Of a DNA stretch of 49,628 nt, positions 1 through 49,628 are shown piece after piece. The notes below the pieces were generated by a model, which searched no databases, had not been told where the DNA came from, and saw only the letters and a list, made by a program, of their open reading frames with translations. This stretch comes from Gemmatimonadota bacterium (GTDB lineage Bacteria; Gemmatimonadota; Gemmatimonadetes; Gemmatimonadales; GWC2-71-9): the NCBI GenBank assembly GCA_003222205.1, contig QHVC01000046.1:1-49628 (forward strand). The letters run 5' to 3'. The first letter of the stretch is position 1, and every line of letters starts with the position of its first letter. A program made the translations under genes and the position numbers.

Positions 1-53
1 TCGACGCCGCTGCGCCGGCTCAGCGCCTCGACCACGTCACGGATGGTCGCCAT
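1..53 (-). CDS. N-terminus of an unidentified protein (partial)
   Basis: The complement reads an ATG followed by MATIRDVVEALSRRSGV before the window edge, a sensible amphipathic N-terminus. It diverges from the lipoprotein gene to the right, and the space between them holds that gene's promoter. The first residues resemble the start of Nif3-like dinuclear metal proteins, but 17 residues are far too few to assign a family. No clear Shine-Dalgarno precedes the ATG. Confidence 0.4.
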   Translation of the reverse strand, partial: MATIRDVVEALSRRSGV

Positions 54-105
54 AGTGGCGCCAACGTAGAGTCGGGGTGGGTGGAAGTCAAGCATTGACC
101 GTGGG

Positions 106-135
106 TTGACCCACTTGGACGCCGCCCAGTATCTT
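106..135 (+). promoter_or_regulatory. Promoter of the small lipoprotein gene
   Basis: TTGACC (106-111), an 18-nt spacer and TATCTT (130-135) lie just before the ATG at 147. Another TTGACC sits at 95-100. Only 11 nt separate the -10 box from the start codon, so the transcript would have a leader of about 5 nt. The boxes resemble those before murA and the rRNA genes in this window. Confidence 0.5.
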
Positions 136-146
136 CCCCCGCACGC

Positions 147-710
147 ATGCGCGCCCCCCGTTTGCTCGTCGTGTTCGTCGTCGCCGCCCTCGCCGCGATC
201 GCCGCTTGCGGCGACAACTCGCTGGGGCTGCCCGCGGCCCGATACAACAACGTGGTGGACTCGGTTTCGTTGTGGGCGTTGGACGGCACACCACTCACCA
301 CGCCGTCGGCGTACAGCATCTCCGGGCGCGTGGCGGTGCGCACCGACCAGACGACCGGGTTCGACTTCGCGTTCAACATCACGCCCTCCGGTGAGGCCGT
401 GCTGTTGCCCACCGGCGCGCTGGGGTTGGGAAAAGCATCGGGGATCCTGCTCCCGGCCAAACCCTTCGATTCGATCACCGTCGCCCCGACGACGGGCTAC
501 CAGGACAGCACGGCTGTCGCGGTGGACAGCGGCGCGACCGCGGTGCTACGCTCGCGGCCCATTTCTTCGTGTGTGGTCGGCACGGTCTACTTGTACGCCA
601 AGTTGCAGGTGCTGCGCGTCGATACGGTCGCGCGCCGGATTGACTACAACATTCTCGTCGACCAGAACTGCGGGTACCGCGGGCTCGAGCCCGGCATTCC
701 CAAGCGGTAG
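147..710 (+). CDS. Small predicted lipoprotein, unknown function
   Basis: A 187-residue protein with an arginine-containing N-region, a hydrophobic stretch to about residue 20, and a lipobox IAAC, so it should be exported and lipidated on the Cys. The mature part is rich in Val, Thr, Asp and Ser with alternating hydrophobic residues, suggesting a small beta-sandwich or barrel fold. Two or three Cys residues in the C-terminal third (SSCVV, DQNCG) could form a disulfide. I do not recognise a family. It ends 4 nt before the serS start and probably heads the serS transcript. The ATG fits both the signal peptide and the promoter. Confidence 0.7.
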   Translation: MRAPRLLVVFVVAALAAIAACGDNSLGLPAARYNNVVDSVSLWALDGTPLTTPSAYSISGRVAVRTDQTTGFDFAFNITPSGEAVLLPTGALGLGKASGILLPAKPFDSITVAPTTGYQDSTAVAVDSGATAVLRSRPISSCVVGTVYLYAKLQVLRVDTVARRIDYNILVDQNCGYRGLEPGIPKR

Positions 711-714
711 TCCG

Positions 715-2001
715 GTGATCGACCTGAAGCAGCTGCGCTCGGCGCCTGACCAGGTGCGGGCCGCGCTCGCGCGCCGCAGCGACCCGGGCATCCTCGACCT
801 CCTGGCGGAGTTACAGGAGCTCGACGGACGCCGTCGCGTGCTCGCGACGCAGCTCGACGGCCTCAAGGCCCAACGCAACGAGTACGCCAAGGCCGACGCC
901 CAGCTCGTCAAGCAACACGGTAAACTCCCCGCCGAGATCGCCGAGCAGCGCCGCCGCCACGGTCTGCAGATCGCAACCCTCGAGGCCGAGCTCCGCAATA
1001 TCGAGACCGTGCTCGAAGCGAAGGCGCTGTTCGTGCCCAACCTCCCGCTCGCGGACGTTCCCACGGGTGACGCGTCCGCCGCGCCGGTCGTCCGCACGTG
1101 GGGAACGCCCGCGCCGGCGGGAGGCACGCCGCACTGGGAGATCGCCGAGCGGCTGGGGATTCTCGACTTGAAGCGCGGCGCGAAGCTCTCCGGCTCCGGG
1201 TTCCCCGTGTTCGTCGGCGCCGGCGCGCGGCTGGTCCGCGGGCTCCTCGGCTTCATGCTCGACCTCCACACTCGGGAGCACGGATACGTCGAGTGCGCGC
1301 CGCCGTTCCTGGTGCGCCGCGAGATCATGCAAGGGACAGGGCAGCTCCCCAAGTTCGAGGAAGACGCCTACCGCACGGAGCCGGACGACCTGTTTCTCGT
1401 CCCGACGGCCGAAGTGCCGCTGACCAACCTGCTGCGCGATGAGATGCTCGACGGCGCGAGCCTGCCGCGCGCTTTCGTCGCGTATACGCCCTGCTTCCGG
1501 CGGGAGGCCGGCGCCGCGGGCAAGGACACGCGGGGTCTGCTGCGCGTGCACCAGTTCGACAAAGTCGAGCTGGTACGATTCTGTCGCCCGCAGGAGTCGG
1601 GAGCCGAGCACGAGAAGCTCGTGGGGCACGCCGAAGAGGTCCTGCGCCGCCTGGAGCTCCCGTACCGCGTCGTGTTGATCCCCGCGGGCGAGCTCGGATT
1701 CGCCAACGCCAAGCAGTACGACCTCGAAGTCTGGGCGCCGGCGGTCGGCGCTTGGCTCGAGGTCTCCAGCGCCAGCGTGTACACCGACTATCAGGCGCGC
1801 CGCGCCAACATCCGCTTCCGGCCAGCGCCGGGGGCGAAACCGGAGTTCGTGCATACGCTGAACGCGTCGGGGGTCGCGCTGCCGCGCACCATCGCGGCGT
1901 TGCTCGAGACGCGGCAGCAGCCGGACGGCTCGGTCAGTGTGCCGCCCGCCCTCGTCCCGTATCTGGGCACGGACCGCCTCACGCCCGCCGGTGCCAGTTA
2001 A
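715..2001 (+). CDS. serS: Serine--tRNA ligase
   Basis: SerRS charges tRNA-Ser with serine in the cytoplasm and also starts selenocysteine synthesis on tRNA-Sec, whose gene lies at 26036. The 428-residue product has the N-terminal coiled-coil arm (about residues 25-105) and a class II core with motif 2 (FRREAGAAGKDTRG, from residue 261) and motif 3 around Arg391 (GVALPRTIAALLE). GTG is chosen because the next residues IDLKQLR match the usual SerRS N-terminus MIDLK. Length is normal. The 3' end overlaps the next gene by 11 nt. Confidence 0.95.
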   Translation: MIDLKQLRSAPDQVRAALARRSDPGILDLLAELQELDGRRRVLATQLDGLKAQRNEYAKADAQLVKQHGKLPAEIAEQRRRHGLQIATLEAELRNIETVLEAKALFVPNLPLADVPTGDASAAPVVRTWGTPAPAGGTPHWEIAERLGILDLKRGAKLSGSGFPVFVGAGARLVRGLLGFMLDLHTREHGYVECAPPFLVRREIMQGTGQLPKFEEDAYRTEPDDLFLVPTAEVPLTNLLRDEMLDGASLPRAFVAYTPCFRREAGAAGKDTRGLLRVHQFDKVELVRFCRPQESGAEHEKLVGHAEEVLRRLELPYRVVLIPAGELGFANAKQYDLEVWAPAVGAWLEVSSASVYTDYQARRANIRFRPAPGAKPEFVHTLNASGVALPRTIAALLETRQQPDGSVSVPPALVPYLGTDRLTPAGAS

Positions 2002-3156
2002 GGAGGCGCTCCGCCGCGCGGGCCCGAGCGCCCTGATCGGGCTCGCACTGGTGTTCGGCGCGCTGTCCGTGGGCTATGCGTGGGGGGTGGCGCGGCACCT
2101 CAGGCAGGACGCGCGGGATATGAGCCGCCTCTTCGGTTACGTCTTCGGGGGTCTCTCCGACCCCCGCCCGGACGCCGGGACGGACGCGCTGCTGGAGCTT
2201 GCCGCGCAGATTCGCGCGTTGGGCATTCCCATCGTCGTCACCGACGCCGCCGGTCGCGTCGCCGCCCTCGACAACGTCCCCCCCGCCGTCGCGACCGATA
2301 CGGCCGTGGTGCGCCGCTTCGTGGCGCGACTCGATGCGGTCAATGAGCCGATCGTCCAGCCGGGCGTCGGCACCATTCACTACGGGTCGGTCCCCATCGC
2401 GCGGCGGCTCGGCCGCCTCGCCGCGCTCCAGGGCGGCGTCTTGCTGTGCCTCGTCGCGCTGGTCGTGTGGGCGGTCCGCTCCCGTGTGGCCGCGGCCCGC
2501 GACCGGCTGTGGGTGGCGATGGCGCGTGAGTCCGCGCACCAGCTCGGCACGCCGCTGATGAGCCTCACCGGCTGGATCGCCTATCTGCGAGAGAACCCTG
2601 GCGTGCCGATCGGTGAGCTCGCCGACCACCTGGGGGCCGACGTCGAGCGGCTGGAGCGCGTGGCCAAGCGCTTCGAGCGCATCGGCCGCCCCCCGCGGCC
2701 CGAGCCGGTGGCGTTGGGGGCCGTGGCCGAGCGGGTCGTGCGCTATTTCCAGCAACGGCTGCCCACGCTCGCGAACCCGGTCACCTTGACGCTCCAGGCC
2801 GCGGGGCCGGGTCCTACCGTCGCGGGCGACCCGGTGTTGGTAGAATGGGCGCTGGAGGCGCTGGTCAAGAATGCGGTCGATGCCTTGAGCGGGCGGGGGG
2901 GCCGAGTGGAGGTCCGCGTGGAAGCGGGGAGCGATCGCGCCGCGGCTCGCGTCTCCGTGCGCGACGACGGGCCGGGGATCGCGGCGGCGGTGCGGGCCCA
3001 GCTGTTCGAGCCGGGCGTCAGCACCAAGCCGGGGGGGTGGGGGATGGGGCTCGCGCTGGCGCGGCGCATCGTCGAGCAGCAGCACGGCGGCCGGCTCCTC
3101 TACCACGGCGCGGGGCCGGGGACGACCTTCGTGATGGAGTTTCCGGCGACCTCGGC

Positions 3157-3160
<4 letters not shown>
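1991..3160 (+). CDS. Sensor histidine kinase, orphan
   Basis: A 389-residue membrane sensor kinase. One transmembrane segment lies near residues 13-33, an extracytoplasmic region of about 105 residues follows, and a second segment lies near residues 143-162. The H-box ESAHQLGTPLMSL carries His183, the phosphoacceptor candidate. It has the HQLGTP form rather than HExxNPL, as in many Bacteroidetes-type kinases. The ATPase domain shows an N-box (ALVKNAVDA), G1 (RDDGPGI) and G2 (GWGMGLALAR). GTG at 1991, inside the serS end, is preferred over an earlier in-frame start that would add unlikely residues. No response regulator is adjacent, so partner and signal are unknown. It is translationally coupled to serS and to pcrA. 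Confidence 0.85.
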
Positions 3161-5369
<2,209 letters not shown>

Positions 5370-5373
<4 letters not shown>

Positions 5374-5678
5374 GTATCAGCCGGGAAGAAGTGCTGCACA
5401 TCGCGCGCCTCGCGGAGCTCGACGTCGTCGAGGAGGCGCTCCCCACCCTCGTCGAGCAGATGTCGCGGATCCTGGACTACGTCGCCCAGCTCAACCGGCT
5501 GCCGACCGGCGAGACGGCCCGGCCGTACGTCGCCGGCCCCGACGCCATCGCGCTGCGCGCCGACGAAGTGAAGCCCTGGCCGCTCGCGTTCGGGCCGAAA
5601 CAGCTGGCCCCCGCCTTCCGTGACGGCTTCTTCGTGGTCCCGCGCCTCGAGGCGTTCGACGACGGAGGGGCGGCGTGA
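5370..5678 (+). CDS. gatC: Aspartyl/glutamyl-tRNA amidotransferase subunit C
   Basis: GatC is the small scaffold of the GatCAB amidotransferase, which converts Glu-tRNA(Gln) and/or Asp-tRNA(Asn) to the amidated forms. The 102-residue protein shows the family pattern: an N-terminal helix (REEVLHIARLAELDV), a middle helix (MSRILDYVAQLNRL) and a C-terminal tail ending in FFVVPRLEAF. ATGA overlap with pcrA and GTGA overlap with gatA indicate coupled translation of the whole gatCAB set. Confidence 0.93.
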
Positions 5679-7063
5679 CCGAGGCGACTGACGCCGTCCA
5701 AAGCGCGCGCGCCGCCGCCGACCGCATCGCCAAAGCCAAGCGCCTCAACGCGCTGCTCACGCCGATCAAAGAGCTGCGCAAGTCGCTCGTCCAGCAGGCG
5801 CAGACCGTGCACCCCGGAGGCGTCCTCTACGGCATGCCGGTCGCGATCAAGGACAACATCTGCACGCTCGAATTCGAGACGAGCTGCGGGTCCAAGATCC
5901 TCGAGGGCTACCGGTCCCCGTTCGACGCGACCGCCGTCGCGAAGCTGAAGGCGGCGGGGGCGCTCGTCGCCGGCAAGACCAACTGCGACGAGTTCGGCAT
6001 GGGATCCTCCACCGAGCACTCGGCGTACGGCCGCACCATCCACCCGACCGAGAAGACCCGCGTCCCCGGCGGGTCCTCCGGAGGCTCGGCCGCTCTCGTG
6101 GCGGCCGGGGCCGTGCCGGCCGCCCTCGGCTCCGAGACGGGTGGGTCGGTGCGCCAGCCCGCCTCGTTCTGCGGGATCGTCGGGATCAAGCCGACGTACG
6201 GACGCGTGAGCCGCTACGGCCTCGTCGCCTTCGGCAGCTCGCTCGACCAGATCGGCGTCTTCGGCCGCAGCGTGCACGACGCGGCCCGCGTCCTGTCGGT
6301 CATCAGCGGCCGGGATCCCAAGGACGCGACGTGCGAGGGGCGCGACCCGCTGCGCCTCCCCACCGTGCCGGAGAACCTCGACGGTTTCGTGATCGGGATT
6401 CCCAAGGAGTACTTCCCGCCGGACCTGGATCCGGGGGTGCGCCGGGCGTGCGAGCGGGCGATCCGCGTTCTCAAGGAGCTGGGCGCCGCGGTCCGCGAGG
6501 TATCGCTGCCGCACACGCCGTATGCCGTCCCGACCTATTACATCGTCGCCCCCGCGGAAGCGTCGTCGAACCTGGCCCGCTACGACGGGGTGCGCTACGG
6601 CCCGCGCTTCGACGGCGCGCCCGACGTCGCCGCCCTGTACCGATCGACGCGGGGGCAGGGATTCGGGGCCGAAGTGCGGCGGCGCATCCTCATCGGGACC
6701 TACGTGCTCTCCTCGGGCTACTACGACGCTTACTACCGTAAGGCGCAGCAGGTGCGAGCGCTGCTCGCCCAGGACTTTCGGAACGTCTTCGACCGTGGCG
6801 TGGACCTGGTCTTCACGCCGACCACGCCGACCACCGCCTTCAAGGCGGGCGAGAAGCTCGCCGACCCGGTGCAGATGTACCTGTCCGACATTTTCGTGTG
6901 CACGGCGAACCTCGTCGGCCTGCCGGCGATGTCGGTGCCGATCGGGCGGGTGAAAGGCCTGCCGGTGGGGGGCCAGTTCATCGGGCAGACGTTCCTCGAG
7001 GACGAAATGCTCGAAGCGGCCTATGCGTTGGAGCGGGCGGTGCCGGCGGTGGAGGAGGCCTGA
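5675..7063 (+). CDS. gatA: Aspartyl/glutamyl-tRNA amidotransferase subunit A
   Basis: The catalytic amidase subunit, which releases ammonia from glutamine for GatB. The amidase signature is complete: Lys59 in GMPVAIKDN, the Ser-rich loop PGGSSGGSAAL near 131-141 and the nucleophile Ser158 in ETGGSVRQPA. The 462-residue product is somewhat shorter than the usual roughly 480-490. The missing part is the N-terminal helix pair (families usually begin with a segment like LTLAELRD), so the protein starts close to the LNALLT motif. GTG at 5675 overlaps the gatC stop and no better upstream start is visible. Confidence 0.94.
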   Translation: MTEATDAVQSARAAADRIAKAKRLNALLTPIKELRKSLVQQAQTVHPGGVLYGMPVAIKDNICTLEFETSCGSKILEGYRSPFDATAVAKLKAAGALVAGKTNCDEFGMGSSTEHSAYGRTIHPTEKTRVPGGSSGGSAALVAAGAVPAALGSETGGSVRQPASFCGIVGIKPTYGRVSRYGLVAFGSSLDQIGVFGRSVHDAARVLSVISGRDPKDATCEGRDPLRLPTVPENLDGFVIGIPKEYFPPDLDPGVRRACERAIRVLKELGAAVREVSLPHTPYAVPTYYIVAPAEASSNLARYDGVRYGPRFDGAPDVAALYRSTRGQGFGAEVRRRILIGTYVLSSGYYDAYYRKAQQVRALLAQDFRNVFDRGVDLVFTPTTPTTAFKAGEKLADPVQMYLSDIFVCTANLVGLPAMSVPIGRVKGLPVGGQFIGQTFLEDEMLEAAYALERAVPAVEEA

Positions 7064-8499
7064 TGGCCCCGACGCCGGCGTGGGAGACGGTGATCGGACT
7101 CGAGACCCACGTCCAGCTGCGCACGGTCTCGAAGATGTTCTGCGGGTGCTCGACCGCGTTCGGCGCGCCGCCCAACACGCAGGTCTGCCCGGTGTGTCTG
7201 GGGCTTCCGGGAGCACTCCCGGTGCCGAACGAAGCGGCCGTCCGGCTCGCGGTGCGCGCGGCGCTGGCGCTGGGGTGCGAGGTGCACGAGCGCAGCGTGT
7301 TCGCCCGCAAGAACTATTTCTATCCCGATCTCCCCAAGGGTTACCAGATCAGCCAGTTCGAGCAGCCGCTCGCCACCGCAGGGTCGCTCTCGTTCCTCTC
7401 CCCCGATCGCGGCGTGGTCACGGTGACCATCGGCCGGCTGCATGTCGAGGAGGACGCGGGGAAATCGCTGCACGACCGGTTCCCCAAGGCTACGGCCGTC
7501 GACTTGAACCGCTCCGGCGTCCCGCTGGTCGAGATCGTGACGGGCGCCGATGTGCGCTCGCCCGTCGAAGCGCGAGCGTACCTGCTCACCCTCAAGCAGG
7601 TGCTCGAGTACGCCGGCGTCTCCGACTGCGACATGGAGAAGGGCAGCCTCCGTGTCGACGCGAACCTGTCGGTGCGGCGCCCGGGCGAGACAGCGCTCGG
7701 CGTCAAGACCGAGGTGAAGAACATCAACTCCTTCGCGTTCGTGGAGAAGGCGCTCAGCGTGGAGCGCGATCGGCACATCGCCGTACTTGAGGGCGGCGGC
7801 GCCGTGGTGCAGCAGACGATGCTGTTCGACAGCAAGACCAACACCGTGCGCCCGCAACGAACGAAGGAAGAGAGCCACGACTACCGGTACTTCCCGGACC
7901 CCGATTTGCCGCCGCTGGTGGTGCGCCCCGACTTCATTGCCGAGCAACGCGCGACGCTGCCCGAGCTGCCCGCCGCGAAACGGGAGCGCTTCGTCGCGCA
8001 GTACGCGCTGAGCCAGCAGGACGCCGCCGTCCTCACGGCTGCGCGCGGCGTCGCCGATTACTACGAGAGCGTGGTTCACGCCGGGGCGGAACCCAAGCTC
8101 GCCGCCAACTGGGTGATGACCGAGGTGCTGGCGGACGCCAAGGACCATCAGGACCAGCTGCGCGTGCCGGCCGGACGGCTCGCCGAGCTGATCGCCATGG
8201 TGAAGGGCGGCACGGTGAACAACCAGGCGGCCAAAAAGGTGTTCGTCGAGCTGGCGACGCGCGGCGGGGAGCCGCGCACGGTAGCCGAGGCGCTCGGCCT
8301 GATCCAGGTGGGCGACACGGGCGTGATCGGCCAGTGGGTCGCGGAGGTGCTCGAGGCGCACCCCGCCGAGGTCACCCGCTACAAGAACGGCGAGGCGAAG
8401 CTCCTGAACTTCTTCCTGGGGCAGGTGATGAAGACGTCACGCGGCAAAGCCGATCCCAAGCTGGCTCAGCGCGCCTTGGAGGACCGACTAACTGCCTGA
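7063..8499 (+). CDS. gatB: Aspartyl/glutamyl-tRNA amidotransferase subunit B
   Basis: GatB binds the misacylated tRNA and performs the kinase and amidation steps. The 478-residue protein begins with the typical WETVIGLETHVQL, and has the Cys-containing zinc region (FCGCSTAF with CPVCLGLPG), the KNYFYPDLPKGYQISQ motif and the C-terminal helical/YqeY-like tail domain (about residues 330-478). It starts at the gatA stop (TGATG). The 3' end overlaps the convergent phospholipase gene by 12 nt, so the two transcripts can pair. No separate glutaminyl- or asparaginyl-tRNA synthetase is in the window. Confidence 0.95.
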   Translation: MAPTPAWETVIGLETHVQLRTVSKMFCGCSTAFGAPPNTQVCPVCLGLPGALPVPNEAAVRLAVRAALALGCEVHERSVFARKNYFYPDLPKGYQISQFEQPLATAGSLSFLSPDRGVVTVTIGRLHVEEDAGKSLHDRFPKATAVDLNRSGVPLVEIVTGADVRSPVEARAYLLTLKQVLEYAGVSDCDMEKGSLRVDANLSVRRPGETALGVKTEVKNINSFAFVEKALSVERDRHIAVLEGGGAVVQQTMLFDSKTNTVRPQRTKEESHDYRYFPDPDLPPLVVRPDFIAEQRATLPELPAAKRERFVAQYALSQQDAAVLTAARGVADYYESVVHAGAEPKLAANWVMTEVLADAKDHQDQLRVPAGRLAELIAMVKGGTVNNQAAKKVFVELATRGGEPRTVAEALGLIQVGDTGVIGQWVAEVLEAHPAEVTRYKNGEAKLLNFFLGQVMKTSRGKADPKLAQRALEDRLTA

Positions 8500-9420
8500 C
8501 CGCCACGGGCGCTGCGCCTGCGACGCCCGCCAATAGCTGAGCGCGGGGCTCGGCAGCCCGAAGTGCTCCTCGGCGGCTTGGGCGACCCGCTGCGGGTCGC
8601 GGCGCCCGCCCTCGTGCAGCGCTTCCCGCCGCATCCGCTTGGCCAGCCCCAGCGCCTGGGCACCGGCGGGATCGAGGCGCCGCGCCGCCGCGTCACCCGC
8701 GCCACCGCCGACGCCCAGGGATTCCATCACGTACTCGAAGGCCACGGCCATGTGCCGCTCGACGTCCGCGTCGGGCAGGTCCCAGCGGCTGTTTTCGGCG
8801 ATCAGCTGGAACGCCCATTGCCAGCTTTGGCTCTCGGTCAGGTGCACCATGCCGCGGAACAGCCGCCGGCTGGTGCGCACGCTGAACAGGGTGGGGCTGA
8901 GGATCTCGTCGAGGTGGGCGTCGCTGCGCCCGTGATCCTGGAGGATCAGGTCGCGGGCCTCGCGCGCGTACGCGTCGCCGAGGTGGGTCTCGAAGCGGCT
9001 CTCCCAATACGAGTGCCCCAGGGCCGCGGTCGTCGACGTGAGGACCAGCTGCCGCGGCACGAAGAAATTGTGGGCCACGGTGTCGGCGGCGAGGTGCGAG
9101 AGGTAGCCGAGGCCGAAGGCGCGCAGCGCGTCGGTGTGGGCGAGGTCGAAGATTTCCTGGCCCACGTGCCACGCGTGGCAGTGCCGGCCCACCGGCGCGT
9201 ACTTCTTCGCGATCGAGGTGTCCGCGGCGATGTTGCCGTAGAGGAAGTCGAACGGAAAGGCGCGCAGGTAGTCGGTGATCTGCGCCGGCAGCTGGTGCAG
9301 GTTCGCCAGCACCGACTCGCCGAGATAGATGTGCGTGCCGGGCGTCCACGCGTGGGCAACGCCGGGGAAGAGGGCGAGGGCGAGGACGGCGATGGCCGTC
9401 GCGGTGAGCCAGTGCTTCAC
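8488..9420 (-). CDS. Secreted zinc-dependent phospholipase C-like protein
   Basis: A 310-residue member of the zinc-dependent phospholipase C/S1-P1 nuclease fold (Zn_dep_PLPC). GTG at 9420 gives a clear signal peptide (KHWLTATAIAVLALALFPG, then VAHA). Cleavage after AHA leaves Trp as residue 1, the residue whose amino group binds zinc in Bacillus PC-PLC. Downstream ligands are visible: His in TPGTHIYLG, Asp in NIAADTS, His in CHAWH, and the SHLAADTVAHNFF block matching the His-xxx-Asp-xxxxx-His ligand set. A substrate cannot be read from sequence, so phospholipase activity is inferred. It overlaps the upstream coiled-coil gene as GTGA and is the last gene of the minus-strand operon. Confidence 0.82.
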   Translation of the reverse strand: MKHWLTATAIAVLALALFPGVAHAWTPGTHIYLGESVLANLHQLPAQITDYLRAFPFDFLYGNIAADTSIAKKYAPVGRHCHAWHVGQEIFDLAHTDALRAFGLGYLSHLAADTVAHNFFVPRQLVLTSTTAALGHSYWESRFETHLGDAYAREARDLILQDHGRSDAHLDEILSPTLFSVRTSRRLFRGMVHLTESQSWQWAFQLIAENSRWDLPDADVERHMAVAFEYVMESLGVGGGAGDAAARRLDPAGAQALGLAKRMRREALHEGGRRDPQRVAQAAEEHFGLPSPALSYWRASQAQRPWRSGS

Positions 9421-9845
9421 TTCGCCTTCCGTCCCCGCCCGCGGACGCGCTTGAGCGCCTTGCGCCCCCAGCGCCAGATGGTGAGGCCGCGGCGCACGTT
9501 GCGCACGGTCGCGACCACGTCCAACGCCGTGTCCTCGGCCTCCTCCCGGAGCACGTCGAACATGGCCCCGACCTCGACCAGCCGGGCTTCGGCCGCGTCC
9601 GCGGCGTGCAGCACGCGCTGGCGCAATTCGCGCGAGGTGCCCGCCAGGGCCTCGGCTTCGTGACGGATCGTCGCGACCAGCTGGCGCGCGTCGTCCACCG
9701 CGGGCCCGGCGAGCTGGCGCAGCGCCTGCAGGAACGCGCGCATACCGAGCGCCGCCCCCAGCGACGACACGGCGACCACGATGGCGGCGAGCGCGATGAT
9801 CGCCAGGCTGATCGCCGTGACCACCGCCGCCCACGTTGGAACCAT
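9417..9845 (-). CDS. Membrane-anchored coiled-coil protein (DUF948-like)
   Basis: A 142-residue protein with one N-terminal transmembrane helix (about residues 6-30, Ala/Val/Ile rich). An Ala/Arg/Glu-rich helical region of about 90 residues follows, and then a strongly basic tail (GRKALKRVRGRGRKAK). This topology, with a short periplasmic N-terminus and a cytoplasmic helical rod, is that of DUF948-type proteins, but identity is only suggestive. It shares one base with the antiporter stop (TGATG) and overlaps the phospholipase start, so the three genes form one operon. Function unknown. The basic tail could contact nucleic acid or anionic lipid. Confidence 0.7.
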   Translation of the reverse strand: MVPTWAAVVTAISLAIIALAAIVVAVSSLGAALGMRAFLQALRQLAGPAVDDARQLVATIRHEAEALAGTSRELRQRVLHAADAAEARLVEVGAMFDVLREEAEDTALDVVATVRNVRRGLTIWRWGRKALKRVRGRGRKAK

Positions 9846-11062
9846 CAGCTAAGCTCCGCCGCCGGCCGCGGGGCTGTCAACGCCGGCGCGCGCAGCGTCC
9901 TGGCCAGGAGCGGGGGTGCCGCCAGCTGGGCGAACAGCACCCCCACGACCACGGTGGTGAGCAACGCTCCGGATCCGGGATCGATGAGGAAGAAACTGGC
10001 GGCGATCGCCAGCGCGAGGCCGCCCTGGGGCGCGGTCGCGATCCCAACCCCCGCCGGCAGCCGCAGTGCCCCGAGCGCCGATCGCCCGTAGCGCACGACA
10101 ACCCACCGCACGCCCACCCGGAGCGCCGCGAGCGCGAGCGCCGCCGGGAGGATCCACACGGTGGGCAGGGTGAGCAGCGTCCCGATGATAATGAAGAGCG
10201 CGGCGGTGGCGGCGGACTCCCAGGCCTCGAGGTGGGCCCGAACAGCGCGCCGGCGCGGAGCGAGGTTCACGATCACGGACGCCGCGATCGCACACGCCAA
10301 CACCGGGCTCGACCCTGCGGCGTAGGCCGCCCCGGCGCCAAAGAAGACCGTGCCCAGCAACGCGAACCCCACATCCCCCGCTGCCGGGCGCAGGCGGGTG
10401 AGGCTCAGAAACACGATGCCCGCGAGCACCCCGCTCCCCAGGGTCAGCGCGAGCCAGGCGGCAGGGCCGACTGCCGGGCGACCTTGGGCGCCGGGATGGT
10501 GGAGCGCCAAGGCCAGGGTGAACGCGAGGACGCCCAGCGTCGTGTCGAGCGCGGCGGCCAGCGAGAGGGCACGGGATGTATGACGGGCGACACCGGCCGC
10601 CCGCGCGGCCAGCGCGACGGCTGTGGGCCCGGACACCATGGCGACGGCGCCCAGCGTGAGCACGGCCGGGAGCGTCGGGACCCAGGCGGCGCGGAGCGCG
10701 GGAACGGCGCGCGACAACAGCCAGGCGCCGGTGCCGACGGCGAGGAGTCCGGCGACGGCCTGCGCGCCGCAGAGCAGCCACGTCGCGCGCGGGATGCGCG
10801 TGATGAGCCGCCATTCGAAGCGCGCGCCGAGCGTGGCACCGAGCCAGCCGACCGCGAGCGCGGTCAGAGGCGCGAGCGCACGGAGGGCGGGCCGGTCCAG
10901 CATCCCGATCCCCGGACCCAGCACGAGTCCGAGGAGGACGAGCGGTACCCCCGTCGCCAGAACCGCGTCGACGCCGTGCGGCGGCGCCCGCCGCAGCCAG
11001 GACAAGCGCGTGGCGGCGAGTCCGGCGATCGCGAGCAGCGCCAGCGCGGCAACGGGATTCAC
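9845..11062 (-). CDS. Cation/proton antiporter, CPA family
   Basis: An integral membrane protein of 405 residues with about 11-12 hydrophobic helices spread over its length, matching the Na+/H+ exchanger fold (PF00999, CPA1/CPA2). Recognisable pieces are the early GVPLVLLGLVLGPGIGML segment, the mid-protein GAVAMVSGPTAVALAARAAG region, and a late GIATAPQGGLALAIA segment resembling the conserved helix of KefB/GerN-type carriers. No cytoplasmic TrkA domain follows. The GTG at 11062 is chosen because residues upstream of it read as non-membrane, Arg-rich noise that would cross the murA start region. The ion specificity cannot be told. Confidence 0.82.
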   Translation of the reverse strand: MNPVAALALLAIAGLAATRLSWLRRAPPHGVDAVLATGVPLVLLGLVLGPGIGMLDRPALRALAPLTALAVGWLGATLGARFEWRLITRIPRATWLLCGAQAVAGLLAVGTGAWLLSRAVPALRAAWVPTLPAVLTLGAVAMVSGPTAVALAARAAGVARHTSRALSLAAALDTTLGVLAFTLALALHHPGAQGRPAVGPAAWLALTLGSGVLAGIVFLSLTRLRPAAGDVGFALLGTVFFGAGAAYAAGSSPVLACAIAASVIVNLAPRRRAVRAHLEAWESAATAALFIIIGTLLTLPTVWILPAALALAALRVGVRWVVVRYGRSALGALRLPAGVGIATAPQGGLALAIAASFFLIDPGSGALLTTVVVGVLFAQLAAPPLLARTLRAPALTAPRPAAELS

Positions 11063-11063
11063 G

Positions 11064-11077
11064 CGCGAACGTTCGCG
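11064..11077. promoter_or_regulatory. 14-bp perfect palindrome between antiporter and murA
   Basis: CGCGAACGTTCGCG reads identically on both strands and lies directly after the antiporter GTG and just before the murA -35 box. A divergent intergenic position and a perfect dyad suit an operator for a dimeric repressor acting on either gene. It could also be chance in GC-rich DNA. No regulator gene is adjacent. Confidence 0.4.
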
Positions 11078-11082
11078 AGTGC

Positions 11083-11112
11083 TTGACGCCGGCGCAAGCC
11101 GCGCCGTAGCTT
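11083..11112 (+). promoter_or_regulatory. murA promoter
   Basis: TTGACG (11083-11088), an 18-nt spacer and TAGCTT (11107-11112). Ten nt separate the -10 box from the murA ATG, so initiation at the usual distance leaves a leader of only a few bases. No Shine-Dalgarno can fit, and a leaderless mRNA is implied. Confidence 0.5.
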
Positions 11113-11122
11113 CACGGATCCC

Positions 11123-12433
11123 ATGGCATCGACGTTCTGCGTCTCCGGCGGGCGCCCGCTCCAGGGGACGATACGGCCCGCCGGCAACAAGAACGCCGCC
11201 CTTCCCATTCTCGCCGCGACGCTGATCGCCGACGGTCCGTGCCGTCTCGAGAATGTTCCCCGCATCCGCGACGTCGAGACGATGCTGGGGTTGCTCACGC
11301 ACCTCGGCGCCGTGGTGGAATGGTCCGGTCCCAACGCCGTCACCGTCGACGCGCGGCCCGCCACTCCGCGCGAGCTGGATCCGCAGCTATGCGCGCGCAT
11401 CCGCGCGTCGATCCTGCTCGCGGGTCCGATGCTCGCGCGCTTCGGCCGGGTGCAGCTGCCGCCGCCCGGCGGCGACGTCATCGGGCGTCGCCGGGTGGAC
11501 ACGCACTTTCTCGCCCTCGAGCGCCTGGGCGCGGAAGTCGCGGTCGGGGACAGCTACCGGCTGGAGGCGAGCGCGCTCACCGGCGCGGACATCTTCCTCG
11601 ACGAACCGAGCGTCACGGGGACGGAGAACGCACTCATGGCGTCCGTCGCGGCCCGGGGCACGACGGTGCTGCGCAACGCAGCCTCGGAGCCGCATGTCCA
11701 GGACCTCGCGCGCTTTCTCGTCGCCTGCGGCGCTCACATCGACGGCATCGGATCCAACGCGCTGACGGTGCAGGGCGGGCGCCCGCTCGCGGCGCCGGCG
11801 GCGCCGTTCGCCATCGGCCCCGACCACATTGAGGTGGGCTCCTTCATCGGCTTGGCGGCCGTCACCAACGGCGCGGTGACGATCGACGGCGTGCGCGGCG
11901 ACGACCTGCGCGCCACCCTCCTCGCCTTCGACCGCGTCGGTGTGCGTCCGCGGCTCGACGGCACCCGGCTCATCGTCGACGCCGACCAGGAGCGCCGCGT
12001 GCGCCCCGACTTGGGCGGCCACATCCCCAAGCTCGAGGACGGGCCGTGGCCGGCGTTTCCCGCCGACCTCATGTCCATCGCCATCGTCGTGGCGACGCAA
12101 TGCGAGGGCCTGCTGCTCGTGTTCGAGAAGCTGTTCGAATCGCGCCTGTTCTTCGTGGACAAGTTGATTGGGATGGGCGCCCGCATCGTGCTGTGCGACC
12201 CGCATCGCGCGGTGATCGCCGGGCCGGCGCCGCTGCGCGGCGGCGTGGTCGAGAGCCCGGACATTCGGGCGGGCATGGCGATGCTGCTGGCGGCGCTCGC
12301 GTCGCAGGGCGAGTCCACGATCCACAACATCGGCCAGATCGAGCGCGGCTACGAGCGCATCGACGAGCGGCTGCGGGCCCTGGGAGCCCAGATTGAGCGA
12401 ATCGATACAGAGGCTAAGCCGTCTCGACGCTGA
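11123..12433 (+). CDS. murA: UDP-N-acetylglucosamine 1-carboxyvinyltransferase (Cys-to-Asp variant)
   Basis: MurA makes the first committed step of peptidoglycan synthesis, adding enolpyruvate from PEP to UDP-GlcNAc. The 436-residue protein has the substrate Lys23 in PAGNKNAALP, the domain-II base region (WPAFPADLMSIA) and the C-terminal GQIERGYERIDERL. In the active loop, where E. coli has Cys115 (GGCTIGARP), this protein has Asp118 (GGDVIGRRR), with the following Arg kept. Cys-to-Asp MurA is known from mycobacteria and chlamydiae and is not alkylated by fosfomycin, so resistance is expected here. It ends 41 nt inside the next gene. Confidence 0.95.
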   Translation: MASTFCVSGGRPLQGTIRPAGNKNAALPILAATLIADGPCRLENVPRIRDVETMLGLLTHLGAVVEWSGPNAVTVDARPATPRELDPQLCARIRASILLAGPMLARFGRVQLPPPGGDVIGRRRVDTHFLALERLGAEVAVGDSYRLEASALTGADIFLDEPSVTGTENALMASVAARGTTVLRNAASEPHVQDLARFLVACGAHIDGIGSNALTVQGGRPLAAPAAPFAIGPDHIEVGSFIGLAAVTNGAVTIDGVRGDDLRATLLAFDRVGVRPRLDGTRLIVDADQERRVRPDLGGHIPKLEDGPWPAFPADLMSIAIVVATQCEGLLLVFEKLFESRLFFVDKLIGMGARIVLCDPHRAVIAGPAPLRGGVVESPDIRAGMAMLLAALASQGESTIHNIGQIERGYERIDERLRALGAQIERIDTEAKPSRR

Positions 12434-13196
12434 GACCCCCCCTCCGCGCACTGTCGCGGAGACGCCGGTCGCGGACGCGAGCGTGCCCCGGCTGGAGCTG
12501 CGGGAGTGGGCGGAGCGCTTCGGGCTCGTCGCCGGCGTCACGACGCGCGGTCACGGGTTCAGCCTCGGTCTGTGGAGCGCCGAGAGCGTGGGGCAGGTGA
12601 TGACGCGCTGGCGCGCCTTCCGCGCCGCCCTGCAGGGGTCGTTCCCCGCCGCCGTCCTGAGCCACCAGGTCCATGGCACCGAGGTGCGTTGGCACGACAC
12701 GCCGGCCGACGGCTGGCTGCTGCTCGAGGGCATCGACGGCCATGCGACGGCGCGGCCCGGGTTGCTGCTCACGGTGACGGTCGCGGACTGCATCCCCATC
12801 TATCTGGCCGCACCCCAGAAGGGCGCCGTCGCGCTGCTCCACGCCGGGTGGCGCGGTACCGCCGCCGGCATCCTGGAGCGCGGCGTCGGCGTGCTGCGAC
12901 GGCAGGCGATCGTCAAGTCAGCCGATATTGTAATGCACTGTGGCGTAGGTATTTGCGGTGGCTGCTATGAAGTAGGTTCTGAAGTCGCGGGCGCGCTCAC
13001 CGGGGCGGCGACGTCGGGACCGGTACGCGTGGATCTGCGCGGGCTGCTGGTCGGTCAGGCGCGGGCGCTGGGCATCGAGGCGGTGAGCGTGTCGCCGTGG
13101 TGTACCGCCCACGATCACGAGCGCTTCTTTTCGCACCGGGCCTCGCGTGGCGGCGACGGCCGGCAATGCGCCTACCTGGGTGCCCCCATCGCTTGA
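12393..13196 (+). CDS. pgeF: Peptidoglycan editing factor / YfiH-type purine nucleoside phosphorylase
   Basis: A YfiH (laccase-domain, DUF152) protein of 267 residues. Members bind one zinc or copper and act on purine nucleosides or on MurNAc-tripeptide editing, and both roles fit beside murA. The metal ligands are visible: His in SHQVHGTEV, Cys in TVADCIPIYL and His in LLHAGWRGT. The CGVGICGGCYEVG and HRASRGGDGRQCAYLG motifs are typical. TTG at 12393 has GGAG 7 nt upstream. GTG at 12483 (PRLELREW) is an alternative closer to the conserved domain. The stop overlaps the -35 box of the rimP promoter. Confidence 0.88.
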   Translation: MSESIQRLSRLDAETPPPRTVAETPVADASVPRLELREWAERFGLVAGVTTRGHGFSLGLWSAESVGQVMTRWRAFRAALQGSFPAAVLSHQVHGTEVRWHDTPADGWLLLEGIDGHATARPGLLLTVTVADCIPIYLAAPQKGAVALLHAGWRGTAAGILERGVGVLRRQAIVKSADIVMHCGVGICGGCYEVGSEVAGALTGAATSGPVRVDLRGLLVGQARALGIEAVSVSPWCTAHDHERFFSHRASRGGDGRQCAYLGAPIA

Positions 13197-13220
13197 CATC
13201 GCCGCAGCGCCGGATACATT
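13193..13220 (+). promoter_or_regulatory. Promoter of the rimP-nusA-infB operon
   Basis: A perfect TTGACA (13193-13198), 16-nt spacer and TACATT (13215-13220). The -35 box overlaps the pgeF stop codon. Transcription would begin near 13227, a few bases before the hairpin at 13232, giving a leader of about 37 nt. Confidence 0.65.
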
Positions 13221-13231
13221 CCGCCGTTGCA

Positions 13232-13261
13232 GCGGGCGAAGTCAGGCCCGCGCTTTTTTTT
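13232..13261 (+). terminator. Terminator-like hairpin with T8 abutting rimP
   Basis: GCGGGC (13232-13237) and GCCCGC (13246-13251) form a 6-bp all-GC stem with an 8-nt loop, followed by GC and eight T residues (13254-13261). The rimP ATG comes 2 nt later. This is the only clean hairpin plus T-run I found in the window. It may end transcripts arriving from murA-pgeF, act as an attenuator for the NusA-encoding operon, or form a 5' stabilising hairpin on the new transcript. The U-run replaces any Shine-Dalgarno and could be an S1 landing site. Confidence 0.65.
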
Positions 13262-13263
13262 GC

Positions 13264-13719
13264 ATGCTCACTGAAAGCCTCGAGGAAGCGTTCCGTTCCC
13301 AGCTGGAAGCGCTGGGGCTGGAGCTGGCCGACCTCCGCATCGGCGGTACCTCGCAGCGGCCGCTGGTCCAAGTGCGCATCGAATGGCCGCCCAGTGACCC
13401 GCCGCGGCCGGTGACCGTCGACGATTGCGCCCGGGCGAGCCGGGCCTTGGAGGCCTGGCTGGACCAGGGGGGCCCCCTCGGGCCCCGCTACCTGCTCGAG
13501 GTGTCCAGCCCCGGGCTGGAGCGGCCGCTCAAGTGGCATCGCCACTGGGTGCGCTTCGTGGGCCGGACCATCACGGTCCGGCTCGAGGGGTTGGGCCGGG
13601 TGCGGGCCCGCATCCTGGCCGTGCCCGACGAGGCGACGGTGGTCCTCCAGCCCGAGGGGGGCGCGGAGCGAACGCTGCCGCTGGCGGCGGTACGCGACGC
13701 CCGGCTGGCCGCGGAGTAG
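13264..13719 (+). CDS. rimP: Ribosome maturation factor RimP
   Basis: RimP assists 30S subunit assembly. The 151-residue product has the family plan: an N-terminal alpha/beta domain (LTESLEEAFRSQLEALGLEL), the DDCARASRALEAWLD helix and the YLLEVSSPGLERPLK signature at the domain junction, then an SH3-like C-terminal domain ending in LPLAAVRDARL. The ATG at 13264 gives the usual RimP start. An earlier in-frame ATG would add residues encoded by pgeF and the terminator hairpin. No Shine-Dalgarno is present. It is first in the nusA-infB operon, as in many bacteria. Confidence 0.93.
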   Translation: MLTESLEEAFRSQLEALGLELADLRIGGTSQRPLVQVRIEWPPSDPPRPVTVDDCARASRALEAWLDQGGPLGPRYLLEVSSPGLERPLKWHRHWVRFVGRTITVRLEGLGRVRARILAVPDEATVVLQPEGGAERTLPLAAVRDARLAAE

Positions 13720-13721
13720 GA

Positions 13722-13749
13722 CCGACAACCGACAACTGACAACCGAGAA
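13722..13749. repeat. Heptanucleotide tandem repeat, unit CCGACAA, four copies
   Basis: Units are CCGACAA, CCGACAA, CTGACAA and CCGAGAA in exact 7-nt register. They fill most of the 40-nt gap between rimP and nusA, the longest gap in this operon. This is one of several 7/8-nt repeat loci with private units in the window. Confidence 0.85.
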
Positions 13750-13759
13750 CCTGTTTCTT

Positions 13760-15187
13760 ATGGCCAACGCCACTGAAGTTGTTTCCGCGATCCGCGAGCT
13801 GACGAATACCAAGCAGCTCGATCGCGCCGAGCTGATCGACTTGCTCAAGGACGGCCTGCACGCCGCCCTCCTCAAGCGCTACGGCCCCAACGTCCGCGCC
13901 GAGATCGCGGTGGACGAGATGAAGGGGACGATCCGCATCGTCGTGCTCAAGACGGTGGTCGAGAACGTCGAAGATCCCGGGACGCAGATCGCCCTCGAGG
14001 AGGCGCGCTTCGAGGATCCCGAGTTCCAGATCGGCGACGTGCTGGAAGAAGAGGTGCCGTTCGCGGAGTTCGGGCGCACCGCGGTGCAGGCCGCGAAGCA
14101 GCGCATCATCCAGCGCGTGCGCGAAGGCGAGCGCACCCGCATCCGCGAGGAGTTCGCCGACAAGGTCGGCGACTTGCTCATGGGCGAGGTGCAGCAGATC
14201 GAGCGGGGCAAGATCGTCGTCATGCTGCAGAAGTTCCGCGAGGCGGAGGCGATCATCCCCTACCGCGAGCAGAACCACCGCGAGCACTTCCACCAGGGCG
14301 ACACGATCCGGGCGGTCCTGAAGCGCATCGAGGAGACGCCCAAGGGCCCGCGCCTCATCCTGTCGCGCGGCGACCCGCTGTTCGTCAAGGCGCTGTTCAA
14401 GCTCGAGGTGCCGGAGATCCAGCAGGCCATCGTGGAGATCCGCGCCACGGCGCGCGAGGCGGGGAGCCGCACCAAGATCGCCGTCGCGAGCCGCGACGAC
14501 GCGATCGATCCCGTGGGCGCGTGCGTCGGGCTCAAGGGCTCCCGCGTGCAGGCGGTCGTGAACGAGCTGGGGGGCGAGCGCATCGACATCGTCCCCTGGT
14601 CGCCCGACCCGGAGCGGTTCGCGAAGCTGTCGCTCGCCCCGGCGCGCGTGGCGCGCGTCTTCTCCGACCCCGACACGCGCACCATCCAGGCGATCGTGGA
14701 CGAGGACCAGTTGTCGCTCGCCATCGGGCGCAACGGGCAAAACGTGCGCCTCGCCTCGGAGCTCACCGGCTGGAAGATCGACCTCTACTCCAGCCGCGAG
14801 TGGCTGGAGCGCGGCGGCGAGGGCCCGCTGTTCGCGCCGCTCCCGCCCGAAGAGGAGAAAGCGGTGAAGGTCGCCCTGACCGAGCTCAAAGGGCTGCCCA
14901 CCGAGCTCGTCGCCGTGTTGGAGCGCAACGGCAAGAAGACGCTCCAGGACATCCTCGACCTGGAGCGCGAGGAGGTCGCCGCGATGGCGGGGATGACCCC
15001 CGAGCTCGCCGACCGGCTGATGGCGTTCTTGAACGAGCTGGTGGACGAGGGGGGCGAGGAGGCACCGCCCGCGGCGGCTGCAGCCGTGGCGCCGGAGCCG
15101 TCGCCTGAACCCTCCCCCGAGCCCTCTGCCGAGGTCCCGGCGGAGCCGCCGCCCCCGCCGCCCGCGCCGCCGGCGGACGCCGAGTGA
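13760..15187 (+). CDS. nusA: Transcription termination/antitermination factor NusA
   Basis: NusA binds RNA polymerase and RNA to control pausing, termination and rRNA antitermination; a boxA-bearing rRNA leader lies at 49107. The 475-residue protein has the N-terminal RNAP-binding domain (1-130), S1 domain (about 135-200), KH1 and KH2 (about 205-345, with VGACVGLKGSRVQAVVNEL and LAIGRNGQNVRLAS), a helix-hairpin-helix region (about 370-425), and a low-complexity Pro/Glu/Ala tail of about 45 residues. The ATG follows the heptamer repeat and a weak, AT-rich leader. It overlaps the next gene as GTGA. Confidence 0.96.
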   Translation: MANATEVVSAIRELTNTKQLDRAELIDLLKDGLHAALLKRYGPNVRAEIAVDEMKGTIRIVVLKTVVENVEDPGTQIALEEARFEDPEFQIGDVLEEEVPFAEFGRTAVQAAKQRIIQRVREGERTRIREEFADKVGDLLMGEVQQIERGKIVVMLQKFREAEAIIPYREQNHREHFHQGDTIRAVLKRIEETPKGPRLILSRGDPLFVKALFKLEVPEIQQAIVEIRATAREAGSRTKIAVASRDDAIDPVGACVGLKGSRVQAVVNELGGERIDIVPWSPDPERFAKLSLAPARVARVFSDPDTRTIQAIVDEDQLSLAIGRNGQNVRLASELTGWKIDLYSSREWLERGGEGPLFAPLPPEEEKAVKVALTELKGLPTELVAVLERNGKKTLQDILDLEREEVAAMAGMTPELADRLMAFLNELVDEGGEEAPPAAAAAVAPEPSPEPSPEPSAEVPAEPPPPPPAPPADAE

Positions 15188-15516
15188 CGGCGCCGGACCG
15201 TCGCCTGGGGCTGTTGGGGCTCGGGCGGCGGGCCGGGACGGTGATCGTGGGCGTCGCGGGCGTGCGCGCTCGACTCCAGGCGGACGGGCTCGCCTGTGTG
15301 GTGTTGGCGGCCGACGCGGGGAAGCGCACGCGGGAGAAGGTCGAGCGGCTGGCGGTGGCGCGGGGGGTGCCGGTGCTGGTAGGGCCGGCCGCGGATCGGT
15401 TGGGCGCCGCGCTGGGGAGTCCCCCGGTGCAGGCGGTGGGCGTCAGCGATGCATCGCTCGCGCGCGGATTGATGACGGCATTCGGAGGAGTAAGTGGGCA
15501 CGACGCGGATTCATGA
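15184..15516 (+). CDS. L7Ae/L30e-family RNA-binding protein (YlxQ-like)
   Basis: A 110-residue protein of the L7Ae/L30e/S12e/Gadd45 fold, usually found between nusA and infB. Features are LGLLGLGRRAGTVIVG, the conserved LAADAGKRTREKVERLA segment and the final VGVSDASLARGL motif, all typical of YlxQ-type kink-turn binders. The GTG overlaps the nusA stop. The last 23 nt overlap infB. The target RNA is unknown. Confidence 0.85.
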   Translation: MTAPDRRLGLLGLGRRAGTVIVGVAGVRARLQADGLACVVLAADAGKRTREKVERLAVARGVPVLVGPAADRLGAALGSPPVQAVGVSDASLARGLMTAFGGVSGHDADS

Positions 15517-18118
15517 TTTGGCGGCGGAGTTCGGGATCTCCAGCGAGCAGCTCATGGGCATGCTCAAGGAGCTCGACATCTTCGTGCGCAGCCACCTGAC
15601 CCCCCTCAAGGAGGAGCAGGTGTCGCTGATGCGCGCGCGCTGGGAGCGCGAGAAGCGGCGCCTCAAGGAGCCGGCGGCCCCCACGACGAAGCGGCGCCGG
15701 GCGGTGAAGGTGGAGGTCGTCCCAGTGGTCGAAGAGGCGCGGCCCAAGCGGCGGCGGCGCACCGCGGCCGAAGTGGCGGCGGCGGAAGCTGAGGCGCAGG
15801 CCGAAGCGGCCCGTCTCGCGGCGGAGGCCGATCTCAAGGCGCAGCAGGTGCTCGAGGCCGAGCGCGTCAAAGAAGAGGAAAAGGCGGCGCCGAGCCTGGA
15901 GGAGCGGGCGGCGGCGCTGTTCAAGGACCTCGCCCCGGCGGCGCCGGTCGAATCGCCGTTCGCGGAAAGCGCTGCCGAGCCGGTGCACGCGTCGGCGCCG
16001 TCGAGTCCTCTGCTGTCCGCGGCCCCGCGGCCCGTGATCCCGACCCCCGTGCGCCCGCGTCCGGTGGCGAGCGCCGCGCCGACCGGCAACGTGCCACCGC
16101 GGCCCGTCGCGTCGGCGGCCCCGGGCGCCATTCCGCTCGAGGAGCGGCGCCGCGACAAGAAGCGCAAGAAAGGCAAGAAGGCGGTCGACCAGGAGGTCAT
16201 CGCCCAGAACATCTCCCGCACGCTCACCTCCATGAAGGGCGCGCCCGCCCGCAAGTCGGGCACCCGCCGCGAGGAAGGCCCGACGTTCCGGGAGGTGCAG
16301 GAAGAGCGGCGCCGTGAGGAGCAGGAACGGGAGAAGACGCGCGTGCGCGTGACGGAGTTCATCACCGTCAGCGAGCTTGCCAACATCCTCAAGGTCCCCC
16401 CCACTCAGCTCGTGACGTTCGCGTTCAAGGAGCTGGGCCAGATGGTGACCATCAACCAGCGGCTCGACTTCGACATGATCGAGCTGATCGCGTCGGCGTT
16501 CGGCTTCCAGGCGGTGCGCGAGCAGGACTACGCCGTCGCCGAGCCGCCGGCCGAGACGGACAAGGCCGAGGACCTGCAGCCGCGGCCGCCCGTCGTCACC
16601 GTGATGGGCCACGTGGACCACGGCAAGACGTCGCTCCTCGACTACGTGCGCAAGACCGACGTCGCGGCGGGCGAGGCCGGGGGCATCACCCAGCACATCG
16701 GCGCGTACCAGGTGACCCGCAAGGACGGGCGGGCGATCACGTTCCTCGACACCCCGGGCCACGAGGCGTTCACCGCGATGCGGGCGCGCGGGGCCCAGGT
16801 GACCGACATCGTCGTGCTGGTCGTCGCGGCGGATGACGCGATCATGCCGCAGACGATCGAAGCGATCTCGCACGCCAAGAACGCGGGCGTGCCGCTCGTC
16901 GTCGCGATCAACAAGATCGATCTCCCCAGCGCCAACCCGCAGAAGGTCAAACAGGACCTGCTCGCCCACGGCGTCGTGCTGGAGGAGTTCGGCGGCACCA
17001 CGCTGTCGACGGCGATCTCGGCCAAGAAAGGCACCAACGTCGAAGAGCTGCTCGACCAGATCCTCCTGCAGGCGGAGCTGCTCGACCTGAAGGCGAACCC
17101 GGCGCGCCGCGCGCAGGGGACCGTGCTGGAAGCGACGCTCGACCCGGGCAAGGGGGCGGTGGCCACGATCCTCGTGCGCACCGGCACCCTGCACGTCGGC
17201 GACGCGTTCATTTGCGGCCGGTTCTATGGTCGCGTGCGCGCGATGTACGACGAGCGCGGCAAGCCCGTCGACGCGGCGCCGCCGTCCGCGCCGGTCCAGG
17301 TGCTCGGCTTCGAGGGCGTCCCCGAGGCTGGCGATTCGTTCCTGGGCATGGCCGACACCAACGAGGCCCGCGACATCGCCCAGAAGCGCCAGCGGCTCGA
17401 GCGCGAGGCGACGCTGCGGCGCAGCGGGCGCGCCAAGACGCTCGAAGACTTCATGGCCGAGCGCGTCGAAGGCGGCGTCGCCGTGCTGCGGCTCATCATC
17501 AAGGCGGACCAGGGCGGCCCGGCCGAGGCGCTGGCCGACGCGCTGGCGCAGCTCTCCACGAGCGAGGTCAAGGTCGAGGTCGTGCACCGCGGCGTGGGCG
17601 CGATCACCGACTCGGACGTCCTGCTGGCCAAGGCCTCGGGCGCGATCATCATCGGGTTCCACGTCCGGCCCGATTCCAACGCGCGCGCCTCCGCCGACCG
17701 CGAGCACGTCGAGATCCGCACCTACCGGATCATCTACGAGGCGGTCGAGGAGGTGCGGTCCGCGATGGCCGGCCTGCTCGCCCCCGAAAAGAAGGAAGTG
17801 GTCCTGGGCGAGGCCGAGATCCGGCAGACGTTCAAGATCGCGAAGGTGGGCACGATCGCGGGGTGCTACGTGCGCAGCGGCGTGATCCCGCGGACGGCCC
17901 GCGTCCGCATCATCCGCGACGGCGTCGAGGTGTACGAGGGGACGATCGCTTCGCTCAAGCGGTTCAAGGACGACGCCCGCGAGGTGCGGGAGGGCTTCGA
18001 GTGCGGCATCGGCATCGAGAACTTCAACGACGTCAAGGTCGGAGACCTGATCGAGGCGTATCGCATCGAGGAGGTCGCGCGCTCGCTCGAGACGGGGAGC
18101 GGCGCCAAGGGGGCGTGA
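15494..18118 (+). CDS. infB: Translation initiation factor IF-2
   Basis: IF-2 is the GTPase that brings initiator tRNA to the 30S subunit and promotes subunit joining. The 874-residue protein has an IF2_N domain at the start (TRIHDLAAEFGISSEQLMGM) and a long charged Ala/Glu/Pro linker to about residue 290. A second IF2_N-like module (ITVSELANILKVPPTQLV) comes next, then the G domain with G1 GHVDHGKT from residue 372, G3 DTPGHE and G4 NKID, and domains II to IV. The GTG start lies in the end of the ylxQ-like gene. A downstream alternative start for a short IF-2 form was not evident. Confidence 0.96.
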   Translation: MGTTRIHDLAAEFGISSEQLMGMLKELDIFVRSHLTPLKEEQVSLMRARWEREKRRLKEPAAPTTKRRRAVKVEVVPVVEEARPKRRRRTAAEVAAAEAEAQAEAARLAAEADLKAQQVLEAERVKEEEKAAPSLEERAAALFKDLAPAAPVESPFAESAAEPVHASAPSSPLLSAAPRPVIPTPVRPRPVASAAPTGNVPPRPVASAAPGAIPLEERRRDKKRKKGKKAVDQEVIAQNISRTLTSMKGAPARKSGTRREEGPTFREVQEERRREEQEREKTRVRVTEFITVSELANILKVPPTQLVTFAFKELGQMVTINQRLDFDMIELIASAFGFQAVREQDYAVAEPPAETDKAEDLQPRPPVVTVMGHVDHGKTSLLDYVRKTDVAAGEAGGITQHIGAYQVTRKDGRAITFLDTPGHEAFTAMRARGAQVTDIVVLVVAADDAIMPQTIEAISHAKNAGVPLVVAINKIDLPSANPQKVKQDLLAHGVVLEEFGGTTLSTAISAKKGTNVEELLDQILLQAELLDLKANPARRAQGTVLEATLDPGKGAVATILVRTGTLHVGDAFICGRFYGRVRAMYDERGKPVDAAPPSAPVQVLGFEGVPEAGDSFLGMADTNEARDIAQKRQRLEREATLRRSGRAKTLEDFMAERVEGGVAVLRLIIKADQGGPAEALADALAQLSTSEVKVEVVHRGVGAITDSDVLLAKASGAIIIGFHVRPDSNARASADREHVEIRTYRIIYEAVEEVRSAMAGLLAPEKKEVVLGEAEIRQTFKIAKVGTIAGCYVRSGVIPRTARVRIIRDGVEVYEGTIASLKRFKDDAREVREGFECGIGIENFNDVKVGDLIEAYRIEEVARSLETGSGAKGA

Positions 18119-18121
18119 CCG

Positions 18122-18403
18122 GTGGTCGTCGGCCTCATCACGTGGGAGCTGCATCTGGACGGCTGCCAGTCCCTGAAAGACAAGCGGCAGATCCTGCGCA
18201 GCCTCAAGGACCGGCTGCACCAGCGCTTCAACGTCTCGGCGGCCGAGACCGATCACCAGGATCTGTGGCAGCGCGCCGAGCTGTCCGCGTGCATCGTGAC
18301 CACGGACCGGCGCCACGCCGAGGAGGTCCTGCGCTCGGCGGACCGTCTCGTGGAGGGAGCCAACGGCGCCCGCATCCTCGACACTGCGACCAATTATTTC
18401 TGA
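18122..18403 (+). CDS. DUF503 (YlxP-like) protein
   Basis: A 93-residue DUF503 protein, a family that sits between infB and rbfA in many genomes. It shows the characteristic opening VVGLITWELHLDGCQSLKDK, a RSLKDRLHQRFNVSAAE helix, and the strand-helix-strand pattern of a small ferredoxin-like fold. A ribosome-associated role is assumed from location only. The gene begins 3 nt after infB, and GTG is the only sensible start. Confidence 0.85.
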   Translation: MVVGLITWELHLDGCQSLKDKRQILRSLKDRLHQRFNVSAAETDHQDLWQRAELSACIVTTDRRHAEEVLRSADRLVEGANGARILDTATNYF

Positions 18404-18404
18404 C

Positions 18405-18761
18405 ATGCGACGCACGAGTTTCCGGCCCGAGCGCGTCGGCGAGCTGATCCGCCAGACGGTGGCGGCGTTCCTCACGGGCGACGTGCGCGACCCGCGCATC
18501 GGCTTCGTGACGGTCACCGGGGTGGAGGTGTCCGCGGATCTCTCCCACGCGGCCGTGCGCGTGAGCGTCATGGGCAGCGAAGAGGAAAAGGCGCGTTCGC
18601 TCGAGGGGCTGGCCAGCGCCGCCGGGTTCCTTCGCGCCCAGCTGGCCCGGCAGCTGACGCTGCGCACCACGCCGGAGCTGCGGTTCCAGCTCGACCGCGG
18701 GCTCGAGCACGCGCAGCAGATCGACCGGGTCCTGAAGGAGCTGAAGGAGCCCGACGCCTGA
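18405..18761 (+). CDS. rbfA: 30S ribosome-binding factor RbfA
   Basis: RbfA binds the 30S subunit during late 16S maturation and cold adaptation. The 118-residue KH-like protein has the typical RVGELIRQTVAAFL helix, DPRIGFVTVTGVEVSADLSHA segment (split by strands) and a final LRFQLDRGLEHAQQIDRVL motif. It starts 1 nt after DUF503 ends and forms a biogenesis block with rimP, infB and truB. Confidence 0.95.
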   Translation: MRRTSFRPERVGELIRQTVAAFLTGDVRDPRIGFVTVTGVEVSADLSHAAVRVSVMGSEEEKARSLEGLASAAGFLRAQLARQLTLRTTPELRFQLDRGLEHAQQIDRVLKELKEPDA

Positions 18762-18769
18762 CCGGCGGC

Positions 18770-19609
18770 GTGGCCCTGGTCGCGAAGCCGGCGGGCCCGA
18801 CCTCGCACGATGTCGTGGATCTCGTGCGGCGCGCCCTCGGCACCAGGCGCGTGGGGCACCTGGGGACGCTCGACCCGTTCGCCGCTGGCCTGCTGGTGGT
18901 GGTCGTGGGGCGCGCGACGCGCTTGGCGCCCTACGCCGTCGGCTGGGACAAGGCCTACGAGGGCGTGATCCGGCTCGGGGCGCGCACCGCGACCGACGAC
19001 CCCACCGGCGCCGTGGTGGAGACGTCGGACGTCTGGCGATCCCTCGACCGCGACGCCGTGGCGGCGGCGCTGGGGCGGTTTCGCGGCATCGTGCGGCAGC
19101 GGCCGCCGGATCACTCGGCGGTGAAGGTGCAGGGGGAGCGCGCCTACCGGCGCGCCCGCCGTGGCGAACCCGTGGAGCTGCCGGAGCGCGAAGTGGAATT
19201 CCGCGAGCTGGAGCTGGTCGCGTTCGAGCCGCCGGATGCCCGATTCCGCGCCGTTGTGAGCGGCGGCACGTACCTGCGCAGCCTGGCCCGCGACGTCGGT
19301 GATGCCCTCGGGTGCGGTGCCCACCTCGCGATGCTGCAGCGGACCCGCGTGGGCCCGTTCCGCGTCGAGCAGGCCGTGGCGCCCGAGGCGGTGACGGTCG
19401 AGGGGCTGGTGGACGAGGCGGCGCTCGTCGCCGACCTGCCGCGGCGGGACCTCGACGACGCCGGTCGCGTGGCGGCGGTGCACGGGCGTCCGGTGCCGGC
19501 GGGGCAGGGGGCAGGGGAAAGGGTGGCCCTGTTCGCTGAAGGCCATCTCATCGCCGTGGCGGAGCGGGTCGGCGACCTGCTCAAGCCGCGCGTGGTGGTG
19601 GCGGAATGA
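18770..19609 (+). CDS. truB: tRNA pseudouridine(55) synthase TruB
   Basis: TruB isomerises U55 in the T-loop of most tRNAs. The 279-residue product has KPAGPTSHDVVD, the catalytic Asp35 in GHLGTLDPFAAGLL, the HSAVKVQGERAY loop and the SGGTYLRSLARDVG motif. The C-terminal extension (from about residue 205) is PUA-like. It holds the Gly/Gln-rich segment GQGAGE, encoded by a G-rich heptamer run. GTG at 18770 is 8 nt after rbfA, and the stop overlaps ribF as ATGA. Confidence 0.94.
   Translation: MALVAKPAGPTSHDVVDLVRRALGTRRVGHLGTLDPFAAGLLVVVVGRATRLAPYAVGWDKAYEGVIRLGARTATDDPTGAVVETSDVWRSLDRDAVAAALGRFRGIVRQRPPDHSAVKVQGERAYRRARRGEPVELPEREVEFRELELVAFEPPDARFRAVVSGGTYLRSLARDVGDALGCGAHLAMLQRTRVGPFRVEQAVAPEAVTVEGLVDEAALVADLPRRDLDDAGRVAAVHGRPVPAGQGAGERVALFAEGHLIAVAERVGDLLKPRVVVAE
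19501..19521. repeat. G-rich heptamer run inside truB
   Basis: GGGGCAG, GGGGCAG and GGGAAAG are consecutive 7-nt units. They encode a flexible loop (AGQGAGE) in the C-terminal domain of TruB. It is the weakest type of repeat locus here and could be local G-bias. Confidence 0.45.
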
Positions 19610-20532
19610 ACGGGGGGGGGGCGGGGGGGGCGGTGGTGACGGTCGGCACCTTCGACGGCGTGCACCGCGGCCACCAGGCGGTGCTGGCGGAGGTCGCCAA
19701 GCGTGCGCGGACGCAGGGGCTCGCGAGCCTGGTCGTGACCTTCGAGCCGCATCCGCTCGAAGTGGTGAACCCGACGGCGGCGCCGAAGCTGCTCACGCTG
19801 CCGGAGGAGAAGTGGGGGCTGCTCGCAGCGCTGGGCGTGAACCGGGTCGAGGTGCTCCCGTTCACGCCCGAGCTGGCGCAGCTGGGCCCCGAAGAATTCG
19901 TGCGGGACGTGCTGCGCGTGCGGTTCGCGATGCGGGAGCTGGTCCTCGGATACGACCACGGCTTCGGGCGCGGGCGCAGCGGCGACGTGGAGGCGGTGCG
20001 GCGACTCGGCGCAGCGGACGGCTTCGCCGTGGACGTCGTGGACGCGGTGCGCGAGGACGGCCAGCCGATTTCCTCGACGCTGATCCGCGCCGCGGTGGCG
20101 CACGGCGAGCTGGAACTCGCCCGGCGCTGGTTGGGGCGGCCGTACAACTGTGCGGGGACGGTCGAGCGGGGAGCGGGCCGGGGCCGGATGATCGGCGTCC
20201 CGACGGCGAACCTCGCGCCGCCCGATCCGCGCAAGCTGTTGCCGCCCGACGGTGTCTACGCCGTGTGGGTAGAACTGCCAGGGAAGGAGGAAGGGGGAAG
20301 AGTGGCGCGGTACGGGGGCATGATGAATCAGGGTCCGCGGCCGACGTTCGGGGTCGCGGCGCGAGGGCTGGAGATTCACCTGTTCGACTTTGCCGGGGAG
20401 CTGCACGGCGAACGGCTGAAGGTGGAGTGGGTGCGCCGGCTGCGGGAAGTGCGGACATTCCCTTCGCGGGAAGCGCTGGTCGCGCAGCTCGAGCGCGACC
20501 GCGCGGCGGCGCTGGCGATCCTCAACGGCTAG
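19606..20532 (+). CDS. ribF: Bifunctional riboflavin kinase / FAD synthetase
   Basis: RibF phosphorylates riboflavin to FMN and adenylates it to FAD. The 308-residue protein has the nucleotidyltransferase domain (TVGTFDGVHRGHQAVL, then ISSTLIRAAVAHG) and the kinase domain (YNCAGTVERGAGRGRMIGVPTANL in two parts, GPRPTFG, LEIHLFDF). The first codons contain G10, one C and G8, encoding NGGGAGGA. An in-frame GTG at 19633 would start at VTVGTFDG, the usual family N-terminus, so the G-tract may be leader rather than coding. A G/A heptamer run at 20281 encodes a kinase-domain loop. The ATG overlaps the truB stop. Confidence 0.93.
   Translation: MNGGGAGGAVVTVGTFDGVHRGHQAVLAEVAKRARTQGLASLVVTFEPHPLEVVNPTAAPKLLTLPEEKWGLLAALGVNRVEVLPFTPELAQLGPEEFVRDVLRVRFAMRELVLGYDHGFGRGRSGDVEAVRRLGAADGFAVDVVDAVREDGQPISSTLIRAAVAHGELELARRWLGRPYNCAGTVERGAGRGRMIGVPTANLAPPDPRKLLPPDGVYAVWVELPGKEEGGRVARYGGMMNQGPRPTFGVAARGLEIHLFDFAGELHGERLKVEWVRRLREVRTFPSREALVAQLERDRAAALAILNG
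19612..19630. repeat. Poly-G tract (G10-C-G8) at the ribF start
   Basis: Ten G, one C and eight G follow ATG-AAC directly. Such tracts slip in replication and in sequencing. A one-base change would shift the annotated ribF frame, but not translation from the in-frame GTG at 19633. Confidence 0.8.
20281..20301. repeat. G/A-rich heptamer run inside ribF
   Basis: GGGAAGG, AGGAAGG and GGGAAGA are three 7-nt units in register. They encode GKEEGGR, which extends a loop between strands of the flavokinase domain. Moderate support only. Confidence 0.45.
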
Positions 20533-20538
20533 GGAGCT

Positions 20539-22158
20539 ATGAGCACAATTCGAGGGCGGTTGATTACCATCGTGGTGCTGCTGGCCTTGAGCGCGTGGGC
20601 GCTCGTGCCCAAGAATCGGACCGAGCGGGTGCCGGACGCCGTCACCGGTCGCATGAAGGACACCACGGTGCGTCGCGTGCCGATTAACCTCGGTCTGGAT
20701 CTGCGCGGCGGCGTGCACCTGGCGCTGGAAGTCGATCAGTCGAAAGGGCCGGTGCCCGACTGCGCCGACGCGATCCAGCGCGCCGAGCGGGTCGTGCGCA
20801 CCCGTATCGACGAGTTCGGCACCACCGAGCCCGTCGTCCAGATCGTGGGCCGCTGCCGCCTGATCGTGGAGCTGCCGGGCGAGAAGGACGTGAACCGCGC
20901 CAAGGGGATCGTGCAGCGCACGGCGTTTCTCGAGTTCCGCATCACGGACATGAATAACGTGTTCCTCGAAGCCATCCCGGCGATCGACGTGGCGTTGCGG
21001 GCCGCGGGTGTGCGCGGCCCCGCCGCCGGCCCGTCCAACGCAGTCGCCCGCCTACTCGGCCAGGACACGACGAAGGCGGCCGGCCGAGCCGACACCTCGA
21101 ACCAGCGGGGCGCGCTCGAGTCGTTTCTCTCCCAGGGTACCCTGGCTGGCGAGTACTTGGTCCGGCCGGAGCAATTCGAGATCGTTGACAGCCTGATCAA
21201 CCGCCCCGAGGTGAAGCGGTTGATCCCGCGAGGCGTCGCTCTGTTTTGGGGTACGCAGCTGGTCCCGCAGCGTGATCGCAGCTACAACGCGCTGTACGCG
21301 GTCGAGGACCGGCCGATCATCACCGGCGAGTGTCTCACCAAAGCCCAGCCGCGGCGCGATCCGCTCACCAATCAATCCGTCGTGGCGTTCACGTTGACGC
21401 ACCGCTGCGGGCGCATCTTCGGGGACGCCACCGCCCGGCACGTCGGCCACTACATGGCGATCATCCTCGACGGGCGCGTGCAGGGGCAGCCGCCGGTCAT
21501 CAAATCGGAGATCCGCAACGAAGGGCAGATCGAGCTCGGCTCGCGCCCGTTCGCCGACGCGCAGGACCTGGCGCTGGTGCTGCGCGCTGGCGCGCTCCCG
21601 GCGCCGCTCACGATCGTCGAAGAGCGCACCATCAGCGCTTCGCTCGGCGAAGACTCAATTCACGCTGGAGTCCGGGCGGGGGTCGTGGGGATCATCCTCG
21701 TCGTGCTGATCATGGTGGGCTACTACCGCCTCTCCGGTGCGCTCGCGGTCGCGGCGCTGGCGCTGTACACGCTGTTCACCTTCGGCGGGCTCGCCGCCTT
21801 CGGCTTCACGCTCACGATGCCGGGGCTCGCGGGGTTCGTGCTCTCGGTCGGGATCGCGGTGGACGCCAACGTGCTGATCTTCGAGCGCATCCGCGAGGAG
21901 CTGCAGCACGGCAAGCTCGTCCGGACCGCGGTGGACGAGGGCTTCAAGCACGCCATGAGCGCCATCATCGACTCCAACGTCTCCACGGCGCTCACCGCGT
22001 TCATCCTGTACCTCGTCGGCACCGGGCCGGTGCAGGGCTTCGCCATCACGCTGATCATCGGCATCGCGGCCTCGATGGTGACGGCCGTTTACGTCGTGCG
22101 CACCTTCTACATGGTCTGGCTGCAGCGCCGGCCGGACCTCGTCACCCTGAGCGTCTGA
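20539..22158 (+). CDS. secD: Protein translocase subunit SecD
   Basis: SecD, with SecF, uses the proton gradient to pull preproteins through SecYEG at the periplasmic side. The 539-residue protein has an N-terminal transmembrane helix, the D1 motif LGLDLRGGVHLALEV, a large periplasmic domain with an insertion near residues 155-200, and GSRPFADAQDLALVLRAGALP. Five C-terminal helices follow with GFVLSVGIAVDANVLIFERI. Length is within the family range. It begins 6 nt after ribF with a GGAG sequence upstream, and ends in a TGATG overlap with secF. Confidence 0.96.
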   Translation: MSTIRGRLITIVVLLALSAWALVPKNRTERVPDAVTGRMKDTTVRRVPINLGLDLRGGVHLALEVDQSKGPVPDCADAIQRAERVVRTRIDEFGTTEPVVQIVGRCRLIVELPGEKDVNRAKGIVQRTAFLEFRITDMNNVFLEAIPAIDVALRAAGVRGPAAGPSNAVARLLGQDTTKAAGRADTSNQRGALESFLSQGTLAGEYLVRPEQFEIVDSLINRPEVKRLIPRGVALFWGTQLVPQRDRSYNALYAVEDRPIITGECLTKAQPRRDPLTNQSVVAFTLTHRCGRIFGDATARHVGHYMAIILDGRVQGQPPVIKSEIRNEGQIELGSRPFADAQDLALVLRAGALPAPLTIVEERTISASLGEDSIHAGVRAGVVGIILVVLIMVGYYRLSGALAVAALALYTLFTFGGLAAFGFTLTMPGLAGFVLSVGIAVDANVLIFERIREELQHGKLVRTAVDEGFKHAMSAIIDSNVSTALTAFILYLVGTGPVQGFAITLIIGIAASMVTAVYVVRTFYMVWLQRRPDLVTLSV

Positions 22159-23159
22159 TGCTGCGACTCTTCGCCAACGCGAACTACGACTTCATCAAGT
22201 GGCGCCGCTTCGCCTACGGGCTCACGGCGATCATGATCGTCCCCGGGCTCGTGATGCTGCTCGCCACTCGCCTCAACTACAGTATCGAGTTCACCGGGGG
22301 GACGCTGCTCCAGATCGCCACCCCCAAGGCCAAGCCCGTCACGACGGCCGACCTGCGCGCAGCACTGGACGCCGGGGGCCTGCACGGCGCCGAGATTCAA
22401 CAGTACGGCGCCGATACCGCGTTCGTGATCCGGGCGCGACTCGGCACGCAGGCGCAGGCGCCCGGAGGCGGAACGGAGGAGACCGCGCAGGCGGTGGCGC
22501 GCGCGCTCGACGCCCGGCTGGGGGCGGGCCAGTACACGATCGTCCACCACGAGGCAGTCGGACCCAAGGTGGGGAAGGAGCTGCAGGGCAAGGCGTTCCT
22601 CGCCATCTTCTTCTCCTTCATCGTCACACTGGTGTACCTCGCGATCCGCTTCGAGTGGCGCTTCGGCCTCGCGGCGGTGCTGGCGACGTTCCACGACATC
22701 CTCACTACGGTCGCGTTCATCAAGTACTTGAACCTCGAGGTGAGCCTCGTCGTGGTCGGCGCCGTGCTCACGATCGTGGGCTATTCGCTCAACGACACCA
22801 TCATCATCTTCGACCGCGTGCGCGAGAACCTGCGCAAGTACCGGCGGCAGAACCTCTACGAAATCCTGAACCTCTCGATCAACGAAACGCTGCCGCGCTC
22901 GATCCTGACGCACGGGACCACGATGGCCACGACGCTGGCGCTGGTGTTCCTCGCCGGCGAGGTGATCCGGCCGTTCGCCCTCGTGATGACGTTCGGCATC
23001 TTCACGGGCACCTTCTCGTCGATCTACATCGCGGCGCCGGTGCTGATGCTCATCGAGAAGCGGTGGCCGGGGCAGGACGCGCGCGGCGCCCGGGCGTTCA
23101 CCGGACGCGCCCCGGAGCCGGCGGTGCCGGCGATCCCGCGGGCGCCAGCCAAGGTCTGA
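22158..23159 (+). CDS. secF: Protein translocase subunit SecF
   Basis: Partner of SecD in the inner membrane. The 333-residue protein has the first helix near residues 20-37 and the SIEFTGGTLLQI motif at the periplasmic entry. A periplasmic domain spans to about residue 135, then five helices with LVYLAIRFEWRFGLAAV, TFHDILTTVAF and GYSLNDTIIIFDRVREN. The C-terminal tail after the last helix is Pro/Ala/Arg-rich. The start codon shares a base with the secD stop. Confidence 0.96.
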   Translation: MLRLFANANYDFIKWRRFAYGLTAIMIVPGLVMLLATRLNYSIEFTGGTLLQIATPKAKPVTTADLRAALDAGGLHGAEIQQYGADTAFVIRARLGTQAQAPGGGTEETAQAVARALDARLGAGQYTIVHHEAVGPKVGKELQGKAFLAIFFSFIVTLVYLAIRFEWRFGLAAVLATFHDILTTVAFIKYLNLEVSLVVVGAVLTIVGYSLNDTIIIFDRVRENLRKYRRQNLYEILNLSINETLPRSILTHGTTMATTLALVFLAGEVIRPFALVMTFGIFTGTFSSIYIAAPVLMLIEKRWPGQDARGARAFTGRAPEPAVPAIPRAPAKV

Positions 23160-23160
23160 C

Positions 23161-23958
23161 GTGCTCGTCGACGCCCACTGCCACCTGGGGGACGGGGCGT
23201 TCGACGCAGACCGCGACGCTGCGCTCGCGCGCGCGAAGGCGGCTGGCGTGGGTCATGTGGTCGTAATCGGGGAGTCCGTCGCAGGCAGCGCCCGCGCGCT
23301 CGAGCTGGCCCGGGAGGCGCCGGGACTGTCGGCTACCGCCGGCGTGCATCCCCACGAGGCGAAAACCTGGTCGCGGGAGGCCGAGGGACGCGTGCGCGCG
23401 CTGTGCCGGGAGGAGGCCGTCGTCGCCGTGGGGGAGACGGGCCTCGACTACCACTATGATCACTCACCTCGGGACGCCCAGCGGCACGCCTTCGAAGCCC
23501 AGCTCGCCCTCGCGGTGGAGCTCGCCAAGCCGGTCGTCGTCCACGCGCGCGAGGCGGACGCAGACGTCGCCGCGCTGCTGCGGGCCTGGGGGGCTAGGAT
23601 TCCCGCGATCATCCTCCACTCGTTCAGCGGCAGTCGGACCGTGTTCGACGCCGGGATGGAGCTGGGCGCCTACTTCTCGTTTAGTGGAATGATCACCTTC
23701 AAGAGCTGGAACCCCGTGGTCCGCCCGTCCGCCTGTCCGCCCGACCGCCTCCTCGTCGAGACCGACGCGCCGTTCCTCGCGCCCGTGCCGCACCGCGGCC
23801 GGCGCAACGAGCCGGCCTACGTCCGCGAGGTCGCGGCGGCGCTGGCGCAGGCGCTCGGCGACTCTCCCGAAGCCATCGGACAACTGACGACTGAAAACGC
23901 TCAGCGGGCGTTCGGCGCCCGCCTCTCGTCCGCGCTTGAGGAGCACCCCGTCACGTGA
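23161..23958 (+). CDS. tatD: TatD-family metal-dependent DNase
   Basis: TatD hydrolases act as 3'-5' exonucleases and in D-Tyr-tRNA quality control; the fold is a TIM-barrel amidohydrolase with two metals. The 265-residue protein shows VDAHCHLGDGAFD (HxH), AGVHPHEA, AVGETGLDYHYDHSP, VHAREADAD, LHSFSG and LLVETDAPFLAPVPHRG. The loop before the last motif reads NPVVRPSACPPD and is encoded by an octamer repeat at 23718. Related proteins have an ordinary helix there. GTG is the start, and the stop overlaps fhs as GTGA. Confidence 0.9.
   Translation: MLVDAHCHLGDGAFDADRDAALARAKAAGVGHVVVIGESVAGSARALELAREAPGLSATAGVHPHEAKTWSREAEGRVRALCREEAVVAVGETGLDYHYDHSPRDAQRHAFEAQLALAVELAKPVVVHAREADADVAALLRAWGARIPAIILHSFSGSRTVFDAGMELGAYFSFSGMITFKSWNPVVRPSACPPDRLLVETDAPFLAPVPHRGRRNEPAYVREVAAALAQALGDSPEAIGQLTTENAQRAFGARLSSALEEHPVT
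23718..23749. repeat. Octanucleotide tandem repeat inside tatD
   Basis: Four units in exact 8-nt register: GGTCCGCC, CGTCCGCC, TGTCCGCC and CGACCGCC. They encode the VRPSACPPD stretch of TatD, between the barrel strand ending MITFKSWNP and the LLVETD metal motif. Confidence 0.8.
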
Positions 23959-25637
23959 CCAGCGCCCTCAAGGTCCCGACCGACATCGAGATCGCGCAGG
24001 GTGCGAAACTGCGCCCCATCGCCGACGTTGCCGCCGATCTGGGCCTGTCCGACGACGATTTCGAGCTGTACGGGAAGTACAAGGCGAAGATCCGGCTGTC
24101 CGTGTTGGAGCGCCGCCCGCCGAAGGGGCGTCTCGTCCTCGTCACCGGCATCAACCCCACGCCGGCGGGAGAGGGCAAGTCGACGGTGACGGTGGGGCTG
24201 ACGCAGGCCCTGAAGCGCCTCGGCAAGAACGCGATCCTCTGTATCCGGGAGCCGAGCCTCGGGCCGGTGTTCGGCGTTAAGGGCGGCGCGGCGGGCGGGG
24301 GGTACTCGCAGGTGGTGCCGATGGAGGACATCAACCTCCATTTCACCGGCGACTTCCACGCGATCGCGAGCGCGCATAACCTGCTGTCGGCGATGCTCGA
24401 TGCGCACCTGCACCACGGCAATGCGCTGGGCCTGGACGTGCGCCGCATCATCTGGCCGCGCACCATCGACATGAACGACCGCGCCCTGCGCAACGTCATC
24501 GTCGGGCTGGGGGGGCTGAACGCCGGGCCGACGCGCGAGGAGCGGTACGTCATCATCCCGGGCTCCGAAGTGATGGCGATCCTGGCCCTGGCCTCCGGGC
24601 TCGAGGATCTGGAGGCCCGACTCGGCCGGATCATCGTGGGGCTCGCCGCCGACAAGAAACCGGTGCGCGCCGGTGATCTGAAGGCGCAGGGCGCCATGAC
24701 GCTGCTCCTCAAGGACGCGCTGAACCCGAACCTCGTGCAGACGCTGGAGGGGGGACCGGCGCTCGTGCACGGGGGGCCCTTCGGCAACATCGCGCACGGG
24801 TGCAACTCGGTCGCCGCGACCCGCATGGGTCTCGCGCTTGCAGACCTGGTGGTGACGGAATCGGGCTTCGGCGCGGACCTGGGCGCCGAGAAGTTCTTCG
24901 ACATCAAGTGCCGCATGGCGGGCTTGAAGCCGGAGGCTGCGATCATCGTGGTCACGGTGCGGGCGTTGAAGATGCACGGCGGGGTGAAGAAGGAAGACCT
25001 CGGCAAAGCGGACGTCGAGGCGGTCAAGCGCGGGGCCGTGAACCTCCAGCGCCACATCCGCAACGTCAAGAAGTTCGGGCTGCCGTGTCTCGTGGCGGTC
25101 AATCACTTCCTCAACGACACGGATGCCGAAGTCGACGCCGTGACCGCCGCGTGCGCGGCGGAGGCAGCCCAGGCCGTGCGCAGCGACGTGTGGGAGAAAG
25201 GCGGGGAGGGGGGGCTCGCGCTCGCCGAAGCGCTGCTCCGCCTGCTCGAAACCTCGAAGGCGGCGTTCCGGCTGCTGTACGACGAGAAGCGCGCGGTGAG
25301 GGAGAAGATCGAGACGATCGCCAAAGAGATCTACGGCGCCGAGGGCGTGCAGTTCTCGCATGCGGCGGAGCGGGCGCTGGAGCTCCTGCCCAAACTCGGC
25401 CTGGGCGAGACGCCGGTGTGCATGGCCAAGACCCAGTACTCCTTCTCCGACGATCCCACGAAGCTCGGCGCGCCGAGCGGGTACACCCTCCACGTCCGGG
25501 ACATCCTGCCCGCGGCCGGCGCGGGGTTCGTCGTGGCGCTGGCGGGCGATATCCTGACGATGCCGGGCCTCGGCAAGAGTCCGGCGGCGGAGCGGATGCG
25601 CATCCATCCGGACGGCACGATCGAGGGGTTGTTCTAA
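23955..25637 (+). CDS. fhs: Formate--tetrahydrofolate ligase
   Basis: FTHFS makes 10-formyl-tetrahydrofolate from formate, ATP and THF, feeding purine and one-carbon metabolism. The 560-residue length matches the family. Motifs include the phosphate loop TGINPTPAGEGKSTVTVGL (split across one loop), REPSLGPVFGVKGGAAGGGY, the substrate segment HGGPFGNIAHGCNS, and the C-terminal KTQYSFSDDP region followed by GFVVALAGDILTMPGLGKSP. GTG overlaps tatD and the stop overlaps ridA as TAATG. No other folate enzyme lies next to it. Confidence 0.96.
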   Translation: MTSALKVPTDIEIAQGAKLRPIADVAADLGLSDDDFELYGKYKAKIRLSVLERRPPKGRLVLVTGINPTPAGEGKSTVTVGLTQALKRLGKNAILCIREPSLGPVFGVKGGAAGGGYSQVVPMEDINLHFTGDFHAIASAHNLLSAMLDAHLHHGNALGLDVRRIIWPRTIDMNDRALRNVIVGLGGLNAGPTREERYVIIPGSEVMAILALASGLEDLEARLGRIIVGLAADKKPVRAGDLKAQGAMTLLLKDALNPNLVQTLEGGPALVHGGPFGNIAHGCNSVAATRMGLALADLVVTESGFGADLGAEKFFDIKCRMAGLKPEAAIIVVTVRALKMHGGVKKEDLGKADVEAVKRGAVNLQRHIRNVKKFGLPCLVAVNHFLNDTDAEVDAVTAACAAEAAQAVRSDVWEKGGEGGLALAEALLRLLETSKAAFRLLYDEKRAVREKIETIAKEIYGAEGVQFSHAAERALELLPKLGLGETPVCMAKTQYSFSDDPTKLGAPSGYTLHVRDILPAAGAGFVVALAGDILTMPGLGKSPAAERMRIHPDGTIEGLF

Positions 25638-26032
25638 TGAAGAAGCCGAAAGGCGTCGGAGTGGTCGCGACTGACCAGGCCCCCAAAGCCATCGGGCCCT
25701 ACAGCCAGGCCGTCGAGGTGAACGGGGTGATCTACACGGCGGGGCAGGTCGCCCTCGATCCCAAGAATGGGGGCCTGGTCGGCACGACGGCGGCCGAGCA
25801 GACCGAGCAGGTCCTCAAGAACCTCGCGGCCGTGCTGGGCGCGGCGGGGGCGAGCCTGCAGGACGTCGTGAAGACGACCGTGTACTTGGCCGACATGGGC
25901 GACTTCGCCGCGATGAACGAGGTGTACGCGAAGTATTTCGGGAAGCACAAGCCGGCGCGCTCGACGGTGCAGGCGGCCCGGCTGCCCCGGGACGCGCGGG
26001 TGGAGATCGACGCGATCGCGGTGAAGGCGTAG
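25637..26032 (+). CDS. ridA: RidA-family enamine/imine deaminase
   Basis: RidA (YjgF/YER057c/UK114) trimers hydrolyse reactive 2-aminoacrylate and related imines. The 131-residue protein shows the family core: APKAIGPYSQAVEVNG, YTAGQVALDP, TEQVLKNLAAVLGAAG, TTVYLADMGDFAAMNEVY and the C-terminal PARSTVQAARLPRDARVEID with the substrate-binding Arg. The start shares a base with the fhs stop. The stop codon is only 3 nt from the 5' end of selC, so the tRNA must be cut from the same transcript or start inside ridA. Confidence 0.93.
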   Translation: MKKPKGVGVVATDQAPKAIGPYSQAVEVNGVIYTAGQVALDPKNGGLVGTTAAEQTEQVLKNLAAVLGAAGASLQDVVKTTVYLADMGDFAAMNEVYAKYFGKHKPARSTVQAARLPRDARVEIDAIAVKA

Positions 26033-26035
26033 CGC

Positions 26036-26129
26036 GGGGGCGGATCGGGCCTGGTGGCCTGACTGGTCTTCAAAACCAGCTGGGGTTCGAATGAGCCTCG
26101 GTAGGTTCGATTCCTACACGCTCCCGCCA
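26036..26129 (+). tRNA. selC: tRNA-Sec (anticodon TCA)
   Basis: The sequence folds as a bacterial selenocysteine tRNA. An acceptor of 7-8 pairs (GGGGGCG with CGCTCCC) is followed by GCCA with CCA encoded. The D-stem is long, 6-7 pairs with a 4-nt loop (26045-26062). The anticodon arm is CTGGT/ACCAG with loop CTTCAAA and anticodon TCA at 26070-26072. There is a long variable arm (GGGGTTC, loop GAAT, GAGCCTC) and a T-arm GTAGG/CCTAC. The long D-stem with tiny loop separates it from tRNA-Ser or an opal suppressor. It implies selA, selB, selD and at least one selenoprotein elsewhere. Hairpins at 26136-26160 follow but lack a T-run. Confidence 0.94.
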
Positions 26130-26208
26130 CGCCCTGCCGCAAATGCGGCGTGCGGTGCCGCAAAATCGCCCTATCTCTGCGCCTCCCGCGGCCCCATCAT
26201 AGAAGGAT

Positions 26209-28851
26209 ATGCGCCTCCCGCCGCTCTCCATCCGGGTCAAGCTGCCGCTGCTCATCTGCGCCTTGGTGCTCGCGGTGGCCGGCTCGTTCACGTGGGCGGC
26301 CTATCGCGGTGTGAGCGAGGCGGTCGTGGTCACGGCGAGCGACCGCCTGGGGAGCGTCACCACCCAGATCGCCGGCCTGCTGCAAACCTCCGCGACCCAG
26401 CTCCTCGCCAACGCGCGCGCCGTGGCCGACAGCCCGGCGGTCCGGGCGTATCTGCGGGCCCCCGCGCCCCGGATGCGCGCGGCGGCCCTCGCGGCGATGC
26501 GGCCGGTGGGCCCAGCGGCTCAGCAGATCGCCGACGTCGAGCTCGTCAGCACCGGTGGCGCGCGCCTGCTCTCGCTCACCGACAGCGCGTCCCACGGCAC
26601 CCCTGCCGTCAACCCCGAGATGGTGCTGGCCGGCAGCCGGTCGGACTCCGGGGTGATCCGGCCGTTCGAGATCGTGCGCGATTCGCTGCGATACGCCGTG
26701 ACGGCACCGGTCAAGGAGGGCGGCCGCATCCTGGGGTATCTCGTCCAGTGGCGCCACCTGACGAGCTCGGCGCGCGGGCGAGGGCAGCTCAATCAATTGA
26801 TCGGCCCCGGCGCGAGGCTCTATGTGACGAACTCGTCGGGGGACCTGTGGACGGACCTGGCGGCTCGCGTCCCCCCGCCATCGCCGCCCCTCGATCTGCA
26901 GCGCGCCGCCGCCGGCGTGGTTCGGTACGAGCGTCCGGGGCTGGGCGAAGTACTCGCGACCGCGCGGGCGGTGCGCGGGGCCCCGTGGGCCGTCGTGGTC
27001 GAGTTTCCGCGCAAGGTGGTCTTGGCCCCGGCACGACTGTTCCTGCGCAGCCAGGTGTTCAGAATCGGAGCCGTGCTGCTCGTCGGCCTCCTCGCCGCGT
27101 GGGGGCTGAGCGGCACCATTACCCCCCGGCTGCGGCGGCTCACGGACGCCGCCGAAGCGGTCGCCGCTGGTGACTACTCGCGGCAGGTGCGCGTGGAGCG
27201 GCGCGACGAGCTGGGGCGGCTGGCCGGAGCGTTCAACGTCATGGCGCACAACGTCCAGGAGTCGCAACAGCACCTCGAAGCCCAGGTGCGCGAGCTGCAG
27301 GCCACGCGCTCGCGGCTCGAGCAGCTCGTCAACGCCAGCGACGCCATGATCTACGCCAGCCGCGTCGCTGGAGAGGCCACCGTTCCCGTCTACGTGAGCG
27401 AGAACATCACCCGCCTCACCGGCTACGAAGTGCAGGAGGTGCTGCGCCCGGATTGGTTGCGCGACATCGTGCACCCGGAGGACCGGGAGCGGATCCGTGG
27501 GGAGTTAGGGGAACAGTTCGCCACGGGGCAGTTCACCATCGAGTACCGCTTCCGGCATAAGGACGGCTCGTACCGCTGGATCCTGGACGAGGGCCGCGTG
27601 CGCCACGACGCCACGGGGCACGCCGTGGAGGTGGTGGGCGCCTGGATCGACATCACCGAGCGCAAGCGGCTCGAGACCCAGCTGCGCCAGGCCCAGAAGA
27701 TGGAAGCGATCGGGCAGCTCGCTGGCGGCGTCGCCCACGATTTCAACAACGTGCTCACCGCCATCGCCGGCAACGCCGAACTGCTCCAGGAGGGCTTCGC
27801 CGACGGCGACCCCAAACGGGAGACGGTCGAAGAGATCCGCACGGCGGCGAGCCGCGCCGAATCGCTCACGCGCCAGCTGCTGGCGTTCAGCCGGCAGCAG
27901 ATCATGCAGCCGAAAGTCCTGAAGCTGAACCGCGTCGTCGCGGGGATGGAGAAAATGTTGCGGCGCCTCATCGGCGAGGACATCGACTTGGTGTGCGTGC
28001 TCCCGAATGACGTGGGGCAGGTCGTTGCGGACCCGAGCCAGATCGAGCAGGTGATTTTGAACCTCGCCGTCAATGCCCGCGACGCGATGCCCACGGGCGG
28101 CAAACTCACCATCGAGACGGGGAACGCGGAGTTCGACGCCATCTACGCGCGCGCGCACCCGCCTGCGGTCCCGGGCCGGTTCGTGATGATCGCCGTCAGC
28201 GACTCCGGGTCGGGCATGTCGCCGGAAGTGCAGGCGCGCGTGTTCGAGCCGTTCTTCACCACCAAGGCGCCGGGCAAAGGGACGGGCCTGGGGCTCGCCA
28301 CCGTGTACGGCATTGTGAAACAGAGCGGCGGGTTCATCTGGGTCTACAGCGAGCCGGGACAGGGGACGACCTTCAAAATCTACCTGGGGCGGGCGGCGGA
28401 CGACCAGCGCCCTGAGACGGTGTCCACGGCCGTCGCCGAGGTGCGCGGCGGGGACGAAGTGATTCTCCTCGTCGAGGACGAGGCCGCGGTGCGGCGCGTC
28501 GCGCTCCACGCCTTGCAGCGCTACGGGTACACGGTGCTCGAGGCGGCACTGCCGTCCGAGGCGTTGACGATTTGTCGGGAGCACACCGGCAAGATCGATC
28601 TGGTCGTGACGGATGTCGTCATGCCGGGCATGAGCGGCCCCGACCTCGCCCAGCAGCTCCTGGCCCTGCGCCCGGCGCTCAAAGTGCTGTTGAGCTCCGG
28701 CTACCCCGGTGAAGCCATCGCCCACCGCGGGGAGCTGTTCTCCGGCTTAGCATTCCTCCCGAAGCCGTTCACTCCGACCGGGCTGGCGCGCAAGGTGCGC
28801 GAAGTGCTCGATGCGCCCGCGCCGCAGGCGCACCGTCCCCCCGCGCATTAA
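26209..28851 (+). CDS. Hybrid sensor histidine kinase with HAMP, PAS and receiver domains
   Basis: An 880-residue membrane sensor. Transmembrane helix 1 is near residues 8-30. A long extracytoplasmic domain with Cache-like features runs to about 283, helix 2 lies near 285-305, HAMP at about 306-358 (RRLTDAAEAVAAGDYSRQVRV), and PAS/PAC at about 370-490 (VSENITRLTGYE, YRFRHKDGSYRWILDEG). Next are HisKA with His510 in GGVAHDFNNVL, the ATPase domain (NLAVNARDAMP, DSGSGM, GKGTGLGLATVYGI) and a C-terminal receiver with phosphoacceptor Asp802 (VVTDVVMPGMSG). AGAAGG lies very close to the ATG. Ligand and output partner are unknown; no transcription factor is nearby. Confidence 0.92.
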   Translation: MRLPPLSIRVKLPLLICALVLAVAGSFTWAAYRGVSEAVVVTASDRLGSVTTQIAGLLQTSATQLLANARAVADSPAVRAYLRAPAPRMRAAALAAMRPVGPAAQQIADVELVSTGGARLLSLTDSASHGTPAVNPEMVLAGSRSDSGVIRPFEIVRDSLRYAVTAPVKEGGRILGYLVQWRHLTSSARGRGQLNQLIGPGARLYVTNSSGDLWTDLAARVPPPSPPLDLQRAAAGVVRYERPGLGEVLATARAVRGAPWAVVVEFPRKVVLAPARLFLRSQVFRIGAVLLVGLLAAWGLSGTITPRLRRLTDAAEAVAAGDYSRQVRVERRDELGRLAGAFNVMAHNVQESQQHLEAQVRELQATRSRLEQLVNASDAMIYASRVAGEATVPVYVSENITRLTGYEVQEVLRPDWLRDIVHPEDRERIRGELGEQFATGQFTIEYRFRHKDGSYRWILDEGRVRHDATGHAVEVVGAWIDITERKRLETQLRQAQKMEAIGQLAGGVAHDFNNVLTAIAGNAELLQEGFADGDPKRETVEEIRTAASRAESLTRQLLAFSRQQIMQPKVLKLNRVVAGMEKMLRRLIGEDIDLVCVLPNDVGQVVADPSQIEQVILNLAVNARDAMPTGGKLTIETGNAEFDAIYARAHPPAVPGRFVMIAVSDSGSGMSPEVQARVFEPFFTTKAPGKGTGLGLATVYGIVKQSGGFIWVYSEPGQGTTFKIYLGRAADDQRPETVSTAVAEVRGGDEVILLVEDEAAVRRVALHALQRYGYTVLEAALPSEALTICREHTGKIDLVVTDVVMPGMSGPDLAQQLLALRPALKVLLSSGYPGEAIAHRGELFSGLAFLPKPFTPTGLARKVREVLDAPAPQAHRPPAH

Positions 28852-28878
28852 GTTGGCTGCTCGTCCGAGAGGGTGTAC

Positions 28879-29229
28879 ATGGCCGGCATACGATGGGCGC
28901 GCCTGCAGGTGGACGCCAATATCCGGCTCCGCCGCGGCGCCTGGTACAAGGTCGTGGGAGAGGAGGGCTTCGACCTCATCATCGAGGTGAACAGGAAGCC
29001 CGTGCGCGCGTTGCGTGCTCTCTTCGAAGTCCGCGACCGTCCGGTCCCCCGCTGGACGGTCGTGACATCCCCGCCGGGGAAGAAGACGCCGATGAGCGAG
29101 CGCTACGCCGTGTGCCCGAGCTGCAACGAGCGCGCGAACCTCAAGGGGAAGCCGAAGCGGATGACGTGCCCGCACTGCCGCTCCGAATTCGATATCGCCT
29201 GGGACGAGCCCTACCTGCGACCGCTCTGA
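28879..29229 (+). CDS. Small protein with C-terminal zinc ribbon
   Basis: A 116-residue protein not matched to a named family. The first part is strand-rich and basic (IRWARLQVDANIRLRRG, GEEGFDLIIEV). The end carries two CxxC knuckles, CPSCNER and CPHCRSEFD, spaced to bind one zinc, followed by an acidic tail. ATG at 28879 is preferred because GAGAGGG lies 5 nt before it; a GTG at 28873 is possible. It could bind RNA or protein. It is followed at once by the lipid-kinase-like gene. Confidence 0.7.
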   Translation: MAGIRWARLQVDANIRLRRGAWYKVVGEEGFDLIIEVNRKPVRALRALFEVRDRPVPRWTVVTSPPGKKTPMSERYAVCPSCNERANLKGKPKRMTCPHCRSEFDIAWDEPYLRPL

Positions 29230-29240
29230 TCCATGCCCTG

Positions 29241-30122
29241 GTGATCTGCAACCCGGCCGCGGGCCGCGGCCTGGCCCGGCGGGAGGGACCCCGGGTCGCG
29301 CGCGCGTTTCGCAAGCAGGGATGGACGGTGGACCTCGTCGAGACCAAGGGCCCGCTCCACGCCGGCCGCCTCGCCGCCGAGGCGGCTGGGCGTGGCGTCG
29401 AGCGGCTCATCGCGCTCGGCGGTGACGGCACCGTTCATGAGGTCGCCAACGGATTACTGCGCGCCCGGAGCGGCGCCGCACTCGCGGTGGTGCCGGTCGG
29501 CTCGGGGAACGACTTCGCCAAGCTCACCGGCATCTATCCGTACCGGCGCGACATCGAGCGGGCCGTGGCGAAGATCGCCACGGCCGCGCCCCGCCGGTTC
29601 GATGCGGGGCGGGTCCTGGGCGAGTACTTCGTCAACACCATGGGCCTGGGGTTCGGCCCGGCGGTGGTCCGCACCCGCAACGCGATGCCGTCGTTGAAGG
29701 GTTTTCTCTCCTACCTGGTCCCGGTGCTGCGCAGCTTCTGGAGCTACCGCCCGATTCATCTGGAGGTGATCGCTGCTGAGCGCCGGGAGACCGGGAACAT
29801 GATGATGCTCGAGGTGTGCAACGGGACGACGGCGGGCGGCGACTACCGCTTCGCGCCGGACGCCGATCCCGGCGACGGCCGCCTCGACGTTTGCCTCATC
29901 CGCGCCGTCTCGCTGCCGCGGTTTCTCCTCGCGATCCCGCGGGTCATGCGCGGCACCCATGGGACGATGCGCGAGGTGGTCCAGTTCCGCACGCGGTCGC
30001 TGACGATCCGCGGCGACGCCGCCCTGCTCCTGCACCTCGACGGCGAGCTGCGGGCGCCAGGCGCGGCCGAGTGCACGGTAACCGTGGAGCGAGCATGCCT
30101 GAACGTGTTGGTGGCCAAGTGA
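29241..30122 (+). CDS. Diacylglycerol/lipid kinase family protein (YegS/DgkB-like)
   Basis: A DAGK-catalytic family protein of 293 residues that should phosphorylate a lipid or sphingoid alcohol with ATP. Motifs are ICNPAAGRG, LIALGGDGTVHEVANGLL, VPVGSGNDFAKLTG, NTMGLGFGPAVV, CNGTTAGGDYRFAPDADPGD and a final LHLDGEL. GTG at 29241 is the only common start, but it removes the first beta strand residues (IHAL), which are encoded upstream. A CTG at 29226 that overlaps the zinc-ribbon stop would restore them. The 3' end overlaps the next gene as GTGA. Confidence 0.86.
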   Translation: MICNPAAGRGLARREGPRVARAFRKQGWTVDLVETKGPLHAGRLAAEAAGRGVERLIALGGDGTVHEVANGLLRARSGAALAVVPVGSGNDFAKLTGIYPYRRDIERAVAKIATAAPRRFDAGRVLGEYFVNTMGLGFGPAVVRTRNAMPSLKGFLSYLVPVLRSFWSYRPIHLEVIAAERRETGNMMMLEVCNGTTAGGDYRFAPDADPGDGRLDVCLIRAVSLPRFLLAIPRVMRGTHGTMREVVQFRTRSLTIRGDAALLLHLDGELRAPGAAECTVTVERACLNVLVAK

Positions 30123-30628
30123 GTCGGACGGCCGGACGGTCGGACGGTCGGACCACGGCACTAGGTACGGTGCTCGTCGTCTTTCTGTCCGTCAGTCCGA
30201 CCGTCCGGCTGTCCAGCCAAGACACCTCCCACGTTGTCGCGCCCGGGGCCCGGATCGTCTCCACAGACACCGCCCATCGCATCGGTCCCGGTGGCGCGTT
30301 CTGGCGCTCGCTGGTGCTCCCCGGATGGGGGCAGGCCGCCACCGGGCGGCACGTGTCCGGGGCGCTGTTCACGACATGGGAAGGCGTCACGGCGATGATG
30401 ACGCTCAAGGCGCGGCGCGAGGCGAACTATCTGAGCCGCATCGGCGGGACGGGGTTGAAGCTCAAGCGCCAGGAAGTGCAGGATTGGACCGTGTTGTGGG
30501 TCTTCAACCACCTCTTCTCCGGCGCCGAGGCGTACGTCGCGGCGCACCTCCAGGATTTCCCCAAGGATCTGAAGATCCAGGCTGTGCCCGGCGGCATCGG
30601 CGTGAGCTTGCCCCTGCCGCGCCGATGA
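30119..30628 (+). CDS. DUF5683-like membrane/secreted protein
   Basis: A 169-residue protein with an N-terminal signal or anchor (TALGTVLVVFLSVSPTV). A DUF5683-type segment follows: FWRSLVLPGWGQAATGR, GALFTTWEGVTAMMTLKARRE and a WVFNHLFSGAEAYVAAHLQDFPKD stretch in two parts, typical of short helical membrane proteins with a GWGQ motif. The codons before and after the hydrophobic segment are made of octamer repeats in opposite orientation. This makes the exact N-terminus (SRTAGRSDGRT) unusual and basic. GTG overlaps the lipid-kinase stop; ATGA overlaps murI. Function unknown. Confidence 0.7.
   Translation: MSRTAGRSDGRTTALGTVLVVFLSVSPTVRLSSQDTSHVVAPGARIVSTDTAHRIGPGGAFWRSLVLPGWGQAATGRHVSGALFTTWEGVTAMMTLKARREANYLSRIGGTGLKLKRQEVQDWTVLWVFNHLFSGAEAYVAAHLQDFPKDLKIQAVPGGIGVSLPLPRR
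30123..30216. repeat. Octanucleotide repeats in two inverted arms
   Basis: Left arm 30123-30154: GTCGGACG, GCCGGACG, GTCGGACG and GTCGGACC. Right arm 30185-30216: CTGTCCGT, CAGTCCGA, CCGTCCGG and CTGTCCAG, the same unit on the other strand. A 14-nt block CCGGACGGTCGGAC has a perfect inverted partner, so a strong hairpin with a loop of about 50 nt is possible. The arms lie in the first 33 codons of the DUF5683-like gene. Confidence 0.85.
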
Positions 30629-31425
30629 ACGATGCGCCGCTCGGCGTCTTCGACTCCGGCATCGGAGGGCTCACGGTCGCCCGCGCGCTGTTCGAGCGGC
30701 TGCCGCACGAGGCGGTGCTGTACTTCGGCGACACGGCGCGCGTCCCATACGGTCCCAAGTCGCCCGAGACGGTGCGACGCTATAGCGCCGAGATCCTCGC
30801 CTACCTCATCGGCCGCGGCGTCAAGGCGGTGGTCGTCGCCTGCAACACCAGCACGGCCCACGCCCTCGACCACCTGAGATCCCGCGCTTCGGTCCCGGTC
30901 GTCGGGGTCATCGAGCCCGGGGCCCGGGCCGCCGTGGCGGCGAGCCGATCGGGAACGATCGGCGTTATCGGCACGGTGGGCACGGTGGCGAGCGGGGCCT
31001 ATGAGCGGGCGATCAAAGCGCTGCGGCCCGACGCGACGGTCGTCTCGGCGGCGTGCCCGTTGTTCGTACCGCTCGTCGAAGAAGGGTGGTTCGACCATCC
31101 CGCCGCGGAGCTGATCGCGCGCGACTACCTCGAGCCGCTCCGTCGCTCGGGTGTGGATGTCGTCGTCCTCGGCTGCACGCACTATCCGCTGCTCAAGCCG
31201 CTGCTGCAGCGCGTGCTGGGGGCCGGCGTCCAGCTGATCGACAGCGCCGAAGCGACGGCTGCGCAAGTCGTCAAGGAGCTCGCGGCGCGTGGCCTCGCCG
31301 CGTCCGCGAGGCCCCGTCCCGAGCACGTGTTCGCCGTCTCGGACGACGAGCCGCGCTTCCGTCGGGTGGGGGAGCGGTTCCTCGGTGAGCGGCTGAAGCA
31401 GGTGAGCGTGGTGCCGCTGGGCTGA
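30625..31425 (+). CDS. murI: Glutamate racemase
   Basis: MurI makes D-glutamate for peptidoglycan, without cofactor. The 266-residue protein has the N-terminal LGVFDSGIGGLTVARAL, YFGDTARVPYG, the two catalytic cysteines Cys73 (VVACNTSTA) and Cys184 (VLGCTHYPLL), and the C-terminal IDSAEATA motif. The ATG overlaps the previous gene as ATGA. It ends 2 nt from the convergent lpxH-like gene. With murA it gives two peptidoglycan-precursor genes in the window. Confidence 0.95.
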   Translation: MNDAPLGVFDSGIGGLTVARALFERLPHEAVLYFGDTARVPYGPKSPETVRRYSAEILAYLIGRGVKAVVVACNTSTAHALDHLRSRASVPVVGVIEPGARAAVAASRSGTIGVIGTVGTVASGAYERAIKALRPDATVVSAACPLFVPLVEEGWFDHPAAELIARDYLEPLRRSGVDVVVLGCTHYPLLKPLLQRVLGAGVQLIDSAEATAAQVVKELAARGLAASARPRPEHVFAVSDDEPRFRRVGERFLGERLKQVSVVPLG

Positions 31426-31427
31426 CC

Positions 31428-32168
31428 CTACGCCGAAAAGCTCTTCAACTCGATGGCATCCCCAGTCACCACCGCGTAGCGGTAGCCGTCCAACCACGCA
31501 CCGGGATTGAGGTAGGCGCGCCCATCGGAGAGCCGCTCCAGGCAGGGCCGATGCGTGTGCGCGAGGATCACCAGCCCCACGTCGCGCCGCCGCTCGAGCA
31601 GCCCGCGCGCATACTCGGCTTGCGCGCGCGCGGCGCGGTCCAGCACCGCCTTGTCCCGGGTATTGTCCGCGAGCTTGCCGCTCAGCTTCGCCGCGATCCA
31701 GAAGCCGAGGTCGGGGTGCAATTTGCGGAACGCCCAGATGGTGAGCGGATGTCGCGTCACCCGGTGGAGCAAGGCGCCGCTCCAGTGCTGCTCGGTCAGC
31801 CCGTCGCCGTGCGCGATGTAGGCGTGCCGCCCGGCGAGGTCGAGCTCGGTTTCGCCCGCGTAGAACGCGATCCCCAGATCCCGGCGTAGAAAGTCGCCGC
31901 CCCAGCGGTCGTGGTTGCCGCCGATGAACGTGATGGCGACCCCGCGCGCGCGGGTCTGCTGCAACCGCGCGATGCTCGCGAAATGCTTGCGGGGCACCAC
32001 GGCGCGGTATTCGAACCAGAAATCGAACAGGTCGCCGTTGATCAGCAGGTGATCGCCGGGCTGGGGCACCCGGTCGAGAAATGCGTGGAACGCGGCCTCC
32101 GTGGCCGGAGGCACCTGACCCAGGTGGGCGTCCGCGACCACGAGGCACCGGGCGGGGGGCACGGACAC
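31428..32168 (-). CDS. UDP-2,3-diacylglucosamine diphosphatase-like metallophosphoesterase
   Basis: A calcineurin-type phosphoesterase of 246 residues resembling LpxH, which hydrolyses UDP-diacylglucosamine to lipid X in lipid A synthesis. The metal-ligand series is complete: Asp13 and His15 in VVADAHLG, GDLFDFWFEYR, GGNHDRWGGDF, YIAHGD and the final LAHTHRP. The GDLFDFWFEYR segment and lptE and hldE elsewhere in the window favour an LpxH-type role over a generic phosphatase, but residues for substrate cannot be proven here. GTG at 32168 is the start. The gene is convergent with murI and divergent from deoC. Confidence 0.82.
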   Translation of the reverse strand: MSVPPARCLVVADAHLGQVPPATEAAFHAFLDRVPQPGDHLLINGDLFDFWFEYRAVVPRKHFASIARLQQTRARGVAITFIGGNHDRWGGDFLRRDLGIAFYAGETELDLAGRHAYIAHGDGLTEQHWSGALLHRVTRHPLTIWAFRKLHPDLGFWIAAKLSGKLADNTRDKAVLDRAARAQAEYARGLLERRRDVGLVILAHTHRPCLERLSDGRAYLNPGAWLDGYRYAVVTGDAIELKSFSA

Positions 32169-32186
32169 AAGCTAACGCGTCAAAAG

Positions 32187-32210
32187 GCTTCCGTCTTTCC
32201 GTCGCTTTGT
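32187..32210. repeat. Degenerate octamer run before deoC
   Basis: GCTTCCGT, CTTTCCGT and CGCTTTGT follow each other in 8-nt register in the lpxH-deoC gap. They are weaker than the other loci. They overlap the presumed deoC -35 region. Confidence 0.4.
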
Positions 32211-32212
32211 CG

Positions 32213-32218
32213 TAGATT
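32213..32218 (+). promoter_or_regulatory. Possible -10 box of deoC
   Basis: TAGATT lies 9 nt before the deoC ATG, the same arrangement as for murA and the first lipoprotein gene. The -35 position, 18 nt upstream, reads TTCCGT, which is a poor match. A leaderless mRNA would follow if it is used. Confidence 0.3.
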
Positions 32219-32227
32219 GCCTACCAC

Positions 32228-33289
32228 ATGCCGACCACACGCGACAGAACCGCCGGTGAGCGGGTCGCCGCGCCGATCGCGGCGCCCGCGGCCCGCATGC
32301 CGGTTGTCCCTGGCGAGCGCGGCGTCGAGGTCCATCGGCGGCCGCCCCGCAACCCCGGCGGCCCGCTGGACCTGGACTGGGCGCTGGCGGTGCGGGTCAA
32401 TCGTAGCGCCGTCGAGCGTCGGGCGGCGACACTCCCCACCAGGCGCACCGTCAAGAAGCAGTGGCAGGCGGCGTGGTTGCTGCGCGCGATCAGCTGCATG
32501 GATTTGACGACCCTGCAGGGCGACGATACGCCGGGCAACGTGCGCCGCCTGTGCGCCAAGGCCCGCCGCCCTATCCGTGACGACCTCGTCGAGGCGTTGG
32601 GCGTGGGGCATCTCGGCATCACCGTCGGCGCCGTGTGCGTCTACCACCAGCTCGTCCCGGTTGCGGTCGAGGCGCTCGCCGGATCGGGGATCCCCGTCGC
32701 AGCGGTCTCGACGGGGTTCCCGGCGGGGCTCAATCCATTCCGCCAGCGGCTCGAAGAGATGCGCGCGTCGCTCGAGGCGGGCGCGCGGGAGATCGACGTG
32801 GTCATCACCCGCGGCCACGTGCTCACGGGTGCCTGGGAGGCGCTCCACGAGGAAGTCCGCGCGTTTCGGGAAGCCTGCGGCGACGCGTGCCTCAAGGTGA
32901 TTCTCGGCACCGGTGAGCTCGCGACGCTCACCAACGTCGCACGCGCCAGCCGCGTGGCGATGCTCGCAGGGGCGGATTTCATCAAGACGTCCACTGGGAA
33001 GGAGTCGGTGAACGCGACCCTGCCGGTGGGAGTCGTCATGGTGCGCCAGATCCGCGAGTTTCACGAGCGCAGCGGCGTGGCCGTCGGGTTCAAGCCGGCC
33101 GGTGGCATCCGCGCGGCGAAGCAGGCCCTGGAGTACCTCTACCTGATGAAGGAAGAGCTGGGCCATCCCTGGCTGCGTCCCGCGCTGCTGCGCTTGGGGG
33201 CCAGCGCCCTGCTCACCGACATCGAGCGTCAGCTCGAGCACTTCGCCACCGGGCGCTACTCGGCGGCGTACCGCCACCCGATGCCCTGA
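32228..33289 (+). CDS. deoC: Deoxyribose-phosphate aldolase (long form)
   Basis: DeoC cleaves 2-deoxyribose 5-phosphate to acetaldehyde and glyceraldehyde 3-phosphate. The 353-residue protein is longer than typical bacterial DeoC (about 220-260) and closer to the animal-type enzyme because of an about 85-residue N-terminal extension. The Schiff-base Lys is Lys253 in FIKTSTGK and the second Lys is Lys289 in VGFKPAGGIR. MDLTTLQGDDT begins the barrel. The next gene, an aldehyde dehydrogenase 6 nt downstream, can oxidise the acetaldehyde, so the pair suits deoxynucleoside use. Confidence 0.92.
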   Translation: MPTTRDRTAGERVAAPIAAPAARMPVVPGERGVEVHRRPPRNPGGPLDLDWALAVRVNRSAVERRAATLPTRRTVKKQWQAAWLLRAISCMDLTTLQGDDTPGNVRRLCAKARRPIRDDLVEALGVGHLGITVGAVCVYHQLVPVAVEALAGSGIPVAAVSTGFPAGLNPFRQRLEEMRASLEAGAREIDVVITRGHVLTGAWEALHEEVRAFREACGDACLKVILGTGELATLTNVARASRVAMLAGADFIKTSTGKESVNATLPVGVVMVRQIREFHERSGVAVGFKPAGGIRAAKQALEYLYLMKEELGHPWLRPALLRLGASALLTDIERQLEHFATGRYSAAYRHPMP

Positions 33290-33295
33290 GCCGCC

Positions 33296-35704
33296 ATGAA
33301 TCATCCCACGGGCATCAGCGAGATCTTTGAGACGATGGAGTACGGTCCCGCGCCGGAGGCCGAACAGCCGGCGCTCGAGTGGATCACGCGCCACGGCGGG
33401 GAGTTCGGCCTCTACGTGGGCGGGCGCTGGGTGAAGGGGCAGGACGGCCGCGGCTTCGACGTGATCAACCCGGCGACGCGCGCCAAGCTCGCCCGGGTCG
33501 TTCAAGCGGGGCCGGCGGACGTGAGCGCCGCGGTCGCGGCCGCCCGGGCGGCGCTCCCCGGCTGGGCCGCCCTCCCCGGCCACGCCCGCGCGCGGCATCT
33601 CTACGCGCTGGCGCGGGCCGTCCAAAAGCACGCGCGGCTGCTCGCTGTCCTCGAGAGCCTCGACAACGGCAAATCGATTCGCGAGACCCGCGACATCGAC
33701 ATCCCGCTCGTCGCCCGCCACTTCTATCACCACGCCGGCTGGGCGCAGCTCCTCGAGACGGAGTTTGCGGGGCATGGGCCCGCCGGCGTCGTGGGCCAGA
33801 TCATCCCGTGGAACTTCCCGCTGCTGATGGTGGCGTGGAAGGTCGCGCCGGCGCTGGCGGCCGGATGCACCGTCGTCCTGAAGCCCGCCGAGTTCACACC
33901 GCTCACGGCCCTCGCGTTCGCCGAGCTGGCCCACGAGGCCGGCCTGCCGGCGGGCGTCCTCAACGTGATCACCGGCGACGGCGAGTCCGGCAAGCTGCTG
34001 GTCGACCACCCCGACGTGGACAAGATCGCGTTCACTGGCTCGACGGAAGTGGGGCGGCACATCCGCCAGGCCACCGCGGGCACCGGGAAGAAACTCAGCC
34101 TCGAGCTGGGCGGGAAAAGCCCGTTCATCGTCTTCGAGGACGCGGATCTCGACAGCGTTGTCGAGGGCGTCGTGGACGCCATCTGGTTCAACCAGGGGCA
34201 GGTCTGCTGCGCAGGCTCGCGCCTGCTGGTGCAGGAGGGTGTGGCCGCGCCGCTCATCGGCAAGCTGCGGGCGCGGATGGAGAAGCTCAGAGTGGGCTCG
34301 CCGCTCGACAAGGCGGTGGACATGGGCGCGATTGTGGCGCCCGTGCAGCTCGAGCGCATCCGCGGGCTCGTGGAGAAAGGCGTTGAAGAAGGGGCGCAGA
34401 TGTGGCAGCCGTCGTGGGCGTGCCCCACAGACGGCTACTTCTATCCGCCGACGCTGTTCACCGACGTGTCGCCCTCGGCGACGATCGCCCAGGTCGAGAT
34501 CTTCGGTCCGGTGCTGGTCTCCATGACGTTCCGTACCCCCGCCGAAGCGGTGGCGCTCGCCAACAACACCCCGTTCGGCCTGGCGGCGAGCGTGTGGACC
34601 GAAAACATCAACCTCGCCCTCGATATCGCGCCTAAGATCAAGGCCGGCGTCGTGTGGGTGAATTGCACTAACCTCTTCGACGCCGCGGCGGGGTTCGGCG
34701 GCTACCGCGAGTCGGGCTTCGGGCGCGAAGGGGGGCGGGAAGGGATGTGGGAGTATCTGAAGCCGGAGTGGGAAACAGCGAACGCGGAACGCGGAACGCG
34801 GAACGAACCCGCCGCGACTGTTCCGCGTTCCGAGGTCCCCGTTCCGCGTTCGGGGCAGCTCCCCGACATCGACCGAACCCCCAAGCTGTTCATCGGCGGC
34901 AAACAGGTTCGGCCCGACCAGACCTACAGCCGCCGCATCGTCGGGCCCGACGGGCGTGTCGTCGGCGAGGTCGGGGAAGGGAACCGCAAGGATGTCCGCA
35001 ATGCGGTCGAGGCGGCGCACGCCGCGGCGGGCTGGGCCCAGGCGACCGGCCATCTCCGCGCACAAGTCCTCTATTACATCGCGGAGAACCTCGCGCCGCG
35101 GAGCGCCGAGTTCGCTGCCCGCTTGGACGCCATGATCGGTGGGGGCGTGGACGCGGGGCGCCGCGAGGTCGACGCCGCCATCGCCCGGCTCTTCACCTAC
35201 GCCGCCTGGGCGGACAAATGGGATGGGGCGGTCCACCACACGCCGGTGCGGGGGGTGACGCTCGCGATGAACGAGCCGATCGGCGTGGTGGGCGTCGCGT
35301 GCCCGGCCGAGGCTCCCCTGCTAGGCTTCGTGTCGCTGGTAGCGCCCCTGGTGGCGACCGGCAACACGGTGGTGGCGATTCCTTCCGAAGCCGCGCCCCT
35401 GGCGGCGACCGATTTCTACGCCGTGCTCGAGACCTCCGACCTCCCCGCCGGCGTGATCAACATCCTGACCGGCTCGACCGACGCGCTCGCGCAGGTGCTC
35501 GCCGAGCACTTGGACGTGGACGGCGTCTGGTATTTCGGCGGGTCCGCCGGGCGGGCCGTCGAAGCCGCTTCGGCTGGGAACATGAAGCGCACCTGGGTGG
35601 AGCCCCACCGTCGCGATTGGCTCGATCCGCGCCAGGGCGAGGGGCGCGAGTTCCTGCGCCACGCCACCCAGGTCAAGAACATCTGGATCCCCTACGGCGA
35701 GTGA
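33296..35704 (+). CDS. Two-domain aldehyde dehydrogenase (ALDH16-like)
   Basis: An 802-residue protein with a complete ALDH domain (about 1-490) joined to a second, degenerate ALDH domain (about 530-802), the layout of ALDH16. Domain 1 has IIPWNFPLLM, FTGSTEVG, the catalytic Glu in LELGGKSP and Cys304 in NQGQVCCAGSR. Domain 2 keeps the NAD-fold outline (EPIGVVGVACPAEAPLL) but I see no GQxC nucleophile. The linker (ETANAERGTRNE, then VPRSEVPVPRSG) is encoded by inverted heptamer repeats. It likely oxidises acetaldehyde from DeoC to acetate. It overlaps the thioesterase as GTGA. Confidence 0.9.
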   Translation: MNHPTGISEIFETMEYGPAPEAEQPALEWITRHGGEFGLYVGGRWVKGQDGRGFDVINPATRAKLARVVQAGPADVSAAVAAARAALPGWAALPGHARARHLYALARAVQKHARLLAVLESLDNGKSIRETRDIDIPLVARHFYHHAGWAQLLETEFAGHGPAGVVGQIIPWNFPLLMVAWKVAPALAAGCTVVLKPAEFTPLTALAFAELAHEAGLPAGVLNVITGDGESGKLLVDHPDVDKIAFTGSTEVGRHIRQATAGTGKKLSLELGGKSPFIVFEDADLDSVVEGVVDAIWFNQGQVCCAGSRLLVQEGVAAPLIGKLRARMEKLRVGSPLDKAVDMGAIVAPVQLERIRGLVEKGVEEGAQMWQPSWACPTDGYFYPPTLFTDVSPSATIAQVEIFGPVLVSMTFRTPAEAVALANNTPFGLAASVWTENINLALDIAPKIKAGVVWVNCTNLFDAAAGFGGYRESGFGREGGREGMWEYLKPEWETANAERGTRNEPAATVPRSEVPVPRSGQLPDIDRTPKLFIGGKQVRPDQTYSRRIVGPDGRVVGEVGEGNRKDVRNAVEAAHAAAGWAQATGHLRAQVLYYIAENLAPRSAEFAARLDAMIGGGVDAGRREVDAAIARLFTYAAWADKWDGAVHHTPVRGVTLAMNEPIGVVGVACPAEAPLLGFVSLVAPLVATGNTVVAIPSEAAPLAATDFYAVLETSDLPAGVINILTGSTDALAQVLAEHLDVDGVWYFGGSAGRAVEAASAGNMKRTWVEPHRRDWLDPRQGEGREFLRHATQVKNIWIPYGE
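34777..34854. repeat. Heptanucleotide repeats in two inverted arms, inside the ALDH linker
   Basis: Left arm: AGCGAAC then three GCGGAAC units (34777-34804). Right arm: GTTCCGC, GTTCCGA, GGTCCCC, GTTCCGC and GTTCGGG (34820-34854), the reverse complement of the same unit. A 12-nt block GGAACGCGGAAC has a perfect inverted partner GTTCCGCGTTCC. The whole element is read in frame and encodes the linker between the two ALDH domains. Confidence 0.9.
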
Positions 35705-36153
35705 GCGCCGCCGCCCACGGTGTCCCCAAGGGGCCGGCCGAGTCCGTCATCGAGCTGCGCGTCAACTACTCCGAAACCGACCAGATGGGGGTGGTGTACC
35801 ACGCCAACTACCTCGTCTGGTTCGACCGGGCGCGGACCGAACACTTGCGGGTCACCGGGTACACCTATCGCGCCATGGAGGAGGCGGGCGTCTTCCTCGC
35901 GGTGACCGAGGCGCGCCTGCGCTTCCGCCGGCCGGCGCTGTACGACGATCTGGTGCGCGTGCGATGCTGGGTGCGCGACCTCGCGTCGCGCCGCGTGACG
36001 TTCGGCTACGCGGTCGAGCGCGCGGGCTCCGGCGAGCTGCTCGCGACCGGCGAGACGTCGCTCATCGCCCTCGACCGCCGGCGCAACCCCACCCGCATTC
36101 CGGAGCACGTGTGTGAGCGTCTTCAGACGGTGCCGGACCCGGTACGCCTGTAG
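35701..36153 (+). CDS. Acyl-CoA thioesterase, YbgC/4HBT family
   Basis: A 150-residue hotdog-fold thioesterase. The family signature NYSETDQMGVVYHANYLVWF carries the catalytic Asp and the YHANY motif. It is followed by the FDRARTEHLR helix and strands ending GETSLIALDRRRNPTRIP. Members hydrolyse short or long acyl-CoA or acyl-ACP, and YbgC often sits with envelope genes (tol-pal). Here the neighbours are envelope genes too, but no tolQRA. GTG overlaps the ALDH stop. The last 41 nt overlap the next gene. Confidence 0.88.
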   Translation: MSAAAHGVPKGPAESVIELRVNYSETDQMGVVYHANYLVWFDRARTEHLRVTGYTYRAMEEAGVFLAVTEARLRFRRPALYDDLVRVRCWVRDLASRRVTFGYAVERAGSGELLATGETSLIALDRRRNPTRIPEHVCERLQTVPDPVRL

Positions 36154-38167
36154 CGCCGCCTTCCTTCTTCTTATAGGGCTGGCGCCGGCGCGCGCCGCCG
36201 CGCAGCAGGTGGACGAAGGGCTGGTCGGTACCCTCGCCCGCCTGCTCGCCGCCGCCGACGCCCGGCGCTTCGACGGGCCGTTACTGGGTGACGGGCTCCA
36301 CCATCCCAACGCGGCCGTGCGCCGCCAGGCGGCGCTCGCGGCCGGCCGCATCGGGGACCCGGCGGCGGTCGAGCTGCTCATCGCCGCCCTCGCCGACTCC
36401 AGCCCGGCGGTCCGGGCGGCGGCGGCGTTCGGCCTCGGGCGACTCCGTCAGGCACGCGCTACCGGCCCGCTGTTGACGCTGGCCCGCGCGGCGGCGCCCG
36501 AGCAGCAAGGCGACCCCGAAATGGAGGCCGTCACCGCGCTCGCCCGCATCGGCGGAGATTCGGGCGCTTCCGCGATCCAGGCGCTCATCGACCTCGCCGC
36601 GCCCGGTCAGCCGGTCTCGGTCGTTGTCAGCCAGGCGATCCTCGAATCGTGGCGCTTGGGCCCGCGCGCCGCCGTGCCCCTGCTGGTCCGGTTCGCCACC
36701 GATCCGGATGCCGTCGTGCGCTGGCGGGTGATCTACACGCTGGGCCGCACTCGCGCCCTGCCCGGCGTCCCCGTGGTCCTCAACGCGCTCCAGGACGCCG
36801 ACCCGCGCGTCCGCGCCATCGCCGCGCGCGGCGTCAACGCGGTGCTCACCGACAGTGCCAGGCTCGAGCGCCGCGGGGTCACCGCCCGGTTGCAGGCGCT
36901 CCTCGGCGACCGGGACCCGCAGGTCCGGGTCAACGCGCTGCGCGCGCTGGCGACGTTCCGCGACAGCACGCTCGCGTCCGCCGTCGCCTCCCTGGCGTCC
37001 GACGCGGATGTGAATGTCGCCGTCCAGGCCGAAACCACGCTCGGGGCGGGCGGCGGCCGCATCGCCGTTGAAGCGCTGCGGTCGCGACTCGCGAGCCCGG
37101 TGTTCGCGCTGCGCCGCCAGGCGGTGATCGGCCTCGCGCAGGCCGACACCGCCGCGGGCGCGGAGGCGGCGCGTGCGCTGGCCTCGGACCCGGACCCGCT
37201 CGCGCGCCTCGTCGCTGCGGAAGCGTTGGCCGCGGCGCGCTCGCGCGGCCGGTTGGAAGCGTTGCTGGCGGATGCGGACGGCCGGGTCGCCGCGCATGCG
37301 CTCCAGGGACTCCAGCGCTTCGTTCCGGACAGCGACGCCGCGCTGCGGGCGCGGGCGCGCGACCTGCTCACGCACGCCGATCCCGCGGTGCGCGGCCTGG
37401 CGGCGGGCTGGCTCGCGCACCGTCCCGATCCGGCCGACGTCGATCGGCTCACGCAGGCCTACACCCGCGCCGCCGCCGATCCCTTCGACGACGCCGCGGT
37501 GTCCGCCGTTTCGGCGCTCGCCGCGATCGCGCGCGCTTCCGCCGCCGGCCGCCTCGCGGTCGCGACCCGGTTCCTCGGCGCCGTGCGGCGGCCCGACGAC
37601 TACCTGGTGCGGCGGCTGGCCATCGCCGACACCTTCACCGATGCGGCGGCGGCCTGGGGTCCCGACGTGCCGATCGCCACCGGCCGCAGCGACGCCGATT
37701 ATCGCGACATCGTGCGTCGCTATCTCGTCCCGGCCCTCACCGGGCAGCCTGACCCGCAGGTCACAATCGAGACCGACCGGGGGAGGCTGACGCTCGAATT
37801 GCTGCCGACCGAGGCGCCGATCACAGTCGCGGCGTTCCTGGGCCTCGTGGACCGCCACTCCTTCGACGGCGGGCGCTGGCACCGGGTCGTCCCCAACTTC
37901 GTCATCCAGGACGGCGATCCCCGCGGCGACGGCTGGGGCGGCCCCGGGTTCGTCCTGCGCGACGAGGTGAACCCCGAGCGCTATCAGGCGGGTACCTTGG
38001 GCATGGCCCTCTCGGGTCCTGATACGGGCGGCAGCCAGTTCTTCATCACGCATTCGCCGCAACCGCACCTCGACGGGATTTACACTGTGTTCGGGCGGCT
38101 GACGGGGGACCTGCGCGCGTTGTCGCAGGTCGCCATGGGGGACCGTATTCGGAGCATCCATCGCTGA
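36113..38167 (+). CDS. HEAT-repeat protein fused to cyclophilin-type prolyl isomerase
   Basis: A 684-residue exported protein. A signal peptide (CSAAFLLLIGLAPARAAAQ) precedes about 450 residues of HEAT/PBS-lyase-type helical repeats (for example NAAVRRQAALAAGRIGDPAA, SPAVRAAAAFGLGRL, DPQVRVNALRALATF). The last about 140 residues are a cyclophilin. Its catalytic Arg is in GGRWHRVVPNFVIQDGDP, with GGSQFFITHS and HLDGIYTVFG. The usual Trp of WLDG, near the cyclosporin site, is His here. It likely acts in the periplasm as a scaffold-linked foldase beside barrel and LPS-assembly proteins. GTG at 36113 gives the signal peptide. Confidence 0.87.
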   Translation: MSVFRRCRTRYACSAAFLLLIGLAPARAAAQQVDEGLVGTLARLLAAADARRFDGPLLGDGLHHPNAAVRRQAALAAGRIGDPAAVELLIAALADSSPAVRAAAAFGLGRLRQARATGPLLTLARAAAPEQQGDPEMEAVTALARIGGDSGASAIQALIDLAAPGQPVSVVVSQAILESWRLGPRAAVPLLVRFATDPDAVVRWRVIYTLGRTRALPGVPVVLNALQDADPRVRAIAARGVNAVLTDSARLERRGVTARLQALLGDRDPQVRVNALRALATFRDSTLASAVASLASDADVNVAVQAETTLGAGGGRIAVEALRSRLASPVFALRRQAVIGLAQADTAAGAEAARALASDPDPLARLVAAEALAAARSRGRLEALLADADGRVAAHALQGLQRFVPDSDAALRARARDLLTHADPAVRGLAAGWLAHRPDPADVDRLTQAYTRAAADPFDDAAVSAVSALAAIARASAAGRLAVATRFLGAVRRPDDYLVRRLAIADTFTDAAAAWGPDVPIATGRSDADYRDIVRRYLVPALTGQPDPQVTIETDRGRLTLELLPTEAPITVAAFLGLVDRHSFDGGRWHRVVPNFVIQDGDPRGDGWGGPGFVLRDEVNPERYQAGTLGMALSGPDTGGSQFFITHSPQPHLDGIYTVFGRLTGDLRALSQVAMGDRIRSIHR

Positions 38168-41013
38168 TGCGCGCCCGCGCCCTGGCGGTCGCGGTGGGAT
38201 TGCTGGCCGGCCTGGTCCCGGCGGCGGCCGCGCAATTCGGCTACTTCGGGCAGAATAAGATCCAGTACCGGCGCTTCGACTGGCGCGTGCTCCGGGGCGA
38301 GCACGTGGATCTCTACTACTATCCGGAAGAAGAGGAGCTGGGGCGGGTCGCCCTCGCCTACGCCGAGGAGAGCTACGACTCGCTGGAGCGGCGCTTCACG
38401 CATGCGGTCCGCCGCCGCGTGCCGCTGATCATCTACGCTTCCCACACCGACTTCGAGCAGACCAACATCCTGCCGTTCGTGCCGCCCGAAGGCCTGCTCG
38501 GCGTCACCGAGTTCCTCAAGCGCCGCGTGACGCTCCCGTTCACGGGGAGCTACACCGAGTTTCGCCACACGCTGCGTCACGAATTGGTGCACGTCTTCCA
38601 GCTGAGCTTGTACGGCGAAGCCGTGGCGCGCCACCCGCGGGCGCGGCTGCCGGGGATGCCGCTGTGGTTTACGGAGGGCCTGGCGGAGTACTACTCGGCC
38701 GGTGAAGACTCGCGCGACGAGATGATCTTGCGGGATCTGACGATCTCGGGCGACCTGCCCACGCTGGGCCAGCTCGCGTACGCCTCGGGCGGCATCGTCT
38801 ATCCGCTGGGCGGCACCATCGTGCGCTTCCTGGGAACGACCTACGGGGACTGGCGCATCGGCGAGTTGTACCGCGAGCTGTGGAAGTACATGACGTTCGA
38901 GGACGCCGTCCGGGGGGTGTACGGCAAGACCCTCGTCCAACTGTCGGAGGAGTGGCTGTACTGGATGCGGCGCCGCTACTACCCGGCCGTGGCGGAGGGG
39001 CGCCCGCTCGCGGTCTCCGCGGAGCTGCTCGCGCGCCTCGCGATCAAGCCGGCCGCCTATCGCCTGCCCGGGGACAGCACCGCGGCGGTGCTGTACTTCT
39101 CGCCGTCGACGGGCTACACGAACATCTATGCCCGTTCGCTGGGAAGCGGCCGCAGCCGCCCGGTGGTCAAAGGAGAGCGCTCACCGCAGTTCGAGTCCTT
39201 CCACTTTTTCGAGTCGCGGATGGACGTGAGCGCTGCCGGCGTCGTGGTGTTCGGCAGTCGCTACCAGGACCGCGACGCCCTGTTTTTCTGGAGCCTCGAC
39301 AAGCGCCGCGTCGTCGGCCGCTACCAGTTCCCCGAGCTCGTGTCCATCCTGTCGCCGGCGTGGGTGCCCGACGGCAAGAGCGTTGTGTTCAGCGGGCTCG
39401 CGGTCTCGGGGTACTCCGATCTCTACCGGCTCTGGCTCGCCGACGGCCGGCTCGAGCGCCTCACCTCCGATCGCTACCAGGACCTCGATCCGTCGGTGAG
39501 CCCCGATGGGCGCAGCGTCGTCTTCAGCTCGGACCGCACCACGTTCGGGCCGCAGGGAGGGCGCAACCTCTTCACGCTCGACCTCGCGACGGGCGTGATC
39601 CGCTACCTCACCTACGGGCGGTGGCTGGACGACGGGCCCCGCTGGTCGACCACGACGCACCGCGTGTACTTCTCGAGCGATCGCGACGGGATTCCGCAGA
39701 TCTATTCCGTGGACTCGAGCGGCGCCGGCCGGCGCGAGACGAGCACCCTCAACGGCGCCTTCGATCCGCAGTACGTCGAGGGCGAAGACGGCCTCGTGTT
39801 CGGTGGCTTCGCCGACCTGAGCTGGAACCTCTACTTCGCGCACCTGGCGACCGACAGCGCCGGCCCGACTTTCGCCCTGGCCGAGCCGCGCGCGCCCGCC
39901 GAGTGGAGCTGGCCGGAGCTCGCGAACTCCCAGTACGCCCGCGCCGACGCCTCGCCGTACGAGCGGAAGTACACCCTCGACTTTGCGGCGGGCGACGCGG
40001 TGCTGGCGCCGGGCCTGGGCTCGGCCCAAGGCGCGCTGTTCCTGTTCAGCGACCTCTTGAGCGATCACCAGCTGTACGTCGAGCTGTCGTCGTTCCAGGG
40101 GAGCGGTCTGGGGAATCTGCTCGACAACTTCAACGGCACCGTCTTCTACCTGAACCAGGCCCGGCGCGTCAACTGGGGCGTCGGCATCTTCCGCCTGCGG
40201 GGGCTGTTCTTCGAATCGGATTTCAGCACGCTGTTCCAGGAACGCTCGGCGGGGGCGTTCGCCCAGGTCCGCTACCCGTTCTCCCGCTTCCGGCGCCTGG
40301 AGGCGGAGTACCGCGTCGAGCACTCCGACCGCTTCGACATCACGCGGCCCGACGTGCTGACGGGCGATCCCAGCGCCTTCCACCGCGTCGGCTGGCTGGC
40401 GTCGAACTACTTGAGCTACATCGAGGACAACACACTGTGGCTGCCGACGGGCCCGGTCGACGGCGAGCGCTACAACTTCACCGCCGGGTTGGTGAACGAT
40501 ATGAGCCACGGGCGCTTCGACGCCTGGGTGCTCTCCGGCGACTGGCGGCACTACTACCGCACCTCGCTGCGCAGCGCGTTCGCCGTGCGGCTGCTGGGCT
40601 ACTTCGCCGGCGGTGAGCGCCCCCGCCGCATCAGCATCGGCGGCTCGTGGGCCCTGCGGGGCTATCCGGGGTTCGGCTACGTCACGGGCACCCGCGCCTG
40701 GCTGGTCAACACCGAGTGGCGGTTCCCGATCACGGACTTTCTCACCATCGGCTTTCCGTTCGGGGCGCTGCGCCTCCCGGGCGTGCAGGGCGCCCTCTTC
40801 GCCGACTATGGGCGCGCGTGGAGCGAAGTGTCGACCGCGCGGGGCGCGCTGGGTAGCACGGGGCTCGGGCTCCGGATGCCGGTGGGGGCGCCGCTGGTGC
40901 TGCGGCTCGATATCGGGTACCGGTTCCATTCCGGCGACCTGAGCCTCTACAGCCTCCCCGATCCCGGGCGCCGCCGGCGCTTCGTCGACTTCTTTTTCGG
41001 GTTTAACTATTGA
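38167..41013 (+). CDS. Exported metallopeptidase-propeller-Omp85-like barrel fusion
   Basis: A 948-residue protein with three parts after a signal peptide (about 1-22). Residues about 45-270 are a gluzincin peptidase (Peptidase_MA type) with H138-E-L-V-H142 and Glu174 in WFTEGLAEY as third zinc ligand. Residues about 290-570 are a TolB/PD40-like propeller (PAWVPDGKSVVFSG, DPSVSPDGRSVVFSSDR, PRWSTTTHRVYFSSDRDG). Residues about 590-948 are a beta-barrel resembling bacterial surface antigen/Omp85, with Arg831-Gly-Tyr833 in SWALRGYPGFGYV, the L6-type motif, and a final aromatic FFFGFNY. It should sit in the outer membrane with the peptidase in the periplasm or outside. Substrate unknown. Confidence 0.88.
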   Translation: MRARALAVAVGLLAGLVPAAAAQFGYFGQNKIQYRRFDWRVLRGEHVDLYYYPEEEELGRVALAYAEESYDSLERRFTHAVRRRVPLIIYASHTDFEQTNILPFVPPEGLLGVTEFLKRRVTLPFTGSYTEFRHTLRHELVHVFQLSLYGEAVARHPRARLPGMPLWFTEGLAEYYSAGEDSRDEMILRDLTISGDLPTLGQLAYASGGIVYPLGGTIVRFLGTTYGDWRIGELYRELWKYMTFEDAVRGVYGKTLVQLSEEWLYWMRRRYYPAVAEGRPLAVSAELLARLAIKPAAYRLPGDSTAAVLYFSPSTGYTNIYARSLGSGRSRPVVKGERSPQFESFHFFESRMDVSAAGVVVFGSRYQDRDALFFWSLDKRRVVGRYQFPELVSILSPAWVPDGKSVVFSGLAVSGYSDLYRLWLADGRLERLTSDRYQDLDPSVSPDGRSVVFSSDRTTFGPQGGRNLFTLDLATGVIRYLTYGRWLDDGPRWSTTTHRVYFSSDRDGIPQIYSVDSSGAGRRETSTLNGAFDPQYVEGEDGLVFGGFADLSWNLYFAHLATDSAGPTFALAEPRAPAEWSWPELANSQYARADASPYERKYTLDFAAGDAVLAPGLGSAQGALFLFSDLLSDHQLYVELSSFQGSGLGNLLDNFNGTVFYLNQARRVNWGVGIFRLRGLFFESDFSTLFQERSAGAFAQVRYPFSRFRRLEAEYRVEHSDRFDITRPDVLTGDPSAFHRVGWLASNYLSYIEDNTLWLPTGPVDGERYNFTAGLVNDMSHGRFDAWVLSGDWRHYYRTSLRSAFAVRLLGYFAGGERPRRISIGGSWALRGYPGFGYVTGTRAWLVNTEWRFPITDFLTIGFPFGALRLPGVQGALFADYGRAWSEVSTARGALGSTGLGLRMPVGAPLVLRLDIGYRFHSGDLSLYSLPDPGRRRRFVDFFFGFNY

Positions 41014-41732
41014 TCCGGCAACGCGTTTCGCTTGACCGGCTCCGCGCGCTTTCCTACATTGGCGCCGTGGTCGGGGCCGCGGCGTGTCATCCCCGTCCGG
41101 GCCCGCTGGTGCCGGCGCCGCTGCCGGCGCTGGACCGGGACACCGCGGTGGCGTGGATGCGCGCGACGCTGCCGCGGCACCCGGCGGCGATCCGGTTCCG
41201 GTGGAAGTACCGGGACGACCGGCTCAGCGCCGCGGGACGGGGACAGGCGCGGATCGCGCCACCGGATTCGCTACGCCTGGACTACGTCGCGACGCTGGGG
41301 GTCAAATCCGGAGCCGGGGTGGTGGTCGGCGACTCGATTCAGTGGGCGGACCCGGAAAAGGATTTTCGCTCCCTCGTCCCCGCGATCCCGATGCTGTGGG
41401 CCGGGCTCGGGTATGTGCGGGCACCGGCGGACACCGCCGCGGTGTACGGCCGGACGGGCGCCGGCGCGATCGACGGCTGGACGGTGCGGGTCGTGGCGGG
41501 CGTGGACACGCTCGAGTACGTCGTGACCGAGGGACGCGAGCGGGTGCTGGAGGCGCAGTGGCGAAGGGCGGGGAAGGTGGTGGCGGCGAGCAGGACGCGG
41601 TTCGGCGCGAACGCGCTGCCCGCTGCGGCCCGGATCGACTTTCCGGAAGGACCGGCGCGCTTTGAGCTCACGGTTGTGGCGGTGGACACCGTGGCGGAGA
41701 TTCCGCCCGCGCTCTGGCGCAGTCGTCGCTAG
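41010..41732 (+). CDS. Predicted lipoprotein, LolA/LolB or DUF4292-like
   Basis: A 240-residue exported protein. TTG at 41010 overlaps the previous stop (TTGA). The hydrophobic part (ALSYIGAVVGAAAC) ends in a Cys that could be lipidated, although AAAC is a weak lipobox. The mature part alternates strands (IRFRWKYRDDRLSAAGRGQA, DSLRLDYVATLG, VVVGDSIQWADPEKDF), as in lipoprotein-carrier folds. Its place before lptE supports an outer-membrane assembly role, but function is not shown. Other starts are possible downstream. Confidence 0.65.
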   Translation: MIRQRVSLDRLRALSYIGAVVGAAACHPRPGPLVPAPLPALDRDTAVAWMRATLPRHPAAIRFRWKYRDDRLSAAGRGQARIAPPDSLRLDYVATLGVKSGAGVVVGDSIQWADPEKDFRSLVPAIPMLWAGLGYVRAPADTAAVYGRTGAGAIDGWTVRVVAGVDTLEYVVTEGRERVLEAQWRRAGKVVAASRTRFGANALPAAARIDFPEGPARFELTVVAVDTVAEIPPALWRSRR

Positions 41733-42198
41733 CGTCGCGGCGCTGATCGCCGCGGGGTGTCTCTATCGTTTCACCGGCGGCGGGCTGCCCAACGTCCGCA
41801 CCGTGGCCATCCTGCCCTTCGACAACGACACGCCTGAGCCGGTGCTTACGCAGGAAGTGAACACCGCGGTCCGGGAAGCGATGGAAGGGCGGCTGGGGTT
41901 GCGGCTCGCCGGCGAGCAGACCGCCGACGCCGTGGTGCGCGGCCGCATCGCGCGCTACGACCCGGATGTCCCCGTCGTCATCCAGCCCGGCGTCGGCAGT
42001 GTGAACGTGACGCAGCGGCAGGTGCAGCTGACCGTCGACGTCGAGATCATCGATCAGCGCGACGGCAAGCCGCTCTGGAAGAAGCAGGGCCTGACGGTGA
42101 CCGGGGAGTACCAGCCGCCGCAGGAAGCGGACGGGCGCAAGAAAGCCCTCGACAAGCTCGTGACCGAGATCGTGGACGGAGCGCAGTCCCAGTGGTGA
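41662..42198 (+). CDS. lptE: LPS-assembly lipoprotein LptE
   Basis: LptE plugs the LptD barrel and helps place LPS in the outer leaflet. The 178-residue protein has a basic N-region, the hydrophobic segment AVVASVAALIAAGC with lipobox IAAGC, and the LptE pattern VRTVAILPFDNDTPEPVLTQ then EAMEGRLGLRLAGEQTADAV and GRIARYDPDVPV. Both possible starts, 41662 and 41674, are TTG and lie inside the previous gene, giving a 60-71 nt overlap. A start further right would remove the signal peptide. No lptD is in the window. The stop overlaps the next gene. Confidence 0.83.
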   Translation: MSSRLWRWTPWRRFRPRSGAVVASVAALIAAGCLYRFTGGGLPNVRTVAILPFDNDTPEPVLTQEVNTAVREAMEGRLGLRLAGEQTADAVVRGRIARYDPDVPVVIQPGVGSVNVTQRQVQLTVDVEIIDQRDGKPLWKKQGLTVTGEYQPPQEADGRKKALDKLVTEIVDGAQSQW

Positions 42199-42572
42199 CC
42201 GGGGGAGGCGACCGGGCGGCGCGGCGCGGCGCGAGCAGCCTGGGGTGCCTCATCTCGATTCTCGTCTTCGTGGCGATCATCTACTACGCGATCCACATCG
42301 GTGAGGTGTACTTCCGCTACTACAACCTGCTCGACGAGATCCAGCAGCAGGCCCATCTCGCGGCGGCGCTCGACGACGGGACCATCCAGCGCCGCATCGT
42401 CCTGAAGGTGCAGGAGATCGGGCTGCCCGACGAAGCGGCGGCGAACCTGCGCGTGCGCCGCACCGCGATGCCGCGGGAGATCACCATCGAGACCTCCTAC
42501 AGCGAAACGGTTCATCTCCCGCTGTTCAACCACACCTTTAATTTCCATCCGCGCACCAACGAGCCGCTCTGA
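42195..42572 (+). CDS. Small membrane protein (DUF4845-like)
   Basis: A 125-residue protein with one transmembrane helix (CLISILVFVAIIYYAIHIG, about residues 18-36). A short extracytoplasmic domain follows with YYNLLDEIQQQAHLAAALDD, a VLKVQEIGLP strand and an ITIETSYSETVHLPLFNHTF end. The layout resembles DUF4845 proteins. GTG at 42195 overlaps the lptE stop; GTG at 42192 is equally possible. Function unknown. It lies between lptE and the heptose gene. Confidence 0.68.
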   Translation: MTGGGDRAARRGASSLGCLISILVFVAIIYYAIHIGEVYFRYYNLLDEIQQQAHLAAALDDGTIQRRIVLKVQEIGLPDEAAANLRVRRTAMPREITIETSYSETVHLPLFNHTFNFHPRTNEPL

Positions 42573-42587
42573 GCGAGGGGCGGCGCG

Positions 42588-43064
42588 GTGACCACCGCGG
42601 CGAAGGTCCGGTCCGCGGCGGATGCGGTCGGCTGGCGCCGCTCGCAGCGCGGGCCCGTGGTGTTCACCAACGGCGTGTTCGACCTGCTCCACGCCGGCCA
42701 TGTGGAGCTGTTGGAGGCCGCGCGCACCGAAGGCGAGGCGCTGGTGGTCGGGGTGAACAGCGACGCGTCGGTGCGCCGGCTTGGCAAAGGGAGCGATCGG
42801 CCCGTCGTCGCCGAGGCCGACCGGGCCCGGCTGCTCGCCGCGCTGGCCACGGTCGACTGCGTCGTGCTCTTCGACGAGGACACGCCGCTCCAGCTGATCC
42901 GCCGCCTCCACCCCGATGTGCTCGTCAAGGGCGCGGATTACGCGCGCGATCAGATCGTCGGGGCGGATGAGGTCGAGGGCTGGGGGGGCCGGGTGGTACG
43001 CGTGCCGTTACTGGAAGGCAAGTCCACGACTGACCTGCTGCGCAAGCTTCACGATGTGAAATGA
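42588..43064 (+). CDS. hldE: D-glycero-beta-D-manno-heptose 1-phosphate adenylyltransferase
   Basis: This 158-residue nucleotidyltransferase corresponds to the C-terminal half of HldE (RfaE2), which makes ADP-heptose for the LPS core. It shows [19 protein letters not shown] with the HxGH motif, [45 protein letters not shown] and the [17 protein letters not shown] segment, ending [12 protein letters not shown]. The kinase half is not present here, so this is the stand-alone form often called hldC or rfaE2. GTG follows a GAGGGGCGGC leader, which could act as Shine-Dalgarno. Confidence 0.9.
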
Positions 43065-43072
43065 CCCGCCCG

Positions 43073-43107
43073 CCCAATCCGCAATCCGCAATCCGCAATC
43101 CGCCATG
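43073..43107. repeat. Heptanucleotide tandem repeat overlapping the rdgB start codon
   Basis: Units are CCCAATC, CGCAATC, CGCAATC, CGCAATC and CGCCATG in exact 7-nt register. The last unit supplies the ATG of rdgB. The repeat fills nearly the whole 40-nt gap after hldE and leaves no room for a standard Shine-Dalgarno. Confidence 0.9.
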
Positions 43108-43731
43108 AACCTCCTCGTCGCGACCCGCAGCCCGGGCAAGGCGCGGGAGATCCGCGACTTGCTGGCGGGCCTGCCGTTCGAGGTCATGTTCCCGGCCGAC
43201 GCGCACCTCGAGCGCCTGCCCGAGGAAGACGACCTGGAGCAGGGCACGAGCTACGCCGAGAACGCCGTGGCCAAGGCGCGGTACTTCGCGCAACGCAGCG
43301 GGCGGCCCACCGTCACGGACGACTCCGGTCTCGAGGTGGATGCGTTGCAGGGCCGCCCCGGCGTTCGTTCGGCGCGCTGGGCGGGGGGCGGGCGGGGCGC
43401 GGCGGGTGCCGACCTCGATCGCCGCAACAATGAAAAGCTGCTCGCCGCGCTGCAGGAGGTGCCCGAGGCCCAGCGCACGGCCCGCTACCGCTGCGTCGTG
43501 GCGTACCTCGAGACCCCGACGGCGGCGCCCGAGATCGTGGAGGCGAGCTGCGAGGGGTACATCCTCGACGCGCCGCGCGGGACCGGGGGGTTCGGCTACG
43601 ATCCCCTGTTCTTCTCGACCGACCTGCAGATGAGCTTCGGCGAGGCGGCCCCGGGCGCCAAGCACCGCGTCTCCCACCGCGGCCGGGCGTTCCGGGCGCT
43701 GATCGAGGTGCTGTTGCGACGGGTGAAGTAG
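43105..43731 (+). CDS. rdgB: XTP/dITP diphosphatase (RdgB/HAM1)
   Basis: RdgB removes non-canonical purine nucleotides such as dITP and XTP from the pool. The 208-residue protein has LLVATRSPGKAREIRDLL, the SYAENAVAKARYF helix, the catalytic TVTDDSGLEVDAL, GVRSARWAG, TGGFGYDPLFF and the C-terminal SHRGRAFRALIEVL. The ATG lies in the last unit of a heptamer repeat and lacks a Shine-Dalgarno, so initiation may depend on readthrough from hldE. It is the last protein gene before the tRNA pair. Confidence 0.94.
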   Translation: MNLLVATRSPGKAREIRDLLAGLPFEVMFPADAHLERLPEEDDLEQGTSYAENAVAKARYFAQRSGRPTVTDDSGLEVDALQGRPGVRSARWAGGGRGAAGADLDRRNNEKLLAALQEVPEAQRTARYRCVVAYLETPTAAPEIVEASCEGYILDAPRGTGGFGYDPLFFSTDLQMSFGEAAPGAKHRVSHRGRAFRALIEVLLRRVK

Positions 43732-43741
43732 TTTAGGTTTC

Positions 43742-43773
43742 CTGTGCGCCTAGGCGCCTCTGCGTCTACGCGT
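43742..43773. repeat. Octanucleotide tandem repeat between rdgB and tRNA-Pro
   Basis: CTGTGCGC, CTAGGCGC, CTCTGCGT and CTACGCGT form four 8-nt units with consensus CTNNGCGY. They start 11 nt after the rdgB stop and end 10 nt before tRNA-Pro. Together they make up most of this gap. Confidence 0.75.
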
Positions 43774-43783
43774 CCAGTCTTCT

Positions 43784-43857
43784 CGGGGTGTGGCGCAGCC
43801 CGGTAGCGCGCCTGGTTTGGGACCAGGAGGCCGCGGGTTCAAATCCCGCCGCCCCGA
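43784..43857 (+). tRNA. tRNA-Pro (anticodon TGG)
   Basis: A 74-nt cloverleaf. The acceptor is CGGGGTG/CGCCCCG. The anticodon stem CCTGG/CCAGG has loop TTTGGGA with TGG at 43818-43820. The T-arm is GCGGG/CCCGC with loop TTCAAAT. CCA is not encoded. It lies 4 nt before tRNA-Arg, so both are probably on one transcript. Confidence 0.96.
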
Positions 43858-43861
43858 CTTC

Positions 43862-43935
43862 GCGCCCGTAGCTCAACTGGACAGAGCGCTGGGTTTCTAA
43901 CCCAAGGGTTGGAGGTTCGAGTCCTCCCGGGCGCG
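43862..43935 (+). tRNA. tRNA-Arg (anticodon TCT)
   Basis: A 74-nt cloverleaf. The acceptor is GCGCCCG/CGGGCGC with discriminator G. The D-stem is GCTC/GAGC and the anticodon TCT lies at 43896-43898 in loop TTTCTAA. The T-arm is GGAGG/CCTCC with loop TTCGAGT. The pair at the top of the anticodon stem is a C-A mismatch. CCA is not encoded. It reads AGA codons, which are rare in a genome this rich in GC. Confidence 0.96.
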
Positions 43936-44132
43936 TCGCCTTGACAGCTCTCCTGCCGCGAGCCATCTCCTAGCCAAGTCGGCCCCCGGGGGATTGCTGT
44001 GCGCCCTGCCGTCTCACCCTCGTCGACTTCGCTGCTTGGAGCCGTGCCACTTCGTGTGCCTGGCGCGGCGTACCGGATGAGCTGTCCCGCCGAGATCTCG
44101 CCGCTTCTTCGTTTAGCTACAGGAGCTCCTTT
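43936..44132 (+). other. Leader region between tRNA-Arg and the RagA/SusC gene
   Basis: This 197-nt stretch has no coding sign. It holds a TTGACA at 43941-43946 without a convincing -10 box, and a C5-G5 palindrome at 43983-43992. At 44121-44130 it holds the Shine-Dalgarno AGGAG as part of the palindrome AGGAGCTCCT. I recognise no riboswitch. Confidence 0.5.
44121..44125 (+). promoter_or_regulatory. Strong ribosome binding site of the RagA/SusC gene
   Basis: AGGAG lies 7 nt before the ATG at 44133 and forms half of a 10-nt perfect palindrome. It is one of the few canonical Shine-Dalgarno sites in the window; many other starts rely on overlap with the preceding gene. Confidence 0.7.
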
Positions 44133-47111
44133 ATGACACGTCACGCGTTTCAGTGGCGCCCGAGGCTGTCGGGCGCAGTGGCGGCGGTAGTCGTCGCTTC
44201 CTTGTTCTCACTTGACGCCGTCGCCCTGGCGGCCCAGACGGGGACGATCGAAGGGAAGGTCACGGCCGTCAGCTCCGGTGAGCCCATCGCTGGGGCGGAG
44301 GTGGCGATCCCAGGGCTCAACTTGGGCGCGCGCGCGGGCGCGGACGGCAGCTTCAAGTTGCTGAACGTGCCGGTGGGGCTGCGCGAGCTCCGCATTCTCG
44401 CCATCGGCTACAAGGTCGTGACGCTGCGGCTTACCGTGAGCGCAGACAGCGCGAGCACCGTCACGGTGCAGCTGGCGCCGAGCCTGCTCCAGCTCGATGC
44501 CGTCGTGGTGACGGGGACGGCCGGACAGGCGCGTGTGCGTGAGATCGGGAACTCGATCGCGCAGGTCAACCTTTCGCAGGTCAAAGACCCGCCCGCCAAC
44601 ATGGACCAGTTGCTCCAGGCTCGGGCGCCGGGCCTCAGCGTGATGCAGACGAGCGGGATGGCCGGCGAAGGGGCGCAGATCCGCCTGCGCGGCGCCGTCA
44701 GCGTCTCGCAGAGCAATCAGCCGATCGTCTACGTGGACGGCGTCCGCGTGCGCAGCGAAGGCTATCGCCGCAACCGCCCGCCGCAGCCGGGCTCAGACGG
44801 GTTTCGCGGCGGCAATTACCAAGCGAGCCCGCTCAACGACATCAATCCCGCCGACATCGACCACATCGAGATCATCAAGGGTGCGGCGGCCAGCACCTTG
44901 TACGGCACCGAAGCCGCGGCCGGCGTGATCCAGATCTTTACCAAACGCGGCACCAGCGGGGCGACGCACTGGACCTTCGAAATGGGGCAGGGCTTCGACC
45001 AGTTGCGGCCGTTCGGTACCGACTCGGTGCCGTATCTCAATCTCCGGCCGGCGAGCAGCCCCAGGGGCCAGTGCGTTTCGAACCCCGTGCCGGGGTGTTC
45101 CTGGATCCGCAACGGCTACCGGGCGCGCTACGTCGGCTCGGTGTCAGGTGGGTCCGCGGGATTCCAGTACTTCGTGTCGGGGAACTGGGAGGACAACGAT
45201 GGCGTGTTGCCGCTCGACAACGAGCAGAAGCTCGGCACGCGAGGAAACTTCAGCTTCAATTTGATGGACAACCTCAAATTCGAGTGGAACACCGCCTACT
45301 CGAAGACCGATCTCTCGAATACGCCATCGGGAAACAATGCGCAGGGGCTGGTGCTCAACGTGTACCGGGCGGAGCAGAACTACCGGAACTCGAGCGACCC
45401 GCGGGTGCTCGACTCGCTGCTCAACTGGAGGCTGACGACCGGCATTCAGCGGCTCACCAGCGGCGCCACCGTCACCTACACACCGATCCCTTGGTTCACT
45501 AATCGGTTCACGGTGGGCTACGACGTGGCGCAGCAGGAAAACCGCAACCTCCGTCCCTTCGCGTTTGTCAGCCAGCCGGAAGGCCGGTTGTCCGATGAAC
45601 AGATTCGCTACTCGCTCCTCACGGCGGACTACGTGGGCAACATCGATTTCCGGCTGGTGGGCGAGGTCGGGTCCACGTTCTCGTTCGGCGGCCAGAGCAT
45701 CACCGCCGACCTGGCTCGCACCACCGCGTTCGGCCAGGGCTTCCCTGGGCCGAGTGACCCGGTCGTCACCGACGCCCGCACGTTCCTCGCGGGCGAGGAC
45801 CGCCTGCGCGTGATCAATGCGGGGTTCTTCTTCCAGAACCTTTTCAAGCTGAGGGACCGGTATTTTCTGACCGGCGGCCTGCGGTTCGACGGCAACAGCG
45901 CCTTTGGGAAGTCACTCGGTCTCCAGGTCTACCCCAAGATGAGCGGATCGTACGTCATCTCGGAGGAGCCGTTTTGGCCCCAGACTCTCGGGGAGCTGAA
46001 GCTTCGCGGCTCCCTCGGTTGGTCGGGGCGGGCGCCAGGGGCGTTCGACGCCCTCAGGACTTGGTTGGCGTGCACCTCGAACAATCAGTCCTGTTTCCTT
46101 CCCGGGACCATCGGCAACCCGGACGTCGGGCCCGAGCGCACTCGAGAAGCGGAGCTGGGCTTCGATGCCGCGTTGTTTCGCAACCGCCTGACCCTGGAAT
46201 TCACCTGGTACCATCGGTTGACGACCGACGCCCTCTTCCCGGTGCGCCAGGTGCCCTCCGACGGCTTCCCCGCCAACCAGAACTTCAACGTCGGCAGTAT
46301 GTCCAATGCCGGGATCGAGTTCGCCGTCAACGGGGCGATCGTCAATCGGCCCACCTGGGGACTGGATCTCGGTGGGAGCATTTACACGAACCACGGGCTG
46401 GTCCGTGACCTCGGTGGGGCCGTCCCGTTCGCCGCCGGCGGTGGGTGGGTGGAGGCGGGCTTTCCCCCCATGGTCGCCATCGGCACGCTCATCCGGAATC
46501 CCAACGAGATTGCGCCGCCCGATACCATGATCTGCCGCAACGTCCCGCTCCCCAATCGGCACTGCACCTCGACCGGCCGTTATGTGTTCGGTCCGCAGCA
46601 GCCGACCCTCATCCTGGGCACGAGCGCCACCCTGCGGCTCCCCAAAGGCATCACCCTGTCCGCGCGGGGCGAGTATCAAGGCGGGGCGTGGATCAATGAC
46701 GGGGCGTCGACCCAGGCGCTGCTGCGGTCGGTTCGCTGGCCGACCTGCGCGCGGGCCTACCCGTTCCTGGCCGCGGGGGACACGAACAGCCTGACCGCCC
46801 GGGAGCGACTTGAGTGCCTGCCGCTCGCCTTTGCTCGGGCCGGCGACGCGAGCATCATGTGGTTCCCGCAGGACTTCTTCAAACTGCGCGACATCACGCT
46901 CACCGTCCCCGTTGGCTGGGCCATCCGTCGCGCCACCTCGGCCACGCTTGCCATCACGGTTCAGAACTACTTCAAGTGGATCAACCGGCAGCTCCGGATG
47001 TTCGATCCCGAAATGGTCGGCCGGGACGCGCTTGACTCGCAGAACCGGGACATCTCCGAACACGTCCCTCCGCCCGCCGTCATCACCGTCAATCTCCGCG
47101 TCGCGTTCTGA
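44133..47111 (+). CDS. TonB-linked outer membrane transporter, RagA/SusC type
   Basis: A 992-residue outer-membrane transporter. The signal peptide (about 1-34, ending ALAAQ) is followed by a carboxypeptidase-regulatory-like domain (about 36-115, GTIEGKVTAVSSGEPIAGAE) and a TonB-box-like VVVTGTA. A plug (about 130-280, with IRLRGAVSVSQSNQPIVYVD and the IEIIKGAAASTLYGTEAAAG motif) and a barrel of about 700 residues ending in VNLRVAF come next. The paired SusD-like gene begins 13 nt later. Such pairs import oligosaccharides or peptides. No glycanase or peptidase neighbour reveals the substrate. Confidence 0.93.
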   Translation: MTRHAFQWRPRLSGAVAAVVVASLFSLDAVALAAQTGTIEGKVTAVSSGEPIAGAEVAIPGLNLGARAGADGSFKLLNVPVGLRELRILAIGYKVVTLRLTVSADSASTVTVQLAPSLLQLDAVVVTGTAGQARVREIGNSIAQVNLSQVKDPPANMDQLLQARAPGLSVMQTSGMAGEGAQIRLRGAVSVSQSNQPIVYVDGVRVRSEGYRRNRPPQPGSDGFRGGNYQASPLNDINPADIDHIEIIKGAAASTLYGTEAAAGVIQIFTKRGTSGATHWTFEMGQGFDQLRPFGTDSVPYLNLRPASSPRGQCVSNPVPGCSWIRNGYRARYVGSVSGGSAGFQYFVSGNWEDNDGVLPLDNEQKLGTRGNFSFNLMDNLKFEWNTAYSKTDLSNTPSGNNAQGLVLNVYRAEQNYRNSSDPRVLDSLLNWRLTTGIQRLTSGATVTYTPIPWFTNRFTVGYDVAQQENRNLRPFAFVSQPEGRLSDEQIRYSLLTADYVGNIDFRLVGEVGSTFSFGGQSITADLARTTAFGQGFPGPSDPVVTDARTFLAGEDRLRVINAGFFFQNLFKLRDRYFLTGGLRFDGNSAFGKSLGLQVYPKMSGSYVISEEPFWPQTLGELKLRGSLGWSGRAPGAFDALRTWLACTSNNQSCFLPGTIGNPDVGPERTREAELGFDAALFRNRLTLEFTWYHRLTTDALFPVRQVPSDGFPANQNFNVGSMSNAGIEFAVNGAIVNRPTWGLDLGGSIYTNHGLVRDLGGAVPFAAGGGWVEAGFPPMVAIGTLIRNPNEIAPPDTMICRNVPLPNRHCTSTGRYVFGPQQPTLILGTSATLRLPKGITLSARGEYQGGAWINDGASTQALLRSVRWPTCARAYPFLAAGDTNSLTARERLECLPLAFARAGDASIMWFPQDFFKLRDITLTVPVGWAIRRATSATLAITVQNYFKWINRQLRMFDPEMVGRDALDSQNRDISEHVPPPAVITVNLRVAF

Positions 47112-47124
47112 GGAGGACCAGACC

Positions 47125-48534
47125 ATGCGTACTCATCACGATTCGGCGGTCGCGCGGGTGATCGTGCGGTGGCGCGGTTCCCTCCTCGGCACGGTGTTCC
47201 TGGTGGCTGCGTGCGACACCTCGGTCACGAACCCCGGACTGATTCCGGACCGGGCCCTCGACAACCCGGCGGCGTGGCCTGCTGTCGTCATCGGCGCGCG
47301 CCGCGCGCTGGCGGATGCGCTCGGCAGCGCCTCCGGTACCGGCGGACAGTTGCTGTATTGGGGCGCCGCCGTCAGCTACGAGATCAACCCCGCCGGCTCG
47401 ACCGGCAGCTTCGGCATCCCACCGGACGTCCAGGGCGGCCTGCTGTTGGAGGCCACGACGAACGCTGACTGGACCTCCTCGAACCAGGCCCGCTTCGTCG
47501 CCGAAGAGGCCGTCCGGCGATTCCAGCGGGTGATGCCCGACACCCTCTTCGCCACGTCCCCGCTCGTGGCCCAATCGTATCTCTACGCGGGCTACGCCAA
47601 TCGCCTGCTGGGAGAGAACTTTTGCCAGTCCGTGATTCCGGTGCAGAACCCGGACGGGTCGCTCTCGCCGGGGTTCCTTGGGCCCTCCACGCTGTACCTG
47701 CAGCGGGCCGACACCGCGTTCACGAACGCGTTGGCGACCGCGACCGCGTCCGGGAAGACCGACACGGCCACCACGAATTTCAAACGCGTGGCTCTCGCGG
47801 GCCGGGCCTCGGTGCGGGCGGACCTTGCCACCTACGGCCTGGCGAACTGGTCCGACGTGACGGCGGACGCGGCGTTGGTACCCGACACGACCCGGTTTCT
47901 GATTCCGTACTCGGACCAGAACACCGATCAGTACAACTATCTGTATTGGGCCCGCGCGGGCACCCCGTACCGCGCCCACACCGAGTGGGGCACCTTCTAC
48001 GAGCTGTACTATCGGGCGACGCGGGACCCTCGGGTGAAATGGGATTCCACGGGACTGAACGGAGACGCCGCCGTCGCGCGGTTCGGCGGATTGGTGCCCT
48101 TCTGGCCGGAAGCGAAGTATGCGGCCACGACGGCTCCCGTGCGGCTCTCGAGCGGGTGGGAGATGCGCCTGCTCGAGGCCGAGGCGGCGCTCGTGGGCGG
48201 TGACACCGCCACGGCGCGGGCCAAGATGGACCTCCGCCGCGCGACGCTGACGCCGGTCCAGCCGGGGGTCACCTTCACCAACGTCACTGAAGCCTGGACG
48301 GCGCTCAAGACCGAACGGGCCCTTGAGCTGTGGCTCGAGGCACGACGCCTGGGGGATTTGCGGCGCTGGCTCGACAACGCGGTGCCCGGCGATCCACCCG
48401 ACGGCCTCTACCGCGATACCAACAGCGATGGCGTCAACGATGCGCGCGTCGAAACCATGACGACCCCGGTGGCCCGTTCCCTGTGCTTTGCGGTCGGAAG
48501 AAACGAGCGTGAGACGAACCCGAACATCCCCTGA
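47125..48534 (+). CDS. SusD/RagB-like surface lipoprotein
   Basis: A 469-residue lipoprotein that captures substrate for the adjacent SusC-like channel. The signal peptide ends in the lipobox LVAAC. Helical TPR-like segments follow (ALDNPAAWPAVVIGARRALA, AEEAVRRFQRVMPDTLF, YLYAGYANRLLGENFCQ), and the C-terminal block EAWTALKTERALELWLEARR then LGDLRRWLD is typical of the family. The GGAGG before the ATG is clear. The last codons overlap the next gene by 26 nt. Confidence 0.88.
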   Translation: MRTHHDSAVARVIVRWRGSLLGTVFLVAACDTSVTNPGLIPDRALDNPAAWPAVVIGARRALADALGSASGTGGQLLYWGAAVSYEINPAGSTGSFGIPPDVQGGLLLEATTNADWTSSNQARFVAEEAVRRFQRVMPDTLFATSPLVAQSYLYAGYANRLLGENFCQSVIPVQNPDGSLSPGFLGPSTLYLQRADTAFTNALATATASGKTDTATTNFKRVALAGRASVRADLATYGLANWSDVTADAALVPDTTRFLIPYSDQNTDQYNYLYWARAGTPYRAHTEWGTFYELYYRATRDPRVKWDSTGLNGDAAVARFGGLVPFWPEAKYAATTAPVRLSSGWEMRLLEAEAALVGGDTATARAKMDLRRATLTPVQPGVTFTNVTEAWTALKTERALELWLEARRLGDLRRWLDNAVPGDPPDGLYRDTNSDGVNDARVETMTTPVARSLCFAVGRNERETNPNIP

Positions 48535-49012
48535 GGCGCCACGCCGGCAGGCGGCACCGCGCGCGGTGCTGTGTCTCTCGGTATTCGTGTGGGCGTTGGG
48601 CTGCTACACGTATGTGCCCGCGACGACCGAGGCGGTGCCGGTGGGTGTGCGCGTCCGCGCCCTGATGTCCAGCGAGGCCGAGGTCCGGTTGGGAGACTCG
48701 CTCGGACTGGAGCGGGGGGCCCTGCGGGGCACCCTGTTGGAGCGGGACAGCAGCCGGTTACTGATCCAGGTCCAGATGGCGACCGGCGCGAGAGCGTTCG
48801 GAGCGCAACCGTTGTTTCAGCGGATCGCGGTCAGGCCGCAAGACGTGCTGCGCGTGGAGGTGCGACGGATGAATGGAGTGCGTACCGGGGTGCTCGCGGC
48901 GGTCCTGGCTGGCGCTGCGGCCATCGTCCTCGTCCAGGGGTTCGGTCTGCTCCGGCCCGGCACGCCGGAACCACCGCCCGGCGGGCCGCCCGACTTGTGG
49001 GGGACGCGCTGA
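48509..49012 (+). CDS. Small predicted lipoprotein downstream of susD-like gene
   Basis: A 167-residue protein. GTG at 48509 gives an arginine-rich start and the hydrophobic segment AVLCLSVFVWALGC, whose final Cys may be lipidated. The middle is strand-rich (VGVRVRALMSSEAEVRLGDS, LERDSSRLLIQVQM). A late hydrophobic helix (GVLAAVLAGAAAIVLVQGFG) and a Pro/Gly tail end the protein. No family recognised. It overlaps the susD-like gene and probably belongs to its operon. An earlier TTG at 48488 is possible. Confidence 0.65.
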   Translation: MRRTRTSPEAPRRQAAPRAVLCLSVFVWALGCYTYVPATTEAVPVGVRVRALMSSEAEVRLGDSLGLERGALRGTLLERDSSRLLIQVQMATGARAFGAQPLFQRIAVRPQDVLRVEVRRMNGVRTGVLAAVLAGAAAIVLVQGFGLLRPGTPEPPPGGPPDLWGTR

Positions 49013-49044
49013 CCCTGGGCCGTATCTTCAAGTAGCGCCCCCCC

Positions 49045-49074
49045 TTGACCGAGGTCGTGAGGCCCGGTTAGCAT
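49045..49074 (+). promoter_or_regulatory. rRNA operon promoter
   Basis: TTGACC (49045-49050), an 18-nt spacer and TAGCAT (49069-49074). The hairpin and boxA begin within 35 nt, as in rrn leaders. The elements match those proposed before murA and the first lipoprotein gene. Confidence 0.6.
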
Positions 49075-49082
49075 TCAATTCT

Positions 49083-49105
49083 GCCCGCGAGCTTTTGTCG
49101 CGGGC
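49083..49105 (+). promoter_or_regulatory. boxB-like hairpin of the rRNA leader
   Basis: GCCCGCGA and TCGCGGGC form a perfect 8-bp stem with loop GCTTTTG. It lies 1 nt before boxA, near the start of the expected transcript. No T-run follows, so it is not a terminator. Confidence 0.65.
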
Positions 49106-49106
49106 G

Positions 49107-49119
49107 TGCTCTTTGAGAA
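49107..49119 (+). promoter_or_regulatory. boxA antitermination site
   Basis: TGCTCTTTGAGAA differs from the E. coli rrn boxA TGCTCTTTAACAA only near its end. BoxA binds NusB-NusE and, with NusA, prevents early termination of rRNA transcripts. Confidence 0.75.
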
Positions 49120-49254
49120 CTGATGGTCGAGCGTGAAGGAGTGCGGCCCCATTTGGAGCGGCACGCGGTCAGACGCGTGTCGTGAGGGGTTTCGACTCTG
49201 ACGTGATACGGACGACAGAATTACAGTCGTTCATTCGAGCTATTTCGAATTCTC

Positions 49255-49628
<374 letters not shown>

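Follow-up and report, generated by a model that had tools for sequence, protein, structure and literature searches.

A selenocysteine tRNA gene directly behind ridA in a Gemmatimonadales genome and its probable release from a translation-secretion operon transcript

The window analysed here, a stretch of 49,628 nt from a Gemmatimonadales metagenome-assembled genome (2.97 Mb in 217 contigs, 98.6% complete), contains a genuine bacterial selenocysteine tRNA (tRNA-Sec) gene immediately downstream from ridA (Table 1). We consider it probable, with a likelihood of about 0.85, that this tRNA belongs to a complete selenocysteine (Sec) system, which reads UGA in two peroxiredoxin genes as well as in selD and fdhA, and that it shares a transcript with the nusA-...-fhs-ridA operon, from whose mRNA it is cut.

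Table 1. Features of the tRNA-Sec gene and of the neighbouring protein genes in the window.
Feature	Position	Strand	Basis
tRNA-Sec (selC), 94 nt, encoded CCA	26036..26129	+	ARAGORN; Rfam RF01852; only match in the genome over the cut-off
Acceptor stem, 5' strand, 8 nt; 26043 G opposite 26118 A	26036..26043	+	Parse
D-arm: 6-bp stem CGGGCC/GGCCTG, 4-nt loop TGGT (26052-26055)	26046..26061	+	Parse; Rfam alignment
Anticodon TCA (UCA, reads UGA)	26070..26072	+	ARAGORN; sequence
Long variable arm, 6-bp stem	26080..26100	+	Sequence; Rfam alignment
3' acceptor strand (26118-26125), discriminator G73 (26126), CCA (26127-26129)	26118..26129	+	Sequence; parse
nusA	13760..15187	+	PF08529 and PF13184
infB (IF-2)	15494..18118	+	PF11987 and PF00009
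rbfA	18405..18761	+	PF02033, 114.7 bits
truB	18770..19609	+	TIGR00431, 217 bits
ribF	19606..20532	+	NF004160, 308.6 bits
secD	20539..22158	+	TIGR01129, 399 bits
secF	22158..23159	+	PF02355, 213 bits
tatD family nuclease	23161..23958	+	TIGR00010, 241.6 bits
fhs, formate-tetrahydrofolate ligase; TAA overlaps ridA ATG	23955..25637	+	NF010030, 863 bits
ridA, Rid family enamine/imine deaminase	25637..26032	+	TIGR00004, 177.8 bits (cut-off 106)
Hybrid histidine kinase, own ATG, 79 nt after CCA	26209..28851	+	Top hit a CckA-type model (457 bits, under its own cut-off)

The ARAGORN call, a tRNA-SeC, covers exactly 26036-26129 of the forward strand, with the anticodon tca at tRNA position 35 (26070-26072), and the Rfam model RF01852 matched the same interval over its full length (model positions 1-91, no truncation) with 80.1 bits (E value 5.4e-15; gathering cut-off 47). 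The second-best match in a genome-wide search of the assembly reached 46.3 bits, under the cut-off, and the gene in the window is therefore the only tRNA-Sec found in this genome. In our parse of the sequence, the acceptor strands GGGGGCGG and ACGCTCCC form seven standard pairs and a G.A as the eighth, the linker between the acceptor stem and the D-stem is AT, and the anticodon stem (CTGGT/ACCAG) and the 5-bp T-stem (GTAGG/CCTAC) are complete. Every element of the fold described in the earlier note (a long D-stem with a 4-nt loop, a long variable arm, a TCA anticodon and a GCCA end) is present, and the covariance-model score that it asked for lies above the cut-off. The gene resembles canonical tRNA-Sec (selC, RF01852; Clostridia, E. 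coli) in its anticodon (UCA), D-arm (6-bp stem, 4-nt loop), long variable arm, acceptor strands of 8 nt, T-stem of 5 bp, G73 and CCA, but differs in its innermost acceptor pair, which is G.A, as in several Clostridia. The variable arm is 3-4 nt shorter than that of most relatives (94 vs 97-98 nt for the whole tRNA).

The genome also carries selA (537 bits, cut-off 268), selB (347 bits with neighbouring pieces, cut-off 242) and selD (391 bits, cut-off 125; one in-frame TGA), all of them above the curated cut-offs. With this complete set beside a tRNA scoring 80.1 bits, the genome presents the reverse of the finding (a low tRNA-Sec score and no selA, selB or selD) that the earlier note had named as speaking against its interpretation. 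Sec decoding through SelA, SelB and SelD is textbook knowledge for this gene set, from which we infer that the organism decodes UGA as Sec.

Family searches, which provide a minimum list of selenoproteins, revealed four genes with an in-frame UGA at a catalytic position. The SelD sequence reads MTIRLTAFSHGAGUACK, with U at the usual Sec/Cys position of this protein. A TAT-type formate dehydrogenase alpha chain, FdhA (QARIUHSSSVPG), is encoded by an incomplete gene on a 3.3-kb contig, and comparison with solved structures aligned its UGA residue with the active-site Sec of the Desulfovibrio Sec-FdhA. The AhpC-TSA search identified two further genes, one for a PrxQ-like protein (TPGUNRQ), the other for a peroxiredoxin that carries a signal peptide (TKGUTVQ), and alignments to solved structures placed the UGA of both at the position of the peroxidatic cysteine. 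A HesB-type selenoprotein was sought in the genome and gave no match; in the window, inspection by eye of the TGA codons flanked on either side by long open frames revealed no known Sec motif. The sel genes and the UGA genes with Sec at catalytic positions support the proposal that UGA is read as Sec. The selenoprotein families most often met in bacteria include formate dehydrogenase, SelD and Prx (PMC5029168). Sec occupies here the usual catalytic position of known Sec-SelD, FdnG/FdhA and Sec-peroxiredoxin proteins, from which the proteins of this genome differ in nothing notable except the signal peptide of one peroxiredoxin. In this genome selD, fdhA and both peroxiredoxin genes will be truncated by any gene caller that treats UGA as a stop, so gene calls that are too short, as foreseen from the tRNA, are to be expected.

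The expectation that such genes would be followed by SECIS-like hairpins held in part: the UGA genes exist, and hairpins were found in fdhA and selD, whereas in the two peroxiredoxin genes the folding downstream from the UGA was weak (z -0.2 and -0.7). The fdhA hairpin (GUCCCC-GGUCU-GGGGAC) lies 12 nt past the UGA, and that of selD (GGCGCAG-GUC-CUGCGUC) lies about 26 nt past it, with a z score of -3.4 for a 42-nt stretch. Both have a GGUC-type loop, like that of the E. coli fdhF SECIS. The selD hairpin is kept in relatives of the same family and of family f3. When all relatives were aligned without gaps, RNAalifold yielded no convincing consensus for the selD SECIS, owing to the divergence of the sister family in this region.

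We then considered 101 genomes of the order, counting tRNA-Sec at more than 60 bits and selA and selD over their cut-offs. The tRNA was present in 74 genomes, selA in 75 and selD in 85; all three occurred together in 68 and none in 14 (Fisher p ~1e-10 to 1e-11), and the genomes with one part missing were largely incomplete assemblies. The tRNA-Sec, selA and selD therefore come and go together across the order. Two genomes already possessing a tRNA-Sec gave a second tRNA-Sec-like match, of 63 bits (G102:C40:284-378, L299) and 60 bits (G145:C8:417202-417292, L300), the latter with no ARAGORN call. In Gemmatirosa kalamazoonensis (Gemmatimonadaceae), a member of the sister family (f2), selA, selD and tRNA-Sec are located on a 1.04-Mb plasmid (NZ_CP007130.1, ~455800-460223, L331).

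Family searches confirmed that a translation-secretion operon lies ahead of the tRNA in the window: the genes nusA-infB-rbfA-truB-ribF-secD-secF-tatD-fhs-ridA are all on the forward strand and mostly touch or overlap. The ridA TAG at 26030-26032 is separated from the tRNA by 3 nt (cgc), as had been noted earlier. The accompanying statement that the tRNA stands at the very end of the operon is correct as to its place behind ridA, but its terminal place is doubtful and cannot be asserted, because the terminator scan found no terminator-like site between the tRNA and the histidine kinase, which is on the same strand 79 nt further on. Downstream genes also adjoin the tRNA closely in relatives. In the window, the kinase gene is followed by a lipid kinase gene, a DUF5683-like gene and murI. 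An ORF at 26091-27173, starting inside the tRNA, does not share the frame of the histidine kinase and was taken as spurious.

The neighbourhood was compared at 72 of these tRNA-Sec loci, as read by ARAGORN. In the family of the window, ridA preceded the tRNA in the same orientation at a distance of 60 nt or less in 33 of 46 loci and of up to 2 kb in 39 of 46; the spacing was often 0-20 nt, with secD-secF-tatD-fhs upstream, and this arrangement extended over many genera. The nearest named FTHFS records belong to Gemmatimonadales MAGs (identity 70% and 66%), two of which (L023 and L022) carry tRNA-Sec further along the fhs contig, one of them directly behind ridA. In about five same-family loci an intact tRNA is 2-3.5 kb away from ridA or has other surroundings, so the linkage is not essential. 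In the sister family, ridA lies ~1-1.4 kb upstream in 19 of 21 loci, with selD, often containing a UGA, between the two (e.g. L146, L147, L161, L198 and L202-L204), in some cases ~5 nt before the tRNA. The interposition of selD ties this locus to selenium. The most distant family (f9; L288 and L284) has a compact selA-selB-selD-tRNA-Sec operon. Fragmentation of an ancestral sel operon, first to selD with the tRNA and later to the tRNA alone behind ridA, is one plausible history.

The gene could in principle be a look-alike without a role in Sec decoding, since an extended acceptor, D-stem and variable arm also occur in allo-tRNAs and selC*-type tRNAs (PMC7609411), and a tRNA-Sec decaying in a genome that had lost Sec decoding, or a selC*-tRNA-Cys, might have the same appearance. 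The G.A at the eighth acceptor position, in place of a standard pair, is the feature that fits such an origin. However, this pair was present in 62 of the 73 parsed tRNA-Secs of the order, in nearly all of those parsed elsewhere in the phylum, and in the tRNA-Sec of Clostridium, Caloramator, Lutispora, Tissierellales, Sellimonas and Scopulibacillus, and many bacterial tRNA-Secs have the same 8+5 positions with G.A as the eighth pair; we therefore regard it as an ordinary variant. The pair had also been entertained as a hallmark of the phylum, an idea dropped in view of the same Clostridium, Caloramator, Lutispora, Tissierellales, Sellimonas and Scopulibacillus sequences. The UCA anticodon, G73, the full-length RF01852 match, the three sel genes and the four UGA genes likewise argue against a look-alike, which we judge very improbable. 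A chance fold or an error of the tRNA finder is less credible still, to the point of being negligible. The Secmarker survey counted about 20 ARAGORN tRNA-Sec calls per genome, mostly false (PMC5330540), but here an independent covariance model gave 80 bits against 46 for the best other match in the genome, and the tRNA is conserved at the same place throughout an order.

The main rival to excision from the operon mRNA is a private promoter. According to this explanation, a functional tRNA-Sec would be transcribed alone from a promoter in or just behind ridA, and its closeness to ridA would reflect a compact layout. The selC gene of E. coli is monocistronic, and the loci with an intact tRNA at a distance of 2-3.5 kb from ridA, or with other neighbours, imply that it can be expressed without ridA. 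However, a scan for the sigma-70 consensus, in a GC-rich phylum that may use other promoters, found no promoter-like site in 24500-27500, and the spacing of 0-20 nt to ridA, or of ~5 nt to selD, recurs over many genera and is typical of operon members. We thus consider separate transcription unlikely. The tRNA in the window has the features of an operon member (same strand, 3-nt gap, conserved neighbour ridA), and its co-transcription with the ridA operon is likely on the basis of gene arrangement. The case for its excision from a long mRNA comes from spacing and conservation, and is strengthened by the short gap to ridA across many genera.

If the tRNA is transcribed together with the nusA-...-fhs-ridA operon, RNase P would cleave at its 5' end, 3 nt past the ridA stop codon, and on its 3' side the transcript would be cut and trimmed where the encoded CCA lies. 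SerRS would charge the released tRNA with serine, which SelA would turn into Sec on the tRNA with selenophosphate from SelD. SelB would then deliver the Sec-tRNA to UGA codons preceding a SECIS hairpin, and the UGA in selD, fdhA and the two peroxiredoxin genes would be read as Sec.

A further feature concerns the gene following the tRNA in relatives. An ORF for a DUF5683-like secreted protein lies directly behind tRNA-Sec in 46 relatives (the name comes from one sub-threshold Pfam hit of the window's homologue, 25.2 bits vs a cut-off of 26.7). Its frame is open across the tRNA in 41 of the 46, against 61 of 92 for the other two frames, and all three tRNA frames are used, genome by genome. In ~19 of the 46 there is no ATG, GTG or TTG from the 3' end of the tRNA to the hydrophobic core of the signal peptide, as delimited by a simple hydropathy rule in related genomes (among them L198, L202, L203, L204, L217, L188, L183, L193, L271, L274 and L281). 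Start codons other than these three could explain part of the missing starts. In one relative (L199, G047), the tRNA follows the ridA TAG at 0 nt, and the last base of its encoded CCA is also the A of the ATG that starts the next ORF. We tentatively raise the possibility, doubtful as it is, that the tRNA-Sec gene of relatives doubles as the translation-start region of the DUF5683-like gene; we treat this overlap as a lead rather than a result, because the rule is our own and the genomes are related. If it is true, tRNA excision would destroy the start of the neighbouring mRNA, making tRNA release and translation of the neighbour mutually exclusive. The window itself differs, in that the histidine kinase with its own ATG, and not the DUF5683-like gene, comes next after the tRNA. 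A literature search on tRNA genes overlapping start codons of bacterial protein genes found nothing specific.

The presence of tRNA-Sec in selA/selB operons is known from the Secmarker survey (PMC5330540). As in these selABC-type operons, the tRNA in the window is tight behind protein genes of the same strand, and the selA-selB-selD-tRNA-Sec operon of the most distant family resembles them; the window differs in that its partners are not sel genes but a translation, secretion and one-carbon operon ending in ridA. In Alphaproteobacteria, selC is nested in the selB ORF (Mukai 2021, PMC8124441). There too the tRNA is part of a protein-coding transcript, as we infer here for the window, and its release would break the mRNA. 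However, in our relatives the overlap is apparently with the 5' end of the next gene and not with the 3' end of selB. The upstream ORF does not read through the tRNA in the window, where the ridA stop codon precedes the tRNA by 3 nt, so this selC is not nested. The kind of tRNA is therefore known, and its attachment to ridA appears to be new in detail, being undescribed in the literature searched, which covers the field in part. The string 'Gemmatimon' is absent from the main text of three bacterial selenium surveys and reviews (PMC5029168, PMC5330540 and PMC9312934) and of a 2026 review (PMC13188914). The Sec system is carried by this genome and by most of the ~100 relatives examined, and the conserved position of the tRNA, which follows ridA or, in the sister family, selD, offers a natural test case for tRNA excision from a protein mRNA, and for whether such excision ties selenium use to a housekeeping operon.

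Some minor observations were made elsewhere in the window. The longest murI ORF (30325-31425) starts about 100 codons too early, and its beginning shares sequence, in a different frame, with the DUF5683-like gene ending at 30628. The start of the lipid-kinase ORF (28893-30122) also seems to be about 110 codons too early, with homology beginning near residue 112. Tandem genes for tRNA-Pro(tgg) and tRNA-Arg(tct) are found at 43784-43937, and the window ends within a 16S rRNA gene, of which it contains the first 376 nt (49253-49628).
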